From Chthoniobacteraceae bacterium (GTDB lineage: Bacteria; Verrucomicrobiota; Verrucomicrobiia; Chthoniobacterales; Chthoniobacteraceae), in assembly GCA_947476255.1 (NCBI GenBank), contig CANJPY010000019.1, positions 1 through 58,959 on the forward strand: a stretch of 58,959 bases of DNA, given 5' to 3'. Position 1 is the stretch's first letter, and the number at the start of each line of letters is the position of its first letter. The position numbers and the translations under genes were made by a program. Under the pieces are notes generated by a model. That model was not told where the DNA came from. It made no database searches and saw only the letters and a list, made by a program, of their open reading frames with translations. This document shows positions 1-58,959 of the stretch, piece after piece.

Positions 1-239
1 GAATTTTGGGAAGCTGTTGGGATGGGTGGGCCGTTTTTGGCTCTTCTTCCGAGCGCTGGTGGCCACGATTTTCAGCCCGGGTTACGCGACCCCTGTCGCG
101 TCGCTGTGACTTTTTCAGAATCGACTAATTAAAGTATTACAGAGGCCTCCGTAGCCCCCTAGTTTGGGGGATAAAACCGTTCGTATGCATTTAAGCGCTC
201 CCCAATTGCCGAAACGCCCGCATGCGTTATTCTGGGCCG
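1..239. other. window edge and uvrB upstream region
   Basis: No gene can be firmly supported here. On the minus strand a GTG at 66-64 opens a frame running off the window edge whose first residues are Lys/Arg rich (VATSARKKSQKRP), which could be the N-terminus of a divergent gene, but no ribosome binding site is visible. The plus strand is open from 1 to 135 without recognisable protein. Two small hairpins occur: CGCGAC/GTCGCG near 86-101 and CCCCC/GGGGG at 155-170, the latter inside the probable uvrB leader. Confidence 0.3.
112..140 (+). promoter_or_regulatory. probable sigma70-type promoter of uvrB
   Basis: TTTTCA (112-117) and TATTAC (135-140) are separated by 17 bases and lie about 100 bases upstream of the uvrB start. 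Each hexamer matches the consensus at four of six positions. No LexA-type operator could be recognised nearby. Confidence 0.4.
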
Positions 240-2420
240 ATGCCCTTTGAACTCGCCTCCGATTATGAGCCCCGCGGCGACCAAGCCCAGGCCATTGGAA
301 AACTTGTGCGCTCGTTGCAAGCCGGGCACCGCCATCAGACCCTGCTGGGGGTGACAGGTTCTGGAAAAACGTTTACTGCAGCGAATGTCATTCAAGCGCT
401 CGACCGTCCCGCTCTGGTGATTTCCCACAACAAAACCCTGGCGGCTCAACTTTACTCCGAGTTCAAACAGTTCTTTCCCAACAACGCCGTTGAATACTTT
501 GTTTCGTATTTCGATTACTACCAGCCCGAAGCCTACATCCCATCAACGGATACCTACGTTGAAAAAGACTCCTCCATTAACGAGGAAATTGAGCGTCTCC
601 GGCTCTCGACAACCTCCTCGCTCCTGACGCGGCGTGATGTCCTCGTGGTTGCCTCCGTTTCTTGTATTTATGGCCTCGCTTCGCCGATGGACTTTCTCGA
701 GATGCTGCTGACGATCCGCAGCGGCCAGGTTCTTTCCAGAGACGTACTTCTTTCCAAGCTTGTTGAGATGCTCTACGAGCGCAATGACTACGAGTTCGGA
801 CGCGGCAAGTTCAGGGTCCGTGGTGACACCGTCGAGGTTCAGGCGGGTTCCGCAGATGACGAGGCGGTTCGGATCGAGTTCTTCGGAGATGAAGTTGACC
901 GTATCACACGCTTCGATCCGCTCACCGGACATGCCTCGGGGCAACTCACCGTCTTCACGCTTTTTCCGGCCAAACAGTTTGTGACACCCGCGGACAAACT
1001 ACAGGCGGCGATGCGCTCCATTCGCACAGAATTAGAGGATCGCGTGTCGTGGTTTGAGTCCAATGGCAAACTCCTCGAGGCGCAGCGTATCCGTATGCGT
1101 ACAGAATATGACCTCGAGATGATGCAAGAGATGGGCTTTTGCAGCGGTATTGAAAACTATTCACGCCACCTCACGGGTCGTCCACCCGGGTCGCGGCCTT
1201 ACACCCTCCTCGACTTTTTTCCGAAGGATTACGTTCTTGTGGTGGATGAATCCCATGCGACTTTGCCGCAGATTGGAGGCATGTATGAGGGCGACAAGGT
1301 TCGAAAAACGACCTTGGTCGAGCATGGCTTTCGGCTGCCAAGTGCTCTGGATAACCGGCCGCTAAACTTCACCGAGTTTATGGAGATGACAAACCAACGT
1401 CTCTACATCAGTGCGACTCCCGGCTCTTTCGAATTGCGCAACTCGGTGGTCGGCAATGTCGATTTCCTGCCCAACCCGAAGGGTGGGTTGGGTGAAAGTG
1501 GACCGGGTTCTTTCCGAAGGGTTTCGCGTACGGACGTGCCAGTAGAACAGTTCGATGTTTCCACTCCCGGCGCAGTGCTAATCGCGGAGCAAATTATTCG
1601 TCCCACCGGACTCTTAGATCCTGAAATCACCGTGCGCCCGCTGCAGGATCAAATTGATGAAACCATGGAGTTGTGTCGCCAGCGCGCAGAAATCAAGGAA
1701 CGCAGTCTGATCACAACGCTCACGAAACGGACGGCCGAAGACCTCGCGGAATATTTGAAGGATGTGGGTCTGCGTGTGCGATACCTGCACAGCGACATTG
1801 ATACGATTGAGCGGGTGGAGATTCTCCGCGGCCTCCGTGCGGGGGATTTTGATATTTTGATAGGGATCAATTTACTCCGTGAAGGCCTGGATCTTCCTGA
1901 AGTGTCTCTTGTTTGTATTTTAGATGCCGACAAGGAAGGGTATCTGCGTTCGCAAACCTCGCTCATTCAAACGGCAGGACGAGCAGCGCGTCATGTGAAC
2001 GGCAAGGTGTATCTCTTTGCGGATACCATTACAAACAGCATGCGCCAATTGTTGGAGATCACCGAATACAGGCGGTCTAAACAACAAACTCACAATACAA
2101 AGCACGGTATCACGCCCCAGAGTGTACGCCGCCCGGTGCAAGAGAGTTTACACACAATTCTGCGAGGTAGTGATGCTGGCAACGCCGCTTCAGGAGGGAG
2201 CCAGGAAAACCACACGCTCGCGGAGACGCTACAGGAATTGGAGGAGGAAATGGCAAAGGCTGCGGGTGCGCTGGAGTACGAAAAGGCGGCTCTATTGAGA
2301 GACCAGATTCGCGAACTACGAGCCGGTGCCGGACTCGTCGTGGAGACAAAAATTCAGGTCGCCGCGCAGAAGAAGGGGCAGGCAAGAAAGAAGGGTGGCT
2401 GGGGGAAAAAGGCGAAGTAA
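240..2420 (+). CDS. uvrB: UvrABC excinuclease subunit B
   Basis: UvrB is the damage-verification helicase of nucleotide excision repair; it is loaded by UvrA and recruits UvrC for incision. The 726-residue protein shows the family landmarks: Walker A GVTGSGKT at residues 37-44, the beta-hairpin signature YFDYYQPEAYIP near 90-103 that is inserted between DNA strands, a DESH Walker B motif near 335, the helicase C motifs (INLLREGLDLPEV, QTAGRAARH), and a C-terminal coiled UVR motif rich in E/A/L near 660-690 that contacts UvrC. The tail is Lys/Gly rich. I chose the ATG at 240 rather than the in-frame ATG at 222 because the family begins with a residue pattern like MPFELASDYEPRGDQ. The length is slightly above the usual 660-680 residues. 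It lies 28 bases upstream of the NAD(P)HX repair gene on the same strand. Confidence 0.97.
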   Translation: MPFELASDYEPRGDQAQAIGKLVRSLQAGHRHQTLLGVTGSGKTFTAANVIQALDRPALVISHNKTLAAQLYSEFKQFFPNNAVEYFVSYFDYYQPEAYIPSTDTYVEKDSSINEEIERLRLSTTSSLLTRRDVLVVASVSCIYGLASPMDFLEMLLTIRSGQVLSRDVLLSKLVEMLYERNDYEFGRGKFRVRGDTVEVQAGSADDEAVRIEFFGDEVDRITRFDPLTGHASGQLTVFTLFPAKQFVTPADKLQAAMRSIRTELEDRVSWFESNGKLLEAQRIRMRTEYDLEMMQEMGFCSGIENYSRHLTGRPPGSRPYTLLDFFPKDYVLVVDESHATLPQIGGMYEGDKVRKTTLVEHGFRLPSALDNRPLNFTEFMEMTNQRLYISATPGSFELRNSVVGNVDFLPNPKGGLGESGPGSFRRVSRTDVPVEQFDVSTPGAVLIAEQIIRPTGLLDPEITVRPLQDQIDETMELCRQRAEIKERSLITTLTKRTAEDLAEYLKDVGLRVRYLHSDIDTIERVEILRGLRAGDFDILIGINLLREGLDLPEVSLVCILDADKEGYLRSQTSLIQTAGRAARHVNGKVYLFADTITNSMRQLLEITEYRRSKQQTHNTKHGITPQSVRRPVQESLHTILRGSDAGNAASGGSQENHTLAETLQELEEEMAKAAGALEYEKAALLRDQIRELRAGAGLVVETKIQVAAQKKGQARKKGGWGKKAK

Positions 2421-2448
2421 TGATCCGTTGCTCGGAAAGGCAAGCTTG

Positions 2449-3948
2449 ATGTTAAGTCCACAAGAGATGCAAGAATTAGAGCGGCGCGCATTCGCCGCGG
2501 GTGCTGTAGCAGAGACCTTGATGGAGGAGGCTGGCCGGCAGATGGCTGAGGCTGTGGTGCAGTTTTGTCCAGTGCCTGGCGTATGTGTGGCTTTTCTTGG
2601 GAAGGGTCACAACGGAGGGGATGCGCTGGTCGCAGCGCGGGTGTTGTCGGATTCTGGGTGGCGGGTGATCCTCGTTCCCGCGTACCCAAAGGCCGAATGG
2701 GCTCCGTTGACCGCGCGAAAATTCGCTCAAGCGGGTCGGTGCGAAATTTGGTCTAATAGCGAGGTGGAACACTGGTTGCCTCCGCCTGGGTGTGCGTGTG
2801 TGGTTCTGGATGGATTGTTGGGAATTGGTGCCCAAGGAAGCTTAAAGGAACCTGTGTCGGGAGCGTGCAGGCAGATTAACCGTTTGCGGGAACATTCGGC
2901 AGCCCGTGTGTTTGCTCTGGATGTGCCAACGGGTTTCGATAGCGGGACCGGGGAGGCGTATCCAGGTGCGGTGGTGGCGGATGTGACGCTTGCGGTCGGA
3001 TTTGTAAAAACGGGGCTATTGGCGGACGACGCGGAACGTTTTGTCGGGCGGTTGGCGATTCTTCCTTTGACGGCTTTAAGCGAAGCCGCGCAGACTTATG
3101 ACGCACTCGAGTGCGCTACGCCGGCGTCGCTGGCACCCTTGTGGAAGAGACGTTCGGCGGCATTGCATAAGGGCAATTGTGGGCGTGTCACCTTGGTGGC
3201 TGGAGCGATAGGCACCGTAGGCGCTGCGGTTCTCGCAGCGTTTGGTGCGTTACGTGCAGGCGCAGGTCTGGTCACTCTTTGTGTCGCCAAGGAGATTTAT
3301 CCCTTGGTCGTCTCACTAGCTCCTGTGGAGTGTATGGTTCGACCGGTTTCCTCAGTCAGCGAGGTGCTGTTTCTCCGCGCTGACGCGCTTGGCATCGGTC
3401 CTGGATTGGGACTCAAAAACGCTGGGACGGTGGCGGACCTCGTCCGCGATTTTCCGGGTCCCGCGGTTGTTGACGCAGATGCTTTAAACGCCCTCGCGGA
3501 TGGCAGGCTTGGTCTTTTGCACGAGTGCGCTGGGCCTCGGTTGCTTACACCTCATCCTGGAGAAATGGCACGCCTCGACCCCGAGGGCGTAGGCATGGGG
3601 CGACAGGATTGGGTGAGACGTTTTACGGCGCACTGGCCGGTAACGCTGCTCTTGAAGGGTGCGAGGACTGTGGTCGCAACGGGTGGAACGCGGTTGGGGT
3701 TTAATACGACGGGTAATCCCGGGATGGCTTCGGGCGGGATGGGCGATGTCCTCACGGGCGTCTGTACGGCACTTCTCGCGCAGGGGTTGTCGTGTCACGA
3801 AGCGGCGCTGTTGGGGGCGTGGCTCTGTGGGCGGGCTGCGGAGTCGCTCGTCTGCAGTCGCAGGCAAAGCGAAGAATCGCTCTTGGCCTCAGACGTAGCG
3901 GGCGCTTTGGGCGACGCCTTTCACGCGCTGCGCGGACGCGGCGTGTGA
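2449..3948 (+). CDS. nnr: bifunctional NAD(P)H-hydrate epimerase / ADP-dependent dehydratase
   Basis: This 499-residue protein repairs hydrated NADH and NADPH. The N-terminal YjeF/NnrE-type domain (about 1-215) epimerises the R to the S form, and the C-terminal ribokinase-like NnrD domain (about 230-499) dehydrates S-NAD(P)HX using ADP. Visible motifs are GKGHNGGDAL near residue 45 (epimerase nucleotide loop), LDVPTGFDSGTG near 160 (epimerase active site region), LTPHPGEMARL near 365 and NPGMASGGMGDVLTGV near 425 (the anion-hole and catalytic Asp motif of NnrD). An in-frame ATG at 2326 lies inside uvrB and gives a basic stretch unlike the family, so ATG 2449 is preferred. It probably forms a transcription unit with uvrB. 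A perfect inverted repeat spans its stop codon. Confidence 0.93.
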   Translation: MLSPQEMQELERRAFAAGAVAETLMEEAGRQMAEAVVQFCPVPGVCVAFLGKGHNGGDALVAARVLSDSGWRVILVPAYPKAEWAPLTARKFAQAGRCEIWSNSEVEHWLPPPGCACVVLDGLLGIGAQGSLKEPVSGACRQINRLREHSAARVFALDVPTGFDSGTGEAYPGAVVADVTLAVGFVKTGLLADDAERFVGRLAILPLTALSEAAQTYDALECATPASLAPLWKRRSAALHKGNCGRVTLVAGAIGTVGAAVLAAFGALRAGAGLVTLCVAKEIYPLVVSLAPVECMVRPVSSVSEVLFLRADALGIGPGLGLKNAGTVADLVRDFPGPAVVDADALNALADGRLGLLHECAGPRLLTPHPGEMARLDPEGVGMGRQDWVRRFTAHWPVTLLLKGARTVVATGGTRLGFNTTGNPGMASGGMGDVLTGVCTALLAQGLSCHEAALLGAWLCGRAAESLVCSRRQSEESLLASDVAGALGDAFHALRGRGV

Positions 3949-3955
3949 AAGGCGT
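3914..3955 (+). terminator. hairpin spanning the nnr stop codon
   Basis: ACGCCTTTCAC (3914-3924) is the exact reverse complement of GTGAAAGGCGT (3945-3955), an 11-bp stem with a 20-base loop that includes the end of the nnr coding sequence; the stop codon is at 3946-3948. There is no T tract, so it is not a classic intrinsic terminator, but its place between convergent genes suggests a 3' end or mRNA-stabilising hairpin. Confidence 0.45.
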
Positions 3956-4150
3956 GATTACAGAGTGGAGCACGACTGGGGGGGCGGGGGGAAAACACGC
4001 GCAAACCGCCGCGCCGAAAACCGCTGCGGAGGTTGTTACTGTTCGATGAAACACAGCCAGCAGCGCGCTGCTTGAGTCCTTCGAAAGCTGTGCGAACACG
4101 AAGCGTCGTGAGACTCGTGCACCCCTGGGAATTGTCTTGTTGAAGAACCC

Positions 4151-6637
4151 CTACTTCATCTGAAACACATCGCTCTCCACCACGGCATAAACGATGGACC
4201 GAAGGCCGTACCGATCCTTGGCTGCGGCATTGACGATTGCCTCGATTGCAGGCTCATCGATGGGCCCCACGGGCTCTCCCGTGGCGTAGGTAAGAAGGTG
4301 TCGTGCGACTCCTTTTGCCAGTTGGGCGGGATTCTGTGCTATGAACTGCCGGAGTTCATTGATACCGCTAAAAACCCGCCCATCTGGCGTTTTACCTGCG
4401 GAATCCACAGTCAGACCTTCCATCCATCCTGGACCCTTGCGCTGGTTTGCGGGCAGCTTAATGACCTCGGGGTTAGGCATGCGAAAGGTGGTGCGAAATG
4501 CGCCGATCACGTCGAAGCTTTCGAGGGCGAAGCCGTACGGGTCAAACTTAGCGTGGCAGGCCTGGCAGGAACCTTTACTGCTATGCAGGGCCAGTTGTTC
4601 ACGTAAGGTTTTGGCACCGCGGATGTCTGGTTCAATGGAGCCTGCGGTTGGCGGCGGAGGCGGGATCTTAACTCCCAGAAGACGTTCCGCCATCCACACG
4701 CCTCGTTTGACAGGCGAGGTGTTTGTACCGTTGGCCGTGACCTTCATCGTGGCCGGTTGCGTCCACACTCCACCAAAGGGTGTGTTTGGTGGCAGGTTTA
4801 CAGACCGGAGCGTAAACCCTTCGCATGTTGGGAATCCGTAGTGACGGGCAAGACGCTCGTTGATAAAACCCCACTTGGGCGCAACAAAGTCGACAACGCT
4901 TAGGTTCTCCGCAAGCATGCGGCGGAATGTGGCATGGGTTTCATGGAGGCTCGAGTACCGGAGTAATTCGTCGTATTCAGGATAAACGTCCTTGTCTGGT
5001 GTTGTGTTCTCGATGCCCCAAATTCCGAGCCATTGATCGGGGAAGTCCTTGATAAAACGCTCGGCTCTCGCGTCCTTAAGCATACGGTCTGTTTGTGTGC
5101 GAAGGCTCCGCGGGTCGCTAAGTTTGCGCTGGCGCGCGAGGGCGAGTAATTCTTCGTCAGGGGTGGAGCTCCACAGGAAATAGGAAAGCCGGGCAGCCAG
5201 TGCGAACTCATTCAGGCGCCCTGGTTGTTCGATGATGGCGAGGCTGTCGGGAGCCGTAAGCATCTTTGTGATCTCCTCTTTGAAGATGGAAAGAGGAAGG
5301 TCACCTGCTTCGAGACGCTGGAGAAAGTTCTGTACAGGACGACTGACCTCCGCGTCGGAAAGGTCGCGCCGGAATAAACGAGCACCGACTCGGCGGAACG
5401 TCTTGTCCAAGACAGTGCGAAGCTCGTTTTGATCCACAGCTGCAAAAACTTTTTTGACTTCCGACGGCTGTGCGTGCAAGAGGCGCCTTTCCTTTTCCGA
5501 AAAATCTGCGGTCAAGAAACGATAACCCGCTAGCGGTAATTCAGGCTCGATCACATCCACCCATTGGACTGCAAGGCCAGGCCCTTTGCAGTTGCTTGCG
5601 AGAGTGTTTTTCGGCACGGGAACGCCCAGCCCAAGCGGAACAAGACGAAAGGAATCCGCCACCGGAGCCTGGTCGTTATCGGGAGCGGTCCTGAAGTAAA
5701 CTTCGGTTTCAATCACGGTGGGCTTGCCGGGCTGTGCCTCAAGAATGTCGACAAGGTTCACAAGCTGTGGATACGCACCGGTGTGGCCGGCCCAGATTGC
5801 AAAAGGCAGTGGTTTGTCTGTCTGGTAACCGTACACAGAAATACGCAGCTTGTGGACGCCAGGCACTCGAACGGAGTTTCCTGCAAAGGACCCGTCCTCC
5901 CTTTTTTGCGCCAGCGGGCCAGAGGTTAAGTCGGAGTTAAAAGAGACTTTGGTGTCGTCGGGTAACTCGAGAATGTTACCTTTGGATTGCTCGCTGGGTC
6001 GCGCCCAAAGCCGCACCGTCCCATTGGTTTTAGGGTCCGCTGCTTTTGGCGCGGTGAAAATGGTGTTGAGCGTTTCCTCGGCAGTTTTTACAAAGCCCTC
6101 GGTGCCGGATACAGAAAACGGCAGGGCAGCACTCACTTTGTCGTACCCGTCGACGCGACCGTCTTGCGGCAGGAATCGATTTACCGCGGGCCGGACACCG
6201 AACAGGTCGAGCATGGTGTTGGCGTACTCACTGCGAGAGAGGCGGCGCAGATGGCTGCGTCCTTCGCGTTGCCTTTCGCTGACAAGCTCCGGGGTAAGCG
6301 AGCCGCGTACCCATTTGATGAGCTCTTGGCGTTGCGATTGCGAGAGCACGTCCTCCCCCTCGGGCGGCATCGCGCCGGACTCGATCTGCTCAAGCATGCG
6401 ATACCACAAGTCGGCATTGGCCTTTAATTGGTTCGTAGATCCGGCTGCGGTGAAGTTGACATTCGCCTTTTGTTTTCTGTCGCCATGGCATTCGGTGCAG
6501 TGACTTTTGAGAATCGGTAAAACTTCCTTTTCAAAAGATTTAGTGGAATCGGGCGCTTGTCCATTTGGGACCGCGCGGAGCGTGGATACGGCGGTAAGGC
6601 CGAGAACGGCACTAGTAAGCAATTGCGTGGCTTTCAT
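4151..6637 (-). CDS. secreted DUF1592-family cytochrome-like protein
   Basis: An 828-residue exported protein of the family that carries DUF1587, DUF1595, DUF1592, DUF1588 and DUF1585 modules, widespread in Planctomycetota and Verrucomicrobiota and of unknown biochemical role. A signal peptide (MKATQLLTSAVLGLTA) precedes a c-type haem motif CTECH at residues 47-51, in a context typical of planctomycete cytochrome C domains. A second CxxCH (CQACH, followed by FDPYGFALE) lies about 160 residues from the C-terminus. Typical family blocks such as LSRSEYANTMLDLFG and ARLSYFLWSS are present. I used ATG 6637; a GTG at 6643 is the alternative. It lies downstream of the DUF1552 gene, with 9 bases between that stop codon and this ATG, so the two are cotranscribed. 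The order is the reverse of the cassettes at 21-25 kb and 54-58 kb, and there is no HMA-like gene. Confidence 0.88.
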   Translation of the reverse strand: MKATQLLTSAVLGLTAVSTLRAVPNGQAPDSTKSFEKEVLPILKSHCTECHGDRKQKANVNFTAAGSTNQLKANADLWYRMLEQIESGAMPPEGEDVLSQSQRQELIKWVRGSLTPELVSERQREGRSHLRRLSRSEYANTMLDLFGVRPAVNRFLPQDGRVDGYDKVSAALPFSVSGTEGFVKTAEETLNTIFTAPKAADPKTNGTVRLWARPSEQSKGNILELPDDTKVSFNSDLTSGPLAQKREDGSFAGNSVRVPGVHKLRISVYGYQTDKPLPFAIWAGHTGAYPQLVNLVDILEAQPGKPTVIETEVYFRTAPDNDQAPVADSFRLVPLGLGVPVPKNTLASNCKGPGLAVQWVDVIEPELPLAGYRFLTADFSEKERRLLHAQPSEVKKVFAAVDQNELRTVLDKTFRRVGARLFRRDLSDAEVSRPVQNFLQRLEAGDLPLSIFKEEITKMLTAPDSLAIIEQPGRLNEFALAARLSYFLWSSTPDEELLALARQRKLSDPRSLRTQTDRMLKDARAERFIKDFPDQWLGIWGIENTTPDKDVYPEYDELLRYSSLHETHATFRRMLAENLSVVDFVAPKWGFINERLARHYGFPTCEGFTLRSVNLPPNTPFGGVWTQPATMKVTANGTNTSPVKRGVWMAERLLGVKIPPPPPTAGSIEPDIRGAKTLREQLALHSSKGSCQACHAKFDPYGFALESFDVIGAFRTTFRMPNPEVIKLPANQRKGPGWMEGLTVDSAGKTPDGRVFSGINELRQFIAQNPAQLAKGVARHLLTYATGEPVGPIDEPAIEAIVNAAAKDRYGLRSIVYAVVESDVFQMK

Positions 6638-6646
6638 GGGCACTGA

Positions 6647-7912
6647 TTAGACAAGTCCATCGATGGGGCCTTCACCCGAACCAAATTTCTCAGTTTCAAC
6701 ACCAAAGCGCTGCAGCATGTTTACGAAAAGCTTGGCTAGAGGAGTGTTGTTCTTCACGTCGCCGGCGATGTGCCGACCGTGCTTGTAGCCGCCACCTGCA
6801 AGCAGTATCGGAAGATTGCTTGTCCCATGGCCGCTGGCGTCACCTAGGTTGCTGCCGATGAGCACCTGTGTGCTATCAAGCAGGCTGCGCCCCCCTTCCG
6901 ACGTGTCCTTCAAGCTAATCAAGAGATCGCGAAACGCCTTCATTTTGACAGTCTCAATGATCTTGAGCTTCTCGATTTTTTCAGGACTCCTGCCGTGGTG
7001 AGTGATATCGTGGTGGCCCTGATTGATGCCGTCGATTGGCGGCGTTGCATCCGAGCCTTTGATATAGATGCTCACAACACGGGTCGAATCCGTTTGCACC
7101 GCGAGCTTTGCCAACTGGAACATGATCCGAGCCCTGCCGATGGAGTCCGCCGGATTCAGGAAAGGACTGCCGTAGGGTTGTGCGGTGAGTTCAGCCGGAG
7201 CGGGCTCGCTCAACGTGGGTTTCGGCCGATCAATCCATTTCTCCTCAGCAACAAGTTGCTTTTCCATATCTCTCACCGCCTCGGTGTAATCGCTGATCTG
7301 TTGCTGGTCGTAGCGACTCAGTGTCCTGCTTAGCTCGCCGAGGCGCTCCTTCATGTGATCGAGGATGCTGTGCCCACGACGCAAGCGATCGAGTTCCTTG
7401 GTGACATCGGCCTTGCTGCCGGCAATGAACAGGTTCGCGTAGATCTGTGAGGGAAGAGTCAACGCCGGGATGTCCGCACCCGTGACCGTGTGAGAAAGAG
7501 GGCTTCCGTTTTGTGTGCTCAGCGACAGGAGCGGGAAGCGGGTTGCTCCAGCGACATGCTGCGAAGCAACGACATCGAGCGACACCGTGTTGCGAAAGCC
7601 GGGCTTCGTAGGGCGCTTGGCGCTCGTCAGGAAACAAGCCGCAGAGGCATGATCGCCTCCAATGTCGGGATGCGAAATGCCGGAGAAAACGGTGAACTTG
7701 CTGCGCAGATCTTCCAGAATGCGTAAGTACTCGCTTGGCTCGTAGTCCATTCCCGCGCTGGTTGGAAAAAACGAGGGACCATAAATTCCGAAGTCCGTGC
7801 AAACATGGATCAAGCGCTTTGGCGGTTCGGCTGAGTTGCCTTTGGCAAAAGTTTCGAGCCAGGGAAGGGCAAGAAGCGCGGAACTGGAGCGTAGGAATTG
7901 ACGGCGGTTCAT
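6647..7912 (-). CDS. DUF1552-family Tat-exported protein
   Basis: A 421-residue member of the DUF1552 family, normally found beside DUF1592 proteins. It begins with a twin-arginine signal (MNRRQFLRSSSALLALPWLE) that implies folded export, perhaps with a cofactor. Family hallmarks seen are the DFGIYGPSFFP block after the signal, SGISHPDIGGDHASA near 85, a central coiled segment YTEAVRDMEKQL, and GSNLGDASGHGTSNLPILLAGGG near the C-terminus. An in-frame ATG at 7975 would add 21 residues that do not look like part of the signal, so 7912 is preferred. First gene of a two-gene minus-strand operon with the DUF1592 protein. The molecular function is unknown; the fold is probably related to the alkaline phosphatase/sulfatase-like DUF1501 group (inference). 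Confidence 0.87.
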   Translation of the reverse strand: MNRRQFLRSSSALLALPWLETFAKGNSAEPPKRLIHVCTDFGIYGPSFFPTSAGMDYEPSEYLRILEDLRSKFTVFSGISHPDIGGDHASAACFLTSAKRPTKPGFRNTVSLDVVASQHVAGATRFPLLSLSTQNGSPLSHTVTGADIPALTLPSQIYANLFIAGSKADVTKELDRLRRGHSILDHMKERLGELSRTLSRYDQQQISDYTEAVRDMEKQLVAEEKWIDRPKPTLSEPAPAELTAQPYGSPFLNPADSIGRARIMFQLAKLAVQTDSTRVVSIYIKGSDATPPIDGINQGHHDITHHGRSPEKIEKLKIIETVKMKAFRDLLISLKDTSEGGRSLLDSTQVLIGSNLGDASGHGTSNLPILLAGGGYKHGRHIAGDVKNNTPLAKLFVNMLQRFGVETEKFGSGEGPIDGLV

Positions 7913-8319
7913 GGAGGTGGATGGAAAAACGCAATCCTGCATCGAAAACGGTGATTTGTCATGTGACGGAATCACGTCACGGGCAAAAGCACCCTTTTAT
8001 CGTGGAAAGAAGATGTTACCGGATTGCTGCACCGGGAGGCTTAGCCCCAGTGTCTTCTCCAGTTCGGCAGAATACAAAGAGACTTTCCTGTGGGGAGCGC
8101 ACACTTGGGCAAGCCCAAGATAAACGTTGATCGCTGGACTCGGAATCCCAAGGGATTCAGAGCGTCCCTAGGGCCAGATTCTGTCCACCGCAGTACAGAG
8201 AAACCTCCGCGGCACGCAAATGCTTTAGTCGCAGGGTAAATGAGTTTACTTTCTTGAAGATAAATAAAACGGGCCAAAAGCAGTATCGCTCGTGTATTGC
8301 TTCCTCCGTCCTTCACCCC
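7913..8319. other. divergent intergenic region
   Basis: About 400 bases between the minus-strand DUF1552 gene and the plus-strand isomerase gene. It holds an operator-like palindrome at 7963-7980. No coding potential was found and no clear promoter hexamers could be chosen. Confidence 0.5.
7963..7980. promoter_or_regulatory. operator-like palindrome upstream of DUF1552 gene
   Basis: GTGACG (7963-7968) and CGTCAC (7975-7980) form a perfect 6-bp inverted repeat with a 6-base spacer, 51 bases upstream of the DUF1552 start on the minus strand. The shape fits a dimeric regulator site; no particular regulator can be named. Confidence 0.35.
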
Positions 8320-9207
8320 ATGAACCGACGCCGATTCATTCATTCAGCCGCACTGGTGCCTTTTTTATTCGCAAAGGTGGATGCTTTGCGGGCCGCCTCC
8401 GTAAACAAAACCTTTCTGGGGTCTGTGGGAGTGCAACTTTATACGGTTAGGCATCAGTTGGCGAAGGATCGGAGAGGGACGCTGAAAGAGATCAAGGACA
8501 TGGGATACGTCCAAGTCGAACCCTATGAATTCCCCAAATATAAGGCATTAGTGGACGATGCAAAAGAGGTTGGATTGGCCGTAAACTCGACGCATATTCA
8601 ATGGAATTCGGTACTGAATCCGGGTGCCCCAGACGTTCCATCCTTCGAAAAAGTTTTGGAAGAGGCACAAGCCGCGAACATCAAGCACCTCGTCATTGCT
8701 ACAATCGACCCCAAAGATCGACAGACCTTGGATGATTACAAGCGGGCGGCGGAGAAGTGCAACCGTGCGGCCGAGTTGGCGAGGGTGGCGGGCATTCGTC
8801 TCGCGTACCACAACCATACTTTTGAATTTGAGCCGTTGCAAGGATCCAAGGCGGGCTATGATGTCTTAATAGAGGAGTTTAGCCCCGAGATGTTTTTTGA
8901 GGTTGATGCGTTTTGGGTTCAACTTGGCAAACGTGATCCTGCCAGGCTCATCCGCTTGCTGGGTGGTCGGGTGACGCAGGTGCATCTTAAAGATCTAGCT
9001 GGTGGTGTTCACTTACCGGACAAAATTGAAGGTTGGTGGAGTCTGCCGGTCGACGCGTTTACTTCCTTGGGAGAGGGGGTCATTCCTGTAAATCCAATCA
9101 TTGAAGCAGCACGAGCCGCTGGGGTTCAGTATTGCCACGTGGAGCAGGATCTCTCGCACGCACCCTTGCACAGCATCCGCCGGAGTCTGGAATATCTGCG
9201 TTCGTAA
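8320..9207 (+). CDS. exported sugar phosphate isomerase/epimerase-like TIM barrel protein
   Basis: A 295-residue protein of the xylose isomerase-like TIM barrel family (AP endonuclease 2 superfamily). A Tat-type signal (MNRRRFIHSAALVPFLF) is followed by GVQLYTVR, the usual first strand of this family, and by LAYHNHTFEF, EVDAFWVQLG and VHLKDLAGG, which contain the expected metal-binding His/Glu/Asp residues. Exported members of this family are common in this phylum, and the substrate is normally unknown. Start ATG 8320 was chosen because it opens the Tat signal; an in-frame ATG at 8254 adds 22 residues of no signal character. It is 3 bases upstream of the sialidase-like gene and so is likely in one transcript with it. 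Confidence 0.85.
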   Translation: MNRRRFIHSAALVPFLFAKVDALRAASVNKTFLGSVGVQLYTVRHQLAKDRRGTLKEIKDMGYVQVEPYEFPKYKALVDDAKEVGLAVNSTHIQWNSVLNPGAPDVPSFEKVLEEAQAANIKHLVIATIDPKDRQTLDDYKRAAEKCNRAAELARVAGIRLAYHNHTFEFEPLQGSKAGYDVLIEEFSPEMFFEVDAFWVQLGKRDPARLIRLLGGRVTQVHLKDLAGGVHLPDKIEGWWSLPVDAFTSLGEGVIPVNPIIEAARAAGVQYCHVEQDLSHAPLHSIRRSLEYLRS

Positions 9208-9210
9208 AAC

Positions 9211-10389
9211 ATGAAGACGTCACTTAAACTACTGGCTGCTCTATTTTTTGGGATGACTATGCCCGGGCTCAGGGCAGCCGAGGTCGCTCACGATGCGGCC
9301 CTCGCGGGTGTTCCGTTCAATACAAAACCAGGGCCTGAGTATCAGACGGCGGCGCGCCTCTACCAGGGTGTTCCAAGCATTGAACGACATGCCAAGTCGG
9401 GCCGCCTCTGGGCAAGCTGGTATACGGGTGGGCGAGGAGAAACGAAGGAAAACTATGTCGTTGTTGTGACCAGCCACGATGACGGGGCCTCGTGGATGGA
9501 ACCGGTGCTGGTGATCGATCCTCCCGGAGCGGTGCGGACGTTTGACCCGTGTCTTTGGACGACTCCAGACGGCCGTCTGTGGCTGTTTTATTGTCAGGCA
9601 GACGCTACAAACAAACTGCACGACGGCCGTTGGGGAGTTTGGATTACATCGTGTGAACAGCCTGAACGGGCCGACGCTACGTGGACACCGCCGCGACGAA
9701 TCTGCGATGGTATCATGCTGAACAAACCGACCGTGCTGCGTGATGGTTCTTGGTTGTTGCCGGTGGCACATTGGAGAGACAAAGCTCATGGAGCTGGCAT
9801 CTTTCGCTCTCGTGACAAAGGCCGTACGTTCACCCAGATTGGAGGTGCCCCAGGGAGGGAGGCAGAGTGGGAGGGGAATGAAAGCGGCGGCGGAATGGAG
9901 CACATGATTATTGAAAGAAACGATGGTGTGTTGTGGATGCTGATGCGCATCAAAGATGGACTCGCCGAAACCACTTCCAAGGACGGAGGCGTGACATGGG
10001 AAGCGCCTGTTCGGTCCGCTCTTCAGGGACCCGGATCGCGGTTTCACCTTCGACGTCTTCGCTCTGGACGTCTGCTACTTGTGAATCACGTTGGGTTCGC
10101 CCGGGACGTTCCTTTGCTCTCTCAACGCAGCCACCTGACTGCGTTGCTTTCTGACGACGAGGGAAAAACATGGTCTCATCGGCTGTTGCTCGATGAGCGC
10201 ATAGAGGTGTCTTATCCAGATGTCATCGAGACAGATGACGGAAGGCTTTTTATCATTTACGACAGAGGGCGTACGTCAGACCGAGAAGTCCTTCTGGCCA
10301 TCGTCAATGAAAATGCCATCGTCGCGGGCCAGCCCGGGCCTGAGACAAAACTTCGTATGCTTATCAACAAAGCGACTGCGCCGCGCTGA
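9211..10389 (+). CDS. secreted sialidase/BNR-repeat family protein
   Basis: A 392-residue six-bladed beta-propeller of the sialidase superfamily. A signal peptide (MKTSLKLLAALFFGMTMPGLRA) precedes the propeller. Several Asp-box repeats are visible (SHDDGASW, SRDKGRTF, SKDGGVTW, SDDEGKTW), with PDGRLWLFY and SYPDVIETDDGRLFIIYDRGR as conserved blade strands. Members of this group cleave sialic acid or other glycans, or only bind them; the substrate cannot be read from the sequence. It lies between an exported isomerase-like protein and an SGNH hydrolase, consistent with a small extracytoplasmic sugar-degradation set. Confidence 0.86.
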   Translation: MKTSLKLLAALFFGMTMPGLRAAEVAHDAALAGVPFNTKPGPEYQTAARLYQGVPSIERHAKSGRLWASWYTGGRGETKENYVVVVTSHDDGASWMEPVLVIDPPGAVRTFDPCLWTTPDGRLWLFYCQADATNKLHDGRWGVWITSCEQPERADATWTPPRRICDGIMLNKPTVLRDGSWLLPVAHWRDKAHGAGIFRSRDKGRTFTQIGGAPGREAEWEGNESGGGMEHMIIERNDGVLWMLMRIKDGLAETTSKDGGVTWEAPVRSALQGPGSRFHLRRLRSGRLLLVNHVGFARDVPLLSQRSHLTALLSDDEGKTWSHRLLLDERIEVSYPDVIETDDGRLFIIYDRGRTSDREVLLAIVNENAIVAGQPGPETKLRMLINKATAPR

Positions 10390-10473
10390 TTGAGCACGGG
10401 AAAGAGTGAAAAGCGTGAAGTTTCACCTTTTGCGTGGCTAAAGCCGTTACCCGATCCTTCTGACAAACAAGTT

Positions 10474-11169
10474 ATGAAAATAAACAAGCAAGCTTTCCTA
10501 ACCGCGATGTGCCTCACAAGCCTTTCCAACCTCGCTCTTCAGGCCGAAGACCTCTACGATTATAAAAAACCGCGGGAAGCCCAGAACTGGAGTTCGATAT
10601 CTCTGAAGACAAAACCAGGAAACGGGCCGGAACTGCCGTTGGTATTGCTTATTGGAGATTCAATCACCGTTCGATATGCTTCGGAGGTCGGCACGGAGCT
10701 TAAAGACAAGGCTTATGTTTCTCTTTTTGGTACGTCTAAGGCTGTGGGCGATCCAGCCTTGCTTGATGAGATCAAGCTCGTGTTACGCCAGAATGCATAC
10801 TCCGTCATTCACTTCAATTTCGGATTACACGGAGATGTCGGCGATTTAAGAACAGGATTTGCGGACGTGCTTGCGACGTTGAAACGCTACGCTCCGAGCG
10901 CAAAACTGATTTGGGCGACAACAACGCCGTGTCAGAAAAAAGACGATGCCCCAGATACGAGTGTGATTGAGAAGAACCAGGCGGTTGCCGAACATATTTC
11001 CAAGGCAAGCATTCCAGTGGATGACCTTTACACTTTGGTAGCGAAGCATCCCAAAAAGCTATGGGACGGAGGGGGGGTGCATTACACAGCAGAAGGCACT
11101 GCTATCCAGTCCAAGCAGGTTGCGCAGTCTATTCTTCCTCTCCTGCCTGCGCCGCCGGCAGTAAAGTGA
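10474..11169 (+). CDS. secreted SGNH/GDSL-family hydrolase
   Basis: A 231-residue esterase of the SGNH fold, probably acting on acetylated or acylated carbohydrates. After a signal peptide (MKINKQAFLTAMCLTSLSNLALQA) come block I with the nucleophile serine (LLIGDSIT), a block III-like Asn (FNFGLHGD) and the C-terminal catalytic His block (GGGVHYTAEGTAIQ). The frame is open from a TTG at 10390 directly after the sialidase stop, but the ATG at 10474 begins the signal peptide and is preferred. It is probably co-transcribed with the two genes upstream. Confidence 0.82.
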   Translation: MKINKQAFLTAMCLTSLSNLALQAEDLYDYKKPREAQNWSSISLKTKPGNGPELPLVLLIGDSITVRYASEVGTELKDKAYVSLFGTSKAVGDPALLDEIKLVLRQNAYSVIHFNFGLHGDVGDLRTGFADVLATLKRYAPSAKLIWATTTPCQKKDDAPDTSVIEKNQAVAEHISKASIPVDDLYTLVAKHPKKLWDGGGVHYTAEGTAIQSKQVAQSILPLLPAPPAVK

Positions 11170-11212
11170 GGAGACCACCTTCAGTATAGATCCTTCGAGT
11201 CTCTCCCGAAGA

Positions 11213-11287
11213 TGGTGCGCGGTACAGGGTTCGAACCTGTGACTTCTTGCGTGTGAAGCAAGCGCTCTACCACTGAGCTAACCGCGC
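11213..11287 (-). tRNA. tRNA-Val (anticodon CAC)
   Basis: Read on the minus strand this is a complete 75-base tRNA with encoded CCA. The acceptor stem GCGCGGT pairs perfectly with ACCGCGC. The D arm contains TAGCTCAGTGGTAGAGC. The anticodon stem CTTGC/GCAAG encloses the loop TTCACAC with anticodon CAC. The T arm holds GGTTCGAACC. Anticodon CAC decodes GUG (valine). Confidence 0.97.
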
Positions 11288-11405
11288 TAAAACTGAAACG
11301 AGAGGTGAATTTATCATTCGGAGTGGGGATGGCCAGAAAAAAAGGGGCCAGAAGATTGCTCTTCGCCTGCAGTTTGGGCTAGCCCCGTACGCTCAGAAAG
11401 GCAAC

Positions 11406-13490
11406 ATGCCTCGCATGACGCTGCGCCCAGCAACGGTGATCATCGAAAACATCAGCCCTTTGGATTCTGGCGGACGCTATCCGCTGAAACGCATCGTGGG
11501 AGAGTCCCTCCATGTGGAGGCGGACATTTACAAAGATGGTCACGATCTTGTGAGTGCACGCCTGAAATGGCGTCGGGTCGGAGTTCCCACATGGCAGCAC
11601 GCGCCAATGTCTCCAGTGCCCAACGGAAATGATCGCTGGCGAGGGGAATGCGCGTTTTTTGAAAACGCACCCTTCGAGTATACCATCCAAGCCTGGAGCG
11701 ACGGTTTTCGCACCTGGCAGCATGAGTTCGATGCGAAATTTAAGGCGTCGCAACCGGATCTAAGCACCGAGACCATCGAGGGCGCCCAGCTTGCAGAGGC
11801 TGCGTCTAGACGCGCTACCCAAGCCCGGCACAAATTTGATGCTGATAGACTGTTGCAAATCGCCGCCGAAATTCGTGAGGCCGGGCCGGTCGACGTCCAC
11901 GCTCTTGCGCATCTGCCAGAATTGGAGGCACTGATGGCGACGTATCCGGATCTCTCCGAAGCCACCGAGTTTTGGATCGAACCCCCTGCCATACGTGCCT
12001 TGGTCGAAACACCCCCGCTTCCGCGGTCCGTACCACGCTTCCCTCGAGTGACAGTAGATCGCCGCCGGGCACTGCATGCCGCATGGTACGAGTTTTTTCC
12101 GCGCTCCGCGGAAGGTCGTGGGGACCGGGGGTCGACATTCCGCGATTGTCTGCAGCGGGTGGAAGATGCTTGCGCAATGGGTTTTGACGTCATTTATTTT
12201 CCACCGGTTCACCCCATTGGCATGAGCGCACGCAAGGGCCGCAATAACTCTGTGTCGTGTCAACCCGGGGAGCCTGGAGTGCCGTATGCCATTGGAAACC
12301 GCCACCAAGGATGTCCCAATGGAGGCGGACATTGTGATGTGGCTCCCGAGTTGGGAACACTCGAAGATTTCGACTGGCTGCTTGGTGAAATCAAAGCAAG
12401 GGGTATGGAGGTAGCGCTGGACTTTGCGGTCAACTGTTCACCGGACCATCCTTATGTCAGTGACCACCCAGACTGGTTTTTCCACCGTCCGGACGGCACG
12501 ATCAAGTACGCAGAAAACCCGCCGAAAAAGTATCAGGATGTTTATCCGCTCAACTACCACAATGCAGATTGGCGGAGTCTTTGGGAGGAATTGACTCGGG
12601 TTGTTGTTTTTTGGGCCCGCCGGGGGGTGCGTATTTTCCGGGTCGATAATCCGCACACGAAACCTCTCGCGTTCTGGGAGTTTTTGATCGCGAAAGTGCA
12701 GGCTGAATTTCCTGATGCCGTATTTCTGTCCGAGGCTTTTACCAAGCCCAAGATGATGTTGGCACTGGCAAAAGCGGGCTTCACGCAAAGCTACACCTAC
12801 TTTACCTGGCGCAATTCGAAGCACGAATTGATCGAATATTTCACGCAATTGACGAGCCCGGAGATGTCAGATTTTTTCCGTCCCAATCTCTGGCCGAATA
12901 CGCCTGACATTCTTCCCGTGCTCCTCCAGCAAGGGGGGCGCGCTGCCTTTCTCATGCGGGCAGTACTCACCACGCTGTTGTCTCCAGTTTACGGGATCTA
13001 TTCTGGATTTGAACTCTGCGAAAATGCCGCCCTCCCGAATAAGGAGGAGTATCTCGACAGCGAAAAGTACCAGTGGAAAGAACGGGACTGGTATGCCCCT
13101 GGCAACATCAAGGGCTTCATCACCTCACTCAACAAGATCCGCAAGGAAAACCGGGCCCTGCATACGTTTAGAAATCTAGGCTTTCATACCGTTGAAAGTG
13201 ATTCGATTTTGTTTTTCTCGAAGGTCACGGATTCAAGGGACAACCTGCTATTGGTCGCAGTATCGATGGATCCTTACCAACCGCAGAGCGGTGTGGTGCA
13301 TGTACCTCTGGAACTCATCGGCTGCGGTAATGATGAAACATATCAGGTTCATGATCTTCTTACCGACCAGCGGTATCTTTGGCGTGGAGCACGGAATTTT
13401 GTGCAGCTTCATCCGGATGAAAGGATTGCGCACATTTTTAGGGTTAGGCGCAAAGCGTTTCACGAGACAGACTTCGAGACCTACCTTTAG
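11406..13490 (+). CDS. glgE: alpha-1,4-glucan:maltose-1-phosphate maltosyltransferase
   Basis: GlgE is a GH13 subfamily 3 enzyme that transfers maltosyl units from maltose 1-phosphate to alpha-1,4-glucan in the cytoplasm. The 694-residue protein has the expected layout: an N-terminal beta domain (about 1-200), the TIM barrel starting at GFDVIYFPPVHPIG (about 258), ALDFAVNCSPDHPYV, the nucleophile Asp414 in RVDNPH and the acid/base Glu443 in LSEAF, then a C-terminal beta domain. The 29-residue spacing between the two acidic residues equals that known for actinobacterial GlgE. No TreS, Pep2/Mak, GlgM or GlgB gene is in the window, so the donor route is not visible. The ATG has a GAAAGG element 7 bases upstream. 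Confidence 0.95.
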   Translation: MPRMTLRPATVIIENISPLDSGGRYPLKRIVGESLHVEADIYKDGHDLVSARLKWRRVGVPTWQHAPMSPVPNGNDRWRGECAFFENAPFEYTIQAWSDGFRTWQHEFDAKFKASQPDLSTETIEGAQLAEAASRRATQARHKFDADRLLQIAAEIREAGPVDVHALAHLPELEALMATYPDLSEATEFWIEPPAIRALVETPPLPRSVPRFPRVTVDRRRALHAAWYEFFPRSAEGRGDRGSTFRDCLQRVEDACAMGFDVIYFPPVHPIGMSARKGRNNSVSCQPGEPGVPYAIGNRHQGCPNGGGHCDVAPELGTLEDFDWLLGEIKARGMEVALDFAVNCSPDHPYVSDHPDWFFHRPDGTIKYAENPPKKYQDVYPLNYHNADWRSLWEELTRVVVFWARRGVRIFRVDNPHTKPLAFWEFLIAKVQAEFPDAVFLSEAFTKPKMMLALAKAGFTQSYTYFTWRNSKHELIEYFTQLTSPEMSDFFRPNLWPNTPDILPVLLQQGGRAAFLMRAVLTTLLSPVYGIYSGFELCENAALPNKEEYLDSEKYQWKERDWYAPGNIKGFITSLNKIRKENRALHTFRNLGFHTVESDSILFFSKVTDSRDNLLLVAVSMDPYQPQSGVVHVPLELIGCGNDETYQVHDLLTDQRYLWRGARNFVQLHPDERIAHIFRVRRKAFHETDFETYL

Positions 13491-13508
13491 GAGGGATCTT
13501 TTTGGGCG

Positions 13509-13539
13509 CCCTTGTGAAAGGGACCGTCTTAAAAGACGG
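13509..13539. terminator. double hairpin between convergent glgE and MBL gene
   Basis: Two short stems follow glgE: CCCTT/AAGGG (13509-13522) and CCGTCT/AGACGG (13524-13539, loop TAAA). The second overlaps the stop codon of the convergent metallo-beta-lactamase gene. No strong T tract follows in either direction, so function as a terminator is tentative. Confidence 0.35.
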
Positions 13540-14689
13540 CTGGCGAGCCCTCCTGCATCCAAACCACGCGTTCTTGTAACCGGCGTGTTTGAGCGGCCGC
13601 GAGAAGGCGGCGTGGGGGTTCGTCGAGAGGTTCGTAAGACAGACGGAAAGTGCCGTAGTGCATCGGTACCATAAAATTGGCTCCTAGCGTCACGAAAGCC
13701 TCCAGAGCCTCTTCCGGGTTCATATGCACAGGGCGTGAACTGGGCGCGTCATAGGCGCCAATGGGAAGCAGCGCGACATCCACCGGAAAGCGCCTGCCGA
13801 TCTCGTCGAAACCCTCGAAATAGGCAGTGTCGCCGCAGTGGTAAATCACCTTTCCCGCGACCTCAATGATAAAGCCGCCAAAGCCGCGGTGAGAATCATG
13901 CAGGATTCGTGCGCCCCAGTGACGGCAGGGAGTCAGCGTTACCTTTATCGGACCAAATACAAAGCTCTCCCAATAGTGGAGTTCCTGTACGAGGCGAAAA
14001 CCGAGATCATGCACCAGGTCGCCGACATCAAAGGGAACGACAACGGGCTGGTTGGCAGCGACCCCACGCAAGGTGCGGCGGTCCAGATGGTCAAAGTGCG
14101 CATGCGTTACTAACACGAGATCAATCTCTGGGAGAGCTTTTAGAGCGACTCCTGGGTGGCGCATCCTCTTGATGCCTTTTACCCAGCTACTCCAGTTTGG
14201 ATCGATGAGGATGTTGAGCCCGCCCGCCTGTAATAAAAATGAAGCGTGACCAATCCAAGTCAGCGCAAATTCGTTGTTCACGAGCATCGGCCATTGTGGG
14301 TGCTGGGACACTCCTTCGCGCTTGGTGAAAAGCGAGGGCAGGAGAATCTTGGTCACAGGGTTGCGCTTGGACCAACCCGCACCCGGAGCGAGCGCAACCT
14401 TCTCGGCGGCGGAGAAACTGGCCCCAACTGCATGGCCTCCTGAGCCTTGCGGAGTGCCAGCATTAACGCTGCCCGTACGCGAAGCCGTGAGGACAGCTGA
14501 CTTGCGAATTTCCGCCGTCGATCCTTTGGGGACTGGGATAGCCACAGGCGCACATGTTAATCGAGGGATTGGGTGCGCGCAAAGGAAACCGCGATTTACA
14601 GGAGGACCTTTGCCGCCTGTTAAGTCAGAACGAGCTCCGGCAACCGAACGGGCGGAGGGTTGCAAATGCGGTGAATGAGGTCGTCCCAA
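13529..14689 (-). CDS. metallo-beta-lactamase fold hydrolase (UlaG/RomA-like)
   Basis: The conserved part (from about 14290 to 13529) is an MBL-fold protein of the UlaG-like type: TWIGHASFLLQ, ILIDPNWS, the metal ligand motif THAHFDHLD, HDSHRGFGGFI, YHCGDTAYF, and PMHYGTFRLSYEPLDEP near the C-terminus. The N-terminal 130 residues of the open frame are low in recognisable structure and the first ATG lies inside lpxK, 70 bases before that gene's stop. The true start is therefore uncertain; an ATG at 14287 and a GTG near 14356 are alternatives. A neighbouring frame (14553-14353) encodes a helical Arg/Leu-rich stretch that could be the real N-terminus if there is a frameshift. It follows lpxK and thrB on the same strand, probably as the last gene of that operon. 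Confidence 0.8.
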   Translation of the reverse strand: MGRPHSPHLQPSARSVAGARSDLTGGKGPPVNRGFLCAHPIPRLTCAPVAIPVPKGSTAEIRKSAVLTASRTGSVNAGTPQGSGGHAVGASFSAAEKVALAPGAGWSKRNPVTKILLPSLFTKREGVSQHPQWPMLVNNEFALTWIGHASFLLQAGGLNILIDPNWSSWVKGIKRMRHPGVALKALPEIDLVLVTHAHFDHLDRRTLRGVAANQPVVVPFDVGDLVHDLGFRLVQELHYWESFVFGPIKVTLTPCRHWGARILHDSHRGFGGFIIEVAGKVIYHCGDTAYFEGFDEIGRRFPVDVALLPIGAYDAPSSRPVHMNPEEALEAFVTLGANFMVPMHYGTFRLSYEPLDEPPRRLLAAAQTRRLQERVVWMQEGSPAVF

Positions 14690-15816
14690 ACTTCCTGACC
14701 TCCGAGGATATCGATTTCCACCCGTAAGAAAAGGACTGGAACATCTGAAGCCGGCTGGCGGTGCGGAAAGCGGACGCTGTCTTTTTCGGTGGTCACCACT
14801 GCGTCCAAATCTCTGCGCTCACAACGCGCCATGAATTCCGTCAGTTCCTTTTCGGAAAACATGTGGTGGTCCGCAAAACGGGCGGTGACATGCATCAAAG
14901 AACCGAGGTTTGTGAGCTTTTCTTCAAAACTTTCGGGGCGAGCAATTCCGGAGAGGGCGCCGATGTGTTTTCCTCGCAACCACTCCAAGGGCAGTTCCTC
15001 TCCGGTATAGAGGTTTTTGAGGTGCAGTGCCTTGTGGGTGCACTGAATGATCCCCGCCGTGCGGTTGTAGCGGCGGATTCTTTCGATCAGGAGGTGGTTG
15101 TCCGCATCGTCGCTTTTGGTGATGAAAATATAGTTGGCACGTTTGAGATTTTCGGGGGGTTCCCGGAGGGTGCCGCGTGGGAGGAGGTATTCGTTGCCAA
15201 AAGGGGCTTGCCGGTCGATCAGGCAGATTTCGATTCTCCTGCGCAGGGTTGCGTATTGCATTCCGTCGTCCAAGAGCAGTGTGTCGCAGCCGAAAAACTG
15301 CACGGCTTCAAGCGCTGCCCGGACGCGGTCTTTGTCCACTAGGACCACCACATTACTCAGCGAGCGGGCCAGCATGAAGGGTTCGTCGCCAGCGAAACGA
15401 CTGTCCAGAAGCAAGCGTTCTCCGTCATGAACAACTCGTGTTTTACGTCGCTCCAGACCGAGCCATTTGCGCTGCAGGCGCCGTAAAAGTGGAGGTTTCT
15501 TTGCCTTGTAGCCACGAGACAAAATGGCGACGTTGCGCCCCGCGTCGCGCAGGGTGCGTGCGAGCTTTTCCACAACAGGCGTTTTACCGGTCCCGCCGAC
15601 GGTGAGGTTGCCAATGGAGATGACAAGGGCGCCGGGACTGCGTGATTTCAAGATGCGTTTGCTAAAGAGCCAAAGCCTGAAGGTCACAATCCGCCGAAAC
15701 ACGCCGCTCAAGATCCAAAGTACAAACCGCAGCAGGGACGCACGCTTGCCCTTTCGGCGGTCTAAAATGACGTCGATGGCAAACTGCTCAAATTCGTCCA
15801 ACTGCTGTGATGCCAT
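14620..15816 (-). CDS. lpxK: tetraacyldisaccharide 4'-kinase
   Basis: LpxK phosphorylates the 4' position of tetraacyldisaccharide 1-phosphate to give lipid IVA, at the inner face of the cytoplasmic membrane. The 398-residue protein has an N-terminal hydrophobic/amphipathic segment ([13 protein letters not shown], 28-40), the family [13 protein letters not shown]-loop (69-80), LSRGYKAK just after it, and DDGMQY near 190, which carries the acidic residues of the active site. The length is somewhat above the usual 320-350. It lies 20 bases downstream of thrB. Its presence implies lipid A synthesis and a Gram-negative outer membrane. Confidence 0.93.
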
Positions 15817-15836
15817 GCTCGATTCCCGTGGGGAGC

Positions 15837-16694
15837 CTAGAGGACGACGGAGCCCGTGTTGTCAGCGTGTGTGAGAATCGTCTTGTGTGGACCCTGGGCG
15901 GCTTCAGACATCGCCGAGGCGACCTCATGAGGGTTTTCCAGTGTCACACAGCAGATCGTGGAACCGGAGCCGGAGAGAAACCCACCCAAGGCGCCCGCTC
16001 GCTCACCTGCAGCGATGACTTCAGGAAGAAAGGGAATCAGGGCTCGGCGGAAGGGTTGATGGAGACCGTCGGCAAACGCGCCTTTGAGAAGTTGATAGTT
16101 TTGGGAAGCGAATGCAGCGGTGATACGGGAGGCATTGGCACAACTGAGCACCGCTGCGGCGTGGTCAATTTGCGCGGGCAAAACTTGGCGGGCCGCTGGA
16201 GTGCTGACTTCAAAGTCAGGAATGAGCAGTACAAAAGTGAGTTCGGGAAGGACCTCGAATCTGGCGGTTGAAACGCCGCCTGCGACCGTAAAGCCACCAA
16301 ACGCAGCTGGCGCGGCATTGTCTGGGTGACCCTCTAATTTGGCGCACAATTCAAACAATTCGTGTTTGGTCAGGGGGGAGCCTGCGAGCGCGTTGATGCC
16401 GCCCAGCAGGCCCAGTCTGACTGTGACTGAGCTACCCATACCTCTGGAGGGGGGCACTTCGCCTTGAATGGACCACGAGAAGGGAAACTCTGGGAGACCA
16501 GTTTTGAGAAAGAAGGTTTCGGCAGCTTCTTTGGCCATGGCAGACCCGGGTTGAAAGCCTTCCTTTGAAAGGGGAGGCGTGGGTTCACGATGAACAGAAA
16601 CACGATTGGCAAGCCCTAGGGCGATTCCGAGACAATCATAGCCCGGACCGAGGTTTGCCGTCGTTGCGGGAACGCGGATAGTGACTGACTGCAT
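15837..16694 (-). CDS. thrB: homoserine kinase (GHMP family)
   Basis: ThrB phosphorylates L-homoserine in threonine biosynthesis. The 285-residue protein starts with the family signature [16 protein letters not shown] (8-23) and has the GHMP ATP-binding loop [10 protein letters not shown] at 81-90, plus the C-terminal [13 protein letters not shown] block. The ATP loop reads GMGSSV rather than the commoner GLGSSA. First gene of an apparent thrB-lpxK-MBL operon. The 229-base region upstream is shared with the divergent glycosyltransferase gene. Confidence 0.93.
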
Positions 16695-16923
16695 CCCCTC
16701 ACTATGGAGTCAAAGTGCCATTTAAGAAAGCCGGAATAAAGACCACAGAGGACATGGGGAAAGAGGATTTGTACCAAACATAAAATCTGCCGTGACTTTG
16801 ACGCATTCGCAAAGAGCACTTGGCTTTCGTGGGAACGCAGCTCAGATTCTCCTGAAACATTCCTCGGTTTTTCTAGTTCCTTCCGCTTGCCATGTGGCTT
16901 AGTCAGATTGAGTTTGGTCGACA

Positions 16924-17703
16924 ATGAACACCGAACGTTCAAACGCTACGCACTGTGTGATTATCCCGAGTTATAACTCGGGTTTGTTGCTGCAGGAAAC
17001 CGTAGAAGCAGTTCTTAGGGTATGGTGCTCAGTGATTGTGGTGGTCGATGGCTCAGACGATGGCAGTGAAACGGCGGTGCAAACGATGGCCGCAAAAACC
17101 ACTGGATTGCATTTGTTGGTTCTCGGTGAGAATCAAGGCAAAGGTGCGGCAGTGTTCGCCGCCATGAAATGGGCCCTCAAAAATGGGTGGACACATGCCG
17201 CCGTCTTCGACTCCGATGGTCAGCACGAAGCATCGGACTTGCCGAGTTTTATGGAGGCTTCCATGCGCTATCCTGAGGCCATGATTCTTGGGGTTCCTGT
17301 ATTTGGGGAAGACGCCCCGAAGCTACGGGTGATTGGAAGGCGCGTGGGAAATTGGTGGACCAATTTTGAGACCCTTTGGGGTGGTGTGAATGATTCCTTG
17401 TTCGGATTTCGCGTGTACCCAGTGGAGCCGGCCCTACACGTGATGCAGGGTGTCATTGGGGGGAAGCGGTTTGATTTTGACACCCAGCTTGCTGTACGTT
17501 TGTACTGGCATGGGACGCAACCAATTAACCTTCCTACCCGTGTTCTTTATAGAACCCGGGAGTCGGGCGGGGTCAGTCATTTTCGATACCTTCGAGATAA
17601 CGTCTTGCTGACGCTTGTGCACGCATTACTTGTGGTTCAAGCAATTGTGCGAGTACCTCGGTTGATCGTGTTGCGGCAGCGCCCGAGGCTGCAATACCCA
17701 TAA
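16924..17703 (+). CDS. family 2 glycosyltransferase
   Basis: A 259-residue GT2 (GT-A fold) enzyme resembling dolichol-phosphate mannosyltransferase-like polyprenyl sugar transferases. It shows VIIPSYNSG at the first strand, VVVDGSDDGS (nucleotide binding), GKGAAVFAAM and the metal-binding motif FDSDGQHE at 95-102. Near the C-terminus LLTLVHALLVVQAIVRV could be a weak membrane-associated helix. The acceptor is unknown. It is a single gene divergent from thrB. Confidence 0.9.
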   Translation: MNTERSNATHCVIIPSYNSGLLLQETVEAVLRVWCSVIVVVDGSDDGSETAVQTMAAKTTGLHLLVLGENQGKGAAVFAAMKWALKNGWTHAAVFDSDGQHEASDLPSFMEASMRYPEAMILGVPVFGEDAPKLRVIGRRVGNWWTNFETLWGGVNDSLFGFRVYPVEPALHVMQGVIGGKRFDFDTQLAVRLYWHGTQPINLPTRVLYRTRESGGVSHFRYLRDNVLLTLVHALLVVQAIVRVPRLIVLRQRPRLQYP

Positions 17704-17895
17704 TTAACTGAACCGAAGAGCCGGCAACGCCTTTACCCGTTTGTTTCCAGTGAGCTCTGTCTCCGAATGTCGAAGAAGCGCGCGGCCGTTTCCAGGCGAT
17801 GCAGCATGGTTGCAAACTCGAATCTTAGCTGGATGCCAGCAAAGGAAATTCTCGTACCTGCACACATCTTCATGTTTGCTCGCTAAACACCCTCC

Positions 17896-18777
17896 ATGAA
17901 AACGACCCTCTTTCTTGCTGTGGCACTTCTCGCCATGGCCGTGACTCGGCTGCCCGCTGCGGACAGTCTTAACCCTCAAAACCCCGACAGAAACGTTCAG
18001 GCAGGTGTCCCAGAAGGTAAAATCACGAACGGCATCTTTGCTGAAAGCCAGATTTTCCCGGGCACTAAGCGCGACTACAGTGTGTATGTTCCAGCCCAGT
18101 ACACGCCTGATAAACCCGCTGCGCTGATGGTTTTTATGGACGGCGGCGGCTATGCCAAAAAGGACGGTGCTTTCCGCGTTCCCATTGTTTTCGACAACCT
18201 CATCCAACAAAAAGCAATGCCAGTCACCATCGGCGTGTTCGTTTCCCCGGGAACCATACCGGCCACGAGGGCTGGTGCCAAAGACCGCAGCAACCGTTCC
18301 TTTGAATACGATTCGTTGGGCGATCGCTACGCCAAGTTTCTTACCGACGAATTCCTCCCAGTCGCACTCAAGGGACTCAATATTTCCAAAGAACCCCAAC
18401 AACGCGCGGTTTGTGGCATCTCCTCCGGCGGGATCTGTGCCTTTACCGTGGCCTGGGAGCGGCCCGAGCAATTTGGAAAAGTCCTTAGCCATATTGGCAG
18501 CTTCACCAACATTCGTGGCGGGTGGGCCTACCCCGGCTTGGTTCGCAAATCCAAACCAGCTCCCAAACCCATCAAGGTGTATCTCCAAGAGGGCAAGGAT
18601 GACCTCGACAATCTCTTCGGCAACTGGCCCTTGGGAAATGAAGATTTGGTGGCCGCGCTCAAATTCGCCGGTTACGAGCACCACTTTGTCATGACCGATG
18701 GCGGGCACAGCGGCAACTGGGGCGGCGACCAACTCCCAAAGGCCCTCCGCTGGCTTTGGTCCGACCAGATCAAGTAA
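17896..18777 (+). CDS. secreted esterase of the Fes/XynZ family
   Basis: A 293-residue alpha/beta hydrolase of the putative esterase family (enterochelin esterase/feruloyl esterase type). A signal peptide (MKTTLFLAVALLAMAV, cleavage near AAD) precedes SVYVPAQY and FMDGGGY. The nucleophile is Ser176 in GISSG. Acidic residues in EGKDDLDN and a His in DGGHSGNWGG complete a likely triad. The 48 bases to the next gene suggest cotranscription with the closely related esterase-SMP30 fusion. The substrate is probably an acylated polysaccharide (inference). A long antisense frame over this gene is a shadow. Confidence 0.88.
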   Translation: MKTTLFLAVALLAMAVTRLPAADSLNPQNPDRNVQAGVPEGKITNGIFAESQIFPGTKRDYSVYVPAQYTPDKPAALMVFMDGGGYAKKDGAFRVPIVFDNLIQQKAMPVTIGVFVSPGTIPATRAGAKDRSNRSFEYDSLGDRYAKFLTDEFLPVALKGLNISKEPQQRAVCGISSGGICAFTVAWERPEQFGKVLSHIGSFTNIRGGWAYPGLVRKSKPAPKPIKVYLQEGKDDLDNLFGNWPLGNEDLVAALKFAGYEHHFVMTDGGHSGNWGGDQLPKALRWLWSDQIK

Positions 18778-18825
18778 CTGTCCGCTCACACTCCATAGGA
18801 AAACGTCCCCCTGCTTTTCTCGTAC

Positions 18826-20601
18826 ATGAAACTTTTGAACTCCTCCCTTTTGTTAGCGCTCTGTTTCTCCAGTTTGTCGCTGTCTGCCCAACAAGCGCCT
18901 CCGGCTTGGCAACCCCATCCTGACGCCATCGAACGTCAGGACGTCCCTCATGGTACCGTTGAAGATTTAGCTCCGTGGGAATCCAAGATTTTTGAAAACA
19001 CCACCCGCGAATGGTCCATTTACGTTCCTGCTCAATATAAAAAGGAAACGCCCGCGGCGCTCATGATTTTCCAAGACGGCAAGGGATATCGCGATACAAA
19101 GGGGCGCTGGCGCGTGCCTGTTGTGTTCGACAATCTCATCGCGCGCGGGGATATGCCTGTCACCATCGCGGTTTTTATCAACCCCGGTAATTTCAAACCT
19201 GAACCCGGCGCACCAACAGTCCCGAACGCCAAGCCGCGCTCCAACCGCAGCTTTGAGTACGACAGCCTTGGTGACCGTTATGCCCGGTTTGTGCTCGAGG
19301 AAATTCTCCCTGAAGTTGAAACACGTTACAACATCTCGAAAGACCCTGACCAGCGCGCCATCTGCGGAGCCAGTTCCGGTGGCATCTGTGCCTTCACAGT
19401 CGCTTGGGAGCGGCCCGATTCTTTTAGGAAAGTGCTGTCGACAATCGGAAGTTTCACCAACATCCGAGGGGGCAATGTTTATCCCTCGTTGATTCGTAAA
19501 ACAGAACAAAAACCGCTGCGCGTGTTTCTCGCCGACACCAGTGGAGACGTGGACAACCAGTTTGGCAGCTGGCCCTTGGCAAACAAACTGATTGCGGCCG
19601 CTCTGAAGCACATGGGCTACGACACCCGCTTTGAATGGGCCGAAGGTTTCGCCCACAGCAGCGATCATGGCGGGGCTCTCTTTCCAGATGCAGTGAAATG
19701 GCTCTGGCGCAAAGAAGCCCATCAATTCATCGCCGACACCAAGGGCCCTCTCAAAGGTGATATGACCCTCTTGCGGCAACTCATCCCCGGGGAAACATGG
19801 CAGGTCGTGGCAGATAATCTCGGGTTTGCGGACGCTCCATGCCCTGACGCTCAGGGGAACTTTTATTTCTGCGATATGAAGGCGCCCGCTGTCTACAAAG
19901 TGAGTGCGACGGACGGAAAACGCTCGGAGCTTGTGAAGGAATCTGTGAGTGGTTTGAAGTTCGGCCCCGATGGACTTCTCTATGGCTGTCAGGGATCCCA
20001 AAGCAGGGTCATTTCGATCGACCCGCAATCTGGAGCGGTGAAGGAAATCGCGACGGGAGTCAAACCCAACGATCTCGCAGTAAGTTCAGATGGTTTTATT
20101 TACATTACAGAAACGGGCCAGAAAAAAATCACCCGCATCCAGATTAAGTCGGGCGAGGCAGTGACGGCAGACACCGGCATAGAGGGCCCCAACGGCATTG
20201 TACTCTCGGGAGATGGCGGCACGCTCGCGGTTTCAGATTACAAAGGCGAACATGTCTGGACATTTCGCGTAAATGCAGACGCCTCTCTCGACGCAAAAAT
20301 GCCAACGATGACCTTGCGCCTGCCGATCGATCCAAAAGGTGAATTCAAGTCGGCAGAACCACCTCCTTATCAAAGCGCATCAAAGGGGGATGGCATGGCG
20401 ACGGATAAATCCTCGCGCTACTACGTGACGTCAGCGCTTGGCATCCAGATTTTTGATCCCACTGGACGTCACTGCGGCGTGCTTGCGAAACCGAATGAAG
20501 CGAAACCTCTCACCAGTTGCACGCTAGCGGGCCCGAATCACGAGTATCTCTATGTGACCAACGGTGACACAGTCTTCCGCCGCAAAATCAAAGTGGATTG
20601 A
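18826..20601 (+). CDS. secreted esterase fused to SMP-30/gluconolactonase-like propeller
   Basis: A 591-residue two-domain exported protein. A signal peptide (MKLLNSSLLLALCFSSLSLSAQ) is followed by an esterase domain (about 30-300) that is strongly similar to the preceding gene product, with nucleophile Ser183 in GASSG and the shared strings RSFEYDSLGDRYA and CAFTVAWERP. From about residue 325 to the end is a six-bladed SMP-30/gluconolactonase-type propeller (FADAPCPDAQGNFYFCDM, KFGPDGLLYGC, GPNGIVLSGDG). The fusion suggests an ester and a lactone handled by one polypeptide, or a propeller used for binding. Likely a duplicate of 17896-18777 that gained a second domain, or the reverse. Confidence 0.88.
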   Translation: MKLLNSSLLLALCFSSLSLSAQQAPPAWQPHPDAIERQDVPHGTVEDLAPWESKIFENTTREWSIYVPAQYKKETPAALMIFQDGKGYRDTKGRWRVPVVFDNLIARGDMPVTIAVFINPGNFKPEPGAPTVPNAKPRSNRSFEYDSLGDRYARFVLEEILPEVETRYNISKDPDQRAICGASSGGICAFTVAWERPDSFRKVLSTIGSFTNIRGGNVYPSLIRKTEQKPLRVFLADTSGDVDNQFGSWPLANKLIAAALKHMGYDTRFEWAEGFAHSSDHGGALFPDAVKWLWRKEAHQFIADTKGPLKGDMTLLRQLIPGETWQVVADNLGFADAPCPDAQGNFYFCDMKAPAVYKVSATDGKRSELVKESVSGLKFGPDGLLYGCQGSQSRVISIDPQSGAVKEIATGVKPNDLAVSSDGFIYITETGQKKITRIQIKSGEAVTADTGIEGPNGIVLSGDGGTLAVSDYKGEHVWTFRVNADASLDAKMPTMTLRLPIDPKGEFKSAEPPPYQSASKGDGMATDKSSRYYVTSALGIQIFDPTGRHCGVLAKPNEAKPLTSCTLAGPNHEYLYVTNGDTVFRRKIKVD

Positions 20602-21082
20602 TTCTTACAAGGCCCTTGGATTCAGAGCCAAAGGAACCCTCGGGGGGGCCAAAGCGGTGTTTATGGAGAGGGTTGAACTAGAGGGTCAACGTGCGTAGCT
20701 ACAGTTGCTCCCGCGGGTTTCAACGGATGGGTCGATCGGTCGCAATAGCCATGCATATGTGCATCGGCCAAGTCTATGGGTTCAGCGTGTTCAAAAAGCC
20801 TCTGACAGTTGCCTTGGGCGCGGACAGTACCAAGATCCAGTGCACTGATCAGATGCTGGCCTCGTGAACCGGTGTCAAAAAGCTGTTGTGAAGGTTAAGT
20901 CTAATAACTGCCCTCGAGCTGAATCTAATAACACAAGCGTCTGCATGTTTTGTTTTGTTATCGCTAACCCATTTCTCTATAAACGTTATTTGTCAATGCC
21001 AGCAGCCAAACGCAGAACAGAGAGAAACGTGTCAATCACGGGTGGGCCCTTGCCCCTAAAACGCAGGCTGTCGAAAATATAT
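20602..21082. other. upstream region of the first cassette
   Basis: This stretch follows the esterase fusion gene. It contains the promoter at 20955-20983. The frame of the DUF1592 gene is open back to an ATG at 20864, but that part reads as non-signal sequence and starts upstream of the promoter, so I treat it as noncoding. Confidence 0.5.
20955..20983 (+). promoter_or_regulatory. sigma70-type promoter of the intact cassette
   Basis: TTGTTA (20955-20960) and TATAAA (20978-20983) are separated by exactly 17 bases. Transcription would begin near 20990, which rules out translation starts at 20864 and makes 20996 unlikely, and supports ATG 21083 with a leader of about 90 bases. Confidence 0.55.
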
Positions 21083-23680
21083 ATGCTATTAACGCAGGTT
21101 TTGTTGTTTGTTCTGCTTTTAAAATTTACCGCTCATGCAAATGTGACGCCCTTTCTGGAGCAGCATTGTGTGAAATGCCACGATGCAGACACACGGAAGG
21201 GCAATTTGGATCTGACGACATTGAAGGCAGAATATTTGGATCCCGAAAACTTTGCGCGGTGGGTGAAGGTTCATGACCGCATCCAGTCCGGCGAGATGCC
21301 GCCCAAAAAAGAGAAGCGGCCCTTAGCGGAGGACGTAAAAGTGGTGGCACTCTCCCTTTCGAAGGCGCTTATGGATGGGGAGCGTGTGCAGTTGGAGCAG
21401 AAGGGCCGGATCGGGATGCGGCGCATGACACGGGCTGAGTACGAGAATACGTTGCGCGATCTTTTCGATATGCCAGGCATGGCGCTGCAGGCACTTCTGC
21501 CCGCTGACGGCACGGCACACGGGTTCGACAAAAACAGCGACGCCCTTGAGGTTTCGCATGTTAACATTTCGAAGTATGTCGAGGCGGCAGATCTCGCGCT
21601 TGATCTGGCCATTGCAACGAGACCTAAGGCTCCGGCTTCACAGAAGTTGCGCCTGAGCCTGCTCAACCGAGGAGGCCAGGGAGCGTCTCTTTCCATGCAA
21701 GGTGATGTGGTGCTGCTGCGAGATCAAAAAGCCGATCCCGCCTATCCGCCAGCAAGCGCTCACAGGCATCTCGACCAGGGAGCGCACGAACGTATTGGAA
21801 GTTTTGAAACGGAGAGTTCCGTGGGCGTCTTCCGGCGCGAGGACGAATCCGTCAACTACTACTTCCGAGGTCACACGACGATTTACCCTGGCCGCTATCG
21901 GGTGCGCACGTCGCTGTGGTCGTTCCAGTGGGATAAAGGGCAGGTGCTACCCTCCCGCGGGACGGAAGCGGCGAGAATTGCAGCGGTTCAACTGACCTCC
22001 GACGGACGAGGAGGCCAGCATCCAAATTACACGTTCGATTATTTTGACGCGCCCTCGTTAACGCCTACCGAGCACCGATTGGAGGTGTGGTTGAATCATA
22101 ACGAGTTGATCGGGTTTGACGTGGCGTCGCTGGCGCCCGTGGCCAACTACAGTCGCAAAGACAAAGCCATGGGTTTCACGGGACCGGGTATCGCGGTCGA
22201 CTGGTTGGAGATCGAGGGACCAGTCAACAGCGTGTGGCCGCCCCAAGCGCATCAACTTCTTTTTGGCAATCTGCCGATAGAGGAGTTTGTGGCAAAGGAC
22301 CATCCTGAGGTTCGCCCGCCGCCGCGCAAGAACTGGGAGAAAACATGGCTTCGTGTGTCCAAAAACATACCTGACCCAGTGACGGGCATTTGGACTGTAA
22401 GAAGCGAGAATCCCCGCGCTGACGCGGAGCGTTTGCTGGCGGGGTTTTTGCCCAAAGCTTTCCGCAGAGCTGTGGAAGCTGAGACCATCGGCGCGTATCT
22501 CAAGATTTTTGAGGCGCGCATCCAAGGTGGCGACTGCTTTGAATCGGCGTTACGCGAAGCCTACCGTTCTGCGCTGTGTTCACCTGATTTCTTATATCAC
22601 ATTGAACCCGATACAAAACTCTCGCAGAGCGCGCTGGCCTGCCGTCTGAGCTACTTTCTCTGGAACTCCGCACCAGATGAAGAACTGGCCTCAGCAAATC
22701 TCCATAACGCAGGTATCTTAAGAACACAAACCGAGCGTCTCCTGCGCGACCCAAAAGCGCAACGTTTCGTGGAAGACTTTCTTGGCCAGTGGCTTAAGCT
22801 GCGTCTGATCGCGGCGAATGATCCCGACAAAAAGCTTTACCCCGAATTCAGCCCGTATTTGCAGGACAGCATGGTTGCGGAGTCGCGCGCCTACTTCCGC
22901 GAACTGATTGAAAAGAATCTGAATGTCGCGCATCTGGTGAAATCGAATTTTGCCATGCTCAACCAAAAGCTTGCTGCGCACTATGGCGTCGAGGGTGTCA
23001 ACGGCTCAAAAACGCGGCGTGTGGAATTGCCTTCCGATTGTCCGCGCGGCGGTTTTCTAACGCAGGCAGCCATCTTGAAAGTGACGGCCAACGGGACGAC
23101 CACATCCCCTGTTGTGAGGGGCGCTTTTGTTCTGGACCGTATTCTGGGACAACCTCCGGAGCCACCTCCCAGCAACGTGCCTGCCGTCGAACCCGATGTG
23201 CGCGGAACCACGACAATCCGTGAGCAACTCGCCCAGCATCGCGACAACGCCACGTGCTCGAGCTGTCATGCCAAGATAGATCCGCCCGGGTTTGCGCTTG
23301 AGTCCTTTGATGTCATTGGGGGCCAGCGCGACCGTTACCGTCTCGTCGCAGAGTCCACCGGAGATCCAGCGCCTCGGGGCAACATTGATCCTTTCATTGG
23401 CATCAGTTTTAAGCTCGGTCCAAAGGTTGATCCGTCAGGCGAAACAACCGGAGGAGAGAAGTTTGCTGATATCCGTGATATGCAGCGTTATTTGGCGTCA
23501 AAGCCTGACTTGCTGCTGCGTTCACTGGCGCAAAGCCTAATCTCTTACAGCACCGGTCGCGAAGTCCGCTTCAGCGATCGGCCCGCGCTCAGAGAGGTGC
23601 TTGAAAAAACCGGTCCGACAAACGGAGTGAGAACTTTGATCCACGAGATCATTCAGAGCCCATTCTTCCAGACACGATGA
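21083..23680 (+). CDS. secreted DUF1592-family cytochrome-like protein, cassette copy 1
   Basis: An 865-residue exported protein with the DUF1587/1595/1592/1588/1585 architecture. The signal is MLLTQVLLFVLLLKFTAHA; a c-type haem motif CVKCH follows at 29-33 with the typical DADTRKGNLDL tail, and a second CSSCH (followed by AKIDPPGFALESFDVIGG) lies in the C-terminal part. Family blocks MTRAEYENTLRDLFD, CRLSYFLWNS and FLGQWLKLR are present. Start ATG 21083 is chosen from the promoter position and the signal peptide. The last codons overlap the HMA-like gene by 4 bases (ATGA), implying coupled translation. It is close in sequence to the 54625-57261 protein (shared FDKNSDALE/DIS, SFWSFQWDKG-like and NRR-type strings). 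The role is unknown; haem-based electron transfer is inferred from CxxCH. Confidence 0.9.
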   Translation: MLLTQVLLFVLLLKFTAHANVTPFLEQHCVKCHDADTRKGNLDLTTLKAEYLDPENFARWVKVHDRIQSGEMPPKKEKRPLAEDVKVVALSLSKALMDGERVQLEQKGRIGMRRMTRAEYENTLRDLFDMPGMALQALLPADGTAHGFDKNSDALEVSHVNISKYVEAADLALDLAIATRPKAPASQKLRLSLLNRGGQGASLSMQGDVVLLRDQKADPAYPPASAHRHLDQGAHERIGSFETESSVGVFRREDESVNYYFRGHTTIYPGRYRVRTSLWSFQWDKGQVLPSRGTEAARIAAVQLTSDGRGGQHPNYTFDYFDAPSLTPTEHRLEVWLNHNELIGFDVASLAPVANYSRKDKAMGFTGPGIAVDWLEIEGPVNSVWPPQAHQLLFGNLPIEEFVAKDHPEVRPPPRKNWEKTWLRVSKNIPDPVTGIWTVRSENPRADAERLLAGFLPKAFRRAVEAETIGAYLKIFEARIQGGDCFESALREAYRSALCSPDFLYHIEPDTKLSQSALACRLSYFLWNSAPDEELASANLHNAGILRTQTERLLRDPKAQRFVEDFLGQWLKLRLIAANDPDKKLYPEFSPYLQDSMVAESRAYFRELIEKNLNVAHLVKSNFAMLNQKLAAHYGVEGVNGSKTRRVELPSDCPRGGFLTQAAILKVTANGTTTSPVVRGAFVLDRILGQPPEPPPSNVPAVEPDVRGTTTIREQLAQHRDNATCSSCHAKIDPPGFALESFDVIGGQRDRYRLVAESTGDPAPRGNIDPFIGISFKLGPKVDPSGETTGGEKFADIRDMQRYLASKPDLLLRSLAQSLISYSTGREVRFSDRPALREVLEKTGPTNGVRTLIHEIIQSPFFQTR

Positions 23681-24240
23681 TGAAGCCACTTTTTCTTTTG
23701 TTCGCTTTCTCTTTTTCGGCCATCGCGGCCGAGCAGACGGTGGAATATGCCGTCCGCGGACTTTTTCAACCAGACCGGAAAACAGTGCTCAGCAGTGCCG
23801 CCAAGACCCTGCAAAACTGCCGGCTTGTCGAGGTCAGTTATGAGAAGGCTACTGCCACATTTGCCTACGATGATGAGGCGCAGGGATTCAAAAAGGCAAA
23901 GCCTGAGCAGGTTCTCCAGCAAATCGACAATCAGATCCGAAATCTGACGGGCAGCACATTTTCGATTGTGCCGCAGAGTACTCTCGGGGAGGACAAACTC
24001 GAGCGCATTGATTTTATGGTCGAGGGACTCGACTGCCTCGGATGTTCTTATGGCCTGTATGTGACTGTCGAGAAGCTCCAAGGCGTCGAGCGGGCCTATG
24101 CCAGCTTTCACGATGGGCGACTCGCTGTATTTATCGACCCCACGAAAACAAACCGTGAAGCACTCGCGGAGGTTTTAAAAAAAAGAGAGATCAAGGTCGT
24201 AGAAAACTCGGCCAAGGAAGAAACCAAACCCAAAAACTGA
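23677..24240 (+). CDS. small secreted protein with two HMA-like folds, cassette copy 1
   Basis: A 187-residue exported protein that I do not recognise as a named family. A signal peptide (MMKPLFLLFAFSFSAIAA) is followed by two regions that read like heavy-metal-associated (HMA, ferredoxin-like) domains. The first (about 21-68) has the beta-alpha-beta spacing but no cysteine pair. The second (about 112-180) has GLDCLGC with Cys120 and Cys123 at the place of the HMA CxxC, then KLQGVERAYASF and KTNREALAEVLKK as in HMA strand/helix 2. It overlaps the DUF1592 gene by 4 bases and ends 4 bases before the DUF1552 gene, so it is tightly bound to both. A role as metal (copper-type) or redox partner of the haem protein is inference. 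Paralogues lie at 42271 and 57270. Confidence 0.8.
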   Translation: MMKPLFLLFAFSFSAIAAEQTVEYAVRGLFQPDRKTVLSSAAKTLQNCRLVEVSYEKATATFAYDDEAQGFKKAKPEQVLQQIDNQIRNLTGSTFSIVPQSTLGEDKLERIDFMVEGLDCLGCSYGLYVTVEKLQGVERAYASFHDGRLAVFIDPTKTNREALAEVLKKREIKVVENSAKEETKPKN

Positions 24241-24244
24241 AGCC

Positions 24245-25492
24245 ATGTATATTCCAATCACTCCTCTTAATCGCCGCACCTTCCTGCGCGGAACTGGTGT
24301 CGCTCTTGCACTGCCGTTTCTTGAGGCCATGCAGCCAGTCTTTGGCGCTCAAGCAGCAGCGGGTATTCCTCGCCGTATGGTGTGCATCCAGACGAACATG
24401 GGGATCCTTCCGCAGTTCTTTTTTCCGGAGGAGACGGGGCGCGATTTCGCACTCAGTCCTTATTTGGACCGTCTGAAGGCGCATCGTGATCAGATCACGG
24501 TTTTTTCAGGAGTCAGTTATCCGGGAGTGGATGGTGGACATACTGCGCAAAAGTGTTTTTTGACTGGAACACCGCATCCCGCGCGCGGGGGCTTCCGGAA
24601 TGGAATCTCCCTTGACCAGTTCGCAGCGGAAGAGATTGGCAATCAGACGCGTTATCCTTCGCTTGTGCTCGCCGTCACCAATGAAAACGCGACGATGAGT
24701 TTTACGCGAAACGGTTCTTCGATTCCTTCCGAACAAAGCCCGAAGAAGCTATTTGAGCGCCTTTTTATTCAGGGAAACACCAAGGATGTGGCTGCCAATC
24801 TTGAGGCGCTCCAGCGTGGTCGCAGTCTGATGGATTTCGTGAGCGACCAATCGAAGAGTCTGGGAAAAAAGCTTTCGAAAAACGATCAGAGCAGACTGGA
24901 CCAATACTACACGGCAGTGCGTGAGCTTGAGCAGCGCCTGCACAGTGCCGAGGACTGGGAGCACAAGCCCAAGCCCGCTGTCGCCTCCAAGGCACCGGAC
25001 GAGATCACTGATGCCAAAGAATTCGTCCGCCGGACCGAGCAGACATTTGACGTGATGAAGCTCGCCCTGGAGACCGACAGTACGAGGGTCGTATCCCTCT
25101 TCATAGACACAACGGTCATTCACAATATCACCCACCACGGTAATCGTCCCGAAGTGCTCGGTGAATTACGCGGCCACGAAGAACGCCAGTTTGATGCGTT
25201 CAACGGCTTTTTGAGCGCGCTCCGTAATACGAAAGAACAAGACGCTTCCCTTCTGGATCGCACTCAAGTTCTTTACGGGACGTGCATGGGTAGCGCGAAT
25301 TCCCACAGCAACGTAAACCTGCCCGTTCTGCTTGCCGGAGGCGGTTTCAAGCATGGCCAGCACCTTGCCTTTGACAAGGCAAACAACTACCCACTCACGA
25401 ACTTGCACGTTTCGATGCTCCAGCGCATTGGTGTGGAAGCCAGTGAGTTTTCGACCGGGAAGAATACGATGAAAGGGTTGGAGATGATTTGA
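24245..25492 (+). CDS. DUF1552-family Tat-exported protein, cassette copy 1
   Basis: A 415-residue DUF1552 protein, third gene of the intact cassette. Twin-arginine signal with NRRTFLRGTGVALALPFLE at residues 9-27. Conserved blocks: PRRMVCIQTNMGILPQFFFP, SGVSYPGVDGGHTAQKCFLTG, GFRNGISLDQFAAE, a long Glu/Arg-rich helix YYTAVRELEQRLH, DTTVIHNITHHGNRPE, and MGSANSHSNVNLPVLLAGGG. It is intact and closely related to 42846-44102 and to the pseudogene at 57836. The function is unknown. Its partners suggest action with a secreted c-type haem protein. Confidence 0.9.
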   Translation: MYIPITPLNRRTFLRGTGVALALPFLEAMQPVFGAQAAAGIPRRMVCIQTNMGILPQFFFPEETGRDFALSPYLDRLKAHRDQITVFSGVSYPGVDGGHTAQKCFLTGTPHPARGGFRNGISLDQFAAEEIGNQTRYPSLVLAVTNENATMSFTRNGSSIPSEQSPKKLFERLFIQGNTKDVAANLEALQRGRSLMDFVSDQSKSLGKKLSKNDQSRLDQYYTAVRELEQRLHSAEDWEHKPKPAVASKAPDEITDAKEFVRRTEQTFDVMKLALETDSTRVVSLFIDTTVIHNITHHGNRPEVLGELRGHEERQFDAFNGFLSALRNTKEQDASLLDRTQVLYGTCMGSANSHSNVNLPVLLAGGGFKHGQHLAFDKANNYPLTNLHVSMLQRIGVEASEFSTGKNTMKGLEMI

Positions 25493-25582
25493 TTGCGTGG
25501 ACGCAAGCGCGTGCGCGCCTGAGACGGCACGCACGCTTCGATAGGCTCGAGGGCAATTCGCAGCGAGGGAAGCGAAGCCTGC

Positions 25583-28500
25583 TTAATAAGCTGTCAGTCC
25601 GCCCAGTCTGATACGCGTGGAGACGGGTTCCATCTTGAGTAGGTTTAACGTCTGCCTTGGCATAGAGATCCCGACGGCTGTGATTTTGACTGGGTATACC
25701 ATTTTCCCATCACTTGTGCCACGCCTCTGCCATTGGAAGCCATCCTGCCCGGGGCTTGGGATACGGATTGGCGACTCTGCAGTAATGGGAAATTGAAGGT
25801 GGTTCCAGCCGTCAAAATTGATCCCTGCCTGCTCTGGCCAATCATAAACATCGCAGCCATAACCCCCACTTCCAGCCGATAGCCAGCGTTCGCCAGCGGC
25901 GTCCTCAATCTCCCAAAAGACTTTGCCCCACGAAGAGTTCCCTTTGAGAAAAAGCCCTATGGTTGTCGGTTTTCCAGGCAGCAACACGGGATCCCTTAAC
26001 CGCAAAAAAGTGTACTCTTGAACAAGCGCAGGGCAGTCACCCTCTGGTAGGAGTTCAAGTTCCAGACAGTCTCCTCGCGCTTCGTCCTTCAATGCTTTGA
26101 GCTCAAACTTGCCCGGCCGCCTAAACGAGGTGCTTCCCACGGGTTCTTTAACAGGAACGTCAATGCGGGAGTCTACAGCGGAATCCACCTGCCACTCGGA
26201 GGCTTTTTCCATTTTACTCGCCGTGAACACGTTCGCTCCTGCGGGTACAGCGTCTCGGGGAAATTCACGCACCCCAAGTGATTTGATTTTTGAGAGTTGA
26301 ACAGCTGAGCTCAGATAAACAGCGGCTTCGGAGATTTTCAAATTCAGCTCACCACCGTTTGTCTTGCGCTCAGACTTCCTGCCCAGCAACTCCACTTGCG
26401 ATACGGTGCAGTCTTTTTGAAATTGCAACGTCGAATCCAACCCGCCGCGCGCGCACCAAAAAGCGTAAACGAAACTCCCATCCCGACGGAACTCGAGCGC
26501 GTAAACGGACGGTGATCCGGTAGGAACTACCCGCTCAAAATGCGCGCAGTCTAATATTTGGGTAGCCGTTGCAACCGCTGGATAAGTGGGCTTGGGGTAG
26601 AGCTGAGGATTGTGGGTGAAGGCACCATCTCCCCAGACAGTATTGTAGTAGCTGTTGGAGACATCGGGCAGCCCGAAGGTAGGAATCAAAGGCTGTTTCC
26701 ATGCGTGCGCAATCAGAATGTCGCGCACATTCCATTCGGCATGGCGCTCCAATCCGAGGTGGCGCGAACGGCGGCTTTTCCATTCATAACACGCGCTGAC
26801 AGGAAGTTCGCCGTAGCCGAAAACGCGGGCAACTTCGGTTAAAATCCAGTTTTCTTTAGCCACGCTCAGTTCCGGCGGGATTGTCATGCCGACTGTTTCA
26901 TCGCCAAGGAAGTCGAAATACTCGCGAGGCGCTTTGGCACGGAAGAGGGACGCAAGTAAACCAGGTGTGGCTATTCCAGAGTTGCCGACCACCAGTTTGA
27001 GATGGGGCGCAGTCTCCCGATATGCTCGCGCCATCAAATCCAAGTGTTCGGCTTTAGCCTTGTCGTAAGCGATCTGTTTATCGTCAACCGTCGTTTTTCC
27101 TCCCACGATCTCCAAGGGAAACGGACCGCCACCGCTTTCATGAAAAACCAGCGCCATTGTAGAATGAGGATATTTCGCCACGTTTTCTTTAATCAACCCT
27201 CTGAGGGCTTCCCCGGGATCTTTGGCTCCGGACGGCACACGGATGCGTGGCAATTGACTGCGCCCAAGCTTATACGGCGCACCGGCCTCTTCACTGTCTA
27301 CGTGTGTCTGTCGAATTCCAGCGGCCATGAGCAACGGTCCGCTTACGTTAATGTCGCGAATGGTGCCGTGAGCGCCGGCAAAATTCCATGTGAAATACGG
27401 CGATTCATGACCCGCTTTTCGTTTGTCATTCTCGATCACTGAAAAAAACGCGGTGTGTTTTGGCAAAACTGCATTCGGTGTCCCCGTAAGAGCAAAGTCC
27501 ACCGCGTACCAACCCAGTTCGCGGTGACCAAACTGAACCGTCTCCTCTGCGAATTGCCCCGCCTTTTCAAACCGATATGGCCTTTTGCCAGACTCGAGAA
27601 TGTGGCCGTGTAAATCTCGGACCTTCCATTCTAGCTGGCCCTCAGCTGGTTGTGTCCCCGCGAGCGAAACGCTCATGCGCGGCTGAACTTCGGGGCTAAA
27701 TATGTTACCAAAGCTACCCGACTGCACAAACATCTCGACCGGAGATCGTTCAAGGGTGGCAGCGAACACGTGTACCGCACTTGGCTCGTCAGAGGGTTTG
27801 CGTGAACGATCCAGATAAAAATTGTCCCCGTCGTTTCGTTTCCCAAGCAGCTCAAAATCGAGCCACGCCGGTTTCTCCTGAAACTGAATGTCTTGTATCG
27901 AACCCACATCCATCCGAAACTCGACAAGATAAAGTGGCTGATTTCTTCCCCCCGTTCGGATCTCGCCCACCTTACGGACACCTTCCGGCAAGAGCGCGCC
28001 ATTCCTTGGCAACACAATGCTTGTGTCTGCAATAGCCGGTCCCCTGCCTGATTCTGAGCCAGGTTGAAATTTCGTGATTCGCGCAGTCAGGACCGTGTTT
28101 TTGTCTGGATCTTCCTCGAGTGCGCAAAGCACCCATGCGCGTGTGTACTGAGCAGGCAGTACAGAAAAAAGAAAACTATCGGGCATGCCGTCAAACGGGG
28201 TGCGAGACAAGTAGCCGTCACATTCCAGTGAGAAGCTTCCCAAATTCTCGCGGCACACTCCCATGTCAGCGTTTTGCGGGCCTTCCACTACAAACATTGG
28301 AACACCCAGAACACGCTGCTCCCCAGTGCCTTTGCCGCTCATCGAAACTGTGCCGTCAATCATGGATCCGGGATTTGCGACGCGCCCAATATTGAGAGGG
28401 ACGTACTTCGGATCGAACGCGTCTTTAGAAACGACAGTGTCCCGGACAGCGCCATTCGCCGGCAGAACCAAGGAAAACGATATCGGCCGCCCCCCTGTTG

Positions 28501-29725
28501 TTATCTTGCCGGCATATCGACCTTGTAGCCACAAACCCGCCCCAGCTTCATCGGGACGTACTTCGAGTTCGATAAACTGCTCTGAAGCTGCGGGCAGTTT
28601 CTCCCAAATGGCTGCCATTTCTTGCTGGCGCTCCGTCGTATAGCGGGAATTGATTTTTGGTCGCGAATGCAAACTCAAACTCCACGCCGCTTTCGGATCG
28701 GCGGCGTTCCGCTCCTTAAAGATTAACATGCCGTCTGGCAGTGCCACTTTTTCGCGTACTGTTTTCGAAACAGGCACCAGTTTTCCGGAGGCATCAAGCT
28801 CGTTTATCGTCCGAGTCACCGGTTTGCTGAAAGAATCACCGGCCGTGCGGACGTCGATGATTGCCTCTTTGCCATTAGCAGTGCGCAGCTTGAGCACCAT
28901 GTTTCCGGGATACGTACCGATGCGAAACTTTGTTGAAATCTTGGTGGCGTCAGTGGGAATTTCAACCACCATCTCAGCGGCTTGTACTGCACTTTGAACT
29001 CCTCCCTCCACGAGGAAAGGTCCGGGTAAAGGGGCCGCGATGGATTTTATTTCAATATCATCCAGATCGAACGCTGTGTTTCCGGAAAAGTTAAAGCCAA
29101 GCAGTGGTGCACCGGCGACTTCAGCCTGGGCAAATTTCCGGAAGCGGCCTTCGTTTTCAAAAAATAATTCGATGGTTTTTCCGCGGCTACGGACAAGCGC
29201 GTTAAACCAGAGGCCCTCAGGCATCGGGCGAATGTCTAGATCGCTATCTGTCGGGGTGGCTACTGGAAGCAAGCTTGCACCCGAAGTTCGGATGGAGGCG
29301 GTCTTTTGCGAGATGACAATTGTCGTTCGCTGTTGGCCTCCTTTGTCCGTATCGTTGCCAGATAATAAATTCAGGGAGAGCGCCTTGGCGCTATCGCGCG
29401 GAAATGAGAACTTGAAACGAAACTCAAAGTTTTCAAGCGGCTCAATGCTCTTTGGAAGGCGTCGCAACCCGTTGTAAACATCAGCCTGTTTGTTGTCCTT
29501 AGGAGCGAAAGCAAGAGACTTCAGGCTCGGTGGTGACTCTTTAATCGAACACGCCGATGTAAATATGCTGGGATGTTCGCCGAATCCATCGAACCCTTCG
29601 CTCAACACGAGCCTTGCGTGACTCAACTGCGCAAAGGTTGCCAATGCGACGCCTGCAACAAGAATAAAAAATAAATGGCGCGGCCTCTTTGGGGTGCGTG
29701 CACAAAAGAAATTGGGAGAGGACAT
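25583..29725 (-). CDS. very large secreted protein with jelly-roll and possible glycosidase-like regions
   Basis: A 1380-residue exported protein that I do not recognise as a whole. The start at ATG 29725 gives a basic N-region and a hydrophobic signal (FFILVAGVALATFA); the frame is open further upstream but without signal character. The N-terminal 200 residues (LVLSEGFDGFGEHP to FDLDDIEIKS) look like a concanavalin/LamG-type jelly roll. A region at roughly 820-1190 reads like a TIM-barrel-type glycoside hydrolase core (FTWNFAGAHGT, LVFHESGGGPFPLE, LKLVVGNSG, FDFLGDETVGM, AWKQPLIPTFGLPDV), with possible catalytic acids in FHESG and GDETVG. The final 200 residues look like another beta-sandwich. 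It is convergent with the intact cassette and appears monocistronic. Family assignment is tentative. Confidence 0.7.
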   Translation of the reverse strand: MSSPNFFCARTPKRPRHLFFILVAGVALATFAQLSHARLVLSEGFDGFGEHPSIFTSACSIKESPPSLKSLAFAPKDNKQADVYNGLRRLPKSIEPLENFEFRFKFSFPRDSAKALSLNLLSGNDTDKGGQQRTTIVISQKTASIRTSGASLLPVATPTDSDLDIRPMPEGLWFNALVRSRGKTIELFFENEGRFRKFAQAEVAGAPLLGFNFSGNTAFDLDDIEIKSIAAPLPGPFLVEGGVQSAVQAAEMVVEIPTDATKISTKFRIGTYPGNMVLKLRTANGKEAIIDVRTAGDSFSKPVTRTINELDASGKLVPVSKTVREKVALPDGMLIFKERNAADPKAAWSLSLHSRPKINSRYTTERQQEMAAIWEKLPAASEQFIELEVRPDEAGAGLWLQGRYAGKITTGGRPISFSLVLPANGAVRDTVVSKDAFDPKYVPLNIGRVANPGSMIDGTVSMSGKGTGEQRVLGVPMFVVEGPQNADMGVCRENLGSFSLECDGYLSRTPFDGMPDSFLFSVLPAQYTRAWVLCALEEDPDKNTVLTARITKFQPGSESGRGPAIADTSIVLPRNGALLPEGVRKVGEIRTGGRNQPLYLVEFRMDVGSIQDIQFQEKPAWLDFELLGKRNDGDNFYLDRSRKPSDEPSAVHVFAATLERSPVEMFVQSGSFGNIFSPEVQPRMSVSLAGTQPAEGQLEWKVRDLHGHILESGKRPYRFEKAGQFAEETVQFGHRELGWYAVDFALTGTPNAVLPKHTAFFSVIENDKRKAGHESPYFTWNFAGAHGTIRDINVSGPLLMAAGIRQTHVDSEEAGAPYKLGRSQLPRIRVPSGAKDPGEALRGLIKENVAKYPHSTMALVFHESGGGPFPLEIVGGKTTVDDKQIAYDKAKAEHLDLMARAYRETAPHLKLVVGNSGIATPGLLASLFRAKAPREYFDFLGDETVGMTIPPELSVAKENWILTEVARVFGYGELPVSACYEWKSRRSRHLGLERHAEWNVRDILIAHAWKQPLIPTFGLPDVSNSYYNTVWGDGAFTHNPQLYPKPTYPAVATATQILDCAHFERVVPTGSPSVYALEFRRDGSFVYAFWCARGGLDSTLQFQKDCTVSQVELLGRKSERKTNGGELNLKISEAAVYLSSAVQLSKIKSLGVREFPRDAVPAGANVFTASKMEKASEWQVDSAVDSRIDVPVKEPVGSTSFRRPGKFELKALKDEARGDCLELELLPEGDCPALVQEYTFLRLRDPVLLPGKPTTIGLFLKGNSSWGKVFWEIEDAAGERWLSAGSGGYGCDVYDWPEQAGINFDGWNHLQFPITAESPIRIPSPGQDGFQWQRRGTSDGKMVYPVKITAVGISMPRQTLNLLKMEPVSTRIRLGGLTAY

Positions 29726-30101
29726 GTTTGCTTTGGGGGGTGGCAGATTGGGAAGGTTCCTTCGCATCGCACGAGCGCATGCCGTCGAAAAGGCAGCTTG
29801 TGTGACTGGGTTAGAGCAAAGAGAACGAGTGAGAGTAACTACAACGAGAATTGCAGATAAAGGATTTTTTAGGGTTCGTGCACGGCTGGAAGAAATCCTG
29901 AACAACCGCAGAGAGGGGGACATCTCGCCTTCGAGCAGGCAAGACGTCTAGCATAAATTTCTTCGCTAACTTCGGCTTTGGCTGCAGTGAAAGGCGTCAA
30001 GAATGCGGGAATAGCCTCGGGTACACAGAAAAAACAAAACGCCCGCCGACGGATCTCCGTCGACGGGCGCTTTTCCCCCCAATTTTTAGGTGCCTATGGT
30101 T
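29726..30101. other. intergenic region between large secreted protein and hpf-like gene
   Basis: Upstream of the large minus-strand gene and downstream of the hpf-like gene. It contains the terminator at 30028-30068. The large protein's frame stays open to 29923 but is not supported as coding. Nothing else was recognised. Confidence 0.5.
30028..30068 (-). terminator. intrinsic terminator of the hpf-like gene
   Basis: A strong hairpin (GCCCG/CGGGC and CGACGG/CCGTCG around loop ATCT, one C/A mismatch, 30041-30068). On the minus strand it is followed by GTTTTGTTTTTTC, a good U tract, so it terminates the minus-strand gene ending at 30102. On the plus strand GCTTTT follows, so weak bidirectional action is possible. 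Confidence 0.85.
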
Positions 30102-30437
30102 TTATGGACACATCCTGGGCGACGTCTTCTGGCATCGACCTGAAATCTTTTGAATTTGTTTGAGCCGCATTTTTTGAATTCGTAAGTGCAGGAGGTCATC
30201 TAATTTGTGGAGCGCCGCTCTCAGTGTGTGATCTGCGGACTCAACAACAATGTCGGGTCCAGGCACCACTAGGTGCGCACTGAGGCGGAAGGGAGGACTG
30301 CACTCCGCGCGTTTTTCGACGATGATTCTAGCCTCCTCTATTCTCAGCAGCTTGCACAGAGCGGCAAGTTTTTCCCTGAGTAGTGAGGAGAACGAGACCG
30401 AGGGTTGATACAGACCTGTTTTGAGACTGAGTTTCAT
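30102..30437 (-). CDS. hpf: short ribosome hibernation factor (HPF/RaiA family)
   Basis: A 111-residue protein of the HPF/RaiA (sigma-54 modulation) family, which binds the 30S decoding site and stabilises inactive ribosomes in starvation. The pattern fits: MKLSLKTGL strand, helix FSSLLREKLAAL, IIVEKRAECSPPFRLSAHLVVPG strands, then VESADHTLRAALHKLDDLLHLRI as the second helix, with a basic C-terminal segment (RIQKMRLKQIQK). It is the short form without the long HPF dimerisation domain. I took ATG 30437 because the longer frame (from 30521) would cross the promoter of the divergent regulator. It is followed by an intrinsic terminator. Confidence 0.75.
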   Translation of the reverse strand: MKLSLKTGLYQPSVSFSSLLREKLAALCKLLRIEEARIIVEKRAECSPPFRLSAHLVVPGPDIVVESADHTLRAALHKLDDLLHLRIQKMRLKQIQKISGRCQKTSPRMCP

Positions 30438-30470
30438 GACGGGGCGGAGTGTGCCATTCAAACGGAGTCT

Positions 30471-30498
30471 TTGACTAATACTAAGAATCGCAGATAAT
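30471..30498 (+). promoter_or_regulatory. strong sigma70-type promoter of the LysR gene
   Basis: TTGACT (30471-30476) and GATAAT (30493-30498), 16 bases apart, each match the consensus at five of six positions. The predicted start of transcription (about 30505) is only a few bases before the ATG at 30509, so the mRNA would be almost leaderless. Confidence 0.6.
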
Positions 30499-30508
30499 CT
30501 TCCAATTA

Positions 30509-31519
30509 ATGAAAGAGTCATCAGGTCATTGGGAATGGCTTAACTACAACCATTTAAGGTATTTTTATGCGATAGCCAAGGAGGGAAGCCTGCGGCGTGC
30601 ATCGGAGGTGCTGCGGTGTTCCCAGCCTTCCATTTGTTCGCAGGTTAAACTGCTGGAAGAAGCTCTGGGAGAAGCACTTTACAGGCGCAGCGGGCGTTCG
30701 ATCGCACTCACGAGTTTCGGCCGAGTTGTCTACGAGTATGCCGAGTCTATTTTTTCGTTAGGCCGGGAATTGCTTTCGACGGCCAGGCGTGCGGCGACCG
30801 CTTCGACACTGCGGTTGCAGGTGGGCATTTTGGATTCTTTTCCGAAATTACTTTCGATCGAGGTGCTTAAGCCTGTTTTTGAAAAGCGTCCCTATGTGCA
30901 GGTGACGTGCAGGGAGGGAAAAATGGAGGATCTCCTTGGGCAACTCGCGTCGCACCGATTGGATGCGATTTTGAGCGACGAGGCTCCGCCCTCGGGAATG
31001 CAGGTTAAAACGTTTTCTCATCTTTTGGGAGAATCTGGCGTCACTTTCTGTGCACCCCGAAAACTGGCGCTAGGGATGAAAGGAAAAAAAACTTTTCCGG
31101 GGCTCTTGCGTGGCGCGCCATTTTTATTGCCGACTCAAAACACGGCGCTCCGAAGAGATTTAGAAAAGTGGTTTGCAGCGCATCAGATAGACCCGCTTGT
31201 CGTGGGGGAGTTTGAAGACGCTGCGTTGGCAAAAGTTGCTGCTGCGGAGGGTTACGGCGTCACGGTTGTCCCTACGTTGGTGGAAAAGGAAGCCATGGAA
31301 CGCTACGGATTTGTTGCGGTTGGGAGAACAGCCGAGTGCGGGGTGCGTCTGTTTTTGGTTACAGCGGAGCGTTCTTTCGAACACCCAGCTGTGGCGTTGC
31401 TTGCAAAACAGTTTGCACCGAACCCTGCAGCGATTCGAACAACACCAGAAGAGCAAACGCGAAAAAGCGTTTTGTTTGCCAAGTCAAAAGGTGGAATAGG
31501 GAAAAGAAACGGCACGTAA
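30509..31519 (+). CDS. LysR-family regulator, NhaR-like
   Basis: A 336-residue LysR-type transcription factor. The winged helix-turn-helix covers about 10-72 (LNYNHLRYFYAIAKEGSLRR, then SQPSICSQVKLLEEALGEAL, LYRRSGRSIALTSFG), and the LYNHL-like opening resembles NhaR, the sodium-responsive regulator. The rest is the periplasmic-binding-protein-like effector domain. No antiporter gene is adjacent, so the NhaR comparison concerns sequence type only. No other in-frame start codon fits the DNA-binding domain. It is divergent from the HPF-type gene and 4 bases upstream of the phospholipase D-type gene. Confidence 0.88.
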   Translation: MKESSGHWEWLNYNHLRYFYAIAKEGSLRRASEVLRCSQPSICSQVKLLEEALGEALYRRSGRSIALTSFGRVVYEYAESIFSLGRELLSTARRAATASTLRLQVGILDSFPKLLSIEVLKPVFEKRPYVQVTCREGKMEDLLGQLASHRLDAILSDEAPPSGMQVKTFSHLLGESGVTFCAPRKLALGMKGKKTFPGLLRGAPFLLPTQNTALRRDLEKWFAAHQIDPLVVGEFEDAALAKVAAAEGYGVTVVPTLVEKEAMERYGFVAVGRTAECGVRLFLVTAERSFEHPAVALLAKQFAPNPAAIRTTPEEQTRKSVLFAKSKGGIGKRNGT

Positions 31520-31523
31520 GAAC

Positions 31524-32645
31524 ATGTGGGAATCGGAAAAGCTGTACTTGGATGGCGACGATTTTTATGCGGCGTTACTCGTGGAAATGGAGAGCGCCAA
31601 ACGGTCGATCGACATGGAGGTGTATGCATTTGAGTCTGGGGTGCTGGCTGGGCGGCTCTGCGAAAGTTTTCGGCGTGCGCGCCTGCGAGGCGTTTGGGTG
31701 AGAGTTATTTTTGACCACTGGGGTTCGCAGGAGATCGAAGACGGCTTGTACCAGCGCCTAGTCGAATCAGGAGTCAAAGTATCCATCCATAGAGGACTCC
31801 CGTGGCGACTTTTAACTACGTCAAAAGCCGGCCCTTCCTGCAGCGCGCTGACATGGACACGACAGTTTTTCCAGAAGATCAAAAGGCTCAACCGTGGGTT
31901 TCATAGAAAGGTGACTATCATTGATGGCGAATCCGCCTGGGTGAGTAGTCTGAATGTGACCGATGTGCATCTCAGGGAAGTATATGGAGCTGCAGCGTGG
32001 AACGACGTTGGCGTGCGGCTGACAGGAAACGAGGTGGGAGTCTTGTCCGTTGCATTTAAACGTGCCTTTGGAGAACGCGTGCCATTTGAAATGCGCAAGG
32101 TGCCTTCTACCCTTGTGTTATTGAACGATACTCCTTTTTTTCGGGGTAGGATGAACCGAAACATCCGACAACGAATTCAACGAGCCACCAGTCGAGTTTG
32201 GATTCAAAATCCTTACTTTCTGCCTCCGCGGCGGCTTTTTCGCGCGCTATGCCACGCTGCGAGGTGTGGAAGGGATGTCCGCATATTAATTCCAAGAAAC
32301 AGCGACCATTGGTTTGTACGTTGGATGAGTTTAGCGATGATGGAGTTGTTGTTACAAAGCGGCGTGCGTGTGCTGGAATACCAGGGATCCTTCTGCCACA
32401 AGAAGATATTGATTGTAGATGGGGAAATGTTTTTGGGGTCTGTAAATTTCAATCATAGAAGTTTCCTTCATGATCTTGAGGTGGAGGTCGTCCTTACCCA
32501 TGATTCTTCAAAAACGCAGGTCGAACGTGCCTTTCGCAAAGATGAGGGCAATTCCGTGGAGTTGACGCTATCGAGGCTGCGGAACCTGCCCGTTTGGTTA
32601 CGCCTCGCCAGCCGCATGCTTTTCTTCCTGAGGTATTGGTGTTAA
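31524..32645 (+). CDS. phospholipase D superfamily protein, cardiolipin synthase-like
   Basis: A 373-residue protein with two HKD motifs: HRK...D at 127-134 (FHRKVTIIDG) followed by SSLNVTD, and HKK...D at 292-299 (CHKKILIVDG) followed by GSVNFNHRS. The double motif and the length fit bacterial cardiolipin synthases of the ClsB/ClsC type, which join phosphatidylglycerol (with another phospholipid or glycerolipid) to form cardiolipin. No N-terminal membrane segments are visible, which also fits ClsB/C. It is cotranscribed with the LysR regulator (4-base gap). Confidence 0.85.
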   Translation: MWESEKLYLDGDDFYAALLVEMESAKRSIDMEVYAFESGVLAGRLCESFRRARLRGVWVRVIFDHWGSQEIEDGLYQRLVESGVKVSIHRGLPWRLLTTSKAGPSCSALTWTRQFFQKIKRLNRGFHRKVTIIDGESAWVSSLNVTDVHLREVYGAAAWNDVGVRLTGNEVGVLSVAFKRAFGERVPFEMRKVPSTLVLLNDTPFFRGRMNRNIRQRIQRATSRVWIQNPYFLPPRRLFRALCHAARCGRDVRILIPRNSDHWFVRWMSLAMMELLLQSGVRVLEYQGSFCHKKILIVDGEMFLGSVNFNHRSFLHDLEVEVVLTHDSSKTQVERAFRKDEGNSVELTLSRLRNLPVWLRLASRMLFFLRYWC

Positions 32646-32840
32646 AGAGACGGGCTCAGAAGCTCCTATGCGAGGGATGTAGCGGCATGAAAGGAAAAGC
32701 TTTTCATGGTCTGGAGTTCATGGGGGTTCAGCGGTGCTTGTCGGCAGTCCCATCGTAGAAGCGCTGTGGGTCTCATTTTTTTGAGCAGTTCCTCATGCCA
32801 GCCAACAAACCTTTGATTGTGAGAATTGCGCTTTTCTCGG

Positions 32841-32869
32841 TTGTTGTTGTTATGGTGCAATTTGATACA
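32841..32869 (+). promoter_or_regulatory. possible promoter of the lactonase-like gene
   Basis: TTGTTG (32841-32846) and GATACA (32864-32869) are 17 bases apart, about 50 bases upstream of the lactonase start. The -10 element is weak. A small inverted repeat GATAC/GTATC (32864-32880) overlaps it and could be an operator. Confidence 0.3.
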
Positions 32870-32920
32870 CTTGTGGTATCCGTCGTCTTTCAACTGCCAG
32901 CACTTGCAAAGTCCACTTCC

Positions 32921-34021
32921 ATGAAAATTCATCCGCGCGGTTTTGTCGCATCTCTTGTACTCCTTCTATCGGTGGTTCGGCCGCTTCAGGCCGAGGTGTT
33001 ATTCCACATTTATGCGCCAAGTCCTGACGAGAAAAAGGTACTGGTTGTTCGGGCCACCAAGGCTGAAGGCGGACTATCCCTTCAAAAAGTTCAGGATGTT
33101 GAAATAGGGTTTCCTGTCTCCACCATTACACGGCATCCCTCAAAGCCGGTTTTGTATGTAGCTCCTCCATCCGGAGGTGAAGGACAGGCACGGGGCGCTT
33201 TGCTCGGTCTCAAGATGGATGGAACAGCTGATGTTCCTGTCCCTTTTAATTTCCAACATCCCTCCGCATACCTGAAGGTGGATCGGTCTGAGAAATTTCT
33301 GATGTCCGCGGATTATGGCAGCGGTTGCGTCGACGTTTATTCCATGGATGACGCAGGACTCGCGCTCAAACTCGCGTCGACGACCAATGAGGGAAGGAAA
33401 CTTGCGCATTGTATCGCGACGACGCCTGACAACCAATTCGCGTACGTCTCGTATGTCAAAGAGACGAACGCCATCTTCCAGTACCGCTTAGACGCGGCAT
33501 CTGGAAAGCTCAGTGCCCTTGCCCCTCACAATGCAGAGCCCCCAGCGGGGACGGGGCCTCGCCACATGGCATTCCACCCCACAAAGCCGATTCTGTATTT
33601 TAGCAACGAACAACACCTTGGGGTGTCTGCCTACAACGTTCATCCTAACGGCCAGTTGTCAGTGCGCCAAATTGTCGATTGCCTTCCCAAAGATCAGCCG
33701 AAGGACGGCATTTCCTCCTCTGACATCGTGACAACGCCCGATGGAAAGTATTTGTTCGCAGGCATACGGGGGCATACGAAGCCGTCAGATTATATTTCCC
33801 GCTATCGCATTGAACCCTCAGGCGACCTTGTGTTTCTGGGCCTCACACCGAGTGATAAAATTCCTTGGGGCTTCGCTTTCTCGCCGGACGCCCAATTCTT
33901 GCTTGTGACGGCATTCGAAGGAGCGACGTTAACCGCCTTCAAAGTCACTACGGACGGGAATCTCACGCCGGCCGGTTCCCTGGCTTGGGGAAAGAAGATC
34001 TCGAGCATCACAACCCGCTGA
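32921..34021 (+). CDS. secreted lactonase-type seven-bladed propeller
   Basis: A 366-residue protein of the 6-phosphogluconolactonase (YbhE/Pgl)-type propeller family. Signal peptide MKIHPRGFVASLVLLLSVVRPLQA, which argues against a cytosolic pentose-phosphate role. Blade strings include SKPVLYVAPPSGG, PSAYLKVDRSEKFLMSADYGSG, GPRHMAFHPTKPILYFSNEQ, SSDIVTTPDGKYLFAG and GFAFSPDAQFLLVT. I preferred ATG 32921 to the in-frame ATG at 32795, which places an extra hydrophobic stretch before a proper signal. The substrate is unknown. Confidence 0.85.
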   Translation: MKIHPRGFVASLVLLLSVVRPLQAEVLFHIYAPSPDEKKVLVVRATKAEGGLSLQKVQDVEIGFPVSTITRHPSKPVLYVAPPSGGEGQARGALLGLKMDGTADVPVPFNFQHPSAYLKVDRSEKFLMSADYGSGCVDVYSMDDAGLALKLASTTNEGRKLAHCIATTPDNQFAYVSYVKETNAIFQYRLDAASGKLSALAPHNAEPPAGTGPRHMAFHPTKPILYFSNEQHLGVSAYNVHPNGQLSVRQIVDCLPKDQPKDGISSSDIVTTPDGKYLFAGIRGHTKPSDYISRYRIEPSGDLVFLGLTPSDKIPWGFAFSPDAQFLLVTAFEGATLTAFKVTTDGNLTPAGSLAWGKKISSITTR

Positions 34022-34085
34022 GAGCAGTTGAAGTCTGCCAAGAGTCCGTTCCAAATTTCCACCCACATACCCCCGTAGCCACCAG

Positions 34086-35168
34086 ATGAAAACGTTGATT
34101 CCCAAGACTGTCATTTTCACCGCCTTATCCTTGCTGTTTTGCCTTGTTTCCAAAACAGAGGCTGCCAGAGGCACCCAGATTTACTGGATTGATTCAGAAG
34201 GCGGTGGTTCGACGCTTATTGTCACGCCGGAACAGGAGTCTGTTCTTGTGGACGCCGGCAATCCGGGCCCCCGCGATGCCGCTCGGATACACAAGGTCGC
34301 GACGCAGGTTGCAGGGCTTAAAAAGATTGATCACATGGTGGTAACCCACTTTCACATCGACCACTTTGGTGGTGTCGCGGATCTCGCGGAGCTTATGCCC
34401 ATCGGTGTTCTTTACGATAAAGGTCTGCCAGACAACCCGCCCGACAAAGGAGGCGATCCAAGACTATGGGCGGTGTTAAGTGCTCCTTATCGGGGTGTGG
34501 CAGTGGGAAAACGGGTCACGTTAAAACCTGGAGACCAGATTCCGTTGCGACCTTCGGCAAACGGATCTGCGAAGATTGAATTGCTCTGTCTGGCCGCAAA
34601 CAAAGAGAGGATCGCGGGCGCTGATACTACGGAGGCCTCGAATGCTGAATGCGGTCCGGCTCGTGAACCTGGAAAGGAGGACAACACCGACAACGCCAAC
34701 AGCATTGCGTTACTGATGAAAATTGGAGCATTTCGATATTTCAATGGGGGCGATCTCACTTGGCGAATGGAGGAGAAGCTGGTTTGTCCAATAAACCTCG
34801 TGGGGGCCGTAGATCTGTATCAGGTGAATCATCACGGGCTCGATGTGAGCAATAATCCCGTCCTTCTTAAGAGCATTGCGCCGACGGTCTCCGTCATGAA
34901 CAATGGGCCGCGCAAGGGAACGAGCAAGGTAGCGCTGGAGGCGATTCGAGGCTCTGCGTTTCTAAAAGCCATGTATCAGGTGCACGAAAACGTGCGGGGA
35001 GATAAGGAAAACAACACACAGGCTGAGTTTATCGCGAACCACGGTGATCTTGGTGAGCAGTGCGAAAACCACGTTCTGCGTTGTGTCGTGAACAGCGACG
35101 GGCAGGAGTATTCCGTGGAGATTCCTCACAAGAACCACAGCCGCACTTTTCAAACGCGGAAGAAGTAA
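34086..35168 (+). CDS. secreted metallo-beta-lactamase fold protein (ComEC/Rec2-like domain)
   Basis: A 360-residue exported MBL-fold protein. The signal peptide ([20 protein letters not shown], cleavage near EAA) is followed by [31 protein letters not shown] and the metal ligand motif [10 protein letters not shown] (His88, His90, Asp92, His93). Later ligands lie in FNGGDLTW and [14 protein letters not shown]. The arrangement resembles the catalytic domain of ComEC, but without membrane helices. Such solitary exported forms are common in this phylum, with unknown substrate. The gap of 64 bases suggests it is in one transcript with the lactonase gene. Confidence 0.87.
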
Positions 35169-35195
35169 GTCGGCGGACCCTCCGGCTCGGCAAGG

Positions 35196-35215
35196 CGGCG
35201 CCATGTGGGGCGCCG
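35196..35215. terminator. hairpin between convergent genes
   Basis: CGGCGCC (35196-35202) and GGCGCCG (35209-35215) form a perfect 7-bp GC stem with loop ATGTGG in the 124-base gap between the MBL gene and the convergent DUF1501 gene. No T tract follows, so factor-independent termination is uncertain. Confidence 0.45.
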
Positions 35216-35292
35216 TCAACGGGCTGTGTTGAGGTCAGTGGTGGGAACCCTCGCCGTATCGTGCGTTTCTGACACCGGTGCCTCTGGGAGGG

Positions 35293-36759
35293 TCACGCGA
35301 GAATTTCGCGGATCACGTGTCCATGCACATCCGTGAGTCGCCGCTGCACGCCGTTGTTGTAGTACGTGAGTCTCTCGTGGTCGAGACCGAGCAGATGCAG
35401 CGCTGTTGCATGAATGTCGTAGCAGTACGTTGGATGTTCGACGGCTTTGCTCCCCAGTTCGTCCGTGCTTCCGTAGGCGCAGCCACCTTTCACACCACCG
35501 CCGGCCATCCACACGGTAAAGGCATCAGGATTGTGGTCACGGCCTTTTCCAGAGCCCTGGGCCGCAGGTTGTCGGCCGAATTCCGAGGTGCAAATCACCA
35601 GCGTACTCTCGAGCAACCCATGGGAGCGCAGGTCTGCAAGCAGAGCCGCTGCGCCTCCATCGAGAACAGCTCCCCAATAGCCGTGGTCGCGGACCACGTC
35701 CTCGTGACTGTCCCAGTTTGGCCGGACCTTCTTGGCCACCGTATTTTCCGCGCCGCAGAAAATTTGGACAAAGCGCACCCCCCGCTGCACGAGTCTCCGC
35801 GCCAGCAGGCATTGTCTTCCGAAAGGACCAATGTCCTCGTCGTCGATATTGTAGAGCTTTTTCGTCGCGGCTGTTTCGCCACTTAAATCGGTGGTTTCCG
35901 GGGCGCTGAGTTGAAGGCGGGCGGCTAACTCATAAGCCGAGATGCGCGCTTCGAGCTCACTGTTTTCAGGACGCGCCGCTGCATGAGCGCGGTTGAGTTG
36001 TTGCAGAAACATGCGGCTTTGAATTTCCCGTTCGCCCCGAAGGTCTGGGTACTCACTGGAAGGAAACAAGTCTGCAATGGGGGTCTGGCCAGAGCTTTGA
36101 ATCGTCGTTCCTTGGTGGACGGCGGGCAAAAATCCAGCGCCCCAATTGATGGCTCCGCCCGGCGGGAGACCTCGCGGATCAGGAAGGACCACAAACGCGG
36201 GTAAATTCTCACACTCACTGCCCAGTCCGTAAGTCACCCATGAACCCATGCTGGGGAAGCCTGGAAGGACAAAACCACTGTTGGCCATAAACATGGCGGG
36301 ACCATGCAATGCGCTCTTGCTTTTCATGGAATGGATGAAGGCCATCTCATCGACCTCGCCGGCTAGGCGAGGCAGGAGATCGCTCATCCAGCGTCCGGAC
36401 TGACCAAACTGTTTAAACGGCCACCAACTTCCCTGGCAGTTTCCTGGCTTTGAAGCAAAGAACTGCATTTTACCGTCTGGATCAAAGGGCTTTCCAGTGC
36501 GCCGGAGCAATTCAGGTTTATAGTCCCATGTATCGACGTGGCTGAGCGCGCCGGAACAAAAAATCTGAATCACGGCTTTTGCCTTAGCTGCGTGATGGCC
36601 GGATTTTGGGGCAAGTGGATTCAACGCATCCTTTGCGGGGGCCTCGTTTAAAAGGGCGGCTAAAGCGACACCCCCGATACCGCCCGCCGCGTGTTCCAGA
36701 AAGCTGCGGCGTGAATGGATGGCCCTACTATTAGTTGGCTGCAGTGGAAGGGTGATCAT
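35293..36759 (-). CDS. DUF1501-family Tat-exported protein
   Basis: A 488-residue protein of the DUF1501 family, which has an alkaline phosphatase/sulfatase-like fold and unknown activity. A Tat-type signal (SRRSFLEHAAGGIGG at 17-31) precedes the family blocks SHVDTWDYKPEL, FKQFGQSGRWMSDLLP, SALHGPAMFMANSGFVLPGFPSMG, TSEFGRQPAAQGSGKGRDHNP, and YCYDIHATALHLLGLDHERLTY. Its start lies 1 base after the stop of the DUF1549/DUF1553 gene, so the two form an operon. This pairing is the standard arrangement in Planctomycetota and Verrucomicrobiota. Confidence 0.92.
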   Translation of the reverse strand: MITLPLQPTNSRAIHSRRSFLEHAAGGIGGVALAALLNEAPAKDALNPLAPKSGHHAAKAKAVIQIFCSGALSHVDTWDYKPELLRRTGKPFDPDGKMQFFASKPGNCQGSWWPFKQFGQSGRWMSDLLPRLAGEVDEMAFIHSMKSKSALHGPAMFMANSGFVLPGFPSMGSWVTYGLGSECENLPAFVVLPDPRGLPPGGAINWGAGFLPAVHQGTTIQSSGQTPIADLFPSSEYPDLRGEREIQSRMFLQQLNRAHAAARPENSELEARISAYELAARLQLSAPETTDLSGETAATKKLYNIDDEDIGPFGRQCLLARRLVQRGVRFVQIFCGAENTVAKKVRPNWDSHEDVVRDHGYWGAVLDGGAAALLADLRSHGLLESTLVICTSEFGRQPAAQGSGKGRDHNPDAFTVWMAGGGVKGGCAYGSTDELGSKAVEHPTYCYDIHATALHLLGLDHERLTYYNNGVQRRLTDVHGHVIREILA

Positions 36760-36760
36760 T

Positions 36761-39733
36761 TTAATCGAGATAGATGAACTCGTTCATGTTGAGAATCATC
36801 CGGCAGAAAACAAAAAGCCCTTGGGCAGTCACCAAGGCCTTGGACGCCTCAAGCTCGGAGGTTTCGGGATTCCTTTGGAAGGCGAGTTGAAATGCCCGCT
36901 TGATCGCTGGCTCGTGCCCAGGGTCTTCGCTCTCAATGCGAGTCGCGAACTGACGTGCTTGTTGGAGAACAAACTCGTTGTTGCTGAGGGAGAGGGCCTG
37001 CAATGCGGTCGTGGTCTGAACCCGCGCGGGCGTAAGATTGGCGGGGTCAGGACAATCCATAGTGCTCAGAAATTGATGGGGTGTTGTCCGGACGACAAAT
37101 CTGTAAATGCTGCGCTTCCTCAATTCCGGGGTATTCGGAGGTATATACTGGTAAATGGGGGCATAGGCCTCCTTGTATTCAAAATCTTTAAAGCCCGGTC
37201 CTCCCGCCTGGAGATTGAGCGTACCCGCGATGCGCAGCACATAGTCGCGCAATGCCTCCGCATCAAGGCGCCTGGGATTCTGCCGCCACAACAACCGGTT
37301 TGAAGAGTCTTTTTCGCGGGCGAGTGAATTGCCTTGATTGGAGCTCTGTCGGTAGGTCGCGCTTGTGACGATAAGCTTGTGCAGGAGCTTGATCGAGTAC
37401 CCTCCCTTGAGAAACTCCGTTGCGAGCCAGTCTAACAATTCGGGATGGGAGGGGCGGTCGCCTCCCAAGCCAAAGTCGCTTGGCGTGTTCACCAATCCCT
37501 GGCCGAAGTGGTGGTGCCAAAGCCGGTTCGAGATCACGCGCCAGGTCAAAGGATTATCTGGATGTGTAATCCATTGCGCTAGAGCGGCGCGACGCTTTCC
37601 TTCGGGCATTGAGTCGTCCCCAAAATCCGCAGGCATATGGGAGGCCCACCTGAAAGCACCTGGTGAGACGTGCGCACCTTCGTCCTCCGGATTACCCCGT
37701 CGCTGCACGCGCGTCGGTTTGGGCAGGGTGGTGCTGTTGAAAGCGTAAACCGCTGGATCCTCTTTGATTTCAGCCAGGGCTTTTTGCAATTCCTGGCTCT
37801 CCGCATTTAAAGAAGCATAGCGTTGCTGTGTTTGGGAGTCTTGTGAAACAGCAGCAGCACTCAAAAGCCGCGCGTCCCCAAGGAACAGTTGATCCATTCC
37901 GATGCCGTCACCGCCGTCGGTTGCAACGAATGTCAAAAACCGGACGGAGTCTGGGATTTCCAAGACTAAAAACAAGGACTCGGTCTTGGTCATCTTTTGC
38001 CGGTAGACCTTGCGCTCTGAGTCCAGATAAACGGAGAAATCAGCAAAGGAAGAGGGATCCACCTCTCTAGAACCAAAACCAATGGCCGTGGTCAGGCGGA
38101 GCGATCCCCATTGGTTTGCGCTGCGGATTGCATTTAAATCGAAGGTAATTCCGCTGTTGGATGAGAGGCCGAGAACAGAGTGTCCGCTTGTGAGGTAGTC
38201 AATATCGCCTACGCGCGCCTCGGGTTGTGCACTGACTTTTCCGTTTCGGATGCGGTCCCAAGACTGCCCGGAGGTGACAGGAAAATCTGTGATGACCACA
38301 TCTGCCGCCAACTGCAAACCTGAGACTTCCTTCGGATTCTTGGCGCCTTTTGGTAGAAAAACACCCTTAATAAAAGGCATTGGGGCGGCGCTGTTTTGGA
38401 ATATCGGCGGTCTTAAAATATTTGGGGTTTCGGTTTTGAGGAAACTTTGTGCACTGGTTCCGAAGGACCCTGTGACGACGTCGAGGCCGGCCTTGAGAGA
38501 TCCCGTACCAAGGCCGTTACCTCCCCCAACGATGTCTGCGAGATCGAGTCCTTTTCCAAGAAGGCCTGAAAGTTTGGCTTCTACCTTGGCAAGTTGTTGT
38601 TGGAGGCTTGTTCGCTCGATATCAATCACACGGTCGCCCCGGTTGACACCTGCAAACACAGCTTTGAGTGCGTAGTACTCGCGCTGGGTGATGGGATCCA
38701 ATTTATGGTCATGACAGCGTGCACAATTGATCGTGATGCCCATGGAAGCCGTGACAACCTGGGTAAGCATGTCATCGAGATCACCAGCGCGTGCCGAGCG
38801 TTTGAGGACAGCGCTTGTGGTTTCGACGTGGCCGACAAAATCCCAAGGCCCTGCGGCCAGAAAGCCCGTTGCGATGAGAGCAGATTCGTCGTTGGGCGAT
38901 AGCACATCTCCAGCGATTTGGTCCCGTAAGAATTGGTCATACGGCTTGTCCGTATTGAGAGCTGTGATCACGTAGTCGCGGTAGCGCCAAGCATTGGGGC
39001 GCAATTTGTCGCGTTCGAATCCGTGGGTGTCAGCGTAGTGGGCGATATCGAGCCAATGCCTCGCCCAACGCTCTCCGTAGTGGGGCGAAGCAAGGAGTAC
39101 GTCTACGAGTTTTTCATACGCTTTGGGATCCTGGTCCGCGATAAAAGACGCAACCTGCTCAGGGCTCGGAGGAAGCCCCAGCAAGTCAAAGCTCAGCCGC
39201 CGTATAAGTGTTCTTCGGTCAGCTTCGGGAGAGGGAGCTAAACCGTGCTTTGCGAGGCTTTCGCGCACCAATGAGTCGATAGAGGCGGTGGGTGGAAAAT
39301 TGCTTTTGAGCGGCTGCACCGACCAATGTTGCATGCGCTTGTCCTGCGTAGCCGCAAGATCGGCAGCGTTTTCGGGCCATTCTGCGCCGGTATCAATCCA
39401 TTGTTTAATCTTTGCGATCTCGCTTTGGGTGAGCGGTTCTCCCTGAGCCGGCATGCGCTCTTTTTCGTCTTGGGAGATAAGTCGGAGATAGATCGCGCTT
39501 TCATCTGCTTTGCCGGGTTGCAAGACCTGCCCGTTGACTCCTCCTTTGAGCGCAAAAGGTTTGGCGTCGAGGCGCAATTCACCCTTTTGCTTTTTTGGTC
39601 CATGGCACTCTACGCAGCGCTTATCGAAGAGGGGACGAATCTCGGTGTCGAAATCGAGTGCGCCATGGAGAGATGGCAGGAGAGATGAAACAAGACACCA
39701 GAATAGCCATGGGAGGCGTGTGTTGGTGAACAT
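36761..39733 (-). CDS. planctomycete-type cytochrome protein, DUF1549/DUF1553
   Basis: A 990-residue exported protein of the PSCyt1-PSCyt2-PSD1 type. Signal MFTNTRLPWLFWCLVSSLLPSLHG; haem motif CVECH at 40-44 with GPKKQKGELRLD; DUF1549 from about 145 to 360, containing ERWARHWLDIAHYAD and a second CxxCH (CARCHDHKLDPI); DUF1553 from about 700 to 960 (NPLTWRVISNRLWHHHFGQGLVNTPSDFG, LWRQNPRRLDAEALRDYVL). Between them sits an insert of roughly 300 residues with beta-rich sequence (LGLSSNSGITFDLNAIR, VRFLTFVATDGGDGIGMDQLFLGD) that may be an NPCBM-like carbohydrate-binding domain, then a helical linker. First gene of the operon with DUF1501. Confidence 0.92.
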   Translation of the reverse strand: MFTNTRLPWLFWCLVSSLLPSLHGALDFDTEIRPLFDKRCVECHGPKKQKGELRLDAKPFALKGGVNGQVLQPGKADESAIYLRLISQDEKERMPAQGEPLTQSEIAKIKQWIDTGAEWPENAADLAATQDKRMQHWSVQPLKSNFPPTASIDSLVRESLAKHGLAPSPEADRRTLIRRLSFDLLGLPPSPEQVASFIADQDPKAYEKLVDVLLASPHYGERWARHWLDIAHYADTHGFERDKLRPNAWRYRDYVITALNTDKPYDQFLRDQIAGDVLSPNDESALIATGFLAAGPWDFVGHVETTSAVLKRSARAGDLDDMLTQVVTASMGITINCARCHDHKLDPITQREYYALKAVFAGVNRGDRVIDIERTSLQQQLAKVEAKLSGLLGKGLDLADIVGGGNGLGTGSLKAGLDVVTGSFGTSAQSFLKTETPNILRPPIFQNSAAPMPFIKGVFLPKGAKNPKEVSGLQLAADVVITDFPVTSGQSWDRIRNGKVSAQPEARVGDIDYLTSGHSVLGLSSNSGITFDLNAIRSANQWGSLRLTTAIGFGSREVDPSSFADFSVYLDSERKVYRQKMTKTESLFLVLEIPDSVRFLTFVATDGGDGIGMDQLFLGDARLLSAAAVSQDSQTQQRYASLNAESQELQKALAEIKEDPAVYAFNSTTLPKPTRVQRRGNPEDEGAHVSPGAFRWASHMPADFGDDSMPEGKRRAALAQWITHPDNPLTWRVISNRLWHHHFGQGLVNTPSDFGLGGDRPSHPELLDWLATEFLKGGYSIKLLHKLIVTSATYRQSSNQGNSLAREKDSSNRLLWRQNPRRLDAEALRDYVLRIAGTLNLQAGGPGFKDFEYKEAYAPIYQYIPPNTPELRKRSIYRFVVRTTPHQFLSTMDCPDPANLTPARVQTTTALQALSLSNNEFVLQQARQFATRIESEDPGHEPAIKRAFQLAFQRNPETSELEASKALVTAQGLFVFCRMILNMNEFIYLD

Positions 39734-40185
39734 GGCAGGATAAACAGAGTTTGGGTTGGTATTAAGAATACACTGTGCCGTTGCTCGCGCACACGAGAGC
39801 TGGTGGATTACGTAGCTGCGTCTGAGTGCTTGTGCGGCACCGTTTATTGAAGGGAACTATGGATGGAGAATGGAGCGGGACGTGTGAATTGCGGACGAGA
39901 TGCGGGTACCGATACTCCTCATACTGGTCAGAGGTCATACCACTGGTCAAGCCGCGCGTTTTGGCCGCAGGGCGCTGAGGCTTCTGGTCTAGGGATGTTT
40001 TATCTCCGAGGCTCCATACTTTGGGAAAAATACGAGGAGAGGTGACCGGAAGAGATCACTCGATGGATCAAGCCGAGAATCAGGCGCAGACTGGGCTGGA
40101 TTTGGCATTAGCACAGCGGGTGACTCGCGATTAATTCGAGATTTGTGGTTAACCTTTGCCCAGTATGCGGCATTTACGGGTGAGC
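39734..40185. other. regulatory region upstream of sigma factor and DUF1549 operon
   Basis: About 450 bases between divergent units. It contains GTATT/AATAC (39759-39771, 3-base spacer) near the DUF1549 start and two copies of ACTGGTCA (39923-39930 and 39942-39949) whose starts lie 19 bases apart, about 240 bases before the sigma gene. No gene was recognised. Confidence 0.4.
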
Positions 40186-40722
40186 ATGGATGACAGCCCC
40201 CAGGAAATTGATTTCGTCGCGCAATTGACCGAGATTCAACTGTTGCTGCGGCTTTATGTGCACTCGTTGCTGCCGGGAGATGCAGGGGCGCATGATGTGG
40301 TGCAGCAGGCGAACGCGACGCTTTGGCGGAAGCGCGATGAGTTTGCTCCGGGCACAAACTTCAAGGCATGGACTTTTAGCGTGGCGCGTTATGAGGTGCT
40401 GAACCATCGCAAGCAACAGGCACGGGATTCGTGGATGTTGTTTGGCGAAGAACTAGAGCAGATCCTGGCGGATGATTTGGTCGAACGTACAGACGACACC
40501 GAGCGCCGGCATGAGGCGCTTCAAGGATGTCTGAAAAAGCTCCGGCAGGAGGATCGTGAGCTATTAATCCATCGTTACACCGCGACGGCTGGGAGTCTGG
40601 ATGATTTCGCGCAACGCATCGGACGCAGCGTGGGCGGGGTGAAGGTGACATTGCATCGCCTGCGCAATGTTTTGCTGGCTTGCATCGAGAAACAAATGGC
40701 CATCACTGAGGCTGAATCATGA
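40186..40722 (+). CDS. ECF-type RNA polymerase sigma factor
   Basis: A 178-residue sigma-70 family factor of the ECF type abundant in Planctomycetota and Verrucomicrobiota. Region 2 contains LYVHSLLPGDAGAHDVVQQ and GTNFKAWTFSVARYEVLNH (the -10-recognition part); region 4 is SLDDFAQRIGRSVGGVKVTLHRLRNVLLAC, a helix-turn-helix. Start choices are ATG 40186, ATG 40165 and TTG 40156; 40186 gives the N-terminal length usual for this group. It overlaps the FecR-like gene by 4 bases (ATGA), so sigma factor and partner are translationally coupled. It probably controls the locus downstream. Confidence 0.88.
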   Translation: MDDSPQEIDFVAQLTEIQLLLRLYVHSLLPGDAGAHDVVQQANATLWRKRDEFAPGTNFKAWTFSVARYEVLNHRKQQARDSWMLFGEELEQILADDLVERTDDTERRHEALQGCLKKLRQEDRELLIHRYTATAGSLDDFAQRIGRSVGGVKVTLHRLRNVLLACIEKQMAITEAES

Positions 40723-42101
40723 ACCCGAAAGAAAGAAATGAACTCATCGACGCCTTGCTCGAGGGCAAAATCTCCGAACCGGGCATGTTGCGACTGGAAG
40801 CGGAGTTGTCCGTCGATCCCTCGGCGCGTAAGGCGTACTTTGAGCGGATCGCACTCACACAGGCGCTCATGGATGAGGCGAAATCTTCTCAAACACGACA
40901 CACTCACGCCGTGACGAGGCTCCCGAGCATTTGGCTGCAGTGGCGTCCGCTCGCCGCGGCTGCGGCAATGGTGCTCTTCGGGCTGTTGGGCTGGCGGCTG
41001 GCTTCGGGCTCCAGCCGCAGGGGCGGAATCGTCGCGCATTTCGGGGCTTTGCAAGAGTGCCGGTGGGTGGCTGCGAACACGAGGAATGCTCCGGGGGATG
41101 GAGTGCATCGCGGACAGCGGCTGGAGCTGTCGTCGGGAAGTGCGGAGGTCGTGTTCGGAAGCGGAGCGATCGCTAAGCTGAAGGGGCCTTGCATCTTTGA
41201 AGTGGAGTCGGCCAACGGTGGGTTTCTTTTGCTCGGGGAGATGAAGACCCTGGCGGCCACGCCGGAGTCGAAGGGTTTCACAGTGCGCACGCGTACGGCA
41301 CGGGTGGTGGATTTCGGCACGGAGTTTGTGACGTCGGCTTCTGCGGATGGGCAGAGCCGCGTGGAGGTGACTTCGGGCGAAGTGGAGGTGCATCTGAACG
41401 GAGTGCAGAGCCCGCAGCGCTTGCGAAAAGGTGACACGCTTTCGGTCGAGGCCGGGAATGCGCAGGTGATGGCGCGTATCGAGAGCGGGGATGAGACGGC
41501 GGCGTTTCGTTTTCCAACGATTGAACCGCCTTCGGATCGTGATGCGGCCGACCAATCACAAGGCCGGGCGAGCATCCGCGTAGTGAAGGGTGCACTTGCA
41601 GTGAACAAGGTGGCTGGAAGCGCTCCGCCGCAAGCGCTGCTTGATGGGCACGCGCAGTCCCGGCCGGACTCGCCGGAGGAATCGGTCTATTTTGCCAACA
41701 ACGTGGATGGGATGCTGCTTCTTGATTTGAGCAGGGCCATTTCCATCGCGCGCATCAACACTTACTCTTGGCATCAAAACGGAACCTTTGCCGACCAGCG
41801 CGTGCGTGCGGTCCAGAAGTTCGGCCTCTACGGCTTCGCCGGGGATCAGGCGCCGCCCACGGAAGGACGACTGACGGAGTCTGGTTGGACTCTAATCGCG
41901 CGGGTGAATTCGGACGAATTCTTCCGCGTCACCGAGCCGAGAGACCGGCCCGCGCAGCAGGCCTGTTCGATTAGCGGAGCGCATGGACTTGTGGGCCGCT
42001 ATCGCTTTCTGCTTTGGGAGTTTCAAGGAACACAAGGCCCCAATACCCGGGACACCAACCCGACTTTCTACGGGGAAATAGACGTCCATGAAAAACGATA
42101 A
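40719..42101 (+). CDS. FecR-like anti-sigma factor with C-terminal discoidin-like domain
   Basis: A 460-residue membrane protein. The cytoplasmic part (1-80) should bind the sigma factor; the membrane helix is near 84-100 (AAAAAMVLFGLLGWRLA); a FecR domain follows at about 110-245 (RGQRLELSSGSAEVVFGSGA, VRTRTARVVDFGTEF, VEVTSGEVEVHL). The last 170 residues (YFANNVDGMLLLDLS, INTYSWHQNGTFADQRV, YRFLLWEFQGTQG) look like a discoidin/F5-8-type beta-sandwich, which could sense a carbohydrate. It overlaps the start of the downstream DUF1592 remnant by 14 bases. Its C-terminal end is duplicated as a relic at 54483-54635. Confidence 0.85.
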   Translation: MNPKERNELIDALLEGKISEPGMLRLEAELSVDPSARKAYFERIALTQALMDEAKSSQTRHTHAVTRLPSIWLQWRPLAAAAAMVLFGLLGWRLASGSSRRGGIVAHFGALQECRWVAANTRNAPGDGVHRGQRLELSSGSAEVVFGSGAIAKLKGPCIFEVESANGGFLLLGEMKTLAATPESKGFTVRTRTARVVDFGTEFVTSASADGQSRVEVTSGEVEVHLNGVQSPQRLRKGDTLSVEAGNAQVMARIESGDETAAFRFPTIEPPSDRDAADQSQGRASIRVVKGALAVNKVAGSAPPQALLDGHAQSRPDSPEESVYFANNVDGMLLLDLSRAISIARINTYSWHQNGTFADQRVRAVQKFGLYGFAGDQAPPTEGRLTESGWTLIARVNSDEFFRVTEPRDRPAQQACSISGAHGLVGRYRFLLWEFQGTQGPNTRDTNPTFYGEIDVHEKR

Positions 42102-42271
42102 TCGCCCCACCCTTCCCAGCCTCCTGCCAGACTGCTTGCCGTTGCGGGCGCAGCACGAGGGGAGCTTCCGCGGCCCTCGCCGAAATCGTCGCGCGCACCA
42201 AGAAACAGGGGGGCGGCATCCGCACGCTGCTCCACCAGACCGTCGCCAGCCCATTCTTCCAGACCCGCTGA
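42088..42271 (+). pseudogene. DUF1592 gene remnant with internal deletion, copy A
   Basis: The first 80 or so bases after ATG 42088 align with the N-terminus of the intact DUF1592 gene at 54625 (both end in a GAGCTTCCGC string after LLP-rich signal sequence). The next bases jump straight to that protein's C-terminus: from about 42170 one frame reads SAALAEIVARTKKQGGG, then IRTLLHQ, ending in SPFFQTR and a TGA at 42269-42271. About 2.4 kb of coding sequence, including both haem motifs, is missing and the two ends are out of frame. The open frame from 42088 instead runs into the HMA-like gene, giving a chimeric ORF that I consider accidental. Confidence 0.85.
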
Positions 42272-42849
42272 TGAAAACCCTCACGCTCCTGCTTTGTCTG
42301 GTGACCCTCAGCCTCCGGACCGAGGAATCCCGCCACCGGGTCTTCGACCTCAGCGACCCTAATCGTGAGCTGGACCTGCGCGAACAACTCAAGGCCGTGC
42401 CCGAGGTGGAACCGACCGCTCTCGACCTCGAAACTGCCGAGGCCACCTTCAGCTACGACGTGCCGAACCTGTTGCCCGACGCGAAGAATCCACCGACCGC
42501 CGAGGCAATCGCAAAGCGCCTCGATGAGCTCGTGAAAAAGGCTTCCAAGAAACCCGTTTCGGGCCACGTCACATTTTCACTTAAGCCGCTCTCAGCCGTC
42601 CCGACGGACCGGCTCCAGAAGATCGAAATCCAGCTCGGCCTGCTCGATTGCAAAGGTTGCCGCTACACGGCCTACCTCGCCTGCACGAAAGTCGACGGCG
42701 TGGAGAACGTCAGCGTCGGAGATGCCTCGCTGGTCACCGTTTGAGTCGAATCTTCCAAGACCAACCGCGAAGTTCTCATAGCCGCCCTGAAGAAGGTGCG
42801 CATCGGAATTCCCAGACAGTACCCATCTACCAAAGAACTACCTCCATGA
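42271..42849 (+). pseudogene. HMA-like secreted protein, copy A, with premature stop
   Basis: Paralogue of 23677-24240 and 57270-57812. From ATG 42271 (overlapping the TGA of the DUF1592 remnant) it encodes a signal-like start (MKTLTLLLCLVTLSL), an HMA-like first domain without cysteines, and a second domain with CKGC (Cys127, Cys130). The reading frame stops at TGA 42742-42744, after 157 residues. Beyond this stop the same frame continues with VESSKTNREVLIAALKK, matching the other paralogues, and would end at 42849, overlapping the DUF1552 start by 4 bases. The stop sits where copy B has a Trp codon (TGG to TGA). A 157-residue product that keeps the CxxC might still be made. Confidence 0.8.
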
Positions 42850-44102
42850 ATATCAGCACTCGGAGCGCCCTCTCGCGACGTACCTTCCTTAAAGCCGCCG
42901 GCACCACGCTCGCTCTTCCGTGGCTTGAAGCCATGTTCCCCGCCTTTGCCAAAGCCGAGGCTGCCAAAAAAATCCCCCGCCGCATGGTCGCCATCGAGAC
43001 GAACATGGGCATCATGCCTCAGTTTTTCTTTCCCGAGAAAGCCGGCCTCGACTACGCCCTCACACCCTATTTGGAAAAGCTCGCGGAGCATCGCGGGCAA
43101 ATGACGATCTTCTCCGGCACCAGTCATCCCGGCGTCACCGGAGCGCACGCCGCGGAGCGCTGCTTTCTGACCGCAACGCCGCATCCCGAGCGCGGCGGCT
43201 TCCGCAATGGCGTGTCGCTTGACCAAGTCGCCGCCGAGCAGCTTGGCAATGAAACGCGCTTTCCGTCGCTCACCCTCGCGATGTCGAATGAAGGCGGCCC
43301 GACGCTCAGCTACACGCGCAGCGGAGCGCCCATTCCTCCAGACAAAAGCCCGCGCAAACTCTTTGAAAAACTGTTTGTGCAGGGCAAGCCCGAGGAAGTC
43401 GCCGCCAACGTGGAGGCCCTGCGTCAGGGCCGCAGCTTGCTTGACTTCGTGGGCGGTCAGACCAAGCGGCTTAACCGCAGCCTTTCCAAGGCCGACCAGC
43501 AGCGCATGGAGCAATACTACACGTCGGTGCGTGAGTTGGAACAGCGCCTGCACAGTGCCGAGGCTTGGGAATACAAGCCGAAGGCTGTGGTCCAAGCGCA
43601 GCCGCCCAAAGACATCGACGACGCCCGCGAGTTCGTTCGCCGCACGCAGCTCACACTCGATGTCGTCAACCTCGCGCTGGAAACGGACTCAACGCGGTTC
43701 GTGACCTTCTTCATCGACACCACCGTCATTCACAATATCACGCACCACGGCAACCGGGCTGAAACCATTCAGGAACTCCGCGTCCATGAGGAAGGCCAGT
43801 TTGCAGCGTTGAACAACTTCCTCACGACGCTCGCCGCCGCGAAGGAGGACGGGCAAACGCTGCTAGAGCGTACGATGGTCCTCTATGGCACCCCCATGGG
43901 TAACGCGAGCTCGCACAGTAACATCAACCTCCCCGTGCTCCTCGCCGGGGGCGGTTTCAAGCACGGCCAGCACCTCGCTTTTGACACGAAGAACAACTAT
44001 CCGCTCCCGAAGCTTTTCATATCGATGCTCCAACGCCTTGGACTTGAGACCGATGAGTTCAGCACGGGCAGCGGCACGATGAAAGGGCTGGAGCTGGCGT
44101 GA
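42846..44102 (+). CDS. DUF1552-family Tat-exported protein, copy A
   Basis: A 418-residue intact DUF1552 protein. Twin-arginine signal SRRTFLKAAGTTLALPWLE near 9-27, then PRRMVAIETNMGIMPQFFFP, SGTSHPGVTGAHAAERCFLTA, GFRNGVSLDQVAAEQLGNE, the helix YYTSVRELEQRLH, DTTVIHNITHHGNRAE and MGNASSHSNINLPVLLAGGG. Start ATG 42846 opens the Tat signal; the open frame upstream is HMA-like DNA in another frame. It is the only undamaged gene of copy A's DUF1592/HMA-like/DUF1552 trio and is nearly identical over long blocks to the pseudogene at 57836-58543. Confidence 0.92.
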   Translation: MNISTRSALSRRTFLKAAGTTLALPWLEAMFPAFAKAEAAKKIPRRMVAIETNMGIMPQFFFPEKAGLDYALTPYLEKLAEHRGQMTIFSGTSHPGVTGAHAAERCFLTATPHPERGGFRNGVSLDQVAAEQLGNETRFPSLTLAMSNEGGPTLSYTRSGAPIPPDKSPRKLFEKLFVQGKPEEVAANVEALRQGRSLLDFVGGQTKRLNRSLSKADQQRMEQYYTSVRELEQRLHSAEAWEYKPKAVVQAQPPKDIDDAREFVRRTQLTLDVVNLALETDSTRFVTFFIDTTVIHNITHHGNRAETIQELRVHEEGQFAALNNFLTTLAAAKEDGQTLLERTMVLYGTPMGNASSHSNINLPVLLAGGGFKHGQHLAFDTKNNYPLPKLFISMLQRLGLETDEFSTGSGTMKGLELA

Positions 44103-44202
44103 AAGACTTGAGCCGCCACGAATAGGTTCATTGACGCGGGTCTTGCCGCGCCCTCAACCGCTGGTTCTGGCGAAAAATTAAAACAAAAAGAAACAACACA
44201 AA

Positions 44203-47200
44203 ATGAAAGCGTCCCCCCTTCTCATCAAATCGGCGTTCGCCGGTGTGCTCGCATTCTTAATCACAACGTGCGGTCTTCTGGCCGACCCCGCATCCGATGG
44301 GGCGCTGTGGAAGGACAAGATTGAGAAGGCGTCTCCGGGGAGCAAGCTGTTACTGCCGGCGGGTCGGTTTGAAATGGCGGATATCAAGGTGCCGGAGGGA
44401 GTAAAGCTGAGTGGCGCGGGTTATTTGCAGACCGTCATCGATTCTGCGAAAGGAACTGACGGCCTTGTGGCTGCCAAAGGCTGCGAAATCCGCGCGCTTA
44501 CGGTGCGGCAGTCGCCCGGGGCCGGGTTGCTTGTCAAGGAGGCGGCCGATGTGCTGGTCTCGGGTGTCCGCATTGAGAAGTGCATGACCGGTGCGGTCGT
44601 GCTCGGTTCGGCTGGGTTTCGCATGGAGAACAGCATCGTCTTTGCCAACCGCACGGGGTTGGCCGGCTCCTCCACTACAGCGGCCTGTGTGGTCAACAAC
44701 ACGTTTTTTAACAATAACTCGCTCGGTCTCAGTTTCATCGGCTCGAAGGATTCGGCGGTGTTCAACAACATCGTCGCCAACAGCGCGACAGGCATTTATT
44801 TATCAAACAACACGGGCCTGCGGTTGGACTACAATCTCTACCTGGCGAATTACATCGGAAAAATTCCGGGGCATCCAGGCGCGATCTCCGTCCAAGGCTG
44901 GCGCGATCTTGCCGTTCAGGATGCGCACTCGCTGCAGGAGGTTATTGCCTTCACCAAGCCGGAGGAGGGCCTGTTCGCGCCATCCACACGGCTTGTCTGG
45001 TCACCTGATCGCTCCCCGGCAAAGGGTTTTGGCACGGCCTCGCTCGGCACGGTGCAAGCGCCTGATCGCGATCTTACGAGCCAAGCCCGTCGCGGAGGGA
45101 TTGACCTTGGCGCGATTCAGGAGCCTGTCTCCGCGTCCAGGGTGCCTGCTGCTGGAGCGTTGGCCGTCACGCAGGAAGATGCGGTGGTGAGCGCGGGCCT
45201 CTATACGCCAGAGGGCGTGCTGGCCAATTACCTCTTCCAGAACCTCCCGCTGCGCAAAGGTAACTATCCGTTCTGGCTTCCCTCCCGTGACTGGCAGGGC
45301 AGGGAAATCCCCTCCGGCAAATACGAGGTGCGCACCGTCGAGAGCAAGGCGCGCATGATTTACAAAGGACTCGCCTTCAATAACGGGCGGTCGAGCGACC
45401 GGCTGGATCATTCGACCTACAGTGCGGCTTATCTCGGGTTCGCGCCGGACGGTGGTATCATCCTCGGCTGCGGGTGGAGCGAGTCCGTGTTGCAGGTTCG
45501 GACCTTCGATGCCGACTACGAAAAGGCGGGATGGACGGTGAGCGGTCATAGCGACATGCTCGGTATGGGTCAGGATGGTGCGGGCCACCTGTATGTGCTT
45601 ACAACGAGCGGCAAGGAGAAGGATACCGGCAACTATAACCTCTCACTGATGAAGGTCGGCCTGAGCGACGGCAGTGTATTGCCCGTCACGCGCGACGATC
45701 CTGCTCCGCGGTTCAGCGGCATCTTCAGCGGCAAGACCGATGGCATCGCCGCGCTCGGCGGGCGTCTCTATATCTCCGATCCCGCCAATGGCAAAGTGTC
45801 TCATGCATCCGCCGCGAACCCTGCCTTTGTCAACAGCTTCGCGATCGAGGCACCGCGCCAAATCGTCGCCGACCGGAAGAACAATCTGCTCTGGCTCATC
45901 AGCAACGAGAAGACCCTTGTCGCGCTGTCGGCCGAGGGCAAGACGATTCATACGCAGGACTTCCCACACACTATTGACAAACTGGCTGTGGCAGAAGGCC
46001 AACTCGCGCTCCTTTCCCGCGAGACGGGCAAGATTGAAATTTTTACGATCGAGTCACCCCGCAAATTGGTGAAGGCCCGAACGCTTGGGACTGGTGAAAA
46101 CCCGATCGGTAAATTTAAGGCTGACAAATTTACCTTCAAACTCGGCGTACAATGCGGGGTGGCACTCAGTGACAAGGGCGATGTCTTTGTGAACGACTGG
46201 CCACGGACAATGCTCTTCACTCCCGACGGAAAACTGAAAAAACAAACCATCGCGATTTGGGGCCAGCATTTGGTTCAGGGCAAGTTGGCTGGGGAGACTG
46301 AAGCGCGCTGGTGGAATGTTGAAAGCGCCTATTCCTTCACCATGGACAGCAAGAACGGGACGTGGGCACCGGATGGTCGCTGGTCGTATCCCCAGCCCGA
46401 CTTGCAGGCGTTTCGTGCGGCGGTAGACTTCTTTACAGACAAGGGCCGCAACTTCGGCTTGTTCCTAAGTGGACGCGATCCCGCCAAGCTTATCCTTCTG
46501 GAATTGAACAAGGACTATCAGGGGCGCACCATCGCCCTCTGGTACTCCGACAAGGCGCAGAAGAACGTTTTCGTTCGCCAGACAGACACAAATAACGACG
46601 GGATCATTGACTCGAATGACGCTCCTGCCGTTCCGGTCCCGGCGAAAGACGGCAGTGTGCTGAAGTTCCCTTTTTCCGGGAGTTCTTATATGGATCCTGA
46701 AACGCACGACCTGCATTTCGCGGGTTCAAGCACGGCCAAGGCGTCCATCGGCAGGCGCATCCCCTATCTCGGGGTGGATGCGCAGGGGATCCCCGCCTGG
46801 GATTGGGAGGGCGCGCAAACACTCGAGTGCAAGATGGATCCCGCTAGTACCAACGCCTTCGTCTCACCCTTTGACTTCAAGACGCCCGAGATCATCAACA
46901 AAGCAGTCGGTGAGTTCAATCAGTTCAGCGATGGCACAGTGGCCTTCACTGCGAATACCAAGAGCGGTGGCGGCACTGGACTCGGGCATGTGGCCGGTTC
47001 CGACATGGCAGCAGCTGGGCCGGATGGCACGTTCCGCTGGTTCCACCCGCTGCCGATCACCGGCGGCGTCCACGGCGTGCAGATTGTCAACGACATCCTG
47101 ATCACTCAGGATTTCACCGACATGGACTGGCACCTGATTAACAAGGACGGCCTCGGACTGGGTATCTCCGGCATCCCCCAGGACATGCGCTGGACGGGAA

Positions 47201-48123
47201 TGTGGAACGACCATCCGCGGCAATACCGGCTCTTCAAAGGCAACGACAACCAGGTGTACGCCTTTCTCGGGAATTACGTGCTGACGGCCTTCCATCATTT
47301 CAAACTCGAAGGAGCTGACACCATCCAGTCTCGAAGGATTCCGGTGAAAGTGGACGAAACTGCAGCTCAGGCGCTCGCGGCGCTGCCTGCGCAGCCTGTT
47401 CCCGCCAGAGTTGAGCCGCCGACCTTTGAAGTCACGATCAAGAAACTCGCATCACCGCTGGTCATGGACGGCGATCTGAAAAAATGGCGCACGGCCGGCA
47501 TCCAGCCGAAAATTCTCATCACACCAGAGACGGCGGGCGGCAAGGTCAGCGGTCCCGCGGATATCAGCGGCGTGGTGCGCCTGGCGCATGAGAACGGGAA
47601 CCTCTATGTCCAGGTCATTAAGTTCGACGACGTGGTCACCATGCACCAACCGCTGGCCAAGCATTACCTGCAGGATTCCGTTGAGTTCTGCATCAACAGT
47701 TTCCTGCACGGGTTCAAATTCAACGTGACCCGGACACAGGAGCACGGTGACACCGTGTTTCGCGACCGGTTCTTCGTCACGAAATTCAACAAGGTTTACA
47801 CGGCGGCGGAAGTACCGCGGGCGATCCGGGTGTTGGACAACGCCGCAGACGTTGAGGAACGCAAACTTATCGAGTCGATCTACGGCGAGGATCTGGCGCA
47901 GAGCAAGGTCATCGTCACCGAGTTCATGTTACCGATGGAAAAAGCATTCGAAGGTGATCCCAAGGCCGGCCCCACTGGCAAGAGCGGCGACACCATGTGG
48001 ATCGGATTCATGTTGGATGACAACGACGTGCCCGGTTCCGATGTCCAAGATCTCCTAGTCTACCCCGCCACCTACGGAACGTTCGCGCTGAAAGAGCGCG
48101 GCTGCCTGGCCACTTTTGAGTGA
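44203..48123 (+). CDS. large secreted protein: beta-helix, propeller-like region and CBM9-like domain
   Basis: A 1306-residue exported protein. Signal MKASPLLIKSAFAGVLAFLITTCGLLA. Residues about 30-300 form a right-handed parallel beta-helix (repeats such as VLVSGVRIEKCMTGAVVLGS, FRMENSIVFANRTGL, VVNNTFFNNNSLGLSF), as in pectate lyase-like proteins. About 310-1080 is a long beta-propeller-like part (LGFAPDGGIILGCGW, LWLISNEKTLVAL, TNNDGIIDSND with an EF-hand-like calcium loop). About 1090-1306 resembles a family 9 carbohydrate-binding domain (SPLVMDGDLKKW, LYVQVIKFDDVV, DSVEFCINSF). A role in polysaccharide binding or breakdown is inferred. It lies 100 bases downstream of the DUF1552 gene and may be in the sigma/FecR-controlled unit. 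Confidence 0.8.
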   Translation: MKASPLLIKSAFAGVLAFLITTCGLLADPASDGALWKDKIEKASPGSKLLLPAGRFEMADIKVPEGVKLSGAGYLQTVIDSAKGTDGLVAAKGCEIRALTVRQSPGAGLLVKEAADVLVSGVRIEKCMTGAVVLGSAGFRMENSIVFANRTGLAGSSTTAACVVNNTFFNNNSLGLSFIGSKDSAVFNNIVANSATGIYLSNNTGLRLDYNLYLANYIGKIPGHPGAISVQGWRDLAVQDAHSLQEVIAFTKPEEGLFAPSTRLVWSPDRSPAKGFGTASLGTVQAPDRDLTSQARRGGIDLGAIQEPVSASRVPAAGALAVTQEDAVVSAGLYTPEGVLANYLFQNLPLRKGNYPFWLPSRDWQGREIPSGKYEVRTVESKARMIYKGLAFNNGRSSDRLDHSTYSAAYLGFAPDGGIILGCGWSESVLQVRTFDADYEKAGWTVSGHSDMLGMGQDGAGHLYVLTTSGKEKDTGNYNLSLMKVGLSDGSVLPVTRDDPAPRFSGIFSGKTDGIAALGGRLYISDPANGKVSHASAANPAFVNSFAIEAPRQIVADRKNNLLWLISNEKTLVALSAEGKTIHTQDFPHTIDKLAVAEGQLALLSRETGKIEIFTIESPRKLVKARTLGTGENPIGKFKADKFTFKLGVQCGVALSDKGDVFVNDWPRTMLFTPDGKLKKQTIAIWGQHLVQGKLAGETEARWWNVESAYSFTMDSKNGTWAPDGRWSYPQPDLQAFRAAVDFFTDKGRNFGLFLSGRDPAKLILLELNKDYQGRTIALWYSDKAQKNVFVRQTDTNNDGIIDSNDAPAVPVPAKDGSVLKFPFSGSSYMDPETHDLHFAGSSTAKASIGRRIPYLGVDAQGIPAWDWEGAQTLECKMDPASTNAFVSPFDFKTPEIINKAVGEFNQFSDGTVAFTANTKSGGGTGLGHVAGSDMAAAGPDGTFRWFHPLPITGGVHGVQIVNDILITQDFTDMDWHLINKDGLGLGISGIPQDMRWTGMWNDHPRQYRLFKGNDNQVYAFLGNYVLTAFHHFKLEGADTIQSRRIPVKVDETAAQALAALPAQPVPARVEPPTFEVTIKKLASPLVMDGDLKKWRTAGIQPKILITPETAGGKVSGPADISGVVRLAHENGNLYVQVIKFDDVVTMHQPLAKHYLQDSVEFCINSFLHGFKFNVTRTQEHGDTVFRDRFFVTKFNKVYTAAEVPRAIRVLDNAADVEERKLIESIYGEDLAQSKVIVTEFMLPMEKAFEGDPKAGPTGKSGDTMWIGFMLDDNDVPGSDVQDLLVYPATYGTFALKERGCLATFE

Positions 48124-48274
48124 GACGGGGCATGACTCAAATTCGACTATGGAAAGCCCTAGCATACAGATGCTTTCGATTTCACACTAAGCCCAACGGT
48201 TCTTGCAGTCGCCCAGAAAAGGAAACCGTCCGTGGGGCGTATTCGAGAGCCGTAATGTAACAAAACCCATCCCC

Positions 48275-51200
48275 ATGAGCAAAACTAGCCCCCATTTCTA
48301 TCAGCCACTCTCGATGGTATTTGTATTATCGATTCTGCTGGGTATGAGCGTGGCTGCGCAAACAAGGGCTGTCACAAACCCCCTCGACGATTTTGACTCG
48401 CTCCTGAAGGGTGATGCGCCGACTGGTACCTTGTTCCGACTGGTGGATGCTGCTGACCCGAAGCGGCCTCTTGCACCGCAGTTGTTTTGGCGGCACATCC
48501 CTGCCTTTACCGTTGCCCATACCACGCCCGTGCGGTTCCGCCTTGGCGGTGACGAGATCATTGCACCGAAGCAGGTTACAGAAGGACCTCAGACGGAGCT
48601 GAGTTACACCTATCCCATAGAGGGTCGGCGCAAACTGGAGTCTGGCCGCTTTGTGGTGACGCCGGGAGATATCCCGCTCTCGCTTGACGGCGGCCGCATC
48701 AAGTCGGATCACCCGGCACTCCGCGTGTTTGGGGACGAGGTGCAGATTCTCTGCGCGCCCGTGCGCTTCGACGGCGTGGATGAACGGGGCGCTCCGGTGC
48801 CAGTGCGCGTGACACTCCAGTCGGGCAAGGAATCGCTACTCCGAGAAGCCGCCGCCTTCAACCCGTTGCTCATCTGGCTGCCCGTAGGGGTGCGGTATCA
48901 GTCCAGCCTGGGAAGTTTCACTCTCTCAACTGAAGGCAAGCTGGAGAATGTAACGGCGGAAGCAGGAGTCACCGTAAATGGCGAAGGCTTGCGGTTGCTC
49001 GTGAAACCGCTGGCTCCTGCCCTCGCCACTCCATCGCCGGCGAACCAACTTTGGCTGGTTTCCCACCGGGAGCGCACGGTCTTCGCGCCGCATGAGGCGC
49101 CTGTCTTCACGGTGTTGGTTCCCCGTGGTTTTGCAGGCGGTGAGGCGAAGGTTCTGAGCAAGGTCGGTCGGGCTCTCACTGCGCTTGGCACCGTTGGGCT
49201 GCCGGCCGTTACGCAGGGAGAGTTCGACTCACGCGCGTTCACGCTTCGCGCAGGGGATTTGCCGCTCGGTGAGCATGAATTGTGGGTCGAGGCCGGTGGC
49301 GTGAGTTCCGCTCATTTGCCGGTTACGATCGTTTCGTGGGAGCCGCGGAGTTCTTTCTTTACCCACACCACGAGCCACTGCACGGGCCAGTGGCCTGCGA
49401 CCGAAGCCGGCTTGAAACTTCTGGCCGACGCAGGCGTGCAGATGGTTGCTGCTTCAAGCCACCGCAGCTACCTGGACACCGTCATGCCTTCTTTCGCGCA
49501 AGGCGCCAGTGGTCCGCCCGAGGCCAGCCTCAAGCGCTCTGCAAACGACCTGCTCTTGGAAAATCTGCTTCGTCACGGGCTGCGCTCTGCCGACCTCACT
49601 CCGATGCGGGGTCAGGGGCTTTACCTTGAGTCGCTCTCCTATCACCACAGTTACGCGCCGACCGTTGAGCGCATGGTGCGCAAGCTCCAGCTCTACACCC
49701 AACAGACCGCCGATTATCCCTCGGCCTGGGGGGTGAACTATTCGTGGTTCCCGCAGCTCGGCGGTTACTCGGAAGGCGGGGTGCCGACCGATGCCCACGT
49801 GGGCGACCGTAACCGTGCCTTGGCCGAGAATCTTGCGAAGGCTGGCTTCACGCCGCCTACCAAAGAGGAGCGTGAGTTTCATAAAGCGAACAAGTTTTCT
49901 CCAGAGCCTGCTGCCCGCAGTAAAGCGCTCGAAATTCAGCGCCGCGCCGTGGAACATTGGAAGGCGCAGCAGGACTTCGGTTGGGGCCAGCACAATAAGA
50001 AATACAACGACGCAGTGCGTGAAGTGCGTGCGGACACGCAATGTCTGTTGCTCGAAAACGCCGGCCACGACAGCCTCAAGCGCACGCGCTCGCTCTTTGG
50101 CGACATGGCGGCGAGCTTTTACGGCACCTACACTGACTACGGCGACTGGCCGCTGTCCTCCGGTTTTACCGTGGACTGGGCGCGCGGCAACAACCCTGGG
50201 CGTGCGGTGTGGCTTACGACGAGCTGGGGAACTTCACCGGAGGGCTCGATGAAAAGTCTTCTCCACGCCTTCTCGCGCGGAGCTGCAGGCGCCGGTGTCC
50301 CGATGCAGGAGGAATCCGGCATGGCTGCGCTTGCCCGTCGGGCCAAAGGGCTGGCGTTTGTCACGCAGTTCGGTGCCATCGCCACACGCGGGCAGCCGGA
50401 CAGTCGGTTTGCAATTCTCAGCACGGCTTCGCAGCAGGTTTTTGGCGGAAGCAACGGGCAATACATTTACCATGCTCTTTACAGCCACCTTACGCGCCTC
50501 GGGTGCGCACCGGTCATTGTGGATGACGTAGTGGCCGTCGAAAAAGGCGTACCTGCGTCGGTGAAGGTGCTGTTCCTTGTTCGGCAGGAGCAGCCGCTCG
50601 AAGCTGAACTTGCGGCGGCCCTTGCGTCGTTCCAACAGCGTGGAGGGAAGGTGCTCATGACGGGGGACTGTCTGGTGGAAGTTGCCGGTGCAACCAAGCT
50701 GGCGCCACCGGTAAAACAGCTTTGGGAACTTGGTGGATTCACTCCGGCCTCACACGCGAACCTTTGGAAAGAGTTTGAAGAAGTCTGGCAGGCACCGCTT
50801 GCCAGCGCTTTGAAGCAAACCGGCGTGGCACCACTCGCCACCACCGAGCCTGACCGGGCCATGGTGACGTGCTTGGAAGCTGGTCCGGTTCGCTATGCCG
50901 TGGTGATTTCCTCCTCAAAAGGCAGCCATTCGAATGTTTTTGAAACCACCGCAGCAGTGCCGGTGTCGCTGGAGGGCACCGGCTGGATCGTGCGGGATCT
51001 GGTGAAGCAGGAACATTTAAAGACAACCGTGAAGGACGGGCGCACAGAAGTCGCGGTAGATTTCGTCACCGAACCGGTAACTGTACTGGCTTGTTATCGC
51101 AGCGCACCGCAGGGCATCGAGGGGCAGAAAGAGCTTTCCAGTGCAGGCGATGCGCTCTTGGCGAGGGCTAGCGTTCAAGCTGCGGACAAGACCGACCTCG

Positions 51201-54200
51201 GCCCCGCCCCAATTCGTTTTGAACTGCGCGACCCTGCAGGTGGAATTCACTCCACGCTATACCGTGCAGCGGGTGAGGATGCCATGTTTCACCTGGGCAA
51301 GCATGCGCAAGCGGGTGACTGGCAGCTCACGATTCAAGAGCAGATCACTGGTGTGACACTCACGGACAAATTTGGCTGGCCACCGGCTGCCAAAGCCGCG
51401 CCCCGAGCGGCGGGCCTTACGGCTGTATCTGATGTTCATGTTGTCAACCAAGGGCACGCGCTTGCTTTCGCACAGCGTGGCGGAGAAAAGTTGGTTATTG
51501 TGGAGGCAGGCCAGGAGGCGCTGTTGCCTGCGGCGAGGAAACTCGTGGAGCGCTTCATTGCTTCGGGAAGACCTGCTCGGCTCTGGCAGGTGAGTTCGGA
51601 GGACTTTGATACTATCCCCGTGCGCTGGTATCCGAAGGAGGAGGAGGTTTTAAAACTCCAGCAGGTATCCGCTGGAAAACTCGTGGGCTATCGCGGGAAC
51701 CTGGTGCCCTTCATTGACAAGGTGAAGCGCGCCCATGTGCCCGAGCGAGGGGGCTATAGCGAGGATGGACCGTTTTTCATGCTGGGCTTGGATTGCGTGG
51801 TCTTCAGCGGTGGTTTGCTGGCGGAGAGCCTGCGCGCGGTAACGCCTTGGGTGAACACACCCAACGCACCGGGGCGCGCTCAAAGCCGTCTTGTGGTGTG
51901 CTTCAGCGCCTTTGCGGCAGGGAGGCAAGTCGCAGCCATCATTGGCAACGACACCGTAGGACTGGAGAAAGCGGCGGAGAAGCTGGGAGAGTTGGCAAAC
52001 GCAACTCCTGCTGTCGCTGCAGGAACGGGCACCGGAACCGGGGGAATAGGAGAAGGGCTGGGTCCTCTAGCGGGTGTGGTGTCGGCCAGCGCCGTTGCGA
52101 CTCCATTGCGAGAATTCACACCGCTTCAGCGCACTAAAAAGCTTTTAGCCAACGCACAAGGGCAGGCCGCAGTGTTCCTTGACGGCAAGGCTGATACACT
52201 TGCCTTTGTGGACAAGTCAGGCCGCATCACCGCGACTGTCGCAGCAGAATCTGGCTTGGTGGATCAGGCGCGTATGGACGAGCGCGGGCGCGTGTGGACT
52301 CTCACCGCGCGCGGTACGGCACGGGACAAGGCATGGCACTTCGAGAATGCCCATGAACTTATTCTCCGCGCCATTACTCCCGACGGCACGCTCCTGAGTG
52401 AAGCACTCGCTTACGCAGGTGAAACCCACGATTTGCCGCCGGATTATGAAGCTGGAGTCCGCATAGCGCCGGATGGAGAGACATACGCCTTTGGTCGCAG
52501 AGCATCCGTCCTTCTGGGCAGGCTTGATGGCACGGGAGGGACTGCCTACGAGGATCTTGCGTTTGTCAAAAACCGCTTTGAAGTCCGCAATCCACGCTTC
52601 CCTGTGGGCACCACATTTTCGCCGGACAGCAGTCACGTTTTCGTCACCATGGACACCCGCCCGCGCTTCGGCGGCATGGGCGTCACCTCGCCATCGCCGG
52701 TGGGATGCGAGGCGACACTTGTGGACGCCCGAACAGGTCAGCGAATCTGGGGATTGCGCGCCACCGGCGAAAACAGCTCCGCCTTCGCTACGCTTTCCGG
52801 CTTTGCCGCGGTAAGCAAGGGCGGCGCATTCACCGCGCTTGCCGACTATCAGGGCACCATCATGCTGGTGGATAAATCGGGCAAAGTCGTGCTGCGCGAA
52901 TCCGTTTACGAGGCCACGAACCCCAAAGATTCACGCCGCGGACCACCCAACGGCGTCGGTGTCTGGATTTCAGAAAACGGATCGGTCGCGGCGTGGCTTT
53001 TCCGTGATGCGATCTACATTTCCAATGGATGCAAGCTCAGTCGCGTAGATGCGGCCCAGACCATCGTTGGCGGCGGAGTCAGTGCGGACGGCACGCAGAT
53101 TTTTGTTTCCTATGAGGATGGGGAAGTAATTGGATTTTCTGCGAGCGGTCAGAGGATCTGGTCATTTGGCAGCGGCGGACCGCGCGCTCAGATTGCACCT
53201 ATCGGGACAAACGAATTATTAGTGGCGGCCAACAGCGGCGAACTCATCCGGCTGGATCAAACTGGAAAAGAAATGTACCGCGTGAATCTCGCCACTACGG
53301 CCGATCAGTCGAAACATCCAATCCAGCAAGCTGCGAGGTTTCAACTCCACTCCCCACCCTTGGAAGCGCACGATCCCGGCACGCTTGCACTGGCCCGGAC
53401 GGAACTTGGGGCCAAACAGGTGGCCGCGTGGAAACCGGCAGGTGAGGCGAAAACTGCATTCGGTCGGGAGTTCTTTACCGTGACATCCCCCGTGGAACTC
53501 AGTGCTGAGGTGGCGCTCGGAGAATGTTTTGTGCATCTAGTCTATCGGAGGCCGGAGGGGAATCGGGAGACGACTGTGACCACGACCGGTTCCGAGGGCA
53601 CGGAGAAGTTTTCCCTCGATCTGCCAACGCCTCAGTATCGGGTGGTGGACATTCCGGTGCGCGGGCAGGGTGTAAAAGTGTCTGTGGGCGCGGACGGACC
53701 GCTGGAAGTGGCGGAGTGTTCGCTTTGGAGCTTTCAGTGGCCTGGCGGAAACAAGCTTTACGTCGCGCCGGCTGGTGGATCGAGTGACACACAGGGTGCA
53801 CCTTCGTCCAAGGTCTCCAAGGGCGGCGAGTTGAATATCGATGACTTGCTCGAGAGCGGCGGAAGCTCAGGTAAAGCAAAGGACGTGAAGATTTATGTCT
53901 TCAACCCCGATCCCGATCAGGTAAAGGGGCCGTATCTGAAGGCTGGCGCGGATCCCATGACCGCGCTCGACGGCTATCGCTTCGGCAACGGAAAGATGTC
54001 CGATTGGGTCAGTGGCAAACCCAACTATAAGGGGGCGTGGCTTACCGTTGATTTTGGAAAACCGACTCCGCTGCGACTGGTGGCCACTTATGAGCGCGTG
54101 AACCGGCAGTCGGCCGTTCACGCGAACTTGGCGGTATTCTCCGGCTTTATTCCGACGAATAACGAGACAGGCGAACTACTCAAAGCCGCCGTGGGCAATG

Positions 54201-54313
54201 ACCAGTTTTGGCGGCTCCTGCCTGTGAACGCGCCCAAGACAACGCTGTTGGGCATCCATGTTTTCGGTGGCAGGCAACAGGCCGAGGGACTGAGCGAGGT
54301 GGAGGCTTATTAA
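48275..54313 (+). CDS. giant secreted multidomain protein with PQQ/WD-like propeller
   Basis: A 2012-residue exported protein that I do not recognise as a named family. Start ATG 48275 gives the signal SMVFVLSILLGMSVAAQ. The N-terminal 350 residues are beta-rich. A block starting at FTHTTSHCTGQWPATEAGLKL (about 385) and continuing through YHHSYAPTVERMV, VNYSWFPQLGGYSEGG and RSLFGDMAASFYGTYTDYGDWPLSSGF reads like a hydrolase-type barrel. A Thr/Gly-rich linker (TGTGTGGIGEG) lies near 1280. From about 1330 to 1720 there is a PQQ/WD40-like propeller (SADGTQIFVSYEDGEVIGFS, NELLVAANSGELIRLDQTGK). The final 150 residues resemble a discoidin-type domain (GAWLTVDFGKPTPLRLVATY). It is flanked by copies A and B of the cassette. 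Confidence 0.75.
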   Translation: MSKTSPHFYQPLSMVFVLSILLGMSVAAQTRAVTNPLDDFDSLLKGDAPTGTLFRLVDAADPKRPLAPQLFWRHIPAFTVAHTTPVRFRLGGDEIIAPKQVTEGPQTELSYTYPIEGRRKLESGRFVVTPGDIPLSLDGGRIKSDHPALRVFGDEVQILCAPVRFDGVDERGAPVPVRVTLQSGKESLLREAAAFNPLLIWLPVGVRYQSSLGSFTLSTEGKLENVTAEAGVTVNGEGLRLLVKPLAPALATPSPANQLWLVSHRERTVFAPHEAPVFTVLVPRGFAGGEAKVLSKVGRALTALGTVGLPAVTQGEFDSRAFTLRAGDLPLGEHELWVEAGGVSSAHLPVTIVSWEPRSSFFTHTTSHCTGQWPATEAGLKLLADAGVQMVAASSHRSYLDTVMPSFAQGASGPPEASLKRSANDLLLENLLRHGLRSADLTPMRGQGLYLESLSYHHSYAPTVERMVRKLQLYTQQTADYPSAWGVNYSWFPQLGGYSEGGVPTDAHVGDRNRALAENLAKAGFTPPTKEEREFHKANKFSPEPAARSKALEIQRRAVEHWKAQQDFGWGQHNKKYNDAVREVRADTQCLLLENAGHDSLKRTRSLFGDMAASFYGTYTDYGDWPLSSGFTVDWARGNNPGRAVWLTTSWGTSPEGSMKSLLHAFSRGAAGAGVPMQEESGMAALARRAKGLAFVTQFGAIATRGQPDSRFAILSTASQQVFGGSNGQYIYHALYSHLTRLGCAPVIVDDVVAVEKGVPASVKVLFLVRQEQPLEAELAAALASFQQRGGKVLMTGDCLVEVAGATKLAPPVKQLWELGGFTPASHANLWKEFEEVWQAPLASALKQTGVAPLATTEPDRAMVTCLEAGPVRYAVVISSSKGSHSNVFETTAAVPVSLEGTGWIVRDLVKQEHLKTTVKDGRTEVAVDFVTEPVTVLACYRSAPQGIEGQKELSSAGDALLARASVQAADKTDLGPAPIRFELRDPAGGIHSTLYRAAGEDAMFHLGKHAQAGDWQLTIQEQITGVTLTDKFGWPPAAKAAPRAAGLTAVSDVHVVNQGHALAFAQRGGEKLVIVEAGQEALLPAARKLVERFIASGRPARLWQVSSEDFDTIPVRWYPKEEEVLKLQQVSAGKLVGYRGNLVPFIDKVKRAHVPERGGYSEDGPFFMLGLDCVVFSGGLLAESLRAVTPWVNTPNAPGRAQSRLVVCFSAFAAGRQVAAIIGNDTVGLEKAAEKLGELANATPAVAAGTGTGTGGIGEGLGPLAGVVSASAVATPLREFTPLQRTKKLLANAQGQAAVFLDGKADTLAFVDKSGRITATVAAESGLVDQARMDERGRVWTLTARGTARDKAWHFENAHELILRAITPDGTLLSEALAYAGETHDLPPDYEAGVRIAPDGETYAFGRRASVLLGRLDGTGGTAYEDLAFVKNRFEVRNPRFPVGTTFSPDSSHVFVTMDTRPRFGGMGVTSPSPVGCEATLVDARTGQRIWGLRATGENSSAFATLSGFAAVSKGGAFTALADYQGTIMLVDKSGKVVLRESVYEATNPKDSRRGPPNGVGVWISENGSVAAWLFRDAIYISNGCKLSRVDAAQTIVGGGVSADGTQIFVSYEDGEVIGFSASGQRIWSFGSGGPRAQIAPIGTNELLVAANSGELIRLDQTGKEMYRVNLATTADQSKHPIQQAARFQLHSPPLEAHDPGTLALARTELGAKQVAAWKPAGEAKTAFGREFFTVTSPVELSAEVALGECFVHLVYRRPEGNRETTVTTTGSEGTEKFSLDLPTPQYRVVDIPVRGQGVKVSVGADGPLEVAECSLWSFQWPGGNKLYVAPAGGSSDTQGAPSSKVSKGGELNIDDLLESGGSSGKAKDVKIYVFNPDPDQVKGPYLKAGADPMTALDGYRFGNGKMSDWVSGKPNYKGAWLTVDFGKPTPLRLVATYERVNRQSAVHANLAVFSGFIPTNNETGELLKAAVGNDQFWRLLPVNAPKTTLLGIHVFGGRQQAEGLSEVEAY

Positions 54314-54482
54314 GAGCGCACATTTAAAAAGTCCACGCCACACGAGTCTAAAAGCAGACGGATTAGTTGGATCAGCAAACGCCCCAACAGCAGACCGTTC
54401 TGATGAAAATAATCATGAAACACACCCTCGCAACCCTTCTCACCGCCCAGCAGCTTGTGATCCTGGCCGATGAGTCCAGCGC
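54314..54482 (+). pseudogene. orphan signal-peptide relic upstream of copy B
   Basis: After the giant gene, ATG 54403 or 54415 opens a plausible signal peptide (MKHTLATLLTAQQLVILA) of an exported protein. The mature part is missing: the sequence runs directly into a damaged end of the FecR-like gene at about 54483. It appears to be the start of a lost gene joined by deletion. Confidence 0.5.
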
Positions 54483-54635
54483 CCGGCCCGCGCAGTCGGC
54501 CGTTCGATTACCGAAGCGCATGGGAATGTTGGATCCTACCGCTTTGTGCTTTGGGAGTTTCACGGAACGCAAGGTCCAAACACTAGAGACACAAACCCGA
54601 CTTTCTAAAGAAAAACAGACGTCCATGAAGAATAA
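54483..54635 (+). pseudogene. C-terminal relic of a FecR-like anti-sigma gene, copy B
   Basis: This DNA matches the end of the FecR-like gene at 41941-42101. Starting at CGGCCCGCGCAG it carries a 1-base deletion, then from 54537 reads YRFVLWEFHGTQGPNTRDTN, against YRFLLWEFQG in the intact gene. A TAC-to-TAA change then stops it just before the original DVHE end, whose TAA survives at 54633-54635. As in copy A the relic stop overlaps the DUF1592 start. It shows that copy B once had its own sigma/FecR unit. Confidence 0.85.
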
Positions 54636-57261
54636 TAACAGCCTCCTTACCAGCCTTCTGCCAGCCTGTTTGGTGTTCCTTGTTGGCGCTCCTGAGGCAG
54701 CACAAGCGGAGCTTCCGCACGTGGTCCAAACGATGTTCGAAAGCCGCTGCCTTGATTGCCACGATGCGGATTCCAAGAAGGGCAATCTGGACCTCACCGC
54801 GCTAAAGCCGGACTTCGGCGATGCGGGTACGTTTGGGTTGTGGTTGAAGGTGCATGACCGCATCGCGTCGGGTGAAATGCCGCCGAAGAAGAAAGCGCGA
54901 CCGGAGGCGGTTGAAGTGAAGGCGGTAACCGCGTGGCTAGCGGAGTCGCTCGTGAAGGCCGAACGCACTCGGTTGGATGGGGAAAGCCGCACGGGAGTGA
55001 GGCGGCTCACGCGGGCGGAATATGAGAACACGGTGCGCGACCTCTTTGACCTGCCGGGCCTCGCGCTGCAGAGCGGACTTCCTGCGGACGGCTCAGCGCA
55101 TGGGTTTGATAAAAACAGCGACGCGCTCGATATCTCGCATGTAAACCTGGCGAAGTATCTCGAAGCGGCCGACAAAACGCTCGACCTCGCGATCGCCTCA
55201 CAGCCGCAGGCTCCGGAGCGGCAGACGCATCGCATCTCGCTCGCACGTCATGTGTATCTCATCCTCATGAACGGCGACGCAGTGATGCTCAAGGATCAGA
55301 TGCGGGACACGACCTTTCCAGCCTCGGGGGAACATTACCATGTGGGCCCTGGCGAGCATGTTTCACTCGCGCGTGAGAGCGTGAAGAATGGGGCGAGCGT
55401 CGGGGTGTTCCGGCACGAGGACGAGTCGTTCAAACCTTATTTTTACGACTTTGCAGCCATCTACTCGGGGCGCTACCGGTTGCGCGCCTCGTTTTGGAGT
55501 TTCCAGTGGGATAAAGGCGAGGTGCTGCCGGCGCGCGGCACTGAAGCGGCCAGGCTGGATGTAGTCCATTTGGAGGGAGATGGGCGGGGCGCGGGGCATC
55601 CGAGTGATGTGCTAGGGTACTTTGATGCGCCATCGTTGAAGCCGCAGGTGCATGAGTTTGAGACCTGGCTGAATTTCAAGGACACCATTGGGTTCAACAC
55701 CGCCTCGCTTGCCCCTGTGGTCAACTATACGCGCAAAGGCCGTGCGATGGCCTTCACGGGTCCCGGCATCGCCAGCGACTGGCTGGAAATTGACGGGCCG
55801 ATTCACGAGGCATGGCCCCCGCAGTCCCACCGAAGGCTCTTTGGCGACCTGCCAATCACCGAGTTCAAACCGGAGGAAAACAGGGACATCCGCAAGCCGG
55901 TGAGAAAATTGCTCAGACAGGAAACGCAGGCCCCGAATCGCCCGGATACCACCAAGGGCATCTGGACCGTGCGAAGCGAGCAGCCACTGGCCGATGCCGA
56001 CAGACTGCTCGCGGACTTCCTGCCCAGAGCCTTCCGCCGCGAGGTCGAGGCGAGCGTACGCAAGGAATACCTCGCCCAGGTGGAAGCGCGTTTGAAGGAG
56101 GGTGACTGCTTTGAAACGGCGATGCGCTCGGCGTACCGCATGGCGCTGTGTTCGCCAGATTTCCTGTATCGGATCGAGCCGGCGGGTCGGCTCGATGACG
56201 CTGCGCTGGCGTCGCGCCTGTCGTATTTTCTTTGGAACTCGATGCCGGATGCGGCGTTGATGAAACTTGCCGCTGAAGGCAAGCTGCGCGAGCGAGACGT
56301 GCTGGATTCTGAAATCAAACGGCTCCTAAGCGACAGCAAATCGCAGCGTTTTATTGAAGACTTTCTGGGCCAGTGGCTCAAGCTCCGGGCCATTGGAGCG
56401 AATGATCCCGACAAGAAGCTCTATCCCGAGTTTAGCGGGTATTTGCAGGGATCGATGGTCGCAGAGACACGCGCCTATTTCCGCGAGTTGCTGGAGCGAG
56501 ATTTGACTGCCAGGCACCTTGTGAAATCCGACTTTGCCATGCTCAATGAAAAGCTGGCTGTGCATTACGGGATCTCTGGGGTCAGCGGTTCGGAGATCCG
56601 CCGCGTCAAACTGCCGGCGGGGTCTCCCCGAGGCGGCTTTCTCACGCAGGCTTCTATTTTGAAAGTCACGGCAAACGGCACCACCACGTCGCCCGTGCCC
56701 CGTGGCGCATTCGTGATGGCGCGTCTGCTGGGCCGCCCGCCAGAGCCACCGCCACCGAACACGCCCGCCGTGGAGCCCGACGTGCAGGGAGCCACAACCA
56801 TCCGCGAACAACTCGACAAGCACCGCGCCGACGCCAGCTGCGCCTCCTGCCATGCGAATATCGATCCACCAGGCTTCGCGCTGGAAGCCTTCGACGTCAT
56901 TGGCGGCTTCCGCGATCGCTACCGCAGCATTGGCGAGGGCGACCCTGCACCGCGCGGCAGCATTGACCCTTTCATCGGCATCAGCTTCAAGCTCGGCCCA
57001 AAGGTAGATGCCAGCGGTCAGTTGCCCGACGAGCGTCAGTTTGCCGGCATTTCCGGGCTGCAAGATCTGCTCTCCGGCGACACCCGCGCGCTCCTGCACA
57101 ACCTAGCCAAACAATTCCTCATCTACGCCACCGGGCGCGATATTGCCTTCAGCGACCGGGCGGCGCTCGACGGCATTGTGACCTGCACGGAGAAGCGCGG
57201 GGGCGGCATCCGGACGTTGATTCAGGAAATCGTTTTGAGCGATTTGTTCCAAACCCACTAA
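54625..57261 (+). CDS. secreted DUF1592-family cytochrome-like protein, copy B
   Basis: An 878-residue intact member of the DUF1587/1595/1592/1588/1585 family. Start ATG 54625 gives a signal (LLTSLLPACLVFLVGAPEAAQA) and matches the start preserved in the copy A remnant; the open frame further upstream is relic DNA. Haem motif CLDCH at 42-46 with DADSKKGNLDLTAL, family blocks LTRAEYENTVRDLFD, SRLSYFLWNS, FLGQWLKLRAIGANDPDKKLYPEF, and a second CASCH followed by ANIDPPGFALEAFDVIGG. Closely related to copy 1. The HMA-like gene begins 8 bases after its stop. With the FecR gene lost here, its expression must depend on another promoter, perhaps read-through from the giant gene. Confidence 0.9.
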   Translation: MKNNNSLLTSLLPACLVFLVGAPEAAQAELPHVVQTMFESRCLDCHDADSKKGNLDLTALKPDFGDAGTFGLWLKVHDRIASGEMPPKKKARPEAVEVKAVTAWLAESLVKAERTRLDGESRTGVRRLTRAEYENTVRDLFDLPGLALQSGLPADGSAHGFDKNSDALDISHVNLAKYLEAADKTLDLAIASQPQAPERQTHRISLARHVYLILMNGDAVMLKDQMRDTTFPASGEHYHVGPGEHVSLARESVKNGASVGVFRHEDESFKPYFYDFAAIYSGRYRLRASFWSFQWDKGEVLPARGTEAARLDVVHLEGDGRGAGHPSDVLGYFDAPSLKPQVHEFETWLNFKDTIGFNTASLAPVVNYTRKGRAMAFTGPGIASDWLEIDGPIHEAWPPQSHRRLFGDLPITEFKPEENRDIRKPVRKLLRQETQAPNRPDTTKGIWTVRSEQPLADADRLLADFLPRAFRREVEASVRKEYLAQVEARLKEGDCFETAMRSAYRMALCSPDFLYRIEPAGRLDDAALASRLSYFLWNSMPDAALMKLAAEGKLRERDVLDSEIKRLLSDSKSQRFIEDFLGQWLKLRAIGANDPDKKLYPEFSGYLQGSMVAETRAYFRELLERDLTARHLVKSDFAMLNEKLAVHYGISGVSGSEIRRVKLPAGSPRGGFLTQASILKVTANGTTTSPVPRGAFVMARLLGRPPEPPPPNTPAVEPDVQGATTIREQLDKHRADASCASCHANIDPPGFALEAFDVIGGFRDRYRSIGEGDPAPRGSIDPFIGISFKLGPKVDASGQLPDERQFAGISGLQDLLSGDTRALLHNLAKQFLIYATGRDIAFSDRAALDGIVTCTEKRGGGIRTLIQEIVLSDLFQTH

Positions 57262-57269
57262 TCCCTTGT

Positions 57270-57812
57270 ATGAAATCACTCCTCGTCATCCTTTGGCTCA
57301 TGGCATCAGCGGCGCTGGCGGAAGAAAGTAGGTATGGTATCCGCGGCCTCAGCGCGCCTGAGCGTGAGCCCGATCTGCGCGAAGCGATCAATCGAATTCC
57401 AGGGGTGCAACTGGTGGACCTTGATCACGACAAAGCGGAGGTCACGCTGCGCTACGATTTGAGCGCGTTGTTTCCAAACAACAGTCCCAAGAATCCGGTG
57501 AAACCGGCGGATATTGGGAAATCCCTCGATGGAAAGCTCCGAACCGCCACGCAGGGCAGTTTCAGTCTCAAACCGCTCTGCACGATTCCTGAGGATGAAC
57601 TGCAGCGACTCACCATAAAGATCGTGATCCCAGACTGGAAAGGATGCCGCCTCGGCACCTACAACTCCATCGCGAAGCTTGACGGCGTAGAATTGGTTCG
57701 TCTCAGCGGCGACTTCAGCGAGGTCATGGCCTGGATCGATTCCAAGAAGACCAACCGTGAAACATTGATCGAAGCGCTGAAGAAATCACGTGTCGAGTTT
57801 CCCACCCCGTAA
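57270..57812 (+). CDS. small secreted protein with two HMA-like folds, copy B, CxxC broken
   Basis: A 180-residue intact frame, paralogue of 23677-24240. Signal MKSLLVILWLMASAALA; first HMA-like domain about 20-65 (YGIRGL, LREAINRIPGVQLVDLDHDK, AEVTLRYD), which shows the beta-alpha-beta HMA pattern most clearly of the three copies but has no cysteine pair; second domain about 113-178. At the place of the metal-binding CxxC the sequence is DWKGC: the first Cys is replaced by Trp123, only Cys126 remains. Ending SKKTNRETLIEALKK as in the other copies. Loss of one ligand suggests either loss of metal binding or early decay. Confidence 0.8.
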   Translation: MKSLLVILWLMASAALAEESRYGIRGLSAPEREPDLREAINRIPGVQLVDLDHDKAEVTLRYDLSALFPNNSPKNPVKPADIGKSLDGKLRTATQGSFSLKPLCTIPEDELQRLTIKIVIPDWKGCRLGTYNSIAKLDGVELVRLSGDFSEVMAWIDSKKTNRETLIEALKKSRVEFPTP

Positions 57813-57835
57813 GCATCGACCAACGCACCACCAGC

Positions 57836-58543
57836 ATAAACATCAGCACCCAGCGCGCACTCTCCCACCGTACCTTCCTCAAAGCCGCCGGCACCACGCT
57901 CGCTCTTCCGTGGCTCGAAGCCATGTGCCCCGCCTTTGCCAAAGTCGAGGCTGCCAAGAAAATCCCCCGTCGAATGGTGGCCATCGAAACAAACATGGGC
58001 ATCATGACGCAGTTTTTTTCCCGAGAATCCCGGCCTCGACTACGCCCCCACGCCGTATTTGGAAAACCTCGCGGCGCATCGCGGGCAGATGACGATCTTC
58101 TTCGGCACCAGTCATCCCGGCGTCACCGGAGCGCACGCCGCGGAGCGCTGCTTCCTCACTGCCACGCCGCATTCCGAGCGCGGCGGCTTCCGCAATGGCG
58201 TGTCGCTTGACCAGGTCGCCGCCGAGCAACTCGGCAATGAAACGCGCTTCCCGTCGCTCACCCTCGCGATGTCGAATGAAGGCGGCCCCACGCTCAGCTA
58301 CACGTGCAGAGGAGCGCGTATTCCATCGGCCAAAAGCCCGCGCGAACTCTTTGAAAAACTCTTCGTGCAGGGCACGCCCGAGGAAGTCGCCGCCAACGTC
58401 GAGGCCCTGCGCGAGGGCTGTAGTCTGCTGGTCTTCGTGGGTGGCCTACCAAGCGTCTCAACCGCAGCCTTTCAAGGGCCGACCTGCAGCGCATGAAGCA
58501 ATACTACACGTCGGTGCGCGAGTTGGAGCAGCGCCTGCACAGT
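57836..58543 (+). pseudogene. decayed DUF1552 gene, copy B
   Basis: Nearly identical in long blocks to 42846-44102 but inactivated several times. The start codon is ATA (57836-57838) where copy A has ATG. The twin-arginine motif reads SHRTF in place of SRRTF. Two bases are missing in the T run at 58013-58019 (QFFFPE region), a frameshift. One base is missing near 58446 (VGGQTKR region), a second frameshift. Homology stops abruptly after LEQRLHS at about 58543, so the last 40 percent of the gene is absent. Short ORFs in this region are fragments of it. Confidence 0.93.
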
Positions 58544-58806
58544 TATGGAAATGTTTGTGGATGAGGGCGTCGTCCATCTCTTCCTTCCGCACCGCTGACA
58601 ACGCTGCCTGCAGCTGCAACTGCCGGAAGGCGAGTTTCTGCGCTTGTCGCCCGCGAAGACGCTGAAAATTTCCGCGAAGTAAGAGTCTTGAAGACGTCTT
58701 TGTTTCTGCGTTGGCCTGGACAGTTGCGAATGTATGCGGGCCTGAAAACAGTGCCCATATGGGAGCAGTTGTGAATCGTAATCCTAAAAACGGCAAAGGG
58801 ACATCA
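58544..58806 (+). other. relic DNA after the truncated DUF1552 gene
   Basis: Directly at the truncation point a different sequence begins. One frame reads MEMFVDEGVVHLFLP before a stop; another reads LPEGEFLRLSPAKTLKISAK with stop TAA at 58680-58682. They look like two pieces of the 3' end of a lost gene, perhaps a secreted beta-sandwich protein, joined out of frame. No family can be named. The remaining bases to 58806 show nothing recognisable. Confidence 0.35.
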
Positions 58807-58898
58807 GATGCCGGAGGCATCACCGCCATTTGCCGGTGGTTGAGCGAAGCGACACCACCGGTTGTCAGACCACAAAACAAGGCATCCCGGAGGGATGC
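58807..58898. repeat. cluster of three palindromes, REP-like
   Basis: Three perfect inverted repeats lie within 92 bases: GATGCC-GGA-GGCATC (58807-58821), CCGGTGGT with ACCACCGG around a 13-base loop (58833-58861), and GCATCCC-GGA-GGGATGC (58882-58898). The first and third share the loop GGA. Sequences of this kind recur in intergenic regions of this phylum in my recollection (not checked here). They suggest a REP/BIME-type mobile repeat or structured RNA. Confidence 0.6.
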
Positions 58899-58959
58899 AA
58901 GACTGCGCCAAGCGTAGGTTCTTCACCGGTATCACGCAGCTTCAGACAGCCCCAGCACA

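Follow-up and report, generated by a model that had tools for sequence, protein, structure and literature searches.

The window, a stretch of 58,959 nucleotides from a Chthoniobacteraceae bacterium (contig CANJPY010000019.1), carries a cassette of three tightly spaced genes encoding putatively exported proteins (Table 1). In the first protein Pfam recognizes PSCyt1, PSD2-5 and PSCyt3, and the order PSD3, PSD5, PSD4, PSCyt3, PSD2, together with CxxCH, assigns it to the DUF1592 family. The third is a full-length match to HXXSHH/DUF1552 (E 3.3e-71), with HNITHH as its HxxSHH-type motif. DUF1592 and DUF1552 form a common, unexplained pair of exported proteins; the gene between them here encodes a small protein with heavy-metal-associated (HMA) folds, referred to below as HMA2. 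An initial annotation, made from the sequence, had described the close spacing, the cysteine motifs and the export signals of the trio, and the first two were borne out. The DUF1592 gene ends at 23680 and the HMA2 gene begins at 23677, a 4-base overlap; the HMA2 gene ends at 24240 and the DUF1552 gene begins at 24245, leaving a 4-base gap. There are two CxxCH motifs in the first protein and one CxxC in the second. Judged by eye, the signal peptides are Sec-like in the DUF1592 and HMA2 proteins and Tat-like (RRTFLRG) in the DUF1552 protein. A promoter scan found no sigma-70 site, and terminators were at chance level.

Table 1. Features of the window, with positions counted from its first nucleotide.
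Feature	Position	Strand	Remarks
DUF1592/DUF1552 comparator pair	4151..7975	-	DUF1592 4151-6643, DUF1552 6647-7975; other branch, without HMA gene
DUF1592 (PSCyt1-PSD3-PSD5-PSD4-PSCyt3-PSD2) protein	21083..23680	+	865 aa; two CxxCH haem motifs; Sec-like signal by eye
Tandem HMA protein (HMA2)	23677..24240	+	187 aa; domain 1, xPxR in place of the Cys pair; domain 2, DCLGC
DUF1552 (HXXSHH) protein	24245..25492	+	415 aa; Tat-like signal RRTFLRG by eye
Sigma factor, ECF-type by size and layout	40156..40722	+	Sigma70_r2, weak r4_2; upstream of tandem copies
FecR-domain protein	40719..42101	+	upstream of tandem copies
Copy 2 DUF1592 remnants	42088..42270	+	both gene ends, body missing; 3'-end match 42170-42265, 5' remnant by eye
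Copy 2 HMA2 gene	42271..42813	+	in-frame TGA at 42742-42744
Copy 2 DUF1552 gene	42846..44102	+	open
FecR gene tail remnant ahead of copy 3	54399..54632	+	
Copy 3 DUF1592 gene	54625..57261	+	open; lacks branch-specific His 490 (model numbering)
Copy 3 HMA2 gene	57270..57812	+	open; Trp at first cysteine of CxxC
Copy 3 DUF1552	57821..58543	+	frameshift near 58014; truncated

The same gene order was initially reported to be preserved in two further copies. Traces of the genes do follow that order, but copies 2 (42.1-44.1 kb) and 3 (54.6-58.5 kb) are the decayed halves of a tandem duplication, which rules out three intact copies. Nearly the whole DUF1592 gene of copy 2 is gone, and the cassette at 21083-25492 is the only copy in the window whose three genes are all open and full length. 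The tandem arrangement is seen in L160. Selenocysteine was considered at the TGA of copy 2 and was dropped because the codon lies well past the CxxC, the region is open in relatives, and this copy has lost its DUF1592 gene.

In the window the trio is preceded by esterase and SGL lactonase genes. When the window's esterase and esterase-SGL proteins were compared by tblastn (E 1e-3) with 74 loci (34 from GTDB, 31 from this genome, not counting the match of the window itself, and 9 from relatives) there were no matches, the self-match of the window serving as positive control; these genes are therefore not a constant part of the cassette, in a search too weak to detect the SGL genes found near DUF1552 in L093 and L095. 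One further SGL match occurs among 108 flanking ORFs.

The middle gene encodes two HMA folds in tandem, and only the second has kept a CxxC. In the Pfam search that the annotation had proposed for the 187-residue protein, domain 2 (residues 113-169) matched HMA (PF00403) with E 2.6e-5 and 25.0 bits, passing the gathering cut-off of 24.8; the protein of copy 3 scored 18.3 bits, under that cut-off. The AlphaFold (AF2) model (pLDDT 89.5) contains two ferredoxin-like units, each beta-alpha-beta-beta-alpha-beta, as had been foreseen in an annotation that was to be abandoned if no such fold were predicted. The best Foldseek matches of the model are the tandem HMA domains of CopA and ATP7B, and CopZ (6ff2) matches one domain with TMt 0.91. 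Among PDB HMA domains, the HMA2 profile matched copper-transporting ATPase 2 (7xuk; E 3.8e-23, profile positions 19-166). The nearest NCBIfam models are UxxU, MerTP/MerP and CopZ, and the window protein misses their cut-offs, scoring 48.9 bits for UxxU (NF041115; cut-off 95) and 37.5 bits for MerP (cut-off 92.55). Domain 1 is predicted to be HMA-like in fold only: no aligned copy has a CxxC loop there, and xPxR is found instead.

Overall, the CxxC of domain 2 is present in 34 of 35 alignment rows, or 31 of 32 distinct copies. Eleven of the 32 are known only through a scan that demanded D[CW]xxC, and since this pattern preselects for the motif, the fair count, restricted to copies whose discovery did not depend on cysteines, is 20 of 21. 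The sole exception is copy 3, whose DUF1552 gene is broken. An Asp precedes the first cysteine position in all 35 rows, and Asp also precedes the CxxC of ZntA and ZiaA. Nothing useful on the Asp-Cys motif was found in the literature.

The HMA gene is no general companion of DUF1592/DUF1552, and the gene order is not fixed. Of the 37 DUF1552 genes in this genome, 31 have no HMA gene in view next to them, and two of these 31 (C49 and C82) are at contig ends. Among the genomes sampled, centre genomes included, a match spanning both HMA domains was found in only 2 of 288 from Verrucomicrobiota and 2 of 294 from Planctomycetota, and the idea of a universal middle gene was rejected on these counts. 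Absence from nearly all other genomes had been named as grounds for giving up the proposal; taken to the letter this refutes the general rule, yet as far as the sampling reaches the gene is a consistent marker of one clade. The cassette occurs in both phyla in two orders, DUF1592-HMA-DUF1552 in 15 of 34 GTDB loci and DUF1552-DUF1592-HMA in 12. In 31 of the 34 a DUF1592 match immediately precedes the HMA match (a DUF1592 fragment in L092); the other three are L086 and L089, at contig ends, and L091, which reads DUF1552-HMA. Wherever the upstream neighbor is in view, both-domain HMA matches adjoin DUF1592 or DUF1552. In a set of 38 relatives, an HMA gene lies within 3 kb of each of the 11 full-length DUF1552 hits scoring at least 590 bits, and of none of the listed full-length hits at 512 bits or less. 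A scan of viral contigs yielded no relative.

Phylogenetic trees show that HMA2 accompanies a single monophyletic branch of DUF1592 and of DUF1552. All 35 HMA-linked DUF1552 rows, two of which (L066 and L078) are one locus, fall with no others in one clade (support 0.894), as do all 30 HMA-linked DUF1592 proteins (support 1.0), in trees whose HMA-less members (29 of each family) all come from this one genome. Distances among the three proteins at 18 loci are correlated with r of 0.93-0.96, a value reached in none of 2000 permutations, although shared ancestry alone can produce such correlations. The partnership initially proposed holds for this branch, in two phyla, and no description of such a partner was found in the searchable literature, as had been supposed.

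The DUF1592 proteins of this branch have distinctive histidines. His 143, 213, 219, 297, 315 and 490 (model numbering, residue 1 at 21131) are each shared by 29 or 30 of the 30 proteins in the clade, against 0 to 4 of the 29 others. Histidine occupies 7 of 110 branch-specific and 4 of 253 shared conserved columns (Fisher p 0.021, one of eight tests, uncorrected); the same tests revealed no enrichment of Cys, Met or pooled His, Cys and Met in either family, nor of His in DUF1552. Part of the His signal is a domain difference, because columns 213, 219 and 297, which are close to a jelly-roll segment, are gapped in many of the HMA-less members. An HMA-linked soft-metal site in DUF1552 (Met47, Cys99, His106) was considered and rejected: one HMA-less member (L126) has all three residues, others have one or two, and there is no enrichment. 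The DUF1592 model (pLDDT 76.6) gave weak jelly-roll matches in Foldseek, and PDB sequence searches with either partner found no convincing relative. Profile comparison indicates that DUF1552 and DUF1501 are homologous (98.1% probability, E 1.2e-13). As for the alkaline-phosphatase/sulfatase superfamily, DUF1501 matches sulfatases weakly; the direct comparison of DUF1552 with sulfatase, represented by only two rows, gave 1.5% probability.

HMA2 may have a metal or thiol role, and its resemblance to copper or zinc carrier proteins hints at the kind of chemistry that its branch may carry out. We put at about one half the probability that HMA2 is a dedicated, exported metal-binding accessory of this DUF1592/DUF1552 branch, loading or buffering metal for DUF1592. 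Outside the cytoplasm, domain 2 would coordinate a single metal ion of soft or borderline character, Cu(I) or Zn(II), and the cysteine-free domain 1 may serve for docking. The neighboring DUF1592 protein would be the recipient, its branch-specific histidines being candidates for the ligands. We assume that DUF1592 is an oxidoreductase or electron-transfer protein with two haems that has DUF1552 as partner and probably acts on polysaccharide-type substrates. Counting against this reading are the 31 DUF1552 genes of the genome with no HMA gene in view, a first domain devoid of any metal-binding motif, and the finding that the 25 commonest families in 108 flanking ORFs include none for copper or zinc transport. 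More speculative, and rather doubtful, is the fuller proposal that this DUF1592 branch is an exported enzyme with haem and a second metal (Cu or Zn), the histidines forming the metal site, served by its own tandem-HMA metallochaperone with a docking domain. If true, a dedicated metal-binding companion would offer a biochemical handle, pointing to the branch worth purifying, the class of cofactor to seek and a site open to testing; branches of this genome that lack HMA would serve as a ready-made control.

The strongest rival, which we regard as unlikely, is that the HMA pair acts as an adaptor that keeps a complex of DUF1592 and DUF1552, or an FGE-like domain, together, metal binding being secondary or absent. 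A first domain devoid of CxxC would suit such a role, as would the occasional loci in which HMA2 is fused with an FGE-sulfatase domain and the adjacency to DUF1592 (31 of 34 loci) while partner order varies; conservation of CxxC in domain 2 (20 of 21 copies) exceeds what a pure scaffold needs. That the fused FGE is a copper-dependent formylglycine enzyme was rejected, the cysteine pair of that enzyme not being seen in the fusion sequences.

Two further alternatives seem improbable to a similar degree. The CxxC could act as a thiol, either handling disulfides or keeping the CxxCH cysteines of DUF1592 reduced so that haem can be attached, a proposal that gains from a directly adjoining partner gene encoding two c-type haem motifs; the fold, however, is HMA rather than thioredoxin-like, and most other DUF1592 proteins of this genome keep CxxCH without an HMA gene. 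HMA2 could instead be a MerP-like periplasmic protein for metal scavenging or resistance, in the operon by chance, as the nearest NCBIfam models, all below cut-off, might suggest. Against this stand its confinement to a single clade, its adjacency to DUF1592 or DUF1552 in the both-domain matches, and the lack of copper or zinc transport families among the 25 commonest of the families in 108 flanking ORFs, which contain 91 others besides. Neutral hitchhiking after one gain beside the branch, without functional linkage, would fit the rarity of the gene and the decayed copies in the window, but is very improbable given two phyla, both gene orders, a conserved CxxC and distances correlated with those of the partners.

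The available portions of PMC8756737 and PMC7789669 contain nothing on the DUF1592-HMA-DUF1552 cassette. In freshwater Verrucomicrobia, genes for PSCyt3/PSD proteins (Planctomycete-specific cytochrome) adjoin an unnamed family (PMC5615132). That system resembles the cassette in its PSCyt/PSD combinations and conserved neighbor gene, and also in the CBM domains of some members and the sulfatase genes nearby in some genomes, as far as the account available shows; unlike the cassette, it is described in a main text in which HMA, heavy metal and copper do not appear. Cbp2D of Cellvibrio japonicus combines an X183 cytochrome with DUF1587, and X183 on its own can reduce copper LPMOs (PMC8981238). 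Like the DUF1592 protein, it joins a c-type cytochrome to DUF1587 in one chain; it differs in having CBM2 and a YceI-like domain, and the part of that report available mentions no HMA protein. No Cbp2D chain was among the PDB hits of the window DUF1592, from a library that may lack the entry. Within the window, the DUF1501 and DUF1549/DUF1553 (PSCyt2) pair at 35293-39733 likewise couples a haem-motif protein to a Tat-like partner, but has other haem-protein domains and no HMA gene. HMA2 shares the ferredoxin-like fold and, in domain 2, the CxxC loop with the HMA metallochaperones and P-type ATPase domains (CopZ, MerP, CopA, ATP7B), and shares the tandem layout with CopA and ATP7B. It differs as a stand-alone exported tandem with no pump attached and a first domain without CxxC, and its Asp before the first cysteine is replaced by another residue in every Cu-ATPase domain compared.

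The 187-residue protein encoded between the DUF1592 and DUF1552 genes at 21083–25492 (forward strand), here called HMA2 for its two HMA folds, is a clade-specific tandem-HMA companion of one DUF1592/DUF1552 branch. The initial annotation described the three genes as a tight cassette, and the 4-base overlap of the first two reading frames, the 4-base gap that follows and the Pfam assignments bear this out. It also regarded the HMA protein as an undescribed partner, and no description was found in the open-licence PMC literature searched. The middle gene is, in turn, not a general companion of DUF1592 and DUF1552. Among evenly drawn genomes, two-domain HMA2 matches are rare, occurring in 2 of 288 from Verrucomicrobiota (the window's own and G217) and 2 of 294 from Planctomycetota (the sample centre, G321, and G610). 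In another 47 Verrucomicrobiota genomes the match covered just the profile's C-terminal part, and in three other Planctomycetota genomes just domain 2. Full-length HMA2 was present, among 38 relatives, in G000 (the window's genome), G290, G295, G297, G300 and G308.

A GTDB scan yielded 34 HMA2 loci in 30 assemblies, all titled MAG; by manual count 25 names are of Verrucomicrobiota type and nine of Planctomycetota type. Relatives found by protein similarity bear titles such as Verrucomicrobiaceae, Chthoniobacter and Opitutae. The HMA2 copies of G328, a Chthoniobacter flavus MAG (locus L078), have the same contig numbers as those of G300, which belongs to the family of the window's genome, and nearly the same coordinates.

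Gene arrangements at the 34 GTDB loci with HMA2 (manual tally)
Arrangement	Loci	Locus handles
DUF1592-HMA-DUF1552	15/34	
DUF1552-DUF1592-HMA	12/34	
HMA fused to FGE-sulfatase domain	2/34	L107, L108
DUF1592-HMA, no DUF1552 in view	2/34	L084, L092 (DUF1592 of L092 a fragment)
HMA at contig end	2/34	L086, L089
DUF1552-HMA	1/34	L091

At one locus, L082, a second HMA copy is followed by DUF1501. Fusions of HMA domains to FGE-sulfatase were also seen twice at locus L140 on contig C63 of the window's own genome (7211–8884 and 16719–18293). PF03781 was confirmed for the first of these, and the other FGE fusions were assigned by similarity. The order at L140 and L107 is DUF1552-DUF1592-HMA::FGE, L108 begins inside DUF1592, and a sulfatase gene follows one of the two L140 copies.

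The source genome, a 5.15-Mb draft in 189 contigs, holds 37 DUF1552 genes by manual count (39 matches less the second piece of one degraded copy and a DUF1501-type gene below the cut-off), six with an HMA gene and 31 with none in view; two of the latter, on C49 and C82, sit at the edge of a contig, so an adjoining gene may have been missed. DUF1552/DUF1592 pairs are thus heavily expanded there. Among the 38 relatives, every one of the 11 full-length DUF1552 matches scoring 590 bits or more lies no further than 3 kb from an HMA gene, and no full-length match listed at 512 bits, the next-best score, or below does; in the nearest listed case (G290, contig C129) the distance is 8 kb. An HMA2 gene is nevertheless close to a pair from another branch in G297 (L162, 1.2 kb away on the opposite strand) and again at L091; these two pairs are too distant for this DUF1552 listing or outside its sample.

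Phylogeny gave the same division. With genes labelled as HMA-linked by a 4-kb rule, FastTree placed 35 DUF1552 rows (with L066 and L078 the same locus) in a clade with support 0.894, and 30 DUF1592 members in a clade with support 1.0, neither including any HMA-less member; the HMA-less sets (29 of each family) came from the source genome only. Short pieces, under about 330 residues for DUF1552 and 600 for DUF1592, were excluded. One L091 gene per tree, labelled HMA-linked, falls outside the clade and belongs to the neighbouring other-branch pair. Across 18 loci the three proteins show correlated pairwise distances (r 0.93 to 0.96; 0 of 2000 permutations as high), leaving out the window, L082, L091, L140 and loci lacking any of the three genes; shared ancestry alone can produce such a correlation.

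The same gene order had been reported for two further copies in the window, at 42.1–44.1 and 54.6–58.5 kb. Both copies are decayed. In copy 2, DUF1592 is reduced to end remnants and the HMA gene has an in-frame TGA, with DUF1552 open; this single stop may be a sequencing error, since the genome is a draft. In copy 3, DUF1592 and the HMA gene are open and DUF1552 is frameshifted and truncated. Trp replaces the first CxxC cysteine of its HMA protein, the sole such loss in a 35-row alignment, and its DUF1592 has lost His490, the sole loss among 30 clade members. Three defects in one cassette fit joint decay, as a single case. Because the relative G295 (L160) has DUF1592-HMA-DUF1552-DUF1592-HMA-partial DUF1552 in direct tandem, copies 2 and 3 look like such a tandem, split by about 10 kb (44203–54313) and decayed. 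Two very large genes, with NosD/beta-helix and PQQ-type propeller matches, occupy this interval; the halves are contiguous in G295. GC content in 2-kb steps is 0.57–0.61 at 40001–58000, where the decayed copies lie, versus 0.515–0.572 at 4001–40000.

At 29 HMA2 loci (L110, L140 and 27 from the GTDB set of 34), 120 flanking ORFs of at least 150 aa were listed; 12 from L100 and L101, being near copies, were set aside and the other 108 scanned. GHL10 (four) led the family counts, ahead of SGL, sigma-70 region 2 and NHL (three each), and the 25 commonest of 116 families include none for copper or zinc transport. Genes for a sigma factor and a FecR protein lie upstream of the window's tandem copies, and such genes are also found near the L087 and L107 cassettes. 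For R. baltica, PMC2754498 proposes that an ECF factor regulates a PSC/PSD gene. An esterase gene (PF00756), followed by an esterase-SGL (gluconolactonase-like) fusion, immediately precedes the trio (17896–20601); at L093 and L095, of one Verrucomicrobiaceae group, SGL and an alpha/beta-hydrolase-like gene flank the cassette.

The window contains two parallel systems, DUF1592 with DUF1552 and DUF1549/1553 with DUF1501 (35293–39733). Profile comparison of DUF1552 with DUF1501 gave 98.1% (E 1.2e-13) over 353 columns, most of the DUF1552 length; a smaller alignment, A6, gave 95.5% over just 116 columns near the C-terminus. DUF1501 matched sulfatase-type enzymes and lipoteichoic acid synthase weakly (E 0.06 to 0.42; 37.5% in a further comparison), and DUF1552 matched sulfatase directly at 1.5%. 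Membership of DUF1552 in the alkaline-phosphatase superfamily is plausible but unproven, because the DUF1501 link is strong, the step from DUF1501 to sulfatase weak, and the direct comparison failed. In hhalign (alignments A4 and A7) the invariant His94 of DUF1552 falls within one residue of the invariant His152 of DUF1501, which by eye is in register with the sulfatase catalytic Cys loop.

DUF1592 is the likelier partner of HMA2, because HMA2 adjoins it in both gene orders. Six histidines distinguish the branch (model numbering, residue 1 at 21131): His143, His213 and His219 are present in 30/30 clade members and His297, His315 and His490 in 29/30, versus 0 to 4 of 29 other DUF1592 proteins. 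Histidine occupies 7 of 110 branch-specific conserved columns and 4 of 253 shared columns (uncorrected p 0.021 in one of eight tests). Neither Cys nor Met nor the pooled residues were enriched in branch-specific columns, and DUF1552 showed no enrichment either. Columns 213, 219 and 297, gapped in many other members, lie close to a predicted jelly-roll (strands at about 171–365 of the model) for which Foldseek gave weak matches to jelly-rolls, CBM4/CBM6 among them; apart from this likeness the model (pLDDT 76.6) had no convincing PDB match. HMA2 would then load or buffer metal for DUF1592, and the whole cassette may have a polysaccharide-related redox role.

The ferredoxin-like fold expected of the middle protein was predicted by AF2 from a 27-row alignment, as two units (pLDDT 89.5, pTM 0.79). 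Foldseek returned CopA and ATP7B tandems at the top, with CopZ at TMt 0.91, and a profile built from 27 HMA2 relatives matched PDB entries for CopZ, MerP and the HMA domains of copper and zinc ATPases. In place of CxxC, domain 1 carries a conserved Pro-x-Arg. Domain 2 keeps CxxC in all but one of 35 rows (34 of 35), or 31 of 32 distinct copies, three pairs of rows being one copy fetched twice. Eleven copies are known solely from the GTDB scan, whose pattern required D[CW]xxC; setting these aside leaves 20 of 21, and copy 3 is the exception. Asp precedes the first cysteine in all 35 rows, whereas the copper ATPase HMA domains compared have Thr, His, Ser or Ala at this site. The zinc ATPases ZntA and ZiaA have Asp before CxxC, which makes zinc a candidate beside copper as the metal of HMA2.
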